64,000 bases of DNA, from contig NC_052404.1 in NCBI RefSeq assembly GCF_009389715.1, positions 10,548,480-10,612,479 on the forward strand, read 5' to 3'. This DNA comes from Phoenix dactylifera (taxonomy: Eukaryota > Streptophyta > Magnoliopsida > Arecales > Arecaceae). The notes below the pieces were generated by a model that saw only the letters and a program-made list of their open reading frames with translations, did not search any database and had not been told where the DNA came from. Every line of letters starts with the position of its first letter. Position 1 is the stretch's first letter. Shown here in pieces: positions 1 through 64,000 of this stretch. Both the position numbers and the translations under genes were made by a program.

Positions 1-529
1 GGCTTAAACCCTTGTTTGTTGGGATCTCTTGTCTCCGTGATTCTTGGTTTCTGACTATTTTGTGCTTTCATTTTTCTTTTTAATCGATGGATGCATGTGG
101 TTTGGAGGCGAACTAGGGTTGTAATCTTACATAAGTGCCCTGTTTCTTGAACAATGGGGAAGAGTGATTTCTTGGGCATCATGTGCGTCTGAAACGTTTT
201 TTTCTTTTAACAACTTGCCTCTGTTGGTGGAATCTTTAGGTTTTGAATGTGAGTTAGAGATCTAGCTGGGTAACGGCTGCTGTGTGTCGGTTAAATCTAA
301 GAGAGAGTGATTTCTAGGGCATTGGGTTCATCAGAGAAGGTTCTTTCTCCAATATTGTCGTGACATTAGACTCAGTTCTTTGCTTATGTGATCTAGTTCG
401 TAGGTCGGAGTTGTTAGTCAAGAGGTGGTGTTCTTGAAGGCAACGGAATGTGTGCGTTCTCTTCTTGGACAAGGAAGCGTTTTCCACTGCTCATTCCAGC
501 ACCATTATTGGTCATTTTGAGTCTGGTTG
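1..529 (+). other. 5' leader and upstream DNA of the PRR gene
   Basis: No coding region is visible here. The stretch sits directly before the PRR start codon and is T-rich, as plant 5' untranslated regions and leader introns often are. I could not fix a transcription start, a TATA box or a leader-intron junction. The promoter proper probably lies partly or wholly before the window. Confidence 0.45.
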
Positions 530-3500
530 ATGGGAAGTGTTGATGAAGCAAGCCCTCATGGGGCTGAGAACCAAGGGCCGGCGGAACTAAACTATCACAT
601 CCGTGATGAGCACAAGGAAGTTAGGGATGGCCTTGTGGGGGAGGGCCAGGGGCTTTCAGAAGAAGATGAGTCAAGGATTAACGAGGTCACACAAGATTTG
701 AACTACAACCAAGAACGTGATGTGGCTGCCCCCCTGGCACATCAGCCTGGTCCACAGAAACTGCAGCAGCAGCAGCAGCCACCAGGACCAATGATTCAAT
801 GGGAGAGGTTTCTTTCTGTTAGAACACTGAAGGTCCTGCTCGTAGAGAATGATGATTCCACCCGGCAAGTGGTCGGTGCATTGCTCCGTAACTGTAGCTA
901 CGAAGGTAAGCAGCTTAACTTTTATTTTTATTGTCCCTATATGGAAAATCTGCACAGAATTTTATATTCCTTTCAACTGATACATTTACTTGCATGCTGA
1001 ACTGTTGACTTTGTTGTGAAGCATTAACTACTGTTCTGTTTTTGCTATATACATGGGACTGTAATCGAGCCGAGCTTGATCAAGATTGGTTTGAAATTAA
1101 TTTTGTGCTTGAGTTCCAAGATCAAGCTTGATTTATTTACCTTTATTTCAAGCTCAATACAAGCTTAACTTCAAATCAAGCTGAACATGAGCCTGCTTGA
1201 TCAGGTTGATTATCCTTAATCAAGCTGAAATCAACTTGTGTTTAGATCATGCCTGGCTTCAGCTTAAATGAAATCTTGATTCTTGATTTCAAGCTTTGGT
1301 TCAAAGTTTGGTTCGGGTCTAAATTAATATTTAATTGATCCAAAGAATAAAAGAATACATCAATTAAAACTTTAATCTAATGATGCATTATATATGAAAT
1401 ATACAATATAAATAATTTAAGTATATTCGAGCCTCATCAAGCTGAGTTTGATCAAGTTGTCGATTTTTTTGGCTTGGCCCGAAATTAATTTTGAGCCTGG
1501 CTTGTTAGTTCAAGCTTGGTTTGTTTAGCTTCAAACCGAGCTTGATTTGAGCTTTTCTTGCCGGAGCATAGCTCAAGCTGATCTGCTTATTTGACACCCC
1601 TATATATACATTGGGTTCTCTGTTTTAAAAGGGCTAACTGTGTTACCAAAAAAAAAGGACTAACTGCTGTTGGATGCTTTATATAATTTGCTTTCCTAGT
1701 GTAGTTGGGCATAAGACGTCATCTTTTTAATTTCATTCTGTTTCTTGGTGTTTAATTGTTAATTTCTGTTGTTTTTGCTTACACATTTACAGATTGTAAG
1801 TAGTAAGTTTTGGTGAAGGAAGATTAACTATAGTTGCATGTGACTATTGAGATATTTGGTTGTCTTATTGCTCGCCATGGTACTATTGATGATAAAATAT
1901 ATTATTGTTACTTGAATACATTACTATATCTGAAAAAACAAACAGGATTTTCGATATTTGAAACATCTTATTTTTATATAGAATTCGGCTTTTGTAGATG
2001 TTGAAAATACTATATCATATACATGTGTAGTTTTTACATCCTTTTTTTTTTTATTATCCTCATTTATACTACTGTATATAGGGCGTGTCAGAGGAAAGTT
2101 CACCAATCCTGTAATTAATGGGTGATAAGGAATCAAATGATACTTGATTATATATTGCACTGCCAGCAAATATCACTCCTGTAGTTATTATTCATTAATA
2201 AAAGGCTTATGTAGTAATGCCAAACCAAGAGCTGGAAATAAATGCATGGAATGAGGTCGATATAAGCTGGCTTGTTGAGTGTACTAGGGAACATTATTCT
2301 TAAGCTTCCTTGAATTCTTATATAAACTTGTTATAAGATTTGGTTCTTCTACGGAATACAGAGTCCTTATCTGAGTGCCTTCTTCCTTGTGATCTAAAGT
2401 ATTCAGCCTGACATTTTCAAGGCTTTCAGTTTGTCGCCTTCCTTGGCTTTCAGTCTTATCCGAGAATTCATGAAAGTGCTGTCTTCTCTCTTATTTATTA
2501 AGAGTTATCATGTTTGTAGCAAACTTTGATTTTTCAGATGAATTTTTCTGTTTTTTTGTTGGTCCTTTTGTTGTTATAACTTCATCTCTATTTTTATCCA
2601 GCTAAGTAGTTGTCTTTTTACTAGTTGAATAGAGGCTAATATGAATTTTGTAAATTTTGTCTTCAAAGATAATTGCTGTTCCTTTTATGCAGCCTCTTTT
2701 TTATGATCAAGGGCTAGAGCTTTTCAATCGGGGCTGGAGATCGTCGATCGGGTTGTAGAGCTTGCCCGGAGTGGTTGTTGATTAGAAGTTGGAGGTTGTT
2801 GATCAGTGCTGGAGCTGTCGACGAGGTCCCCTATGGCATCATCGCTAGAAGACAAGAAGGGGATTAGGAAGGTGAGGTCGAGGACTCGAGGGGGGAGAGG
2901 GCACGAGAGAGGATGACGGCTAGGGTTTCAAAGAGGAGAGAAGAGAGAGAGATATAGAGATCAAACACAAGGGGTTGGGGTTTTGTAAAAGGGCTTGGAT
3001 CAGCCTGGGTGAAGCAGATTAGAACCATCCGAAACCATGCTGAACGAGGTTAGAATGATTTGAAACAGGACAATACTAATTAATTTAGTCTGGTTTAGGC
3101 TAGTTCTAATGCTGTTTCATTTTGTGTGGCCATACCATCCTGACTAGCCGGTTCAGTTCAATATGACTTGAAATGCCTGGTTCATGAAACCTTATTAGGT
3201 GGGATGCTTAGTCGAAGTGTCAAAAGGCAAAAATAGTTGCCATATTTAATCTCTTGTTTAGCCACGGTCTAAATTAATGATGTTAGTGCTGATGTATAGC
3301 TACCATTCGTAGTATATACTTCAAGTGCTCTTGAAAATGGTTTTCTAGGGTGCATGACTACAATAATCTCTAGGTATTCCATGAGTTTTATGAATAAATG
3401 TTTCAATGTCAAGATGGTGGTGCCTAATAATTCCATGGTGGTTTTTTCTAGCATAAGATCAGACCTTTGGCTTTGAGCTCCATAAAGTGGACATCTGCAT

Positions 3501-6500
3501 GGATCTGTTGTCAGCATACCCATGCACTTTTAGCTGCTTATGCTGTTTCAAGTCCTTTGCCTATATCTTGCCAAGGTAAGGAGCACGGTCCTAGATATTG
3601 GCAAATGGGAGTTCTTCCCATATCACAGAACTTTGGTGGATGTCCATCATCAAAATCCTATCACGAAATAATTTACCATTTGGCCTTGATGAACTTTACG
3701 TCAGTCTCATGCTTACGAAAGAAATTAACATGAAACAGTATTTGGAGATACTAGATGTTTTCTACATAGGATAATTTGTTTTTAGTCCATGGGCAGAGCT
3801 TTGTTTTAGTTGCGATATCTGCTCAAGATAAGATTCGTACTCAAAATAAGGCTTTTTTGGTGATTTGGCTTGTTTGTTTTGTTGTTCTATACATACTAAT
3901 TTTAATGCTTATTCTTTTAATATGTTTTTGAGTTAATTTTTTGAGTTAATTAAAACGAGTTCTTTTCTTCTTGCAATCAAATGTTATTGCTGAATTTAAT
4001 GGGAATTGCTGGCCTTTTCTCATCGAGGAGAAGAATATTATGGATCCTATTGGATTCCTCCAAATTCCCTACCTCACCACAAAAAATAAAAATAAAAACT
4101 ACTCAAGCTTTGAGGCCGATTATCAAGTGATGGCCTTTGTTATTGCCATATTCAATTGGCTTCATTACCTTCTCTTGGTCATGGGGGTGTCACAAGCACT
4201 GTGCTAACAATTTCTTACATTCAACCAACCAAGCATTTCATAGACAAGATTCATGCTACCACGTGCAGTGTGTACAAGCAAACTCTTGCTGACAGATTTT
4301 TTTGCTAGTTTGAGATGGCTTTATTATTTGCACGCTATCCTTATCTATTATAGTGGAGGTTCGTATCTCAATATTATTGCTCCAGAAGTTTCAAGATTTA
4401 TTTTGGGAACTCTTGTTCCTTTTCCCTTTTTAATGCAGAGACCATTGCCTGGCCAACTTCCTTGATGTAAAGGTCTTATGTCAACTCCTGTTATCATCAT
4501 CACTAACCAACTCCTTTAGGTATAAACAAATGAACTGCTGAAAGGCACGATGCTGTGCTCCTGAATAGGAATCTGATATGTAGCATCTCAGATATGTAGA
4601 AGCAGTGATTTCTTCTATCAGCTCCCAGTTATTCTGCAGATGGAATCTTCATTAAGGTTTATCCCTCATATAGCAGAATCTCAAGTCATGCTACATGTGT
4701 CATCAATACACGTTCAAGTATCCTAGTATCTCACTTAAGATGTTGCACTCCCAGCATCAGAATCCATCATATATAAATTTTGTGCCCCTTTCTATCTGAT
4801 TTAAACAGTAGAGGAGCCTAATAAGGATTTCTTTTAAACATTTTTCCAGTACCATGATTGTTTTTTAAGACTATTATTGTTTGTATATATGCCTGTTAGG
4901 ACTACTATTGTTATTCATTTATATAGAAAGGAACCTCCCCATGGTGAGAAACAATTGCGAGATGTGACATGGCATAGTATAAGGAGATTCAATTGAATTA
5001 TTATTTCTATATACTTCATATCAAGGAAAAATAATATGCATTATACCAGTAGAATGATTCAAATGTACAATATTAAAGATTCAGATGGTCCCTCAAAAAC
5101 AGCCTAATATATTTTGGCTGAACTTTTTGGTATTGTTTCAAAGCTATGAAGGTACAAGATGACCCTCTTTCGTGCTAGCAAATAAAATAGTAGCATTATA
5201 TAATAACAGTGTAATCAAACCAATTTAGTGCCCGATTTTGAGATCCAGTTGATGGTCACTATCGATGGCAACTTCATAAATGAATCTCCAAGTATCTAGG
5301 AAGGTTGGGAATCATACTCTTCCGCTTAAAAAAGGTAAGGTCTTCGTTTTGAGTTCTAAAAAGTGTTTCCTCTTGATCTCACCCCATGTATAGTGGGCGG
5401 TGCACCCCTGTTAATTATATAACAGGTGGTATTCCCTCGGTGGGGCTCCGGCGTATTCTCAAAAAAAAAAAAAAGTTCTAAGACATAATCATTGCATGAA
5501 TGTTTCAAGAAATACATTCAAACAACTAAATAATTATCATATGTTGTATCAGTTCAATTATTACATGATCTTGAATAATATGAATTTCAAGAATTTTGGC
5601 TTGTAGAATATTTGAACTTCAATAATTACTAAAATAGAAACTATCCGATGTAGGTTTCTTGCATCATGTCTTCCATATAATTACATTCACTCCCGACTGT
5701 TCTTCATCCTTTGGCAGTAACTGCTGTTGCAAATGGCCTACAAGCGTGGAAAATCTTACAAGATCTTACAAATCATATTGACCTTGTCTTGACTGAGGTA
5801 GTCATGCCTTGTTTATCTGGCATTGGTCTTCTAAGCAAGATCATGAGCCATAGAACTTGCAAGAATATTCCTGTTATTAGTGAGTACTCGTTCTCCATCA
5901 CTTGACTACATTAAATTATGTTTCTTTCAACTGAGATTATGATATCACAAACTATGCTTCTTTCACATTACTTAACTTTGGTACATTTAGCTGCTACACC
6001 TGATGAGCTTTGTGTGCAGTGATGTCATCAAATGATTCTATGGGTACAGTCTTTCAATGTTTGTCAAAAGGTGCAGTTGACTTTTTAGTGAAGCCTATTC
6101 GCAAGAATGAGCTAAAAAACCTTTGGCAACACATCTGGAGGAGATATCACAGTGTAAGTTTCTATCATGTACTGTTTAGATTCTTTTTTTATTGTCTTCT
6201 GTTCTATTGCATAGACTAAGGGGATTCATGTTTCTTAGTAGTGTCTTCAGGAAATGCCATTGGTTAAGTCATGATATGGTCATATTTTTCATCCATCAAA
6301 TCTCTTTGTTATTGGTTTTCTTCTTTTTCTAATTCTCTTTTATCTTTTTGTTTTGATTATTTGTTTTTACTTTCCTCTTCTAACTGCATTACTTTATTGC
6401 TATATCTCAGTCTAGCGGTAGTGGTAGTGAAAGTGGCAACCAAACCCAAAAATCTGTTAAGTCAAAGAGTGCTGCTGACTCTGACAATTATAGTGGAAGC

Positions 6501-9500
6501 AATGGCGATGATGACAATGGGAGCATTGGCTTGAATGTTAGGGATGGAAGTGATAATGGCAGTGGAACTCAGGTACACTGCTTACAATTCCTTCATTTAT
6601 CGGTCATGTTTCCATTTTTTTTTTTAAAGTATGACTATTATTTATGAATCGTCCAATCTAATCAAGGTGAACTTTGTTGGACTTGTCCCTTATCTCTAGC
6701 TTGAGTATATCAACAAAAGATTATTTACTAACGTTATGTTTCATAGCTTTCTCTTGATTTCTAAAATTTACCTATAGTTTTAAATCTGATCTCAATATTG
6801 TCTACTGCACATCATCTCTGAAACTACTACTTTCCTGTTGTGTTGTTTTCATACGATATATGAAGTTTCTCTCAAAGTCTACATTTTCAGCGACGCTGCT
6901 CCCTTCAAATGCTCCTTTTACATTTCTCATACATCAAATGAAGTAGGGCACCTGATAGGATCCTAACTTTTAGTATTACAACTGTAATGTAAATTAAGAT
7001 GAGTTATAGACTATTTGGCTCTTGAGATGTTCACAAATTAATGGAGCAAGTCCCTTGACCATTGACTTATATATGCATGCCTATACATCTATCTCTAGTG
7101 TACTAATTTGACCTACAGTTTACTTCCAAATCACTAGAACCAAGTTTATGAGAATTGAGAATGTGATGTTTATTATTATGATAATCGACCAGGCTGCTTA
7201 CATGTAAATGACAGACAGCACTAAATGACGATCATTTTGACCTAATGTAATGCAGATAGTACTATATTGACCTATATACTGCCCCAGGTCAGTTCACACA
7301 TAAGAAACAGATTATGGATGTATGCTCTGTGCCTCTTTAAGGAGTAACTATGAATTTTACCTCCAAACTTTTTTGTCCATATAGTAATTGGTAATGTGAT
7401 ACTAGTAGATTTTTTTCCAGTTATGTTTGGTGTATATTTGTTGTTATATGTTGGAGAAACGACTTGCCCATATGATTTATCATGGCTGCGCAACATTGAT
7501 GGATTCATTTCCAATATCAAGACTTGCCCATTCATTTTCATCAAATGTCGGACAGACATGGTGTAACGTTAACAAAAAGATTTGCACAAATAGAAAAGAT
7601 TAGAATGTCCTATTTCAGCATGTCATACATCAAAGTATCATATGATAGGGTGTCAAAATGATAAACACCTTGCATCTCTTGAGGGACATGCATATCAACC
7701 TACATCAAGCGTCGTCAATTTGTATCAGTGTATAAAGATGATATGCTATGAATAGTAGCAATACAGTATTCAGAATTGAACTTAAAGAATAGAACCAAAA
7801 GTTCATATCATGTGTTAGAAGAGATTTCATGATCACCCTTTGGATAGGGGTGACTACCTACAAAAGGGATTCTTAAGAAGAATTGAAGACTCTATAGGAG
7901 TTAAATAGGTTTCACTATTTATGCAATAGATTGTAATTTGATTTATTAAGATAATAATATATTATCTAAAAAGAAGCAATAATAATTTTGACTTGACTAG
8001 GCATTGAGATCTTCTGAAGTTGAAAGTACAGAGCCTAGTAAGAAAAAGAGAAATTTGAGTTCCACTGGAAATATAATTCTATTTTTCATTGTATATTTTT
8101 TGTTTAAAGCTAAGTAGTGACTTTCATATAGTGCCGGGTTAAGTAGTTAAGAAAATTGTTAATTGCCAAGAGTTTATGTATTGTGTCTTAAGAGTGCTCT
8201 CCACCAAATGAATATCAGTGTGTTTGGTTCCACTTAAAAGTACTCAGATCCACATGTAGGCACCTTGGCTTGTGACATCCCATAGAAAGACCAAATGTCC
8301 ATTATGATGATGCCCCAGGATCCAGCACTTCAGGATAAAGGGCCCAATCTCACTACATTCCACATTGCATTCATGCTACATTTGATTCTATAGGGGAAGC
8401 TAGAAGAAGCCCCACTCAAGGATATCTGAAAGTAAAATTCACGCTATTAGAAGTCAACCAGTGATGCAAGTTGCACCATCAAATGCTTCAAGCTTTTATA
8501 AACAGGGAACCTACTGATGGCGCATCTCCACTGTCCGATCTCTTTCAGACGACATAATAACTGCTATCAAATACCTTCTAACAACATAATAATTGTAGTT
8601 GGATACCTTCTAACAACATGATCCTTATCATCGTGAGGGCTGGAACTAGACCAGGTTGGGTTTCTTTAAGCCTGAGCTTGGTATGAAAATTTGTGGGCTC
8701 CAGGCTGGGCCCAAGCCTAAAAACTTGCTTTTCAGTGGCGATCAACCGCTTCTCGTGATTGGAAGAGGGAATCAAGCCAATCAGAGGGGTTTTTGGGATA
8801 AGGCTCGAGCCCCAACCCAAGCTTAGCATGAAGACCCACATGGCTTGACTTGAATAAGCTCGATCACCTCAAAGGATCACAATGAGGGTAGCAAAGGCGC
8901 AGCAACGAAGGTGGGGCAGTCATGGTGAGTGCCAAGGTCAAGGGAAGGGAATCAACGAGGGCCTTGGTGGGCAACCATTAAGGGCTTCAATGGCAAAGGC
9001 GATCGAGGGTAGTGCATAGGGAGAGGGGGCCGGGGGGCGAAGGGAGATGGGCCATCGGCGTGGAGGGTCTAGGCTGAGGGAGATGTAGCTAGCAGAATGG
9101 ACAACCTGGCAGTGGTCGAGGGCGCTGAGGAGGGAGAGGCGGCTAGCAGAGCAGCGAATCTTCAAGGATATACGATCTTGGAGGAGGCAAGTGGCGAGCA
9201 GAAAAGGAGGACGAGGAACTTATCAGTAAGGAGTGGATGTGGTGGAGCGAGATGTTGAAGATGTCGAAGAAATGAAAAGAGAGAGAAGAGAGGCTCTGAC
9301 TACCCCATCCACCTTCATTGTACTAGAGGCCAAGAGGAGAGGTTTCAGGAAAATTAGGGCATGCATCATGGATTAGAAGGATAAGGTAGGTGAGAGGTTA
9401 GTGGTTCAAGAAATTGGTCTCAAACCTAGGTCTGACTCATGGATTAAGATAAGTGGGTTTAGGCATAGCCATGTCGAGCTTATTAATTCGGGCTAGGCTT

Positions 9501-12500
9501 CGAGCCCAAGCCAAGTTAACCCTAGACATGAACCTGGCCAAAAATTGAGTTAGGCTTTGGATCTGTGACCAAGTCTGACCTAGAATGTTCTCAAGCAAGC
9601 TTAGAGCTCAACCCAAAGTCAGCCCAACCCAATGGGCCATGGGCCGACCTAGCCCCTCTCTAGCCCTAATCACCAAAAAGTGCTCTAGCTTAACTCTAAC
9701 CTGAATTTCTTTATATTATTTTTTTTTGAATTTTTCATGATTTTTGATTATTTTTGTTAGTTTCACATTGGATACTAATGTCTGTCTGATGATCTGAATC
9801 ACCTGGTTCGGGGCATACTAACCCAAAATGGTGCGGAACCGAGTTGGTTCAATATTTAGGTTCAGGAAACAATACAAACTGGCCCGGACCACTCCGAACC
9901 AAGCAAAACCGTCAAGTTCCACTCAATTTCAAGCAGTTCAACTTGGTTTGAGGGCACAATTGGCTCAAGTATCTTCTAATTCTCCACCTTAATTCTCACT
10001 TCATCTTGCTAGCTTCATGTGAGCTTCTTGCTTGCGGTCCTTCACGAGGTCAAAACTCTTGTCACTAAGGTATTTGGCTTTTCTCTATCGCCGACAACAT
10101 TGTTGATGCCGAGTCGATGATAGGTACCCCTCTCCCACTCTTGTCGCTCTCCCTTCCTCTCTCACCCTCTCCTCGCTCTCTCTCCTTCCTTCTCTTTCTC
10201 TACCTCTGTTTGTCTCCCGCCCTTCTTCCTCTCTCCATGGTTCTAGTATGCCTTGAGTTAGTACAATACATATCTATACTGTACCAAACTAGTAGCTGGC
10301 CTGTACAACCCCTAGTATCGGTCTAGAGAGCCTTGTTGGATACACAAAGGCTAGGCCTTCCCCGAAGGCACTATATAGACCCCCAAGCTCTTACCGCTGA
10401 TATTAATACTGGAATCTCCACAAAAACTCTTGCTAAGGAGATTGTAAGAGCATGCTCTGAGAGACTAAGGCTTCTCTACATTGAGGGAAGTCATAATTAA
10501 GTTTTTTCAACGATCTTGAAGGGTGTGGAGGACCCAATGGGTGCTCAAAAAAGGGTCTTAGCCTGGGTTTTTGCCTGTCTTAGGGAATTCTTAGGCCCTT
10601 TTTCTTTCTACTTTCTTTTTTAGTTCAATCTAGTATAACTTAGATTGATTTTATTGCATTATTCATATGGTTTAGGCACAATATGCATTAGCTTTTTTTG
10701 TTCCTGCTCTTTTTGGGCTTTTAAGGGAAGGCGGGGTTTTGCAATACCCCCCCCTTCCCCACAAAATTCCCAAGTTAGCATCATAGCAATTATTTTTTCA
10801 GTTTCTAGATTTGAAAATCCGCACCCAAATCTCTCTAATTTGTCGTTCAATTATTCTCCTATCCATGTTCAAGACTCTAGGCTATGTATACCCCTCTCTA
10901 GAGGGATAGAAACTATAACAACACATCTCTTGCAAGGCAATCAGGGTGTTTCGGCGGCCGGAAAAAGTGTCAAGTGGTGATCATGCATCTTCATGCAGCA
11001 GTTGGATCCTGCAAGATCAACATATCAAATGGCGTAGCAATCCTCCACCATTGACTAGGAAGCGACATAACCAATCCTATAAAACAGGTGACTGAAATAG
11101 GACCTCTTTGTCCCATCATGCCTAGAAGAATTTTATGATGCTTTCTTTTAGTTTTCATCATTTTAGCCTAAATTTTGGGTGCATACATCCTTAAATAGGC
11201 CTTCAAGTTTTCTACACTTGATTGCTTGGAGTGGACTGTGACTTTGAACTAACAGTATTGGATTTTTATTACGGTATTGGCATGATTTTTAGAAGAGGTA
11301 CTGACAGTATTGTCCTGACCAGCAGATTTGGTGTTGATGGTATTGGTGTGACTGTTAGATCTGTACTAACAGTTGGGCATCCAAAGCTCCGATTCTATCA
11401 TTGGAAGTCACCTGATTTCGAGCTTTTCTATGTTTTGTTACATCAATGTTTGACTGACAGTAGGACCATAGTAGATAGGATATACCATCAATTCTTGCAA
11501 AAAGTTTCATTTATTTTTTTGCAAACTAATTTGACACTGCAATCAGTAAGGAGCCAGGAAGAAAGAGGCTAAAGTGATCCCCCAGGATTTTGCAAGCAAA
11601 GTTGGCTCGCTCAATTCTTCTCACTTATTGCTATGCCTATTAGACATCCATGTAAGCACTTCGGCTTTTGACACCCAACAAGAAGGCAAGTGTCAGTAGC
11701 AACAATATTGCAAGCATTACCACCCCAAAATAGGGCCTTAAAAATGTTGCATCCTTGCATCACATCCATTGCTTCATATGCTTTTTAGGACTCAGGCCAG
11801 AGCCCACTCAAATTGATAGCAGGATCCGAGCCATCAAATATCGTTCTTATGGTAATTATGTTGCCATCACATCATTAAAACTTCTTGTGAGGATCCGTGC
11901 GGGCGAGAGTTTAGTCCCACATCAGTTATTCGCTGGGTAGATCTTGGGTATTTATATAAGATCAAAGAACCCAAATAATACTTTCCGGCTAACCATTTTG
12001 GGTGAGGTCCTGGGTTGCTACAAATGGTATCAGAGCGAACCCGGTCTATAACCTATGTAGACTAGGGGACACTGCAATACGGATCCATTGGGGCTGACCA
12101 TGGGCCAATTGTGGTGTTTGCGATTAGATTTGAACCCTTAGCCTGACGAGGACGTCAGGGCTTGAACGGGGGGAGTATGTGAGGATCCGTGCGGGCGTGT
12201 GTTTAATCCTACATCGGTTATTCGCTGGGTAGATCTTGGGTACTTATACAAGATCAAAGAACCCAAATAATACCTTCCGGCTAGCCATTTTGGGTGAGGT
12301 CTTGGGTTGTTACACTTCTAGAACCTGGATCGTTCTTATAGTTGGCCTCTTAACCGCATCTCTTTGAATAGCACCGTTAGAATAGCTCTCGCAGTTCCAT
12401 CTTTGTTGTCAAAAGAAATTCAAGCTCTACTCAAGCTCGAAGTCCTAAAAGTTTATCCTTTTACAACTTTCACACAAATTAAGTTGATTTTTCCATGATT

Positions 12501-15500
12501 TTAGTCCTCATATTGGATATGCACAAACTTGGCTCCTCTGGGAGGCACTGTAAATACCCCCAACCCCCTACAACCAGAACCATCAAGTATTCTCAGCAAG
12601 AAGCTCATAGTTATCTATCACAGAGTACACAAGAAGTTCATAGTTATCTAGCAGAGAGTAACACTTGCAAAGAGACTAGGTCTTGCCTGACCAAGATGGC
12701 CATAGTTAAAACTTTTTCAATGATTTTGTAGGGTGTGAAGTGCTTGACGATGCTTACAAAGGCTTGGCCAAGGGGATCAGCATATTAGGGAAGTTCTCTT
12801 TTCTTTTTTTATGCTAGCTAGTTTCTTTTTCCTATTCCTTCTACATTAGTTTCATATATCTTAGGCATAGCATAGGTTCCTAGTCTTTTCCCTTGGAGGA
12901 GTTTTAGGGGAAGGAGAGGTGATCCCACGCCCTCTTCCTTCCCCAACAAACTCCCGGATAAGTAGACTAACATTTTCTCCTTTTTAGTTCTTGGTTTCAG
13001 ATTTAGTTATCATACCTGAACAGTTCTATTTATCCTAGGAACTCAAACCCCTAGGGAGGATATACCTTAGACTATGAAGGTTAGTCCACAAGCAAGCAAT
13101 CTCTTCGAGCACAAGTATTGTGTCCCTGCAGCTAAAGAACATTGGGTGGCAATCACAAGGTCTTCAAGCAGCAGCAGGATTGTGCGATGGAGATTGAGAT
13201 ACTACATCGAGGGGCAACAACACTCCTCTTATGACTAGAGAGCGGTGCAACCCTGATCCTACAAAACAAGCTTTTCACGGTCTCAAGGGCTCTGAAAAGC
13301 CTTCATGCGATAAAACTTGGTCTATGTAGCACATGAATTGGACTCATTGATTGAAAGGTGTTAGGCCTAAAGTTGAAGAGATACGATTATGGAATTTTCC
13401 AAAGTGAACTGAAAAAATTAGGCATATCAATTGAACTTCACGAGCCATTAGTTCATACATTTGTTCTCATGTTATTTTTGTTAATAACAACCAGAACTGG
13501 AAATGCAGAAATTCAGTCATCATAAAACCAATAAGCCATGTCTGGACTGAAGGACTCATTCAATTGTGTCAGAATCAGTTCTTGCTGTCAGAAAAAGTAT
13601 GATGAGGGCACCTTAAAGGGTGAAAAATGACTAAAATATGAAAATAGAATGAATAAGTTATATGCATGATCATGATGGAAGTATAAAGAAATTAGTAAAA
13701 AGATTGAATGAGAGGAAGGCTCAAAGTAAAGAAGTGCGGAGAAAGAAAGGGGAATTACTGGGAGAACAAGTTAAACTGGCCTGGTCACTTGGTCACCTTA
13801 TGACAACTTTGTGCTTCGACTTAGGCCAGACCTTTTTTGGGGGTTTGGGGTGGGGGTGGTCAGGAAGGAGGAGCAATATGGTGGTAATATGCCAGACCTT
13901 ATGACAACTTTGTGCTTCGACTTAGGCCAGACCTTTTTTGGGGGTTTGGGGTGGGGGTGGTCAGGAAGGGGGGGCAATATGGTGGTAATATGCCACCACT
14001 AGGGTTTCAACTTTGAACCTCTCTAAAGAGCAAGCCCTTAAGAGAGGGATGTTAACCATTGGAAAACACTGGAGCCCCAGTCCTGTTGGCTAGGGCTAGG
14101 AATTGTAGACTATTACATGTTCAATTATAAGTCAAGGGCCAGGACAAATGCACACTACAACTACAATTTGAAAATTTTATCTTTGATGTCATGTATGTTT
14201 TCTAACACACAATTAAAAGAAGGTCCGCTATACCGATCGTACCGACGTACCGGTGGGCACCGGTACCGGTTGGAACTGGTACCGAACCGGTCAATAGAGC
14301 AGCGAAGTCCGCGGATGCGAAAAAATCAAGGCGCGGATGCGTTAAATGCCATTCTTAAATGGCCCACACGGCCTGCCCCGCGTGGGCGCGCTGCCTCATG
14401 TGCGGGCGCTCTTCCCCGCGCGCGGAACCCTGCGCGGGCGCGGTTCCCAGCTCGGGGAACCGCTATCGGGGAACCGAGCGTTCCTAGCTTGCGCACGCGT
14501 GGGCACGGCGACTGGTGCGAACCGGACCAGTTCACACTGGTACGAAAGTGGAACTGCTCAGTTTCGGCTCCGAAGGGGTCGGAACTGTTTTTTAAGGCTG
14601 TACCGGACTGGTCAGGGGCGGTACCGGTTCGGTAGGGGCTGAACCGGCTGGTATGGGCTGGTTCAGCAGACAATGATCAAGACCCTTCTAGGGCCTCCCA
14701 AGTCTTTGCCTGAGCTCATACCAACTTAGGATAAATTAGTTTGATGAAAAGGTCTGTTTGGCTGCTTTTCAGATTTGGAGAGATTAACAAGTTATGAGAC
14801 CTTAAAATGAGTGTCTCCCTTGCAAAACATATTTTGGACAGTATCAGATTTTATGATTATCAGTTGTGAACAAATTCATGGACAAAACCATGTAGCCCCT
14901 CAAAGTTCCCTTTCAAAACTAACTGGCTCACAAGCAGAATACCCACTCTCTTCTTTTTCACATATAATATTTCAGAGATAGTCACTTTTCACCGCAACCT
15001 CATTTTCATGTGGGTACTTAGAATACAAGCATCTAACATACACTCTATAACCATAAGAGAATAGCTGATAACAACAGAAAAAATGGAAAAAATGGCTGTC
15101 GGCAAGTCAGGTTGTTTGGGAATGCAGCCTCAATCAGGCAGTAAATTCTGTAGAAGGAACTTGGGTGAGAGATTGATGGTGAATAAGTAGCTAAGTAGAC
15201 TGAAATGAAGATTATATGGTCATTATTAGTTAAGGTAATTATGTGATCATTATACTGTCAAATAATACTTTGGTCTAAATTATGTGATATTAATTCCAAC
15301 TATACACATGGACATTTTTTTTAAGGTAGTTCAAGTATAAACAAGATAAATTATAATATTTATAGAAACCTCACGAGGATATCCATGCCAATGAAAATGA
15401 GACATTTGACAATATGCATCTAAAATCTAATTCATAACCGTATTGATGATTCAAATTGATCGAGGAAAAGATACATTTTGGCACCTGTTTTTTGTTATAA

Positions 15501-17707
15501 GTTTCCTAAAAATGCTCATACATGCCTAAAAAATATTTTGATTACTTGCAGAGTTCCTGGACAAAACGTGCGGTGGAGGTGGACAGCCCCCAACGTATGT
15601 CTCCATCAGATCAGTTAGCCAGTCTACCTGATAGTACCTGTGCACAGGTCATTCACCCAAAGCCTGATGTATTCTATCATGATTGGGCGCCCATGAATGC
15701 CAATGGAGAGTACGAAGGACAAAAGGAACCTACTGGTACGACAACTATATCTTAATATTCATCTTAACTAAGTATTCAAGATGCTAGCATTTTGGTTAAT
15801 TTACGATCTGTATTACAGATGATTTCATGGGCAAAGACTTGGAGATAGGAGTACCTGGGAATCCAGATACACAACATGAATCATATCCAACTGAGCAGGT
15901 TTCCACCAAGTTAACAGGCTCAAGTATGGACAAATTGCCTGAAAGCGGCCCGAAAAATGAGGGTGCATTGGGACTTGATAGCAATAATGTGTCTGATGAA
16001 CCAAGCACCCAAGTTGTTGATCTGATTGGTGCCATCGCAAATGGCAACAATGCACAACTGGTAACCGGATTTACGGAGGCACCTAATGGTTTCTCCAAGA
16101 TCATGGAAGGCAAAGATATAACTGCTGATGGGTCTATGGTGTTACCATCTCTTGAGTTGAGTTTGAAGAGGCCGAGATCAACAGGAGAGGATGGAACTGC
16201 CACTCATGATGACCGCAATGTTCTAAGACGTTCAAATCTGTCAGCATTCTCGAGGTGTGAAAAAAAAAATATATGAGAACATTAATTTTTCTACTACTAT
16301 TTCAGAAAGAATAGCATTCTGACAATTTTTGTTTTTGTCCAAAGGTACCATACTTCTGCTGCTTCAAATCAAGCTCTTACTGGATATGTAGGAAGCTGTT
16401 CTCTGCTTGATAACTGCTCAGAGGCAGTGAAGACGGAATCTACATACAACATGATATCACATTCAAATGCTGCTCCTCTGAAGCAGGGTTCTAATGTCAG
16501 TAGTAACAACAATGACATGGGCTCCACCACGAAGAATGTCTTTTCTAAACCAGTCAAGGAAAAAGCAGAAACCACATCAGCAGTCAAGTGTATCCAACCT
16601 GCCACTGCTTTCCGTCCTGTGCAATATCAATCCTCTGGCACTCAGCAAGTTATGCAAGAGAAAGTTGATAATGTGACAGCAGCTGGATCAATTGGACAGC
16701 TAAGAGAGATCCAGTGTCAAGTTCAAGTGCAGCATCACCATCAGCACTATCATCATCATCACGTTACTCGCAGCATACAGGAGCAGCAGCAACTGCAGAC
16801 ACCACCAGATCATGACTTGTCTCTCAAGAACATGGCAGCAGCTGCCCGACAATGTGGGTCATCTAATATGTTTGCTGGGCCAGTGGAAGGTAATGCTGCT
16901 AATTATAGCTTAAATGGGAGCAATTCAGGCAGCAATCATGGGAGCAATGGGCAGAATGGAAGTAGTACAGCTGTCAATGCTGTAGGAATGAATATGGAGG
17001 TTGCTAATGGTTTTGCAGACAAGAGCAGGGCTGGAGGTGGCAATTGGAGTGGAAGCAGGAGCGGTAGTGGAGTAGATCAGAGCCGTTTTGTGCAGAGAGA
17101 GGCTGCCTTGAAGAAATTTAGGCAGAAAAGGAAAGCAAGGAACTTTGGAAAGAAGGTAGACAGCTTTTTGTCGCATGTCTATATTCATTGTTTCATTTCA
17201 AGAAGCATGAACATTGCATTGTCATGAAAATAAGCATACACGTCCAATATTGCTAACTTAATTTTCCCAAGATAGACCATGGTGTTGGTCATTAACAGTA
17301 AACTAATACCATGGCCTTCCAGGCCATTTACATACAGAAGATATCAAGATCTCCCAAAATTTTACAGAACAGCAGTATAAACATTGTCTTCTAGCAGTCC
17401 CGGTTTGTACACGGTGCATCTGCCACTACATGACCAACTATTTTTAGTTCTGTAAAATTTAGGGAGACAACCTTCTGCTCGTGAAGATTATGTTTGATGT
17501 TCTAGTGTTCAATCATATTGTCTTCATTGTTCGCTTTTGTTTTCCTTTTGTTGGAAGATTTGGATGGAATTGGGCTATTTGTTTGTTTTGGTTTTTCAGG
17601 TCCGTTACCAAAGCAGGAAGAGACTTGCAGAGCAGCGGCCCCGTGTGCGTGGACAGTTTGTGCGACAGTCTGTGCAAGAACAAAGAGGCCAGGAAGCAGA
17701 GAGATGA
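530..17707 (+). CDS. PRR37-like: Pseudo-response regulator of the PRR7/PRR37/PRR73 clade, circadian clock
   Basis: Eight coding exons: 530-905, 5718-5879, 6020-6153, 6411-6572, 15552-15735, 15819-16254, 16345-17155, 17600-17707. All junctions are GT-AG and in frame, giving 790 aa, close to monocot PRR37/PRR73. A receiver domain spans about residues 99-217, beginning KVLLVENDD. The phosphoacceptor Asp is replaced by Glu (E152 in LTEVVMPC), the hallmark of pseudo-receivers; the conserved Lys is K204 (LVKPIRKNE). A Ser/Gly/Asn-rich linker follows, with a His-rich run near 16730-16765. A CCT domain (about 735-778) is split by the last intron after FGKK and is complete. Known family role: nuclear transcriptional repressors in the clock that affect flowering time. 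The start is the ATG at 530, with MGSVDEA following. A CAG run at about 763-780 encodes Gln. PRR37 and PRR73 cannot be separated without a tree. Confidence 0.95.
1060..1600. repeat. Degenerate internal repeat built on AGCTTGA/TCAAGCT words
   Basis: Variants of TCAAGCTTGA, GAGCTTGATC and CAAGCTGA recur on both strands throughout this stretch, around an AT-rich middle (about 1320-1430). The two flanks resemble each other in inverted orientation. This looks like an old non-autonomous interspersed repeat; its class is unknown to me. Confidence 0.5.
2700..3190. repeat. Composite repeat: purine-rich core with GGTTC/GAACC flank
   Basis: A GATCG/GTTG-rich left part leads to a purine tract (about 2870-2960), then a right part with repeated GAACC and GGTTCA words (about 3000-3185). 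The architecture resembles the repeats at 9780-10330 and 40860-41280. No coding potential was seen. Confidence 0.4.
5352..5481 (+). mobile_element. Short retroposed insertion with poly(A) and 8-bp direct repeats
   Basis: A 114-bp segment ends in about 14 A residues and is bracketed by AGTTCTAA at 5352-5359 and at 5474-5481. A poly(A) tail with flanking direct repeats is the signature of target-primed retroposition. I see no clear polymerase III A/B boxes, so it may be a 5'-truncated SINE or LINE tail. Confidence 0.45.
8630..9660. repeat. Composite repeat with GCCC/GGGC-word arms and purine-rich core
   Basis: The arms carry repeated AGGCTGGGCCCAAGCC-type words (8640-8860 and about 9410-9655). 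They flank a GC-rich, purine-biased core of short GAGGG and GGCGA runs (about 8880-9290). The same arm vocabulary and layout recur at 22760-23740. It is likely an interspersed repeat family. Confidence 0.5.
9780..10330. repeat. Composite repeat: GGTTC/GAACC arm, pyrimidine core, GTACC arm
   Basis: The left arm (about 9785-9960) has many GAACC and GGTTC words. The core (about 10125-10235) is almost pure CT. The right arm (about 10245-10325) has GTACC and AGTAT words. The arrangement matches 40860-41280 and suggests a family. Confidence 0.45.
10340..11095 (+). repeat. Left copy of a diverged ~0.75-kb direct repeat, possible old LTR
   Basis: Shared landmarks appear in the same order as in 12530-13280. 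They are GGCACT plus TA-rich plus ACCCCCAA (10369), TTTTTCAACGAT then GGGTGTG (about 10504), TTTTAAGGGAAGG with a C-rich run (about 10720-10760), TTTCTAGATTTGAAAATC (about 10801), CTCTAGAGGGATA (about 10896), GCAGCAGTTGGAT (about 10994) and AATCCTATAAAACAGGTG (about 11073). The copies are too diverged for an exact border. No TG...CA ends are proven. Confidence 0.5.
11886..12314 (+). mobile_element. Complete TRIM (terminal-repeat retrotransposon in miniature), 429 bp
   Basis: Two 137-bp LTRs at 11886-12022 and 12178-12314 both run TG...CA and differ at 11 positions, mostly transitions. A primer-binding site complementary to initiator tRNA-Met, TGGTATCAGAGC, is at 12025-12036. A purine tract (GGGGGGAG) is at about 12168-12175. 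The 5-bp target duplication CTTCT lies at 11881-11885 and 12315-12319. The 155-bp interior has no coding capacity, which defines a TRIM. Replication would need enzymes from another element. It sits inside a larger, older repeat pair. Confidence 0.92.
12530..13280 (+). repeat. Right copy of the diverged ~0.75-kb direct repeat
   Basis: It carries the same ordered landmarks as 10340-11095: GGCACTGTAAATACCCCCAA (12545), TTTTTCAATGAT then GGGTGTG (about 12713), TTTTAGGGGAAGG with a C/T-rich run (about 12902-12950), GGTTTCAGATTTAG (about 12992), CCCCTAGGGAGGATA (about 13049), GCAGCAGCAGGAT (about 13173) and GATCCTACAAAACAAG (about 13255). With the left copy it frames a 1.4-kb interior holding the TRIM. 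This would fit an eroded LARD-type element. Confidence 0.5.
13796..13997 (+). repeat. 101-bp tandem duplication, two near-identical units
   Basis: CCTTATGACAACTTTGTGCT starts at 13796 and again at 13897. The two 101-bp units differ at only a few sites, so the duplication is recent. Each carries a G-rich tract (GGGGG-TTT-GGGG-T-GGGGG) able in principle to form a G-quadruplex on the + strand, which is the PRR sense strand. Confidence 0.92.
14217..14668. repeat. GC-rich GGTACC/ACCGGT composite repeat
   Basis: Both ends are dense in ACCGGTAC, GGTACCG and GAACCGG words (14222-14295 and 14515-14668) around a very GC-rich core (about 14370-14480). The base composition is unlike the surrounding AT-rich intron. 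Open frames on both strands here arise from the GC bias and show no domain. Confidence 0.6.
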
Positions 17708-18060
17708 CATAGCAAGGTGGCAAGTGAAATTTCTTGGTTGAGAGCAGCTCATTGATGGGTAGCACATGGGATCCAGGTTTGTGAGAATATACTAAATAAA
17801 AGGGCTAGATGTGTGTGGTATGACTTTGATCACTGCCGTTTGGACGTTGGTCACCCTTGAAAGAAGAGTATCTATCAGCCCGTATCAATAAGGCCACATT
17901 GGCAGTACTGTGTTTATGGTCTGTGCTGTTAAAAGACTGCATGTTATTGTTATCCTGATTCAGTCCTGGTATGTGCTGTTAAAGTCTCTGCATGTTATTG
18001 TTATCCTGTTTCATCCCACCGTGCAGGCCATAACGATGATTTAATGATTCTGTTCATGTC
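17708..18060 (+). other. PRR 3' untranslated region
   Basis: This follows the TGA at 17705-17707. A canonical AATAAA is at 17795-17800, so a short 3' end near 17820 is possible. The near-duplicate phrases around 17930-18010 (CTGCATGTTATTGTTATCCTG, twice) are a local direct repeat. The true cleavage site is not determined. Confidence 0.5.
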
Positions 18061-18103
18061 AGACTCCAAGCCTATTTAGGGGCCTCTGCTCTGCTTCTCT
18101 ACC

Positions 18104-18131
18104 ATAAGAGAGAGAGAGAGAGAGAGAGGGA
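18104..18131 (+). repeat. (AG)n microsatellite
   Basis: About eleven uninterrupted AG units are followed by a short G run and poly(A). It is a simple sequence repeat and likely length-polymorphic. Confidence 0.9.
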
Positions 18132-20330
18132 AAAAAAAAACTCCTAGCCTATAGAGCACACAACTTGTTGAAGTTTAGCATGAGCTCGATAAATGATTGT
18201 CACCAATGCTGAGTTAAGTCTGTAATACAAAAATTTGAGAGTTTGTTATCAGTTCACCCTTGTGTGTTAGGAACATATGCAATTTTTGGTAGGCAAGACA
18301 TCTATCATTCAAGTACAAAGATTATACAATTTCTCCAGGCCTCCGCCTGTCACCCAATGCTTGGTTGCCCCTTAACAGTTGATTTCCGTCAGTCAGAGTT
18401 GATGTAGTGTACCGTTATGATTCTAGGACCATCCATTTCCTTTTAAACACGTTGAAGAGTTGGTCCTGTCCAATATCTGATATATTGCCTGGTCTAAGTC
18501 GTCCAACAAGCCCTTTGTGATTTGTCCGGTTAGTCCTTCCTTCGGGCGCTACAGAGAAATTATTCAACTTGGTCCCCATATTATGCTATATTCAACTTTT
18601 GAGACAAATAACGTCATAAATCTCTTATGTTTTTCAGTTCTTAGATTCTCATAATTATTTAAGCTTGAATAAAATATCAAAAGCACTATTTCTCCACTTT
18701 CTTTGACTGGCGATAGATCTGCTATTCATCACCCTCCAGGAAACTGTAGCGGTCACCCCTAAACAGGTCTCCTGTCATGATCTACATGGCTAGACAAATG
18801 TTTTTTTCCATGTGGTTCAGCTATTCTCGCTACACTAGTGTCATACATCTCTTGACAAGTAAAGGGATTCGACAAAAGAAAAAGAAAAACTATAGGTTTA
18901 TAGAATTATTCCTTCTATTTGGAAGCTCAACAAAAAACCCCAAAGTCCACTAAAAATATATACCAACCACATACTGCATGACCTGCATTTCACAAAAGTT
19001 CCAAAGCCCAATTACGTCTTTCCAACAGATGAAGAAGTAGAAAACGTCATTGGTACTGAGAACAACCGCCTGAAAAGTGTATCATTATAGGTTCCTCCTG
19101 CCAAACATTGCCTAGCTTCATAGTTGCTTCTTTCAGTCAGTTAAAAGTAAAAACTGGAATTAAAATTAAAAATAAAAGAAGATCAACAGAAACACCTGGA
19201 ATAAACTGTCTACTTGATGGTTCAGTACCTATAACACTATAACACAAGCATATATTCAATTACTTTGCATAATTAAAAAGATAAAACAATGAATGTGATA
19301 TAGCACAATATTTCGTCAAAAACACAGGCACTTACAAACTCAATAGATCATTAATTATGAGCCACCTCAATGTTGGCTTCCTGGGTAGCAATCTTCACCA
19401 CCATTTTCATTCACCTAGATGTGGAAGTTATGATATTTGCTCATTAAATGCCCGTGTTTGCTGGAAGTCCCCTTGTTTAAAATAGTCAACTATCAAAAAC
19501 GTTTGCAATGTAACTAAATTCTGTCTTCCTCTAAAGTGGATTACAGGTCTTTCCAAAGTCAACCTTCCTGCCTCACATTCTGACAATTTTTAAGCTTTTA
19601 CACTATGGTATCATAAAGTTACTGGTCCACATTATCATAAAAGAAACTTGTATATAAAAAAGAAAATTCAAACAAACTGCACCACAAATATTATTTGATT
19701 AAGTTGGTATGAGGATGCACAATAAAGACATGAAGCCATGTCCCAAAGAACCATGAAAAAGGAGGGTGAAACCTTGAGCTAAAATGGAGGAAAGCTGAGA
19801 AAATGGATTCTAAAAAGCTTGAAGTTGCTAAAGCCGCCTTCAGTAGGAAAGATTAATGGTAAGAATTTCCAATTATTGCTTACATATCACACTTAGGAGA
19901 AGAAAGGAATCTAGAACTTTTCACTATCAGGGGTCAACTTTTTCCGACACATAAAATATTCTAACTCCGTGTCTGGAATTGGTAGAAAGTCCGCTGTTTT
20001 CCCTCAATTTATGTTGGGTTGGTTCAGAAATGTAGTTTGTGAGTGCAGTCATTTGAAGTAAACATACTGAAGGTGGGGAAATTAGCACTGAAAATATTTA
20101 ATTGCACTTGGAGGTTAAAGATGAGATGCATCAATGGGCCAAAAACCAAAATAACCAAGATCAAGTCCAAACAAAACAGCCAGGAAGTACTACAACACGT
20201 GAAAGGAAGCTAGAAAAGCAAAAGTGGGGAACATCCTTGCATGTAATATCCAAGAACTAGAAAAGATTGATAAAAGAAAAGCATCGAAATAACTTCAACG
20301 ATCAGATAAAAATTGAATGTCTGTCACTAG
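18132..20330. other. Intergenic AT-rich DNA, nothing recognised
   Basis: There are no long open frames, family motifs, tandem repeats or element ends that I could recognise on either strand. Confidence 0.6.
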
Positions 20331-20399
20331 TTGCAGACATGCTGAGGCTTTTAGATAGGCCACATGCACTTAGTAATTGTGATTCACTCAATCTCCCCA

Positions 20400-21330
20400 A
20401 TTTTGTAGGGGAAAAATAATCTCGTAGCTCACCAACCCTTCTATATTGTGCAGCAAGATCAGTCACCACTTGCATGACATGCTACTCCCATATGCTATCA
20501 GTAACCTCCTCGATCAAGTTAAGGATGTAGTCACTGTCGTGCACACTATCTGAAGTATTAACTTGTGGAAGAATGATTTAGTCACAATATGTAAGGAAGT
20601 TAATTGCTTCACCTGGTCGAATGGGGCCATCACACATTAATGTCAATCCGTATGTGGGTCACTCGCTCTTGCAGAATGCTATCTATGCCTCCAATTCATT
20701 TCTATTCTCGTCAAGTAACTCACCTTATGTCCCTCAGACCAAGCAGATCAACACCCTGACTGGCCTTTTAGATGGCATCAATCATGTTGCAATAGTAGGC
20801 GTCGTATATGGCATTTGCTAAGATGTGGCTAAAGTTGAACCACTTTCAATAGCCCTCCACACATCCTTCTTTTTGTCCTTCAACATGTTATCAGTTCGTT
20901 GTTGCTTTCTATTTCTACTCGAGAAGGCATGTGGATCCAAATCTACAATTGTCACCCCAGATGTTGGCACACCCCTACTCTTCTTACCTTTCCTACCATT
21001 GAAGGTCCCAATCATGGATGCCATCTAGCTAGCTAGCACATGGTACTCTGACTGACTGGGTCCTCCCTTCAAACTATGGGGGTCCAAATTTAGTTATGTG
21101 CTTGTTGATCTCATCCATCCCCTATTGCTCCTCCCCACTGGCCCAGATGGCAGCCCGAATTTGGGCATTCTCCATATCATTTGGGTTGGAGACCTCATAA
21201 TCTGCTGGATCTATGCAGTGACAGAACGGCGGCCCTGTTGCCCTCCTATCCAACTTGGCCTATTTACTTGTGACCTTTTCCCATTTATGAAGTCTCGAAA
21301 AGCATGTCTGAAAAGCTGACTAACCTTTGG
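20400..21330 (-). pseudogene. Degenerate hAT-type transposase fragment
   Basis: Reading the - strand, scattered frames together match the order of plant hAT transposases. First is a basic segment (21028-20830). Next is a stretch with WFNFSHILANAIYDAYYCNM then IDAIKKASQGVD (about 20835-20735). Then comes EAINFLTYCD at 20610-20581, the conserved INFLVYC motif, and VMQVVTDLAAQY (about 20478-20440), the VVTDNAANY-like motif. Stops and frame changes interrupt it repeatedly, so it is dead. No terminal inverted repeats or target duplication were found. The family assignment rests on motif recognition only. Confidence 0.6.
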
Positions 21331-21462
21331 GGACATTGCAAGCCATAACATCAGGATATCCACCAACCAAGTGTTCATTCAACATGATGATCCCATCCCT
21401 CTCCACTCAAATGAATACCACTTGCACCTCCAATGATGACAGCCACTTACTATCTTATCCAT

Positions 21463-22750
21463 GGTACACTGTACCGGCCCGAACCGGACTGTATAGGATG
21501 TACCATACCGTACCAGTATCCGGTGCGGATGGCGTGCCTACACTCGATATGCCAAAAAAATCTCATACCGTACCGTATCGACACTGTGCTAGTGTGGCAC
21601 TGGTATGGGGCTTGATATCGAGATGGCGAACATTGATCTTACCTATTGCCCCTATATATTATTTCTTACTTTTCTTTATTTTTAGCTTCATTGCAGACCA
21701 TTTAATACTGAAATTTTTAAAACCATGCATTTTCAACCACAAAATATAGCATCGGTTATCACTAATTCGTATCTATGAATTATCCATGATTTTTCATGGA
21801 TTAATTTTTTAATTTAACATTTCACAAAAATAGAAAAAAATCAAACATTCCTAAAAATTTGCTAGCTATCCCAAAATTTACTTCTAGATATATTTATATA
21901 ACATTTTTAAATTAAATCCATAAAAAAATGTATAAATTGCATAAGTATCAAAAAATATGATACATGCTCCAAAGAACATGTATGAAATATCTTTACATGC
22001 AAGTAAAATATTATTTGAATAAAAATAATATTTAATTTAAATAAATTATCAAAAATTAAATTTTAATTATAACTAATATAGCCTTTTATAGCAGGTACCA
22101 CATATATTCTCAACCTATATTAAGTATTAGTAGCCTAACTGATCTAGAAATTACTTTAAAATTGGGATTTAATCAAGAAGCAATTAATATGCAGAAAATT
22201 AATCAAATTATTGTGAAAAAGATAGCAGATAACATGCTAGACTCGAGCATGACACTAATATTTGGAATTGAAGATCTCTTTTATTTTTTACAAATTTTTA
22301 TTTAATTAAAAATATATCAAAATATAAAAATTTATAGTATTGCATAGATCTACTATATATCACAAAATCATGCCAAAATGTAAAATTTTAATATGATTTT
22401 TTAGTGAACTGAGGATCTACCCTCCTTACCCCCTCTCTCTCTCTCCCCTTTCTTTTTTCTCTCTTTTTCCTCTCCTACATTGATCAGAGGTGCAACAAAG
22501 GAGAAAAAAAGTGAGGCGACCTTTTCTCCCTCAATTATAGAGGGAGAGGGCTCAATTGAGCCCGAATAGGATCTTCTTGGGCTGAACTGCCTAAGCTAGT
22601 TCAATTATAAGTGTTTCAACTTGAGGAGGATTAGTTAGCACCAGTTCAGGTTTCATTTTGTACCAAAACCATTAACCATCCTAGTTCATAGGCGGTACAG
22701 TACTACTGATCGAACTGGATGGTTTTGCTTGGTATCGTACAACACAGACA
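21463..22750. repeat. GGTACC-word repeats flanking an AT-rich stretch
   Basis: The left part (21463-21620) is packed with GTACCG and ATACCGTACC words. The middle (about 21650-22400) is very AT-rich. A CT-rich block (22425-22480) and a right part with GGTAC/GTACC words (22615-22745) follow. This may be one large composite element or neighbouring pieces of the same family as 14217-14668 and 48230-48470. Confidence 0.4.
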
Positions 22751-22759
22751 TAGTAATAG

Positions 22760-23740
22760 AAATCAAAATGGGCTAGGCCGGGCAACACCCTTACCTGAGC
22801 CCGGCCCAAAAAAATTTTCGGGCTTCAAGCTGAGCTTAGGCTCAAAAAAATTTTCCAAACCTCAGACCATGCCCAACTCGAGCCTAAACCCAAGCTTAGT
22901 CCAAAGCCTAGATGGGCATGACCCAACCGAGCTCGACCAGGCCAAATGGCTCAACTTGACCCAAATTCCAAATCCTAATCCTCTTTTCCAATTTGACCTA
23001 GTAGTCGTTCCAGGTATAGTAGTCGCATACAAACTGGACAGTGATCCCCTAGTCCCTCTTAAGGTCCATGTAGTCCATCATGGCACCAGCCCAATCCCTC
23101 CAATAGACCTTGTGGATCTCATGAATCCTCCTAGAGGACCCTCTTGATGAGAATCATCTTCCTAGAGTTGATGTGGGCAAAGATCTCGATATTCCTTACC
23201 CTTTACATCGCCTCCTTCCATCATGCCTCCTCCTTGGCCCGTGTTGCACTCAATGTCGCTAGCCCCTGCCAATTGCCAAGAGGGGCACTATTAAGGATGA
23301 GGATGGCGAGAGGGCAGAGTAGGGAGAGGGCCTTCCTATCTGCCCAACGGAGCAACTAGGGCACAAACGAGAGAGAAAGAGAGGGACTAAGGCAAGAGAG
23401 AGAAGAAAGAGGAGAAAAGGGGAGGAGCAGATAAGGCAAAAGCGAGAGAAAGGGAAAGGCTAAGGGGTTGGGTTGGATTTGAAGATTGGGTTTGGGTTAA
23501 TCAATTAGCTTAGATTTAGGGGTTTAAGTGCAGGTCGGGTCAAACTTAATAGTCTGAGCCTGGTTTAGGTCGAGTTTTAAGCTTAGCCTCAAGTTGGACC
23601 CAAGCTCCAAGCAGGGCCCGAGCAAGCCTTATTTCTAGGCCTACAACCGATCCAAACATTCTTGGGCCAATTCCAAAGCCCAACCTGAAGCCAGCTCGAC
23701 CCGACAAACCTCATGTTGACCCGGGCCTATTTCCAGTCCT
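22760..23740. repeat. Composite repeat with GCCC/GGGC-word arms and purine core (second copy)
   Basis: The left arm (22765-22960) and right arm (about 23470-23740) carry GAGCCCGGCCCAA, AAGCCCAACC and similar words. The core (about 23280-23460) is purine-rich. Layout and vocabulary match 8630-9660. Confidence 0.5.
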
Positions 23741-25788
23741 ACATAATAAATGCACACTTCCTTGCTTCCCATTAGTAGTATGTCTATTAAAGCCTCAAGT
23801 GCGTGTTGACAAAGTGGAGAAAATCTAGAAAGAGATTATTTAGGAAGGAATCAAAAGTGTTAAGAACCGTAATTTGGTAAGTTGGAAACCACTTCAAAGA
23901 TCTACAAGTGATGACAAGTCTAAGATTTGTCTAAAAGAATGATATTTTTGCCCACATCCTAGTTTCAATCTACCAAACTCTAATAGAAAACTGTATGGGT
24001 ATATACTGTTTCAACCACTTGTTAGCAAAATCTAAACAAATGCAAAAGAAAGAAATTGATTTTATCCAACTAGTACAAAGCATTGCTGCAACAATGGATA
24101 ATTAAGTATGACTGAAAGGGCAGTCTTAATTAAGATTCATGATTCTTGATCTTGTATGCCAGACTGCTAAATTAATTTTTTAAAAAATATCAATGCATAT
24201 CAATATATCCCTGGGAATACTAATTGAAATTACCACTAGGCAAATTTTGGAATTTGGAGGAAGGACCAATGTTAACCAAACATGTATGTTTATGCGCCAT
24301 TTGCAGGCAGATTTGTCAGATGGAGGACCCTTCTACAACTAAATTTAACTCTTAAAAAGCAATATGATGACCTTGAGCTCAGGGAAAAGCCTGTAAAACC
24401 CTAACACCAAATCTTTTGATATTGGCTGCTCACAAAGAGGAACCTCTTGAGGACTCTTATAAAAATATTGCAGAAACTAGGAGTGGCAGTTTCTGGCCTT
24501 AACCCACCAAAAGAATCAAAATAAATGGGTACTGGGTGAGAGTTTGCAATAAATGGATCAAGCTTGGATTGCTAAGACCAACCAAGTGATAAATGGTCAG
24601 GTTTGGGTTTGACCCCCACGCTCAATAAATCATAATGTGTTGGACAAACCCTTAAAACCTAGCCCCTAGGCCCATAGGACAACGGCCATAGTGTGATGGA
24701 TCAATGGATAGTTGTAGCTTGGTTCAGGTTATCAGGAACACTGTGCAGTTAATAGATAGAAGAACACAAATATGTTAATATAAAATTGAAGCAAATAGCG
24801 CGTTTATGATTTACTATGTTTTCTTCTCCAATTAAATTTCTTCTTTCACTTTATTCTGGCACCCAACCATCAGTCTCTTCTTCTTGGCTCTATTTTGCTT
24901 TCATTTTTTTAAAGCACATAACTAATAAGTAAAGCTATAACTAGGTCCGTGAGTTGGGTATGAGTTTCTACAAATAAATGGATCGGCCATGGGTCTTTTT
25001 AACATGGCTATTAATTGGTCAGGTATGGGCTGAGGTTATTTACCAACCTAAATTTGATCCAACCTGAAATTGACCTAACCCAACTAATTGCAAGCACTAG
25101 AAAAAACAATGTCTGGATATGCATACAAGATCAAGAATCACCAATAGCTAATTTTGCAGATGTGTAATAACTAAATGAAGATGGCAATTGTACTGATCTT
25201 CTTATCGATCTCATAGAAGCCCACATTCCTACTAAGAAGAAAATATGCATGTTTGAAGATAACGTTCATTTCATCAGCTTAAACTTCACTCTTTTTTTAA
25301 GAGAGTTTATTGTTGACAGAGACCACAGTATGCTATTGCACGTGCTTGTCAGAGCCAGCCCCAGAAAGAGTGGAATTAGTTTGATGGTAAGGGAATTCTA
25401 GAATATTTTATCATGTCGCTATCATTGAAGCAGCAGCATAAGCTCCTTGAAACTTATATGTGTCATGTTGTAGAGATGGTGAATCAGTGAATCATCATAT
25501 TCATTGTGTAATAACTAGGCACTTTGACCTTATTTCTCAAGCTATTGGTGATCCTGATCATCTCTGAATGACAATATGGATGTCCTCGTTTGATCATTTG
25601 GAGTTCAGATGGTTTTTACAATTCTGGTCCAAAGAATGATAAGAATTTTAAAAAGACTCCTAACATAGACAAAATAAAGTTATCACATGGTGAAAAAACA
25701 GTAGAAATTTTTTCAACAACCTGACTTCCAATGATGCCACAAATTGAAGAGAATATAAACCTATGTTATTGAGTAATCATAAACGTAC
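23741..25788. other. Intergenic, weak repeat traces, no gene recognised
   Basis: Between about 24480 and 25090 there are diffuse GGTTTGGG, GACCCAACC and TGGTCAGGT words like those of the composite repeats. I looked here for the missing C-terminal exon of the ELP6 relic just downstream on the - strand and did not find it. Confidence 0.5.
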
Positions 25789-28191
25789 TTGTCCATGCAC
25801 ATCAGCAACTAAACCAGTACTCAAGGGTTCTGTCTTTAGCACAATATCTGCAAGGTACTCCAGTTATGAAAGGAGCCTTGGGGCCTCCTCACTTGAATAG
25901 ATATCTTCATGGTTCAGAATCATTAGAAAGCAATCCTGTTTAAAAAATGAGAAGGAACTCCATCAATGGAGTGAGAATTAACAAAAGGAGGGACAGGCTT
26001 GAAATTGTCTTTTCTAACCAGTTCGGAGGTGAGGACAATACAGTAGTATAGAAAGTCAACATACAGGCTTGAAATTGTCTTTTCTAACCAGTTCGGAGGT
26101 GAGGACAATACAGTAGTATAGAAAGTCAACATACAGTCTACAGAACCATGGGCAGCTAAAAAGGGAGAGGTCATCAATCATGATGGTGATGCAGCCTCTT
26201 CTGTATTCCTTTGCCCTGCTAGCTTCTATAACCCTCTGAAACTTACCACACGATTCAACAAAACCACCTTCAATGTCATTTCCCCAAGTCAGACCTATAT
26301 TTCAAGAATCATTAGCTTAGCCGCATGATGAATTAACTTAGACATCACAGTAAAATGTCATCATTATGATGTTCACAAAGTGAAAAAACACCAGTAGAGA
26401 TCAAAGGACACAACAATAAAGACTCTGTAATTGATGGTTGGCAGCAATTTTCTTTGCCTTCATACTTGCCTGGAAATTCTAGCTTAAGCATCTCAAGAAA
26501 GTGCAATTGATTGTTGTTCCTTTGTACTGATAGATTGCAACCCTGAATCAAACAGAATGTACTATACTATTACTACTGTAATAATGTTCTGAAACAATCT
26601 GTGAAGGGAAAGAGCCACCAAAAAAGCAGGCATTAACTGTGAGAGAACAAAAACCAAACATAAGAAAACACCTGAAAAAAATACATATGACAACTCACAA
26701 GGTAAAATTAAGTAACAAACTTTGATATCGGCAAATGATATACATGTATACACATGAATAATTTGATTGGCATGGGCATTATCTACTGTGTGAAAGAGAA
26801 AACAGGAAGCTATCGATGCTTGTGCAGATGTAAATCGTGTGTAATATTAAAACATGTTTATAGAGTGGAAGGCATAGAAAACAAGACAGTAGCATCATAA
26901 AGGTTTTGCAAAGGTTGAAATGACTTGTTTATCATATGAATTTCAAAATCTCCATCATGTTTCTCATTCTCAACATCCATAAGCATAAAATCCTTAACAA
27001 ATATGAAATATATTCTTTAATTATCAAGTGATGATTAAAAGAGAAACGCATCTTTATGGTAGATCATCCTTTTGAAAGAAAATCAGAAGTCAGAATAATT
27101 AGGTAACTTAATCAACCTTTTATTCAGATCATAATTTCGCAAGGTGCAAAATCAATAGCTCTTGAATCATACTGAAGGCACCACATGTTTACAGTTTCTA
27201 AGTGAACCTTGTTAGATAGCAATATGTCCTTTCTGAACTTGTAAAAGAACACCAGTCAAATAGTCTTACAAGAATTGATTATCCAAGCCAGACAAGCACG
27301 AGAATAAGAAAAGGCAATAGAATGTACCTGGTTTGCTAATTTGACAAACCCTCTATAATTTTTCAATAAATATAGAAAGCTCTGAGTCCATTTTTTCCCT
27401 GTTATTCTTCCCTTCTTGATCAATCGATCCCTAGATTCATCACAACAAATATCAGCCACGTTGTTAAAACCAGTCACACGCTCGAATAATAGAATGCTGC
27501 CTCTGATACAGTTCCATATTTCAACAAAGATTTCACACCACCCAATCCAGTTCAAGAAATGCTTTCTACGAAAATAATGCCTAGTCACTTGATTTCCATT
27601 GGAAAAGAAAAAAAAAAATCCATCCCGTTGATCCTAACAACTGCATTACGTAAATCTATTCATCTTGATATCAACCGGTGGCTGAAGTCATATCTCCGTT
27701 GCTTGCATTCTCTGATAAAGAACTATTGATCTTGAGCCAGGTTAAATCTTGAACGGACCTCTCCATCAATGCGCGTGGAAAAGGTCCCCATCCCGTCGAT
27801 CCCAACGACTTCAATCCTACTATTATCCGGATCATGAGCGAACGCACGAACAGTAATGTAAAGAAGCGATTAAAACAGAAAGGAAAAAGAGCAATCGATG
27901 TTTGAGAAAACGAGGAGGAGACGATCGTAGAGATTATGGTTGGGGTTCGGGATCTTTGCTTGCCAACATCCTCGGAACGCGATTGTCGTGGGAGAAGGGC
28001 TGGGCAAGGGCGAGAAAGGGCACGGCTCGCCGCCCTCGCCGGCGGAGAGGGCGCGCTTCAGGAGGTGGTGGAGAACGAACACGCCGCTCGTCCTCGACGA
28101 GGACGACCCTCACCGCGGCAAGCGGAGCGATGGCTCCTCCGTGGCCGACGCCCAGGGCCTCGTCAAGGGATCGGGGTTGTATCTTTCTCAT
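25789..28191 (-). pseudogene. ELP6: Elongator complex subunit 6 (ELP6) relic with introns
   Basis: Exons on the - strand: 28191-27964, 26542-26470, 26294-26089, 25935-25789. Diagnostic pieces are LVED, FVLHHLLKRALS, ALAQPFSHDNR, GCNLSVQRNN, GCITIMIDDLSL, LYYCIVLTSEL, ILNHEDIYSS and LSTGLVADVHGQ, in the order of plant ELP6, a RecA-fold subunit of the Elongator tRNA-wobble-uridine complex. Damage: between about 28089 and 28026 the conserved residues lie in another frame and the frame later returns; the same happens at about 26162-26128; a TAA stop is at 25866-25864; no last exon was found. Introns 1 and 2 would need GC-AG splicing. A 70-bp tandem duplication covers the exon 3 donor. Retained introns mean it did not arise by retroposition. 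Assembly error is the alternative. Confidence 0.78.
25993..26136. repeat. 70-bp tandem duplication across an ELP6 exon-intron junction
   Basis: Two essentially identical 70-bp units run head to tail. On the - strand each has 45 nt of exon ending in TCCGAACTG and 25 nt of the following intron starting GTTAGA. Splicing from the first donor (exon end 26089) would remove the second copy, so this change alone need not damage the protein. Confidence 0.95.
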
Positions 28192-28489
28192 CAGGGCGTC
28201 GTCAAGAAGATTGAAACGAGGGTTCGCCGCTCCTCTCCCTCACGCGTCACGAGCGAAACCCCGCAATACTGGAGAGGGGAGAGGCGCTTAATCGGCTATA
28301 CTTATAGCTGCGCGAGCTTTGATGGCCTCCGGCTCCTGGAAAATGAAATAGGTGGGCCCACGGCCTGTTTACACCGTGTGTGGGTCCAGCCAGTGAACGG
28401 TGGGTGACGAATGGATGATCAACGGTGATTGATCATGGGAGAACATGCACTAGAGTTTAGTGCCTAATTAAGGGACCGTCTGCATGGAA

Positions 28490-28790
28490 AAGAAGATTGC
28501 GTGAATGCTGATTCAGGGCTCAAGTTTGTTCTTATTTCTTGGGATCCCCTATCTTTCGGCTATCTTAAAGTAAATTTTGATGGTAGTGGCACCGGAGATG
28601 GTGATAGTGCAGGCGTGAATATTGTGACCAGAAATTATGACTCACATATGATTACTGTAGGCGAACGAAGCACTGATAGGCTGACAGCTATAGAGGCAAA
28701 GCTCAGAGCAACATGAAAGAGCATCTGCTATAACGGGACGGAGGCTGGGGGCTAAGCGCTGAGCGCATCATCCTCGAAAAAAAAAGTTAC
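28490..28790 (+). mobile_element. LINE remnant: RNase H-like fragment with poly(A) end
   Basis: An open stretch at 28501-28716 carries LKVNFDGSGTGDGDSAGVNI, then VTRNYDS and TAIEAKLRA. This is the KxNFDGS...AGxGxVxR...xAExxAL pattern of the RNase H domain at the end of plant LINE proteins. A short 3' part ends in a run of nine A (about 28779-28788). It is 5'-truncated and only the C-terminal tip remains. Confidence 0.55.
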
Positions 28791-28799
28791 AGTAACCGA

Positions 28800-30679
28800 C
28801 TAGATATGAAAGGAGGGGTGAAAGTCCCCTACTCTACGACATTCATCAAAATATTGAGAGACTACAGCGCCATTTAGGCAGTGCATGTGTGTCGGAAGGC
28901 GAACAGGACCGCAGACTGAGTCGCTTTTTATGCTGCGCAGCATACCGAAGAGGTCCTTTGGCCACACTAGGGGCTCTTCTTTACAGTTGTGCCGGATTGC
29001 AGCCCTTGATTCTACTAACTGCACCTACACTGGAGTAGAGTAAGCAGCTGTTGTACCCACAAAAAAAATATTGTGTAAATAAGTGGAACATTTGGAGTTA
29101 TTTTCAAGTCTTCTAAAAATCTTTATAAAAAAAGGGAAAGGTTTTCAAAATAAATTATTTTAAATAAATGGGAGGACCGAAGCTATTGTGGTGGATTGTT
29201 GTTGATTTATTGTAAACCTCTTCAGTAATGTACAAGTTGTATACGAAATTATCCTATACGCTCTATCTCCCAAAAATTTCAGATTTGATTTCCACGATGG
29301 TACTTTTGGAAGGTGTCCCTTAAGACTCTCTTCTCTATTGCATGTTAGCTATGAGACCTTTTGTTTGTTGACTCTAAAATAGAAAGCTCCGTCGTATAAC
29401 CATTTCACCAGAAAAAGGGTGATAAAAAATCAAAAATATTCAATCAGTATAGGATCTGCTGAATGAATGATGCTTTGCCACCGCTTCAATCTAACTACTA
29501 GTCCACCGAAGATTTTCGGCATTAACAATATATTCTCAATATATTTATTGAGTTGGAATTAACCGATAACTAATACTAATATTAATATTTATTAGTGCGG
29601 AATAGAAATTTGAAATCAAGCATGACCAGACGGTAAGACAATGGGTTTTGGTTTCTACATAAAACATAAAATTGTTAACGAGAACAATCTTTTATTGCAA
29701 ATCCTTAGAATGATTCTCATTTTCCATGGCTCCTGTCATAGTCTAAACTGGTTCTCCTTTCCTCAATGAATCACCATTGAATCCATGTTTCTTCTCCTAA
29801 CTTTTGTTTTGCATTTTAATCTCCATCCCTGCCAAAGATGCGGAGATTTTCCTCAACATCACAATTATTCGTCAACTTACCTCCCGCTCATCATTCTAGA
29901 CTTACTAATCTCAACGATCATTCTAATCGCAACCACAAGCTAAATGGCCTAAAAGTAATAAGTGCTTTTTATTAAATTATGTGGATTGAGTCATGAATCA
30001 AGAAACCTATTCCAGATTGGATTGCGACGGGTCGGACTCCGAAGTCCTCTTGGCACTCGACAGCATGACATCAAGCCCAAATCGATCCTATCACCCTAAT
30101 ACGCCTTCGCCCTGACGCGACTAGCTTTGACGTTACACGTAAGAGACTGGAAAACTTTGATGGAACAAAAGCATGAAGAAAGAGGACGGGATCGCCGGTC
30201 CGTCGTCCGGTTTACGACTTTGGGTCATAAAAATCAAACAAGAAATAATTAAAAATGGCCCGGCGTATTTGATATCATTAATAAATAAATAAATTAGCCC
30301 TGTTTCTAGGTGAAACCATGCTTTGATGTACGAAGAAAAATTAAATAAACAGAATACTAGAACCGCGTTTCTTTCAAAGATCCGGGCACAGGGTCTGTTG
30401 GATTCCTAAATCCAACGGTCGACATCTTTCCATCTTTCCGTTTGGTTCGGATTCCAAGAAACGACTGTTGTCTGATATACAATGTGATTAGGAATTAAGT
30501 GAAGTTTTTCTTCCCCTAATTTTATGTTATTTTTCCCGTAATTTTTCTTTTCTAAATTTGGCCTGTTTACTTGAGTCCTTCCTCCTCATTTCCTTCATCG
30601 CTCTCCGACTCTCACTTCTTAAGAGAGCTAAAGAGGGAGACCGGAAGAAGGACGCGAGAACGATCGGTGGTTGGGGGAA
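28800..30679 (+). other. Intergenic DNA and upstream region of the PBL27-like kinase
   Basis: No gene was recognised. A palindromic AT stretch lies near 29525-29600. Moderately GC-rich unplaced sequence lies near 30000-30130. The last 150 bp (30540-30679) are CT- then GA-rich and directly precede the kinase ATG, consistent with its 5' leader. I could not define a core promoter. Confidence 0.45.
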
Positions 30680-33600
30680 ATGGGGTGCTTTCCGTGCGCC
30701 GGAGAGCCGAGCAAGAAGGGCAAGGAGAAGGATCAGATCTCGCCGATCTCAGGTACTTGGATTCCGTAGCAAATTTGTGCGTTTTTTTGGAATGTTTTGC
30801 TTCATTTTTTTGGGTTTTAAGTCGATCGAATCGGCTTGGTATGAGATATTCTTCCATTTTTGTCTTCTGGGATATGGATTTTGGTTCGGATGGTTCCGGA
30901 TTCCGGGTGAAAGTTAGGGTTTGCCGAGGGGAATCATTCGATCTGGAGGTGTTTCTTTTTGGTCAGGATTTCCAGACTCTTTTCTCTAAAAAATTGATTT
31001 TGGGTTGGGGTTGGCGTTTGGAAGGAACCCTTTCATCTCCGTGATGGTTTTTCTGGGCTCGATTGGCGTAAAGGTGATGGCTCTGATGAGGGTTGAGTGG
31101 AGACGATCTCCCATGTTCTAATATGAGTTTGCTGTTTCTTATAGCCATTCCCTTGAAAATAAATTTCCTGTTGCTTCTATAGGATGAGATTTTCTTTTTC
31201 TGTCGGGCGATGACTTGATCGTTTAATTAGCTCTGCCGTGTTCAGTCGATCAATATCCGCATATATGTTAATCTTTGATGCATTTATTGATGCTCTTTCT
31301 GCATATATATAGTTTGGATGGATAATCAAAATGGCAACTTTTGATTCAAATTTTGGTTAAATTTCCTATTAGTCTGCATTCGATTTGAGATTTAAATGTC
31401 GGGGGTCATACTGCCTCATTACTTCCAACTGAGCTCGCTCTCCTGCTGTCGTGAATTAAGCACGCAATATTCATTTTGATCTTTTTATTCTGTGTCATAG
31501 AAATAACTGAGGCACGTAAAACAGAGAATCTTAATGTTTAGCATGTCATGGCCGCTGATATTCATTTAGGGAAGTGTAGGCAATGGAACTAGAGAGTTTT
31601 CCTTGTGGACTAAACAAATAAACATATGGGACTGTGATATTTGTCTTTTAGGTCAATAATATGAAGTTTTAGTCTTTCTTTGTTATTTGATCATTTTGTA
31701 TTTATTTAGTTCTCATGTTCTCAAAGTATTTGTTTAGTCATTCATCGTTGTTTATTCTTCAGCAGATAAAAAATCCAATTCCACGTCAGATGTAAAGAAA
31801 CAGAGTTCACTGGATGCAAAGGAGGAGGCCTCAAATAATGGATCTGAACATATTGCTGCTCAGACATTTACATTTCGTGAACTGGCTGCGGCAACCAAGA
31901 ATTTCAGAGTTGATTGCCTTTTAGGAGAGGGAGGGTTTGGCCGAGTCTATAAGGGAAGGTTGGATAGTATTAACCAGGTCAGGCTCTGTTATCTTTGCCG
32001 TTAATCTTTGATTTTTTCCCCACTGTATTTCGATTTGCTTGCAAACTAGTTTCTCTCCCATTCTCTCTTCAGTTTTCAAAAGTGGAAGTTAACTTTTGCC
32101 TAGTTCCAAGCTTCCAAAAGTGAGTTTTCTCAGATAAGATTGACACATTTGTTGTCAAACCTATTTTATTTCCATCAATAATTCAACTGAATTTAAATAT
32201 TTGTAATCTGCACTGAAATCTTGCACCCCTGTTTTTCTTTTGCTCCTTGAATTCTCAATCTAGAAACTGGTACAGTGGTTTGACATTGCTGCGCTGCATG
32301 AATAAGAGGAGTGTGAAGAATTGTTTCTTTGCTGAAAGAAAACATTATTGGTTGCTCACATGGAATTTCCTTATGTTCTGCGTAGGTTGTGGCTATAAAG
32401 CAGCTTGACCGTAATGGCTTGCAAGGTAATCGAGAATTCCTTGTTGAAGTTCTGATGTTGAGTCTACTTCACCACCCTAACCTCGTTAACCTAATCGGAT
32501 ACTGTGCTGATGGAGATCAAAGGCTTTTAGTTTATGAGTACATGCCATTAGGATCCTTGGAAGATCATCTTCATGGTAAGCTAATGTACAGTGCATCTTT
32601 TTGTTATAGTGGATTGGATTTGTCATGTACTTGACATGCAGTTTTTTTTTTTTTTACACTGAAGCATACCTGTTTATCTGATTACCTTGGTTGCAACAGA
32701 CCCTTCTCCAGACAAGAAGCGGCTTGACTGGAACACAAGAATGAAAATAGCTGCTGGTGCAGCTAAAGGATTAGAGTATTTGCATGATAAGGCCAATCCT
32801 CCTGTTATATACCGCGATCTGAAATGCTCTAACATTTTGCTTGGAGAGGGATATCATCCCAAGTTATCTGATTTTGGCTTGGCAAAGCTTGGCCCAGTCG
32901 GCGATAAAACTCATGTTTCCACTAGGGTAATGGGTACTTATGGATATTGTGCACCTGAATATGCAATGACTGGACAACTGACACTAAAATCAGATGTCTA
33001 TAGCTTTGGGGTCGTTCTTCTGGAGCTTATTACTGGAAGAAGGGCTATTGACAATTCTAGAGCTGCAGGGGAGCACAATCTCGTTGCATGGGTAAGGGGC
33101 TCCGCCTTCCTGTTCGTCTTTGTTTCTACGCACACGTGCATGCATGCATGCACGCACACAGATTTCCTATCCCAGATTTCTTATACATTCAAATACTTCT
33201 TTCCAAGAAACAGATTATTATCTCAGCCTAGTTAGCATGAATATTAATTAGTTAACTTGTGTTCTGGAAAATAACTTGATCTCAGATCTCTAGCCCTGAA
33301 GTTTAGTGAGGAAACTATGCACATGAATCTTGATGTGCCCACCAACAGAAAACAGTTTGGGAGGTCATTTTTAGTTCCTTCTTTTTCTTTATTATTATTA
33401 TTATTATTATTATTTAATCTACTATAAACTTCCACGGAGCAACTTTATTGCCTCTCTGATCTCATCCAGATAAATTGAAAATTTCCTACCCTAGAGTACA
33501 CATTGGATTCTAAGCTGTAAAACCTGATGTAATTGTTGACATTAAGTTTGAAATTTTGAATATGCAACTTGGATTGGTCGGGCCAGAACCTTTTTGAATC

Positions 33601-34194
33601 TTGACTAGGCAATGCCTGTGGCTAAATTTTCCTGCTTGGAAGTTAGTCCTTCCCTTGTCAGTTGGTTCTTTATTGTGGGGAATCATATCTGTAGACCTTC
33701 TCACTAGCTGAGGAAAGATCTTTTTGGTTCAAGGCTCTCAGATTCTTTCCCAAAGGAAAAGAAATTTCATTCTTTGCACTTTGAATGATAATTCCTTCTG
33801 TGAAAGCTTGCCCTTGCTTGGATGTTCATGCATATGGATACTTGTGAATGTGCTGTATGTTTGTTTTCAGGCACGACCCCTTTTCAAGGACAGAAGGAAA
33901 TTTCCACAGATGGCTGACCCAATGCTTCAGGGCCAGTATCCTGTGAGAGGCTTATACCAGGCACTTGCTGTTGCTGCAATGTGTGTTCAGGAGCAGCCCA
34001 CCATGAGGCCTTTAATAGCTGATGTGGTTACTGCTATCACTTACCTTGCTTCCCAAACTTACAACCCCGAAGCCCAATCAAATCAAAATACTTCTCGTTT
34101 GACGGCACCAGGTACCCCACCTCGAACAAGAAGGGACAGCGAAAAGAAACCAAGTGGTGGATCTGAAAGAGACCAGTTGAGAGGACTAAAATGA
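30680..34194 (+). CDS. PBL27-like: Receptor-like cytoplasmic kinase, RLCK VII (PBL27-like)
   Basis: Five exons: 30680-30752, 31763-31977, 32386-32575, 32700-33091, 33871-34194; 397 aa. It starts MGCFPCAGE, giving an N-myristoylation Gly2 and palmitoylatable Cys3/Cys6, so plasma-membrane anchoring is expected. Kinase domain: Gly loop [10 protein letters not shown] (79-88), VAIK with Lys101, catalytic YRDLKCSN with Asp199, DFG at 217-219, then an activation segment ending APEY. The segments [14 protein letters not shown] and [17 protein letters not shown] are typical of the PBL27/CDL1 branch of subfamily VII, which relays receptor-kinase (for example chitin) signals to MAPK cascades. The HRD motif reads YRD, usual in this family. 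The Ser/Lys-rich tail after residue about 345 is low complexity. Which PBL paralogue it is remains unclear. Exon 2 has a NAGNAG acceptor. Confidence 0.95.
33389..33414 (+). repeat. (ATT)n microsatellite in kinase intron 4
   Basis: About nine ATT units lie in the last intron of the kinase gene. It is a simple repeat with no expected effect on splicing. Confidence 0.9.
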
Positions 34195-36100
34195 AATCAT
34201 CCATTGCTCGTCAGAGCAAAGTGCTTCAATTCTACCTGCTTTGCTACCATCTCCTGGTGCCAGAACAGTGAAAATTTTTGCCACGCGTTTATTCTCTTTT
34301 GGCTGTCTATTTGGTGTCTGGTCATCAAATTTTGTATCATCAGAAAACAGGTGCACCCTGTTTGATTCATGCCTAAATTCTTCCAGAAAGTGGCCTTTTT
34401 CTCCTCCCCCCTTATTCTTTTTGTTGCTGTACATGTAATTTCAGGCCCCTGTATTTAAATGTATCTCTTTAGACGGCACGTGCTTTTATTGATGTTATTA
34501 TTTTTTATATCTGGTTTCAGATACAACAGTATATATTCACATAAGACTAAAGGTTTATGTAGTATGCAGGCATTGCCAATTTGCCATTTTTATTAACTGC
34601 ACTCGGTTCCTCCTTAGCTTTCATCCGTATAGCTACCAATAAACCTGCTCAAGTTTCAGCTATTCGGCGGAAAAAAGATGGATTATTGGCATATCTGATT
34701 TAAATTGTGGCAACCATTATATGCTTTGATGAACCCATGTATCATGGCTTTGACTAACTAGGTTTTTTTAAACTGCCATTTATGGGGGGTGGTTGTACTT
34801 GTACCATGAACATTTTCCATTTTCTCTCCCAGCTGTTATACTGAAGTTTTCCTTCTATTTCCAGGAATCAAGACATGATATATGTGGAATGTCATTTGAA
34901 AGCAAGTATTCTAAGACTGGGACTTCAGTTTGAGGCTATGATTAGAAGTGGAATCCTCACAATATTAGAAGAAAGATGGTAAAAGGCCCGATTCTAGTAC
35001 TCATTTTTCCGCTGCAGTTCAGATGTTATGCGTCATGATGGTATTGATGCTCTACTTCTCGCAAAAAAGATGGTGTTGGTGCTCTAAACTTTAAACCACG
35101 ACCCATTGTTCAGCATGGCGTGCCAGCGGAAAAGGGACGAGTTTAGGTTGTAGAGATGAGAATGTCAGTGTAAACGTGACCCAGGTGAACTTGCCCCTGA
35201 TAAACCTGCCAGGTCTTGGCAGCCCTGCAAGTAGTGGGCTTGATAAATGGTGATATGTTTACTATCATTCGATATTCCTTCTGCGAATGATGATGTTGAG
35301 GCATGAACACTCTGTGATCTCTCTTTACTGATGTCATGTGGATTCTATGACGGAATCCCGGCCAATTGATCTGCTGAATCTACTGTCGATATTGTATGCC
35401 ATGTGGGTATTCTTCATCATATGAATTGTTCAGGACTAGTGAAATATAAGCCTCCATTTTTAATTACTTATAACTTATTGAATACTTGCAGACTGAAAAG
35501 ATTGGTAGCGTTACCGATAAACCTTAAGATACCAGTGTGTTAGCAGGTGAAGGTTTTCTAAATCAAATTGTGATACCTGTGAGATGACCTAATCAGATGA
35601 TGAGCATGAGCATGCCATGACCATATCTTTAAACTTGACTGTCTTTTACTTATGGTGTATTATAGCTGTAACTCTGAACCATTTTGCTGGAATCTAGAAC
35701 AAAATCTATGACATAAAAAAAAAAAAATTGTATCAAGTTAACCATTTCTTCATCTTTAGATATTGGCCTGCAAGCAGGAAATAATATAGAGTGCCGGTTG
35801 CCAGATCTCATGGACTCCAGAAACATTTCATCCCTGATGATATTATAACTTGACATAGCTCAACGTCTTTCTCCAGAATGAACCAAAGGATTTCAGATCT
35901 GATTGGCCATTCAGCACAACAGATTCTGTTTCAAGGAGAGCAACGTCATGCGAGCACTGGGCAGGCTGCCTTGACTGATCTCTGCACCCCCAATGAGACC
36001 TCTATCCATGGAGGGGGTGGCCGTCCAGGCATATGAGACTTGATTTGAAAGGAGAGAATGCTGTTTCGGGACAGCCTGTAAGAAATTGGGCAGATGAAGC
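34195..36100. other. Kinase 3' region and intergenic DNA
   Basis: The first few hundred bases are the likely kinase 3' untranslated region. Beyond that I see AT-rich intergenic sequence without recognisable genes, repeats or RNA genes on either strand. Confidence 0.5.
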
Positions 36101-36102
36101 TT

Positions 36103-36300
36103 AGGCCCTGTTTGGAGGAGCTGTTGGCAGTAGAGCTGTTGGAAGTAAAGCTGTTGGAAGTAGAGCTGTCTGAAGTAGAGCTGTTATAAAAAGCTGTTTG
36201 GTAACTACATTCGTAAAGTGCTGTGGTACTTTGTTTTGTGTTTGGTAAACAAACTGAGAAAGTACTTTTATATGACAAAATTACCATAAAGGACATTGCA
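36103..36300 (+). mobile_element. Possible end of a non-autonomous DNA transposon with 15-bp subterminal repeats
   Basis: It begins AGGCCCTGTTTGG, a terminus common in plant MITE/hAT-like elements. Five or more tandem copies of an AGCTGTTGGAAGTAG-type 15-mer follow (about 36119-36185). AAATTACCATAAAGGACAT near 36277 is also a familiar phrase from such elements. I did not find a matching inverted end downstream, so only one terminus is supported. Confidence 0.4.
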
Positions 36301-37585
36301 TAGTATTATACAACACAACATAATAAAACATAACATAAATTAATACATAAATATACGATATAGTATAATATTATTGTAATATAAAATAATATTATGTTAA
36401 TATAGCATAATAGTAATATAATTATTAGAGTAAATTAATATTTGATAATATAACATAATATTAAATTATTTAACATAACATATTAATGTATTATGATATA
36501 ATGTAATATATATTATATTTATAATATAATACAATAATAAAAGTATAAAATATTATAATTATTAGTATAAATTAATTTCTCATAATATAACATAATATTA
36601 AATTATTTAAAATAACATATTAATGTATTATAATGTAATGTAATATAATACAATATTTATAGTATAATACAATAATAAAGGTATAAAATATTATAATTAA
36701 TATTATAAATTAATTTTCCATAATATAACATAATATTAAATTATTTAAAATAACATATTAATGTATTATAATGTAATGTAATATAATACAATATTTATAG
36801 TATAATACAATAATAAAGGTATAAAATATTATAATTAATATTATAAATTAATTTTCCATAATATAACATAATTTTAAATTATTTAAAATAACATATTAAT
36901 GTATTATAATGTAATGTAATATAATACAATATTTATAGTATAATACAATAATAAAGGTATAAAATATTATAATTATTAGTATAAATTAATTTTCCATAAT
37001 ATAACATAATATTAAATTATTTAACATACCATATTAATGTATTATGATATAATATAATATGATATTATATTTATAGTATAATATAAAAATAAAGGTATAA
37101 AATATTATAATTATTAGTATAAATTAATTTTTCATAATATAACATAATATTAAATTATTTAACATAACATATTAAAGTATTATAATGTAATGTAATATAA
37201 TACAATATTTATAGTATAATACAATAATAAAGGTATAAAATATTATAATTATTAGTATAAATTAATTTTTCATAATATAACATAATATTAAATTATTTAA
37301 CATAACATATTAATGTATTATGATATAATATAATATGATATTATATTTATAGTATAATACAAAAATAAAGGTATAAATATTATAATTATTAGTATAAATT
37401 AATTTTTCATAATATAATATAATATTAAATTATTTAACATAACATATTAATGTATTATGATATAATATAATATGATATTATATTTATAGTATAATACAAA
37501 AATAAGGATATAAAATATTATAATTATTAGTATAAAATAATTTTCCATAATAATTTTTCATAATTTTTCATAAAATAATTTTCCG
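36300..37585 (+). repeat. AT-rich minisatellite, ~138-bp unit, about 9 copies
   Basis: The phrase TAAATTAAT followed by a CATAATATAACAT-like word starts at 36431, 36568, 36706, 36844, 36982, 37120, 37258, 37395 and 37533, a strict 137-138 bp period. Units are more than 90% A+T. Neighbouring units differ by a few substitutions and share variants (for example TTTTCC versus TTTTTC), pointing to stepwise local duplication. It directly follows the transposon-like end at 36103. Confidence 0.95.
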
Positions 37586-38739
37586 CGGTCCAGGGGCTCT
37601 TCTTCATGGTCCACGCTCGAGGAGGACCTCAGCGTGGGCCGCGAGGTTGATGATAAAAAAAAATAATTGTACTCCTAGGCCAAGAAGGTGGAGTCTAACG
37701 ATTCCCGGCTCAACATGATTCCTGGGCGTGACGCCAAAAAGATTGTCGGCAGGCCAAAAGCCAATCGCCACCCTGGCTGGTCAGGTAGTAGCCCTTCTCG
37801 AGCCTTGCGACCCTGTGGTCGGGTGGCTCCGGGACACGCGGCCCGTGCCTGGTGGCCAATCTGGGGATGTGTGAAGCGATAATTGGGAGAGTCCGGCGAC
37901 GCGACGGTACACAATGCTTTTATGCATCTGACCTCCAGGTGTCTAGAAATGGAGGACGAGAGAAGCATTGATTTCAGCAATGAAGAAGAAAGACGATGGT
38001 AGTCAAAAACGAATTGATATCATTCATGTTATCTGGGGTCAAGAGTATAATTTCGACGTGTCAGCTCTTGGCATACTGACACGGCAAAGTGCCGGAAAAA
38101 GAAGAAAAATCTCAAGACATAATTCAATGTTGAATGGGTGATGCAGTTGTCGGTTGCGATGACGGAAAGTTGCGCTCCCCTCTGCAAGGTGTCGTACTCG
38201 TAGAAAGCATTCGAATTTCAAAAACTCTTAAAGAGGGGGGAGTCTCACGGGTTGCAGCTCCGGTGCAGCACCGTCCGTTATCCATGAGCTTCGCATGCAT
38301 ACGTGTATATGGTCCGCCCAGTTGAATTCGTTGAAACGACTTCGCTGGTCAGGCTTGGTCTGTTGAAAATTATGTTCCACCAAGAGAATTGTCCCACTCT
38401 CCATCAGGTAGCATCCATGATTTCAATGAAACGTAAAACAAAAATTTCTTATCTCTTCTTGCATCCACGCCTACTAATTTACATTAATGTAACAACGGCC
38501 GACCAACTTGTAGCTGGCATTTAGAAGATTACAAGGATATTGCCAAATCTACAGACACTCGCTATGACTTGGATTTTGTACAAACGGGAAATGGAAACCG
38601 ATCATATCGTATGCTTTTATAATTTAATGGATCTTCTGTAACGGTAATACAAACACAGTACATGACAGCAATACAAAAAGAGGTGCGGTAGCATGCTGAT
38701 GTGCCGATTGCTTCCATGGACAATATACTTATCCAAATC
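37586..38739. other. Intergenic, partly GC-rich, and 3' flank of the RabGAP gene
   Basis: A short inverted repeat (GGTCCACGCT and AGCGTGGGCC, about 37609-37640) is followed by a GC-rich block at 37680-37910 with open frames on both strands but no recognisable domain. The last few hundred bases before 38739 are probably the 3' untranslated region of the - strand RabGAP gene. Confidence 0.45.
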
Positions 38740-41700
38740 TTAATCACCATTCAGATCTTTGTTCGGTGCTTTGGGGCTCTGTCCCACGCTAGAAGTTTTG
38801 CCTTCAATGGACTCTTCAGCATTGCTTGGCTTACCCTGAAACTAAATGAATTTTTAATCGGAATCAGTAGAATCAAAACGTTATAACACATCTTATGAAG
38901 CAATCATATAACCCCAGGTTTTAGGATGGGGTTTATGAGTTCTTTCTGCCCTCAATATTACCTTTTCTGTTACAGTGGGCATTATTTACATTATTAACAC
39001 GTTATGCGAAGTAAAAGCAAAGGATCAGAATGAATGCATTTCCAATTATACAAATGACGCTAGGAAAGCTATGCGGAGCAATGCTTTACGTTAAATGGCG
39101 CACGTTATTTTATTCAAGCAGATCTCTCGGCAAACATGCCCCTAGAAGCATGATACTTCCTTTTGTCACTCATTTCATTTATTTGTTATAACAAACGAAA
39201 AGGGAATCAAGTGATTCTCATGAGTCAAACCATGAAACTACGGTCTATCTATCAAAAGAAATCACTTCAATATAATCATTGTAAAATATGTCAAAGAATT
39301 AACACATTCAAAATTATTACAACTGCTTAAGACTTTTCCAGAATGAGTCGAGTTTTACAGAACTTGTTTGACCATCATGTTGGTTGAGATCAAGGATCTC
39401 ATAACAAGCAGTATCGTCATAAGAAGTATAACAGAATAGCTAAAAGTGAGATTGAGGATAATGAGATATTTTTGATATATGTTAATGTGTTGCATGTGCA
39501 TGTCCGTGTGCATATATAAAAAATTCTATATGTTCAATCATATAAATTGTAAAGCAACGAAAACTCCTATCTAACTAAGATGCTAAGTTAAAATTTAGAA
39601 GCTTCATGGTTAAGACGAGTCTATGATGGGTCAGCACAACAGTCTTTCCTTACTTTCTAGCATGCTTTTGACCTTTTCTTAGACCCGAAGAGGTTGTGCC
39701 TATTCCACAAAGATACACGTATAAGTAATCCTTCAGAACAAACAATTTGGCACTAACAAGATGTGCAAAACCTATATTAACCACTCGACAAGCAAAACAC
39801 CACTTGCCGGACAAACACATGACTGGTTTTCATAAGCATATTGCAACCAATGAAATTTTAAAGGCTGACTTTAAGAAAATTACCTTGTTCTTGTCAAGCC
39901 AGCCAAATGGTCTGGAGAGCAGTCCCATTTTCCTGGTGGGTGCATCGTGAGACATCTCTTGATTGGTCCGTGGAGTTCTGCAAAACAAATCACTCAATAC
40001 AGGTTCTGATAATCATTTTGAGTAAACAGCATGCACACTATGCCTATAGAAAGTGAATTGGCCCATGTTATCACAAACTGTGCACCAAAATGCATTTATG
40101 TTTATCTACATTTTAGAGTGTTAGTGGGATAAAAGAACCATGCAATTTAATGAAACATATGAAAGCGGACAGTGTACAACTGTACATGGTAAGGAGAAGA
40201 AGATGCCCTGATAACAGTGACTCAATCCAAGAATAGAGTTCATCTTATAGCAGTTACTTGTCAATGACCACGTGCAAAATAAATAGTATCTAATAATAAA
40301 AAGATGGAGATACCTTGGAGAATGAGGTTGTTGGGCTTTAACCTGGCCAGACTGGTACTGCAATGTGGCCTCCAGCATCGTTTCTGCCATCACAGCCCTT
40401 TTCTCCATTTGTGCAAGTGCAGACATCGCTTCTTCATATTTTTCCTGCATGTGTCAGGTAGAAGCAGGTAAAAACATACAGCTCCTGAAGAATAACACAA
40501 AATAAATACATATATTTTGTTCCAGTGCATGTGAAGTTAAAAAAATTGATGGTGCAATCACTCATGATCCTCCTAGGAAGAAAAGCGTAAATAGGCCAGG
40601 AAAAGGAACCCTGTGATTACACAATTTGGGAGCAGAGATCATTTGAAGCATATTCTTAATTGAAAACAGAAGATTCACAACTCTTCTACAATTTATGTTA
40701 TAAACTGCAACTTTTTCAGAAAATACTGAGTGTTCTCCATTTGCATTTGAAAAGAACTCAGAATAAAACATTATCAGTACCTTTGCAATATATACAATTC
40801 CTACAAACATAGATAAAACAGACACCATGCTCAAATATGATAAACAATGCCCAATCTCTGATCCATGGTCGGCAGAACCATCCCAAACCGCCCGATTTGG
40901 GGCGTCCCGAGCTGTGTCGGCATAGGACCGGGACGGTTCCATCATTGAAACTGAGACCCCATCGCCGGAGGGAGAGAAGCAGAGGAAAAAAGAGGAGGAG
41001 AGAAAGAGAACGGGGAGGGACAGAAAGGGAGAGGAAGGAAGAGAGAGGCCGGCCCGGCCGGCCTAGGAGATGCAGAGGCTCCCCGGCCTCTGTTGGCCGG
41101 CACCTCTCTTCCTTCCTCTCCCTTTCCCTCCCTCCCCCTCTCTCTCTTTTCCTCTCTCCCATTCTCCCTCTCCCCTGCCTCTACTGTGTCAGTACTAGGC
41201 CGGTACGACACGGCGCAGGGCCATACCGACCTGTGCCGCCGGGCAACCGGTATGGGGCCCGATATCGGCACAGCAGACGTTGCTCTGACAAATTATTTAA
41301 TAAAATGACAGATTCTGACAAATTTACTCTCAAAAAAAAAAAGAAAAAAATCAACCGGAGGAGAAAATTCCTTAGATTGATCTGTCAAGAGGAACAACCT
41401 TAAAGGTATTTTGTGACAACAAAGAGCTCGACCAGCTAACAACATGGTAAAAATCAAAAGTGCAAAATAGCAAGACAAGGAGCAGATCTAGAGTTTACAC
41501 ATTCTCAGTCCAGTTTGAGGCCCAATGCACATCCTTTTCAATGAAAGTAGGAATTCTGAAGGACACACAAGTCACTGGTCCATACATGTTTATAGAGCCA
41601 TCTCTTACTACCAGAAGTAAATTAGTAATGTCAAAGGTCAAAAGTTGTAGTGAAAACTGGAACAAATTCTCCTTGTGCGACTTCACTAAAGATGAAACGA

Positions 41701-44700
41701 AAAAGAAAAAATGAAGTGTGATTGTATAACATTCCTCCATAGCAGCCCCAGCTTTATAACACAATCTTAAAGTCATTATAGTCTCTTGTATATAGAAACT
41801 ATGATTTTGGAGAACCTTGAAGCAATCATAACACTACAACCCTAATCCGAAGCACGAGTATATTTAATCATACGATTCAATGTGAATGAACTTTCTCCAT
41901 CCTTTTCAGTGGGGAGAAATAACTTAGTTCCAAAGAAAAATGTCGAAGACCCAAAACCACTAAAATGCACAGCAAATTCAGCAGTGAGAAAGCACCTGAA
42001 GCACATGAGCCGCATATTTCTGAGCAGCAGCATCTTGCTCAGCAGAAAAGCGAGCATCTTCTGTCACCTTCTGTTCTTGTTCCATCCTCATCAAGACCTA
42101 TACTATTTGTGGAAGAGCTTCAATTCATGTATAAAACAATGGTCTCGCACATGAGGGAAAGTGAGAAGGCTAGAGAAATGGATACGATGTAAGAAAAAAG
42201 CAGCACCTGAAGCATGGCACGCTCTTGTTCTTGCTTATCTGCAAGAGCCTGCCGCAATTCAGATACCTCCTCCTCCAACTGCTCAACCTGTGAGATCAAT
42301 TCTTTTTGTTGAAATAGGAATACCAAGCGTGGCAGAGAAAATACAAAAAGATATTTATAAATGTAAATAAAGGTTTAGATACAGTCCAAGTATCAGCTAT
42401 ACCAATCCATAGGTTTCTTGGAAAATTCATGACCAACTGTTGAAAAAGAAGGAAACAAAACTACAAAAAATGGCAACAAATTTGAGGCTTTTCAACGTCA
42501 AAAACAAAATTGTGACATTACTCTCACAATTTATGGTTCAGCAATTGGCAAAAGTTGATGTAGCTTGTACTATTCCCTCATTCTTCCTTGTTTCTGAAAT
42601 GGTTACAACATGGGGCCCTTGTCTTTTGATTTGCAGCTTTGAGGCACTTTTAATATAGATTCTGTGTTAATTACAGAGTGAAGGAAAAACAAGGAGTATG
42701 CTAAAGTCATGATTTCATGCTCAATTCTTCCCCTGGTGCCTATTAGAGTATGCCCCTAGAAGCATCTCTGCAGTGGATCCGGTTTTCAAGGGTGGGGGAA
42801 GGGGCAATAAGTTGTAGAGCTTTTTCAATGCAAGCAAGTATACCCATTATCAAGCTGATAAATGCAAATCAAATGGAATATTATAATAATATACAGAGGT
42901 CCGAAACTAAAAAAAATGAATATATCGAGAGGTGAATCTTTATGATATGTGCTTCTAGCTGTAAATGGAAGAAATTCATCAATGTTCTCTGGTGTGAGGA
43001 GCTCCCATCCCTCATCGTAAGATAGAGTTCAAACTTCCTCTTCTTTTTTTGTAGCATCCTGTCACAACCCAGGGCCTTATCCAAAAAGGCTAGCTAAAAG
43101 GTGTTATTTGGGTTTTTTCACTCTGTATAAGTACCCAAGATCAACCCAGTGTATAGCCGATTTGGATTAAACACAGGCTTGTACAGGTTCTTAGATACTC
43201 CTCCCATTTAAGCCATGGTAACCTCGCCAGGCTAAGTGTCCAAATCCATTCAAATCCATACGTAAATATATCAAATCTAATCACAAACATCATGATCAAA
43301 GCCCATTGTCAACCCAAATGAACCCTGTTACAGTGTCCCCTAATCTATATGGGCCATGGCCTGGGTCCGCTTTGATAACACTTGTCACAACCAAGGATCT
43401 CATTTAAAAAAACTAGCTGAAACGTGTTATTTGGGTTTCTTGGCCCTATATAAGTATCCAAGATTAATCCAGTGCATAGCAGATGATGTGGATTAAACGT
43501 GCTCGCGCGAGTCCTCATCCCTTTCATTAGTGTAGATATAATTGAAACATTGAAAAAGCTTGTGAGATCTCTCCTGGCCCAGTGTTCTTTATGTTCACTC
43601 TGTTTTTTCCCTCTCTTACACCCTCTCTTACCCTCTCGCATCCATGCTTTCTACGTACCATCCATTCTCCCACTCCTTCTACCATCCCAACCTTCCTAGA
43701 TGCTCTTTTGTGTGGAAAAGTACACATGCAAGTGAGAGGAGAAACTCAAATATCTTGTACTCTTTCTCAGGCCACATAATTAGCCATACAGTCAAGTTGG
43801 TGGCACCCAAGCTTCACTTAGGTCATCACCCTATATCCACAGAAAGATCTACAAGAATGTGACAGTAATTGGAAAACACACACACAGACACAGACAGAGA
43901 GAGAGAGAGAGAGATTTGAAAAGGTTTAAGCAAAAAAATTAAGGTCTGCTGGTCAGTTATAAGTTTAGCAGAAATGACTAATACGTGTCCAAATGATGTA
44001 TGCAAAGGACATAAATAAATGAAAGAACAAGAACAAAACAACTACTACATGAATTTGGGATGAAGATTAGCAAAATCTTTGCTTATGACTAAATTAGATA
44101 TTCAAAGATAAAGAGGCCCATAGGCTTCTGTGGTTTCCTGAGAAAATGAAAGAAAGGAAGAATTGTTCATGCAAAGAAACTAAAATCAAAGATAAGAATT
44201 TTCTTCTTTGGTTGATACAAGAGAAAGCTGTTGAGCATGCGGTTAGGATATGGGTGTAACTCTGATGCACTTGCCTTCTGTTATTTTCTCTCAATACCCC
44301 TACTCAAATTGGAAGAAAATTTTTGAAGAATCTTAGAGAGCCTCATCCCTTAATTTTTTCCTTATATCCCTCCCTAAATTTAATTTTCTCCTTACAGTTC
44401 TCTCCCTGAATATATCTTCCATTACCAAACAATGGAAACAAATTATCACCCCCCTCCAAACAAAAGAAAAGGAGGAAAAGGAACTTTTTTGCTCACTCAC
44501 ATCCTCAGCAACCAAGCAGAACCTTCTTGTCATACATAAAAGACATCAAGTCCATTGTCGATTTTAATTAGAAGTTGTTGTTTCTGATACTATTTTAATC
44601 TACCAAACTACTAATAGGTTTTTTAGACAATCCATTGTAGACCTGAACTCCAATACAGCTCATGAACCCAGCATAGATGACATACATAAGCACAGAGAAG

Positions 44701-47700
44701 AAAACTCCTGAACCAAGCAAGAAGCATTTCCATGCAGAAAAAAAGATATATCACATGCCAACCAAAGATTGTCCACATATATGATCATGTAATTTACAAA
44801 AAGTGTGGATAGAAAATGATGATAATCACAGTAGTTGCAGAAAAGAATTCTTATTTATAGATGGCTGAAAATATGAGATTATACTGCCATTGGCAACAGA
44901 AGCTGTCCTATAAGTATCACTAGAATCTACCTTGGCACTTAAAAGGCGTCTATTATCCTGCTTGACCATCTCCATTAACGCTGTCTCCAACTCCTCGGCT
45001 CTGGCATATAATTGCAACAGCAAATAAAATTTGGATTTTACTGAAGTTAGAGATGACTTGAAATATGGCATTTGGGAAGATAGACCATTATAGTGCTGCA
45101 AAAGTGTATGTTTTAGAAATGCAAAAATAAGAGATAAGTGACTGCACAATTGGGTATCAGAACAAAACCTCAACTCACAACGTCAAAAAAGAGTAAATCA
45201 TGCATGCATTGGTCAATGCGTAGCAGTTAAAAAATCAAGATAAAATTCCACATATTGCTTATTCCATGTAAGCCAAACAAGTAGCACAAAGAACCCTTCA
45301 TCAAATGGAGAACATTTCCTGAAACATGACATTGCCTACATTTTTCAGTGTCATCCTTGCATATTTAAGCTGGCACATAAAACTGAGTGAACTTTGAATT
45401 CAACAAGAGCATAAATATCAACTAAGTCCTCGTGAGATTTTTTATAATCTAATATATAGGAACATAAGATATAACTTCTTTTATTCAAATCTTATGTGGT
45501 TGGCTTGATGACTTCAACTTGGGTCACTTGAGTCACTTGGAAGAACCTGAACAGAAAGATTTTCAACAATCAGAAAAATACTCCAAAATGATCCACTAAG
45601 CTTGTGGTGCCATTCGCAGTCAAGTATTTCAATGGGGTAATCAAGTTTTGAAAGTGATATTCCGGAGTCTCGTGTCCAGGATCCAACAGATTTGGATTCA
45701 GTTAAGTCAGAATTAAGTAAAAGAATTAATAAAGCAATGGCTAGGATATTGATTATAATGAAGAAGAGAACATGGCCAAAAATCATAGAAGCAGTGAAGG
45801 TGCCAGATGCGATATACCCCAAAACAAATACATGAATATGGGTGAGTTAAAGGCCTATGAGAGGGTCCCATGATCACTCACAGGCTCTGCAACATGAAAA
45901 ACAGTTGGGTGGTGGCGGCCTCTCTAGCAATCACTTCTTGGATTAAGGGGGGTTGTCAAGAAACAATAACCTAGTGGTTGACACTAGGAATTTTTTGGGT
46001 CAAAGTAGTGACAAATACTTAAAAAGAGGGCTGCTAGTCACAGATTGGCTTGCTAAGTGCACCAAGCTCAGTAGGTCATTTGATAGTCAGTGCAGAATTT
46101 TCCTAGTGATCTTGTTAAACCACAAAGCTACACGTACTGTGAAGAAGTTGGTGCAATTGCAAGGAACTACAGCATATAAGGTTGGTGTATGAAAAATATA
46201 AGTTACTGCAGACTACATGAAAGAATCCACTGACAATGCAGAAGATTCAGTCATGTTAGATAAGTTGGTACATCAAGGTCATGTAAATTTCTTGTTTTCT
46301 TTTCATCATCTTTGGAGTGGCAAGTGTGGGAGCCTTCATTCATTGTGGATGCTAGGAGGTGTGAACGGTTGAAAAAGCAGACGTCAAGATTACACTGTTA
46401 TTTGGCAAATTATCTAATATAATTTCATTTTCCCCTTAAAACCTTTTTCTCACCAATCCAAAAATAAAAAAACATGTAGCAGGCAGGCCCTGCCTTAAAA
46501 GCAACTTCTATGCCCCCCTCTTTGACATCTTGCATGAAGATGCCGTATTAGGGATAATACATAAATTCTACTTGACAAGAGGGATCGAAAGAATAATTAT
46601 GTCAGGATCCAAGGAGCACATGCACTAATTTGGAGAAAAAATAAGGAAAGATCTAAGATTCCCTGCTTTTTAGTGATATAGTTCACAACATTAGACTCAC
46701 TTGACCGACCTGAATACAGCAAGGACACCAACCTGAGAAGAGCTGATCTTTTCTCCTCCAGCAATTTGCACAACTCAACCTTCAACCATGTCACCTAAAT
46801 AAAAATTGAACATCCTTCGAATTTCAACATAAGTATGATGAAAATAATGAGAAGGAGAACTGCTCAAGCATTTAGGCCTTTCAAGAATGATTAACCAATA
46901 GATGTATTGCATGTTTCCTCATAAGAACACTAATGGTTTCATAATATAAAAGGAAAGCAGATCTATCAATATTATATTTCAGCGTTGAATAAAACGGTAG
47001 AACAGTATTTCACATTGATGCTAACAATTAAACTTCCCAATAGGAAAGACATGTCATATTCTTTAGATCTGGAGAATATTGTATTAACTATAAAACAAGT
47101 TGTTCATCACTGGCTAATTTCCAAGAGAGAGATCTAAATGTCCATCTGAAAATTCATGGTCCATATTAGCAATGTCAAATAATTGGGAGAAGGTTTGCTG
47201 ATTAATGTTTATGATGTACACGCTTATTGCACTGTTTGCAAGAACATGGAAGCATGAATGCTTATTTACATAACAGTGATTATCTACATTTAGTTGAAAT
47301 AATCGGCATGCTCGTAAGCCCAAATATTGGACCTAGTACCTCGACCAAGAAAGTGAAGTATAGAGGCCTCCACTGTCTTCTCCTCCTCAAATATCTACGT
47401 CATTGATGCAAAAGATAAAGGAAACTTAAACAATTGTAAATAGGCAGCCTTCCATGTTCAAAAAGATGGGCATAACTCTTCCTTTGTTAGATTTCTTATA
47501 AACAATTGCACGCAAGCAGCCGTCGATGTTCCACAATACTGCATAACTCTTTTCTTCTTTGAAATCCAAGGCTGTGTTTTTCAACTACTATATCGTAGTG
47601 CTAGCAAACTTATTATCCCTGGTACCACTTCCTACCTGGTAATATCTTTTTGCTTTTTCACTTGTTTTTGGCCCCTACACCTTATTTTGGAGATCAAACA

Positions 47701-50700
47701 CATCCTATAACTCCATCATCTATTTCTCCCCTAGTGTTTTCTTCCATTTTGCCATTAAAGAAGAGTACTTGAGTATCTGATGAGCGTTACACTATGTCAA
47801 ATCATCGAAGCATTTCTTGTATTTGGAACAGAGAGGCACATGCATATCACCTTGAGGTGGTTTCTTACATAAATAGTAAGAGTAATTTTACTAATATAAT
47901 GCAATAATCAATTCAAACCAGAAACAGAGTCCAAATCCTAGGTATTGATGAAAAAGAAGATAAGAATTGAAAGTACAATGTTTCTGCATCAAAGTAGGTT
48001 GAGTGCAACTAAATAGTGATAGAGTGGTAAATGTGACTAAGAATTTCCAGCTATAACTCCCATTGCTTGATTTCTGTTAGATATTCAGTTGTCTTGCTGG
48101 CATCTTCAAACCAACAAATAAGGAATGATGATCATTCCATACATTATTCATCATCAAGACACTTCAGTATACTGAATACTTAAAATTTTAAGCATGATTT
48201 CAAAAATCACAGAAGCAGGATGGTGGACAAGTACTGTACCATTCTAGCAAGAAAATCGCACTAGTACATATATCAGGATGCCGAAATAGCCATGCCAGTA
48301 TGTACCAGCTGGACCCGTCTATACCGGTCCTTACCAGTGCATACCGGTGGTATAGTATCGACTGTACTAGTTGGTACCAATGCTTTTTCAATTTTTTGAA
48401 AGCTGTCGGTTTTGGTACATAATGTTGGTACTGGTATTGTACCAAATATCAAACCATCTCAATAGGAAAAAGGTACAGGATTTGGTATCGATATTAACAG
48501 CCGTGATTTTAAGTATAAATTTTCTCCTCGATTGTATCTTGCCAATTATAGTTCAGAAAAATTGGATAATTAAATTGATTTTAGCTTTGAAAATTCTCGT
48601 TTTTTATGTTTTAAGACGTTTTACCCAATTAAGTTACACCCCACCAGTGACGCATCAGGTGATTGAAGGCAGCATGTTGGGCACTGTCATAAGTAATACA
48701 TCTATAGCACCAGTCATCTATATTCTTCCTCGAAAAGAACTAAGAAAGAACTCTGGTTTAACCAATAAATAATTACCTGTTCTTGAAAATCAGGTATGGA
48801 ATCTGTCTCTGAATCAACTGTTAGACCATTCAAATATCCCTCTATATCTGTGGATCCGGACTTCAAGTTATGCAAATCCCCATTGGTTTGTGTGTCACCT
48901 AATGCCTCTGACAAGTTGGTTTCTGTAAGTATTGATCCTCTGTCATGTTTGAAACTATATAACTTAGATGCTAGGCCCTTAGAGTCCTTCCATTCATTAA
49001 GTCCTCTAGATCTTTCCTCCATGGCAGCTATAACTGCAGGCCTATGCTTTTTCCTCAACTCGTTCAACATTGTTTCATCTATAGCTTGATAACCCATGCA
49101 AGCTGTCAAGACAAGCTGGCTACTGTCAAAGGTAGAGCCAGCAAGGGACTGCAATAATGTAACTGCATCTCCAGCATCTTTTGTAGTCACGACCGCAGGA
49201 CCTAAAATTGACATGTGATTTTTTTTAAAAAAAATATATTATATACTACCGTACTAAAGAATGAACAGAATACAAATATTAAAAGGAATATTATTGAATG
49301 AGATCATTAGCTAAAATAGGTTTATGCAGTACCATATAATTCCATCAAAGCAAGTGCTGCTCGGAATAACATTACACGATTTCCATCAAACAGAAGCACA
49401 TCCCATATACGAAGAACTGAAATTATAAACACCATTGCATATCAGAGATATGGATACTATAGCATGAAATTTTGAATTGTACCAAGGAGCAAGTATTTGA
49501 TGAGTTTCCAAAAGAACAAGAACATATGGCATCATATTCAGTAATTTGTAATCAATGCATTAATGGAATGGTAGTAAGACATTGATAAAACCTGACCACT
49601 TTCCCAGGGAAGCATATTCATGAAAATGGAAAGGAACCAAGGTCCTGTGACCCATGCCACCTGCACGCCCAGATAATCCAAATGATGAACTGCAAGACAG
49701 TAGAAAATAAGGAATTATTTAACAGGTTTGCCAATGCATGTGAAGTGCATGCATATGAACATACAGCAATACACATATACACAAAATGAAGTACAGACCC
49801 AATTTTGGAAATTTCTCACGCACTAGCTCCTCAAAAACAAGCTGGTCCACCTGATGCAAAACAGCATTTGAGTATAAATTAAGATGTGTAATATTAATCA
49901 TCAGCAATATTATCCCTTGATTGCACCTCCTCAATTTCAGATAGACATGGAAAGGAAAAACTAAAAGTGGTTGCTAAAAAGATCCTAAAACAGAACAATT
50001 ACCTGAGATTCAATCATTTCCTCAGAATAGTAGCCATCAAAGTAATCATCGATAATACCCAACAGTGTCCTGATGAATTTTGAAATAACTTAGGACAGTA
50101 CAAGAAATGCAACTAGGAATAGTTACTAGAATAAATATGTTTGATCAAAAAAGTCGACTTTCATCATCAGAAATCATGTAATTTTTCTTGTGCCAGCTCA
50201 GAGTCGGAATTAATCATGCAAACCTACCACTTTCTCAAAAATAGTTATGCAAACCTACCAAAATGCATTTTCCTCGGGCATCAGCAACAGTAACAAGCCA
50301 GCAAAGAAATTCATAGCCTGCAGGGACAATATGAAGAACATAAGATGCACCTTAGTATTAGAAGGCACAATTCTATCATATAGAGAATAGGGCATATAAC
50401 TGGAAATTCAATATAGAAACTAATAGTAAGGAATAAAAATTATTAACTCGAAGATAGATTAAAAAAACAGAATACTAACTGGAAAATCAATATGTGGATT
50501 CATACTGAATAAGATATATAAAGATTTACCTCTGCAGGGAATATATAATATATTGTAGGGAAAAATAAATCATCAACAATTAGCTTCTTTGGTAATATAA
50601 TGTTTGCTTCATCTATTTCCCAGCATAACATTGAGTACAATCATCCCACTACATAATTCACCAGATATCTTGCAAGTAAAGTAGGATTGTCTGCATATTT

Positions 50701-53700
50701 TGGCAAAAAGAAAAAAAGGGGAAAAAACATACGCGTGCTTCGAATTTTATGGAAACTCATAATGATTTTGACTGGTACACCAAAACCACATAAAAATGCT
50801 AATCTAAAATAAGCCAAAGCCTCAAATTTTTAAGTAGACAGGATAAAACATGATATTGTCAAGCGCTTTCTCTAGCTCAAGGTCCTTGATGCAGCCCAGA
50901 CACCAACTAACACAAAAGTCTAAGGATTCCATAAAATATGTGAAAATAAAGTAAACAGTAGCACAATAATCAAATTCTTAGAATCATCTCCTAGAATAAA
51001 TCACAATACAAAGGCATGTTAACACAAATTGTCTGATAAAGAGATACTTAAAATATGACTTTATTGGACCACTTCTGCTCAAAATAAGCTTTAGACCAGC
51101 CCAAACACAAAGGCTCATATTACAGAACAACCAAGCGATGTAAAACCCAAATAAATTAATAGAGCTGGATCTCATCTTACTAGCCGGTGATCACCACCTA
51201 GTGTGCCACATGCATCAGTCCAAGCTCACCCTTGAGCTTCTGCTAAGCTTTTGTAATCAATTTCTCAGATCCACAAAGTTACACAAGTTAAAACTTTTTT
51301 AACCATTCCATGGTTATAAATAACAGGCAGTGCCATGTGGTGATTAAACAGCAGAATAAGGAAATTGATTGTCCATCTTCATCATAAAAGGAGGAAAATA
51401 AGGAAGCTAGCTTTTGGCTAGTAACATGACCAGGAAAGAAGAAAAAGGATATTCAACCCATTCTAAATGAACTTACTTCCTCAAAAATCTTCAAAATGAT
51501 GGGATGATTATCTCTTCAGATAAATTGAGGGATCAAATCTCCACTCATATTGTAATTTATTAAGGGCCAGCTGCAAGCAGAGTGTTGAAAAGCGAAGCGA
51601 GCCGTGCCAGCACGTTAATGGAAAGCAAAGAAGAGGAAAGAACTTTCATCTCTTCGTGATTTACTACCATGCAGAAAGCAAACAAGGTGAAGGGGAATGA
51701 TGTAACCAGAATAATATAACCAAGGAAAGAAGTTTCATATGAAAATTGTTTCGAATCTGATAATGAATTATGTGGTTCACAACCCATGGACATGATCAGC
51801 ATAATGTAATCAAGTAACGAATGACCAAGCCATGCTGGCTTCCTACTCACATTTCTAACACACCTGATGTCCTGTAAATTTGCCATTCCCAAATTTGTTC
51901 TTTTAATTAGTCATATCAGCCTTTAATGTTAGTTACGGCATTTTGAACCATGATCAGAACCGGGAATAAGTGCATAAACAAGGTTGAGAGGGAGTGACGG
52001 TACCACTCAGATGGATGCCATAATTGCCGATGCGAAGCTTTATAGGTCGTAACAAATCTAGTGAAAGTTCAAGTACGCTAACTACATGCAACTTTTGTGT
52101 AGGTGCCAAACACCTGAAGAGACAATCAGAATTTGTTTGATTATGTATAGCTATACCATTAGAAGCAGAATTATAGTATAGCCACACATGGGCATTGATT
52201 CAATGTGACTCATGCAAATTGCCAGATTAGAACTATCCCTCCAAATATGCCATGACATATGGGAGTTCAAGCCACACTGAACAACACAATATGAGATGTC
52301 CATTACTCCACACCTACATTCAGGTGAGCTCATCACCCTCCTCCCCTACTCTCTCTTTCTCTTTCCTTCACCATCTACATCATCTCCTATTCTTCTTCTT
52401 CTTTGTGGGGGGCTGGGGGGCGGGGGGTGGGATGGGGTACATTATTATTCTTCTCTTTCATGTAAGATTGTTCTTCAAACATGGACCTAGCTGAACTACT
52501 GACTGTTCTTCAAACATGGACCTAGCTGAACTACTGACTGTTCTTCAAACATGTAAGATTGTTAACCTCAAAATAAGAGTTTGTTTTGTTTGGGGATCTG
52601 TAGCTTCCAGAGATCTTCTTGTATTGATCCATCATTTGGCTTATAAAGTACACACATTTGTTTGGCCATAGAATAGAAGGGCTGCTTACAAATGCCAGCT
52701 TTTTTCTTTTCCCCTGGTGTATACCTTAATATCCATTTCTATTTATATGCTTCTTCTGTTTAAGCAATTCATTCAGAGTTCCCACTTCAATACCAGGAAG
52801 TTTCTTTGCATTACAAGTTACTGATTTCAGAAGTACTGTAGCTTATGTTCATGAATACAAAACAATCGAGATGCCTTACAAACTAGTTCTTGTTTTACTC
52901 TTATAATAAAAGTCTGATATCTTTGCATACAAAGTTGTATAATAAATTATAGTTAGAATAACAGATCATATCGTTTTTGAGTACTGCAAAGCCTCAAATT
53001 TGGATCACACCTCATTATACACATAATGGTTTGTTCATGAGAATACACGCTAGTGATGAAAATTTCTAACAAATCCACACAAAGAAGTGTGAGAATTGCT
53101 TCCTCAATTTTAACATGTCCAGCTGTAGGGTAAAAGTTTTGAGGAGATATCTGCCCTTCATTATTCTCTTCGACATAAATGGAAGTTAACGCCATTAAAA
53201 AAAAGCAAGAATATTGAGTATCAGATTCCATCAAATGAAAACCTTCATATCTTTGCCCGAGAAAAAAGTCACCAAAATGCATTAAAAAAACAATAATAAG
53301 TACTATAGAGTTCAGTCCTAAGCACCTGGCAGTACCCGACTGATGGATTATGGCGAGCATATGCTGTAAGCAAACGCCTTAGTGCATTTCTCCCATCCTC
53401 ATCTAACGCGGGATGACCTGGAAATGTTCGAGGCAAATCCTGAAAGAGAGCATACAAGTTATGCTGATGAGAATCATTCATTTCATAGCAGTTTCAACAA
53501 CCCAAGCTTCTATGAAATAACAAAGGCTGGATATTGGACTTCATAATCCTTTAATCTAATGACCTTCTCGATCTGCGTCTTCCATTTCTCAGGTGCACAT
53601 CCTCCCTGAGGTTTTTTTGGCATTCTAATGGTGTCATTTGGAAGGGAGGCATCAGATTCCTTAATATTATCAGTGTTAGCATCTAGAACTAGCAAGTCGT

Positions 53701-55156
53701 CATAGTATCCCTCCACCCTGCGTGCCTTCACACCCACAAAAGCTTGCCATAGCTGCGATCAGAGTGGAAGATAGATTGAGAAAAGACAAGCACCAGATTA
53801 CCGAAGACTAATCATGAGTGCAATAGTACAGTACTGACTGCACCTCTCCTCTGAGAGCCATTGGCACTCCTCCACGAACCAGGAAATTCAGCTCTTCTTT
53901 CCAAGGAAAGAAAGGCTCCTGCTTTGCTGCAGAATCGGCATTCTCACCATCACCTGAAGGCGCCTCCTGCTTGACCGCGTTTGATCTGTCCGCATCATAG
54001 AACTCTTCCTCAGACTCTCCTTCTTTAGAAGGTCTTGCGACCTCTTCAATTGGTGCCAAGCAGTTCCCACTTCTCCCAGGCTCTTGCTCATCACTGGATG
54101 GGCTCTTCCTCTTCTCCACCCGCTGACTCATCAACTGCTCGATGGCAGCGAGAGATGGTCTTATCTGACTCCATGTATGGATTCTATGGAGTTTTGCTTT
54201 TTCTTTCTCAACCGGCTCCTTCTCTGCACCAACTTCCTCCGATCCATCACGTTTGTCAATTCCACTCCGGTCGCTGTCATTTCCTGAGACATTTGGTGCT
54301 TCCGCACCAAAATCCTGTGCCGATGAGCCGTTGGATGACACTTGGGCAGACTCGGCCAGCCTTTCGAGGAAGTTCTTCCATTGTTCCGATCTCTCTTCTT
54401 CTTCCTCCTGGACCATTATGAGTTCAAAAATCTAAGCAATCAGCAACCCGAACCATGATATATTAAATTAAGGAGCACAAAAGAAGAGGAATTAGATCGA
54501 TTGCCTTGTATATTTTTGCATACTCCCGGTATCTCTGCAAGTGTTGAGGCCGAACCGCGAACCCATAGGCGTCCCTGTTTAGATTTCATACCATCAACCG
54601 GTTACCAGGAACGAGTCCCTTATAACTGAAGTTAAGGCTGTAACTCAAGAATCAAGAATCAAGAATCAAGAACCCTATACCTAGACTCAACGTCCATGGA
54701 AATACAAATCAATCAAAACACCATAATAGAATTCCGATTAGATCGTCCATCGCACTGGCTTTAGAAGAACGCATTTGCCATCGCAAGTAAAACCCTAGAA
54801 TCCGTAAAGATCCCTACATCAGCGACAGTACAACTGAATCCCATCTCCTCAAACGTGCGCTCTACTAAAAGTCCTGAGGGTACCGAGGCTATATATGAGA
54901 AAGAAATCCAAGATCACAGGCCGCGTCGCCCGAATTACGATTTACGGAATGCCAGGAAAAAAAGAATAATATAGAGATAAGAACGCGAGGAAGGAATGGA
55001 GAGGGGAAGAAAAAAGGATTAAGATGTGAGAAAAGAAAAGAAATCCGCGGACATCTCGGCGGGAGAAGGCGTAGAGCACACGACACGTGGAGAGAAATGG
55101 GCGATCACTCACCGCTTGTGCTCCAAAGAGACGACGGGGAGGCTCTTCCTCCGCAT
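38740..55156 (-). CDS. TBC-domain Rab GTPase-activating protein
   Basis: Eighteen exons on the - strand: 55156-55113, 54574-54505, 54407-53844, 53752-53564, 53439-53326, 50317-50259, 50069-50003, 49850-49799, 49689-49597, 49416-49333, 49201-48777, 46794-46733, 45000-44931, 42287-42207, 42097-41996, 40444-40314, 39977-39884, 38835-38740. All are in frame; 798 aa. The N-terminus is MRRKSLPVVSLEHKRDAYGF, typical of the plant gyp1p-like family. An acidic linker (about 39-215) follows. The TBC domain (about 216-460) has the arginine finger IEKDLPR (R293) and glutamine finger YCQ (Q327), both needed for GTP hydrolysis on Rabs. A Glu/Lys/Gln-rich coiled coil (about 588-735) and a short PFGW-containing tail follow. 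It should inactivate a Rab on endomembranes; which Rab is unknown. Intron 2 has a GC donor. Confidence 0.94.
40445..41995 (-). other. RabGAP intron 15 with foldback repeat
   Basis: The intron lies between coiled-coil exons. It contains the palindromic composite repeat at about 40860-41280. The remaining sequence is AT-rich and unremarkable. Confidence 0.7.
40860..41280. repeat. Composite foldback repeat with purine and pyrimidine arms
   Basis: A GA-rich arm (about 40985-41054) and a CT-rich arm (about 41094-41170) are imperfect reverse complements. The inner 26 bp around CCGGC differ at about two positions. They surround a GC-rich loop with GGCCGGCC words. Outside lie CGGTAC, CCGGGAC and CGATATCGG words. 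Single strands could form a hairpin of about 70 bp. The architecture recalls 9780-10330. Confidence 0.65.
43060..43519 (-). mobile_element. TRIM retrotransposon, second family member, inverted
   Basis: Two direct repeats of about 136 bp, 43060-43195 and 43383-43519, both start TGTCACAACC on the + strand. The reverse complement of the TRIM at 11886-12314 aligns along their whole length (for example TATTTGGGTT, TATAAGTACCCAAGAT, GGATTAAAC). On the - strand a decayed Met-tRNA primer site (GTTATCAAAGC, about 43372-43382) follows the upstream LTR. The polypurine tract (TAAATGGGAGGAGTA) abuts the downstream LTR. LTRs are more diverged than in the other copy, and no target duplication is clear, so this copy is older. 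Confidence 0.82.
43877..43914 (+). repeat. Compound (AC)n(AG)n microsatellite
   Basis: An ACACACACAC run with interspersed AGAC units passes into about eight AG units. It is a simple sequence repeat within RabGAP intron 13. Confidence 0.9.
46795..48776 (-). other. RabGAP intron 11, with GGTACC repeat
   Basis: A 2-kb intron separating the end of exon 11 from the coiled-coil exons. It contains the GGTACC-type repeat at about 48230-48470. The rest shows no gene or element that I can identify. Confidence 0.7.
48230..48470. repeat. GGTACC/ATACCGG-word repeat
   Basis: A dense set of TACCGGT, TACCAGTGC, GGTACC and GGTACTGGTA words lies on both strands in about 240 bp. The vocabulary is the same as 14217-14668 and 21463-21620. 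Confidence 0.5.
52406..52437 (+). other. G-run cluster, potential G-quadruplex
   Basis: Three six-G runs then GGG and GGGG are separated by 1-2 bases and preceded by a (TTC)n tract. On the - strand transcript the sequence is C-rich, so the G-rich strand is the template strand of the RabGAP gene. Confidence 0.75.
52470..52554 (+). repeat. 35-bp tandem repeat, about 2.4 copies
   Basis: GTTCTTCAAACATGGACCTA begins at 52470 and 52505, with a partial third copy at 52540. The phrase CATGTAAGATTGTT stands on both sides (about 52459 and 52551), which suggests replication slippage. It lies within RabGAP intron 5. Confidence 0.92.
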
Positions 55157-56603
55157 GGCTCCGCCCCGCGCGCTCGCCGCGAAGATATCTTGAGATGGCG
55201 CTGCTCCTGCCGCTGGCCGCGGCCGCGTCTCGTTCTTAGATTTGCCTGCACTAATTCAAGAACTGTCAGCTTGATGGACAGCGACCTGAAGAGGAAGATC
55301 AGAGGGGGAGTTACGTGGAATAAAGGAGGGAGGAATTGGTTACGAGGATAATAAAATTGGGGCGACTCTTGGGAACGGATACTATCTAGACAGTTCACGT
55401 TAAAATTAGGTTGTAAGGTCCATCGACGCACACTGCCGGCCGCAAGCGCGGGCAGGCGTGATTTTAGCCCATAAATCCATGACGCTCCAAAGCAAACTGG
55501 CTTTGAATCACCGGCTTTCGTTTTTTTTAATCCTGTTCCTGGGGCCTACCAAGCAAAAGGTAATTCTGCTGGCACTAGGACTCTGAATCTGTGACTGAGC
55601 AAAGAGAAACTACAAAACTCACCCGTCATCCACGCCGGATGCAATGCTCCTTTGCTGATATAAGACGTTCTGATGGTGAGATTGCTGAGCCTCTGCAACA
55701 AAGATCGACCATGACTCATTTAGTGTACCTAGGTTATTGGAATCAATCATTTTAGCTCCTATAATTGATTTGAAAATGATTTGATAAACGTGAAAAAATC
55801 AGTAAGTGATGAAGCTTGATTGCTGGTGGCAGTCACTTGTCTTAAATAGCATGTACTTGGCTTTAATAAGTATACAAAGATACATATATAATGTCTATAT
55901 GGAGAGTAGGTGATAGGATATCTCTCTATTCCGGTATGTTCTTTGCGAGACGGAATAGAGCTATTCCTTCGTTGCGATGCCTGAAAGGATCTCTTCCACT
56001 TGTGTCATAAGGAGGGAGAGGGTTGGATAGGATTATTTTGTGTTACTGCACAAAAAAGATGTTCCACCCAATAATGAATTGCCACGAGGCATTTTATTAA
56101 TTCGGTATGGTTTTTCTTCCCACTCCCCCTTAGCCTACACCTCCTCCTCCTCCTATCTTTCCTTCATCTAGTCCTCTAACTCCTCCCAATCTCTATAAAT
56201 CGGCTTTGATCATGACCGGCGAGCTAGTCTAGGTTGGTCCAGTGTGTATGTCTTACCTTGTAGTTGATTGCTATTCTTGGGTTGTTCGCTGTCTTGACAG
56301 GTCCCCTCATCACTAGTGTCCTTTGCTCAATTTGCCCTGGTAGCCTCCTTGTGGCCAAAAGCATCACTTTCTAGCTCTGAGCCCCACCTTCCCTGTTTCC
56401 ATGCTTCCTCACAAGGTCCTCGTTGTACCCTAGTTAGGGACCTTCTTTTGTTGCCACTGGAAATTGCTCAACCTGGCTAGGCTGCTGGAGTGCTCGGACT
56501 ATTGGCTGCTCAAATCATGAAGATCTGCCGAAGATCATAACTCATCTCCACGACGATGGTTAGGTGGCTGCTACACTCGAATGACTATGGTTCTGATATT
56601 AGT

Positions 56604-57110
56604 TACTTTCGAGGCCATATTAAATAATGAAGGCATTGTTCGAACCTTCGTTCTGATTTGGGATCCAACTTGAAATAGCAAAAATAGAAAAGTTCTTTTG
56701 CTGAAGAGTGTCCGATAGAGAATTCTCTAATGCCTAAGTCATAATATCTCCCAGAAGACAGTAGAGGTGTTACGAGAATAGTAGAGCAACAGTGTAAAGG
56801 AATAAAGGAGTTTAAGAGCATTTACCTAAAAGATCTTTCGGAAGTTGTTTATATAGACAAAGGTCGACGACACTTGTCGCCGAGAGAATTGAGCCCACGA
56901 ATCAACCGTTTCTAGTAACTGATTGTACGTCTTGAAGATCGTGTGCGAGTGTTTCATTCGCGCATCTAGCTCATTCATCATGCAACTATAGAAACCGTTT
57001 GCAATCATGGCCGAGCTCTCACGAGTTAAAGAAAAAGATTGAAATTTGACAGATTCTCCGTGTGTTTCTAGAGTTAGCCGTGTGGTAGACTTTGATTAGT
57101 CGATCGAAAG
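56604..57110 (-). mobile_element. Possible solo or partial LTR
   Basis: On the - strand a TATATAA box (about 56850) is followed by about 250 bases, then TAATATCAGAACC (about 56601-56589). The latter is close to the Met-tRNA primer-binding site found just after LTRs. Borders are uncertain. No second LTR, polypurine tract or coding region was found. Confidence 0.3.
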
Positions 57111-57939
57111 CTTCATGGCAAGCTCTCACTAGTGCGTCTGCCGCATAAGCAGTGGTTGGTTTCGAGGCATATCATCTCTCAATTGTGTTGCCATTACCAT
57201 CTTGTTGAAGCCAAAAATATACAATTCCTTTTTACCCAAGCTTGATAATATGAGTTTTTTTCTAAAATTAGCTGGTAGATAATCATGATTTCTCTCACAG
57301 TTTATTCCTTTTCTCGTGATGTTATGTTCTCCATCTATTGGTTTGATAATCAAATTTTTCATACCCTGCCATTTATTTATTGGCTCAATAATTTTCTCCG
57401 TGCAAATATGGACCAAGATAGGCATGCTATTATGTAATATCAAAAATCCTGCTCCAAGATAGGCTTTTTTTTTTTGTTGCCTCCTCCATCCACTTCAATC
57501 ATTTACCATAGCCTTGTGAAGCGGAGCCAACCTCGATGCAAACAACTTGTAAGGTGAAATATGACTAGCTCAAAAACTCTCTCAGTAGTCTCAGTTTCTG
57601 TAACATAGCTGAGGACTGCTCGAAAAATGATTTTTTTTTTTTTTGAATCGGCAGCTCACACTATCCTAGCATAAGCACTGCTAGTTATATCAGCATCAAG
57701 CAAACAATGTAAAGTAAAAGGAAAAAAAAACTGTTGAATCCAAAAAAACTCTTTGGAGTGGTGTAAAGCGAAAGAGACGATCTAATCATCCGTCTGGTTC
57801 GCCTTCTGAAAGACATGCCCAACCTGAAGAACCCGACACTCTCGTAGCATCCGGCAAATATCACTCAGAAGCGAGTGCTCCATCTTCTAGTGCACCTGGA
57901 AAGGGTTCAACGTAGCTTTCATAACCTTCAATTGTACAA

Positions 57940-58185
57940 AACTTATTTGAGAGCGGGACTTGACCACTGCTATTATTACTTGGATTAATGACCGTATTAT
58001 CCCACCTTGCACCAATCCTCAGCTCATTGATAAATACCACTCTATTTCCAAATTGGAGGTGTTTAAGGCTGAACATATATATACTGGGAGGCCGATGCTG
58101 CGGCTGATTGGGTGGCAAGCAGCAGGGGAATTCATCGGGATTTCCGGAATGGTTCTGAGCTTCCTTCGGATGCGGTAAGGGCTGA
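57940..58185 (+). mobile_element. LINE remnant: RNase H C-terminal fragment
   Basis: Two frames read together give TTAIITWINDR, EVFKAEHIY and then EADAAADWVAS. This is the SxxxIxWI...VxHIYREANAAADWVAS pattern of RNase H in plant LINEs. At least one frameshift separates the pieces. A poly(T) tract near 57628-57643 suggests a further, inverted retroelement tail close by. Confidence 0.55.
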
Positions 58186-58385
58186 GCCAAACTCGTGGTA
58201 GTCTGGCATTGGATCAGAACTCACCATCACGCTGCCGCTCCCGCCTTTCTCTCTCTCTCTCTCCAGCGTAGGAGGAAAGAAAGGCCAAGGGGGACAAAGA
58301 ATCCCCCAACCCCTCAAATCCCCAAATAAAGTCCCCAACCTCAAATAAAATTGCCCCCCTCTCCACTTTTTTTCTTTCCAAATCC

Positions 58386-61300
58386 ATGCCTCCGCCCCTC
58401 CCTGCGAGCCTCCTTAAAGCCGTCGCCCCCTTCCCGGCCCCCCGCCACCATCCGCCCTCCTTAACCTATGGAAAGCGGCAGCGGAAGAGGCCCCTGCCCC
58501 TTGTCCCCCGCTCCCCAGGATTCGTGCGCCCCAACGCTGGCGCCATAATCAATAGGTCGAGCGCCACGAGGAGGAGGCTCTTCGTCGCCCTATCGGGGAG
58601 AGGGGGGATCGGTGCGGCTCCGCGATCCGCGGGGCAGGGCGGCTGGTGGTGGATGAGGTCCGGATCTGGGCGCGCGACGCTCGCCGCCGGGGAGGGCTCG
58701 CTCGGTGCGAGGAAGTGGACCGCCGGCGGTACGTACGGAGGAAACGGTGGCGAGGGCAAGGTGACCCAAGGGAACGTGATGAGTTCCCTTCATCAGCACC
58801 CAATTGATGGAAGAGAGGTGGGGAGTAATGGGGGTTATAGGCAGGAAGGGCAACAAGGTTCACCAAGATTGTTGACGCTGCCCACCGTTCTTACAATCGG
58901 TCGTGTTGCTGCCGTTCCTCTTCTCGTAAGCAGTAGGTCTACTTTGTCTTTCTCTTCTTTCCTTTTAATTTGTCTACATCTATATACGTTTCTTTCATGT
59001 TTGCTTGTTTGGTTGCTGATTCACAAGAAAAGATGATATTTTGGTGTTCACCGTGATATTTTTTTTTCCCTTGCGGAATTGATTCATAACCTTTAGCTGG
59101 CTGGCGATGCTTGTTTTTCGAATTTTCTTCTGGGATTCAAGCCATGTTTACCCGATCCCCTATTCTTTTGTTGATTCCGCAATATTTGAACATTAAAACC
59201 AGGAGATGATACAAATTTGTTAATTTGTTAACATAATATGTGATTTGAATCTGCGTTCTTCCATACAAAGGAAGGATCTGTTCTTAATTTCAAAAGATTG
59301 ATATCAAAATTTGCATCCTTAGAAACAAGCATGATTGTTGGACAACTCATGCATCTATAGAATCTTGGAATAAATCTGCAATTCTCATAATTTCTCATAT
59401 ATTCTTCCATTATTTTTAACCATAGGTTGCTGAAGCTTTTATTCATTGAGAAGAGGCAAATATATACCACCATTGTTCGCTTGGCTTTGGAATTTAAAAA
59501 AAGAATAATTCCCAATTTTTTTTTTTGTTTTGTTTTGTTTTTTTTTTTTTGGGGGGGGGGAGGTTTGCACTACAACTGATCTCTGTAGTCCTGAGGAAAA
59601 AGAGAGAAAGTTTTTGGAATTGAGGGTTTGCTAAATGCATGTAGAAATTAGGCAAAAGTGATTTTATTTCTTACAATTTTTTTCATCTCAACCTCAGATA
59701 GGTAGGATGACCAACATAAAATTGCGATCATTCTTAGTAAAGCCATTGCCATGACATGCAGGATTGTCATTTCTAAGGGTTTATAGGATGCGTCAGAATA
59801 AAAAATTGGACTTGGATGAGGCAGCAAAAAATTGGGTTAATGGGAGCTTATCTATCTCTTTAGAAGAACAAGAGATGCGTAACTAAGATTTCAGATTTGG
59901 ATATGCTGAAAATCAAGAGTGAAATCCGATTTCAAACCTGACTAACTATAGTGGAATATGAATCCTCGAATCCTAGCACCATGTGGGTTCTTTTGTCCTC
60001 GTCCAACTATTGTGATTATACACTTTGTGTAAGTAAAATCTGTTCGGAACGTGACATATTGATCTCTGGGAGTAAGGTTTATTGGTCATGGACCAGATAT
60101 GGTCGAATATAAGTGTACATTCCAGATTGAAGAATGTATGTTCTGTAATTCTGTTTTCTTAGAACATATAAGTATCAGTTGTATCTATGCATGTCCCTTT
60201 TTTCCTACTGCTATGCTGCATGGGGGATTTTTTTTCCGATTTATGTATGTATTGCATTTGATGAGACTAACATCTTCATTTCCTCACTAGCCTTTTACAT
60301 GAATGGTTGGTGGGCAACAACTGCAACAACATGCATATTTATTGCTGCGGCTGTCACAGACTGGCTAGATGGTTATATTGCTCGCAAGGTTTGTACCCTG
60401 TATCACTTAATGTCTCATATATAGGATGTTAACCCAGTTATACTTGTTTATGCTTTGACAGAATGTTTGCTTGCTGTAACATTTTTTCTGTTTATCAGAT
60501 GCACTTAGGGACACCTTTCGGTGCATTTTTGGATCCTGTAGCCGATAAGGTTTCTCCTTTTCTTCTGTGCCTTCTTTTGCTTGCACTGTCATTATTGAAT
60601 CTTGGATAGCTTGAATTTTATAGATCAATTAAGAAGATGACATTAAGTACCTTTTTATGTTTTTTCAATGACAGTTTAAGAATCCTATTAATTTATTTTG
60701 CTCATTGAGTGCAGCTTATGGTTGCTGCCACACTAGTATTATTGTGTACCAGACCTTTGGAAGTCGCTGCATTTGGAGAAGTACCATGGCTTCTGACAGT
60801 ACCTTCAATTGCCATTATTGGTAGAGAGGTGATCACCAATTTATAACTTCATTTGTTGTGTTAATAAACTGCTAGCTTTCTCTGTTTTGTGTTCCAGGTC
60901 ATTGGTGCCTTCATCTCTTCACCTTGGTATTGCACTGTTTGTAAATCATCCATGCTATCCTGTTAAGTTTACCATATTGTTATTTATAGTGCGATTGATA
61001 TGGATACTTGGTTTTAGAATGACTGTTGTAAATGACTATACTGTATCTTTTCCTGCCAAATTACAGCTGACTTATCTGATGGCTAAAAGACATTTATTAT
61101 AAAAGAATGCAGTGGTACAGTTGTGAATGTTAAGCAGTAAACTCTGAATGTGACTTCAGTTTAACCAAAACCCTAGGTCTTAAATACCATGTGTTGGGCC
61201 TGTCCTAGTTTTTTCGTGGAACGGGACACCCTAACATTGAGGATGGTGAATGTCCCGGCTTGTCCCGGTCTATTTCCCGACTCATTCTATCTTGAAACTT

Positions 61301-63735
61301 GGGATGACGTGTCATCCCAGCACTCGGGACAGTGGGACGCCCCGCCGTCCCATTGGCATTTAAAATCTTGATCATGATCAATTTGGGATCTGAAAGTTCC
61401 ATAAAAGAGCATGTTAGATTTTTGCTAAATAGTCATCTTATATTTTATACCAAAATGAATATCTATTATAAAGTTTTTTGTAAGCCTACACTCATCTAAG
61501 TTTATTTGTATCATCCCATCCCACGCCTCATCCTAGTAAGCATACAAAATTTTAGAATTGTATTGCAGGTGATTTTGCGGGATATCCTCTAGCAAAATAC
61601 TGCTTTCTGAAAATGGATCTTTCTAACATCTGGTGAATTTAGCCCTGCCAAGGTAAGTTTTTTTCTTATTGGATCAAACACAGATTATCCAACCCTGTAA
61701 AATAGAACTACTTTCTAATCCCCAATGACATTTTGTCACTATGAAGAGGAATAATAGCACCAGATCACGAATTCTATCAATATCTGCTGGAGGAGCAGGA
61801 ATGAAGAATTAATATCCTTGTTTAAGTTTCATGAAATTGTTGGTTTCAAAAAGCAATAACCTTGTTGTTATTAGAGTTCCCACTGAAACCAGACAAGCAA
61901 CTTGCTCTTTGAAAACTAAAATAGCATTTTATTGCTATTAGTACCTGCCATTACTCTCCCTCATGCTTATAACATTCTGTATGCACATTCAATGAATGTT
62001 CCTCTCCCAATATGCACCATAAAACCACGTGGCACTGTGCCTCCTGCCTATTGTATATTAATAGAAACTATGTCAGGTCTCCTTTGTTTTGCTTTAAATG
62101 AATTGAACAACTGCCTGAGTAGGTACAAAACCCTTCGGTGTCAGCTTTAAGCTTTTTGTGACCTTTTAAAATTTCTTTTCAACTAGCATCTTCCTGATCT
62201 TCATTGTACATTTTAACTTTAATTCACCTTTGTGGGATAACATGCATTTTAATTCTGCTTACAGACTGTTATTTCTATTACATTCTTCCTTTTATATATC
62301 ACTGTACTAATATCTAGGATTTCATTGAGGAGATTACTTGACCAAATCAAACCAATACTTTCACAACTCTGCTGGTTACTAAGTTATTTCATTTAAGCTT
62401 ATGGTCTTACCTTTTATCTTCCTACCTGAATATTCCTCTACCGTCAAAGCTTCCCATACTTACGGCACACGTAATTATTCATGATAATTTCATAAAGTAG
62501 ACAGATTACCTCCACTTGCCAATGCATTTATGTGCAGTAAATAGCTTCTACTTTCACACAGCGTATGAGCAACAACTGAATTTCTTTCCTCTCTTCCTTC
62601 ATAAGCCTATAAGGCCTTACATCGGTTTCTTAAGGTCTTTGCTGATTACTAAACCCTCTGTTGGACTGAGGGATAAAGAAATGGAAATCACGTGAATGTG
62701 CATATACAGCAACAGTAAATGAAGTTTAATCACTTTGACATCTCGTGCCTTGCTTAACATCCAGTTATTGGTAAAGTTACTGCTGGATCTCATCAGTTAT
62801 TTGGTAGTGAAGAGAAGTTGATTATTTTATCTCTTACTGATCATAATAAAATTAACATATATGAAATCCAGGGACGGCCCGCTTTATTCTCTTCTCAGAA
62901 TGTAGAATTTGGATCAATACCATGCCTAGGATTTCAAGGAGCGATTAACTATATTTAGATAACAACTATATTAGAGTTGACCAGTGACAAAAGAAGTTCG
63001 AGCTTATATTCTGCAACGCTTAATTAAGATGTTTTCTTTTCCTCTCTTTTGGAATATAAAAACTAAAAGTTGGATTCTTTGGTAGGGTTACCATTTTATA
63101 TTACAGAATAAAATTATCCAAACTTTAACTTATACAAGGGTTCTATATAAAAAATACAAAGCAATGCTGGATTGTTATGTGCTTAGATTGTGATGTTGAG
63201 GGAGAGGATTCGGTATGTAACTGTGGCATTAGCAGAAGTATTATTATGTGCTAACTCAAGCATTTATTATCCTTTTCTGCAGATAACAATGTCAGCTGTC
63301 AGAGAGTGGGCTGCATCTCAGAATAGTAAAGTTCTTGAGGTTGTTTTCTCACTTCAACTGCCTGTCTATTTTCACTCATCATTCCAACATATGTAAACTT
63401 TTGATATTGACCTGTGTTGCCTAATAGCAGGCTGTAGCAGTAAACAATCTGGGGAAATGGAAAACAGCAACACAAATGACTGCTCTCACCATCCTCCTTG
63501 CCACCAGAGATTCCAGGTTGTCCCTCCAAATGATTAATTATGTTTTAGGATCTTTTTACTTTATTGCATTAATTGCAGAATACTTCACTAAACATAATTT
63601 CAATGACTCTGCAGTCTAACAGGGCCGGGTGTTCTGGTTGCTTCTGGTATAGTTTTGCTTTACGTATCTGCTGGGCTTGCCGTATGGTCATTAGCTGTCT
63701 ACATGAGGAAGATATGGAGAGTTTTGCTTAAGTAA
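58386..63735 (+). CDS. PGPS1: Phosphatidylglycerophosphate synthase (CDP-diacylglycerol--glycerol-3-phosphate 3-phosphatidyltransferase)
   Basis: Seven exons: 58386-58932, 60291-60388, 60499-60549, 60715-60828, 63283-63339, 63431-63516, 63615-63735; 357 aa. It makes phosphatidylglycerophosphate, the step committed to phosphatidylglycerol, which thylakoids need and from which cardiolipin is made in mitochondria. The CDP-alcohol phosphotransferase motif DGx2ARx8Gx3Dx3D is complete: D209 G210 A213 R214 G223 D227 D231. Several hydrophobic membrane segments follow, ending in a basic MRKIWRVLLK tail. Residues 1 to about 150 are Pro/Arg/Ser/Gly-rich without the catalytic domain and look like an organelle transit peptide. 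The start is the first ATG of this frame seen; a later start would only shorten the transit region. The exon 1 donor at 58933 was chosen because only it keeps frame and gives the expected LLVSTFYM. Confidence 0.94.
58933..60290 (+). other. PGP synthase intron 1
   Basis: The donor GTAGGT and the acceptor CACTAG after a good pyrimidine tract bound this 1.36-kb intron. It includes a homopolymer stretch of T then nine or more G at about 59519-59562. No other feature was recognised. Confidence 0.75.
60829..63282 (+). other. PGP synthase intron 4 (2.5 kb) with GGGAC repeat
   Basis: The intron follows the IIGRE codons. About 61175-61365 it contains a degenerate repeat of GTCCCGG, GGGAC and CATCCC words. 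The rest is AT-rich with no coding signal. Confidence 0.7.
61175..61365. repeat. GGGAC/GTCCC-word degenerate repeat
   Basis: About ten GGGAC or GTCCC words, on both strands, lie within 190 bp, including CTTGTCCCGGT and GGGACAGTGGGACG. It resembles the outer part of the 40860-41280 repeat (CCGGGACGG). The class is unknown. Confidence 0.45.
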
Positions 63736-64000
63736 TTGTGCAATACTTCATGATGGATACAAGCCTCAATGCTATAGGACTACATTCATAAACATTTGGG
63801 ATGTCCGAGTGTCATCAACTTGTCAGTCGGCAGTAGGCTCCTAATCTAGCAGGTTTCTCCAGGCCTAATGGGACCTTTTTCTTATTGATCAAAGCAAGCT
63901 GACTGGTTGGTGGATGTGATGCGATCATTCTACAGCGTGGAGGCTGGTGCACAAACATTTCATTCATTGTATACTGCATCATTTGTTTGGTTAGCAATTT
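63736..64000 (+). other. PGP synthase 3' untranslated region
   Basis: This follows the TAA at 63733-63735 and runs to the window end. No AATAAA was seen within it, and the 3' end may lie outside the window. Confidence 0.45.

Follow-up and report, generated by a model that had tools for sequence, protein, structure and literature searches.

A very probable non-processed ELP6 pseudogene in the date palm, with an intact partner in a collinear block

Plant pseudogenes derived from whole-genome duplication form a known class, as set out in PMC5187791, and a whole-genome duplication common to all palms sampled is described in PMC6535811. The copy of ELP6 (Elongator subunit 6, PF09807) studied here, on contig C13, resembles the former class in that it keeps its introns and flanks, its parent is intact on another contig, and it carries several disabling lesions. 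No substantial difference from the class was apparent. With the palm duplicate pairs, it shares a collinear block, neighbour pairs on both sides, and dS values of 0.23 to 0.40 in chosen pieces, but here we infer the duplication event. The titles and abstract beginnings of the publications found on duplication of ELP6 or Elongator in plants hold nothing on this locus, and a literature search on compensatory frameshift, pseudogene, and whole-genome duplication found nothing.

We analysed a window of 64,000 nucleotides on C13. The locus is almost certainly a non-processed pseudogene, namely, the C13 copy of ELP6 lost after an old block duplication, with the copy on contig C3 intact. Alignment against the C3 gene placed five exons of the relic on the minus strand (Table 1), with the exon order and intron positions of C3 and 88% exon identity. 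Two BLAST alignments between the relic and C3 covered 1565 columns each, with 77.7% and 76.8% identity and E reported as 0.0, and BLAST against the C3 protein gave matches with E values as low as 4.6e-20; judged from these alignments, the homology to C3 ELP6 is far above chance level. The preliminary description had placed an intron-bearing relic with the ELP6 exon order at 25789..28191 on the minus strand. This was borne out by the alignment for the four exons there, but the fifth exon and a 70-bp tandem duplication had been missed. A processed (retro)pseudogene was ruled out, as all four introns are present among the five exon relics.

Table 1. Coordinates of the ELP6 relic and associated features in the window
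Feature	Position	Strand	Evidence
Exon 1 relic	27964..28227	-	200/225 ungapped positions identical to C3 exon 1 (pairwise alignment)
Exon 2 relic	26470..26542	-	73 bp, no indel; 66/73 identical to C3 exon 2
Exon 3 relic	26089..26294	-	176/206 ungapped positions identical to C3 exon 3
Exon 4 relic	25789..25935	-	No indel; 134/147 identical to C3 exon 4
Exon 5 relic	19367..19489	-	106/123 identical to C3 exon 5
Proximal upstream remnant homologous to C3	28202..28318	-	77.9% identity, 122 columns
Upstream stretch of about 0.93 kb, no C3 counterpart detected	28319..29246	.	BLAST between both upstream regions
Perfect 70-bp tandem duplication, two copies	25996..26135	-	Exact matches; TRF 100%

A second, intact ELP6, for which a genome search had been proposed, was found at C3:2451576-2459908. 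This gene has five exons of 237, 73, 212, 147, and 123 bp, all of its introns are GT-AG, and it comprises 263 codons plus a stop. The C3 protein scored 112.5 bits against Pfam ELP6 (cut-off, 31.6), with residues 23 to 250 as the matching part. It also passed the cut-off of the ELP5 family Elong_Iki1 (31.1 bits) and did not pass that of PAXNEB. The protein search of the whole genome (773,078,369 bases in 2391 contigs) yielded 11 matches, with all 11 candidates scored. Five were on C3 and six on C13, none of them outside these two loci, and no third ELP6 locus was found in this protein search of the 773-Mb genome. When the genome was searched with the Pfam ELP6 family, six candidates were scored and the sole reported match was C3 exon 1; the stop in that row lies within the portion of the match running beyond the exon into the intron. 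In a sequence search of the PDB, residues 1 to 223 of the C3 protein had no hit at E values up to 1, and there is therefore no solved structure usable by sequence.

Compared to the C3 gene, the relic has lost its ATG and has acquired five exonic indels, two GT-to-GC donor changes, the 70-bp tandem duplication, and two in-frame stops, with lesions present in four of the five exons. Exon 1 has GCG where C3 has its ATG, and a 39-bp in-frame insertion is followed by 11-bp and 1-bp deletions that jointly restore the frame. The ATG at 28191 is inside this insertion and differs from the ancestral start. Exon 3 has a 5-bp and then a 1-bp deletion, which together restore the frame. The net length change is a multiple of three in both exons, and the two frame returns reported earlier are thus real relative to C3. 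An in-frame TAA interrupts exon 4 at 25866-25864. Exon 5 contains an in-frame TAG at 19417-19415 and retains the old terminal TGA at 19369-19367; the preceding intron 4 is 6299 bp long, compared to 5808 bp in C3. The relic therefore differs from a functional ELP6 with an intact frame in its lost start, its two frame-shifted stretches, and its stops in exons 4 and 5. None of the three relic pieces scanned (exons 1 and 3 and part of exon 4) had a Pfam match to PF09807 at E up to 0.1, although such short pieces lose power. We infer that the relic is without function.

The exon 1 and exon 2 donors are GC in the relic and GT in C3. At both intron 1 and intron 2 (27963 and 26469, minus strand), the GC is accompanied by A at +3, where C3 has GT and G (gtgagc/gcaagc and gtgagt/gcaagt, respectively). 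GC with A at +3 is the GC-AG form of the donor, and the shared change in the two relic donors may represent coincidental transitions.

The 70-bp tandem duplication straddles the boundary between exon 3 and intron 3 and doubles the donor site. C3 has one copy, and both relic copies align by BLAST to one and the same C3 stretch. The copies show 0 differences over 70 positions (95% upper bound, 0.043 between copies); because they are identical, the duplication, if real, appears to be younger than much of the decay of the relic. Tandem duplications resembling this one were detected by TRF at two other places in the window, a near-perfect one at 13795-13995 (101 bp, 2.0 copies, 98%) and one at 52469-52553 (35 bp, 2.4 copies, 100%).

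Inverted collinearity was found between the window and C3:2.409-2.476 Mb, with 39 matches of 80 bp or longer, every one of them on opposite strands; one (40857-41278) is off the diagonal. The collinearity extends into both flanks (40 kb on one side and 20 kb on the other) and pairs C13:10.509-10.632 Mb with C3:2.505-2.406 Mb. Over the window and its flanks together, opposite-strand matches of 150 bp or more numbered 44 and covered 46,677 columns with a weighted identity of 76.1%, the off-diagonal match and doubled hits such as C13:10525833-10526271 included; there were four same-strand matches. At this mean identity, the block duplication is an old one. Introns 1 to 3 of the relic align end to end with C3 at 80 to 82% identity, and their JC distance of 0.21 to 0.23 is near the exon dS of 0.215; intron 4 matches C3 only across its first 2 kb. 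Because there is one intact ELP6, on C3, and because the window is collinear with C3 into both flanks, the relic is the lost partner in a segmental, and most likely whole-genome, duplicate pair. The introns and flanking DNA are kept and the intact parent is elsewhere in the genome, as in a non-processed duplicated pseudogene.

Neighbouring gene pairs are kept in both blocks. The protein kinase pair at 32386-34191 (+), beside the ELP6 relic, was assigned to Pkinase by Pfam from the one exon scanned. In three hand-picked exon pieces, its dN/dS values were 0.06, 0.22, and 0.09, with dS between 0.23 and 0.32, and its differences by codon position were 21/11/59 (p=7e-10). This kinase pair is under strong constraint. 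Response-regulator and CCT pieces of another gene pair were found within 521-17224, both with Pfam scores below their cut-offs; we take this gene to be PRR-like. The dS of the ELP6 pair is similar to that of the other kept pairs, for which the values cited at the outset apply to chosen pieces. In the block examined, a long collinear stretch is thus combined with other kept pairs of similar dS, as in a remnant of whole-genome duplication. The window also contains an AT-rich tandem array at 36417-37552 (138-bp unit, 8.2 copies, 94% matches) in a stretch with no C3 match, and the GC content of the bin containing it, 36001-38000, is 0.238.

We propose that some 120 kb or more of sequence was duplicated as a block long ago, most likely by whole-genome duplication. 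On this account, the C13 ELP6 was redundant with the C3 copy and lost its selective constraint. It subsequently decayed by substitutions, short indels, the tandem duplication, and probably an upstream insertion, while C3 retained the one intact ELP6 found in the genome.

The paired, frame-restoring shifts had been considered unusual for neutral decay. This is not the case. In a model that placed three indels in one exon and two in a second one, the chance that both exons end in frame was 12.4% when lengths were drawn from the 43 gaps of introns 1 to 3. It was 11.9% when they were drawn from the 940 indels of the whole block, which include those of neighbouring genes and a few from off-diagonal or doubled matches. 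The frame return therefore needs no selection, since it arises by chance in about 12% of cases. The frame had also been described as open from 28191 until the TAA in exon 4. These coordinates are exact, but the frame is open only in one conceptual splice, of 192 codons, which requires the GC donors at introns 1 and 2 plus the first of the two exon 3 donors. With the second exon 3 donor, the conceptual splice reaches a stop after 179 codons, and the unspliced frame reaches one after 85 codons, at 27936-27934.

To place the loss in time, we compared the relic with the C3 exons. They agree at 682 of 774 ungapped positions (88.1%), and the 255 gap-free codons, in which the final stop codon was counted for codon-position differences only, gave a dS of 0.215, a dN of 0.107, and a dN/dS of 0.50 (bootstrap, 0.31 to 0.84). 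The limits overlap other neighbouring pieces, which reach 0.29 to 0.51. Differences by codon position were 31/24/36, which is not significant (p=0.30). This periodicity test is weak for short genes, because the frame pair at 53811-54410 was also not significant (23/21/34, p=0.15); the pieces at 521-17221 had 97/77/134. Three pieces of the kinase, five from 521-17221, and the frame at 53811-54410 served as controls; they were chosen by hand from a set of open-frame matches that all had a dN/dS below 0.6 and that included wrong frames. Others on the same strand and in the same stretches were omitted, such as 6007-6198 (0.51) and 31741-31998 (0.33). At the central dN/dS, the unconstrained share of the time since duplication was 0.32 to 0.88 for an omega of 0.4 to 0.1, a share that depends on the assumed omega and that is widened greatly by the bootstrap limits.

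These data bear on whether the duplicate was retired recently, as had been suggested. Such a reading accepts the same pseudogene and differs from our preferred explanation in age alone, with the loss coming late. The retirement itself stands, given the intact C3 paralogue. Several features are compatible with a late loss. The exons align better (88%) than the introns (80 to 82%), although higher exon identity is expected because the C3 branch was constrained. The exonic indels are also below neutral expectation: 8.5 (block rate) or 10.4 (introns 1 to 3) were expected on one branch, and 5, or 6 with the tandem duplication, were observed. For a fully neutral branch, the probability of at most 5 indels is 0.15 to 0.05, and that of at most 6 is 0.26 to 0.10. 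Constraint may therefore have lasted for a time, and the relic may have been under constraint for part of the period since duplication. The lower dN/dS limit of 0.31 would likewise leave little unconstrained time. However, the duplication itself is old, judging by the 44 opposite-strand matches, lesions are spread over most exons, and the central dN/dS gives the substantial unconstrained share reported above. Because dN/dS is 0.50 and codon periodicity is not significant, old decay is favoured over recent decay, within wide limits, and a recent retirement is improbable.

The C13 copy might alternatively be active, either as a shortened, translated ELP6-like protein of 192 codons that starts at the ATG at 28191 and is spliced through GC-AG introns or as a transcript that regulates the C3 gene. 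GC-type donors can splice, and the sequence at the exon 2 donor, CAG|gcaagt, is similar to the GC-AG consensus. The 192-codon frame is open in its one conceptual splice, and the net length of each relic exon is in frame with C3. In contrast, the shifted stretches fall within the Pfam-matching part of the C3 protein, whose last quarter (residue 198 of 263 onward) is cut off in the relic by the TAA, and the absence of Pfam matches in the three pieces scanned, the lack of significant periodicity, and the chance frequency of the frame return all argue against this reading. The upstream region argues against it as well. Upstream of the old start, homology to C3 stops after about 90 bp, where the stretch with no detected C3 counterpart begins; in C3, the flanking matches are about 0.2 kb apart. 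The outer anchor of this stretch, at 29247-29287, is a weak match (E=0.005), and the stretch is probably an insertion, as judged from the alignment. In the proximal upstream remnant, the relic has TATAAGTA where C3 has TATAAATA, a putative TATA box identified by eye. An 82-codon open frame at 28468-28716 (+), upstream of the relic, looks by eye like a retrotransposon RNase H fragment and had no Pfam match at E up to 0.1. It is thus very unlikely that the locus yields a short protein or a regulatory transcript, and we give equally little credence to the full form of the idea, in which the C13 copy is transcribed, GC-AG spliced, and translated from an insertion-borne ATG into a short ELP6-like protein with two re-framed stretches and a frame held by selection.

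Errors of assembly or base calling in a working second ELP6, the other cause offered by the preliminary description, are scarcely credible: the 1-bp deletions could each be long-read errors (the one in exon 1 is close to a G run, and the one in exon 3 is GG to G) and a local misassembly could in principle account for the perfect 70-bp tandem copy, but the 11-bp, 5-bp, and 39-bp changes, the lost ATG, the two stops, and the two donor changes are separate from 1-bp read errors and appear unlike residual ones, correcting the two 1-bp deletions alone would leave the 11-bp and 5-bp deletions uncompensated, and dN/dS together with the non-significant codon periodicity suggests relaxed constraint.

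The analysis corrects two readings of the C13 relic, one as a recent loss and the other as an assembly error. As an ordinary pseudogene, the relic is of limited importance by itself. It is a clean illustration that compensating indels alone do not show a pseudogene to be under selection. It also adds one more gene of a conserved complex that has returned to a single intact copy after a block duplication, with the losing copy still readable.
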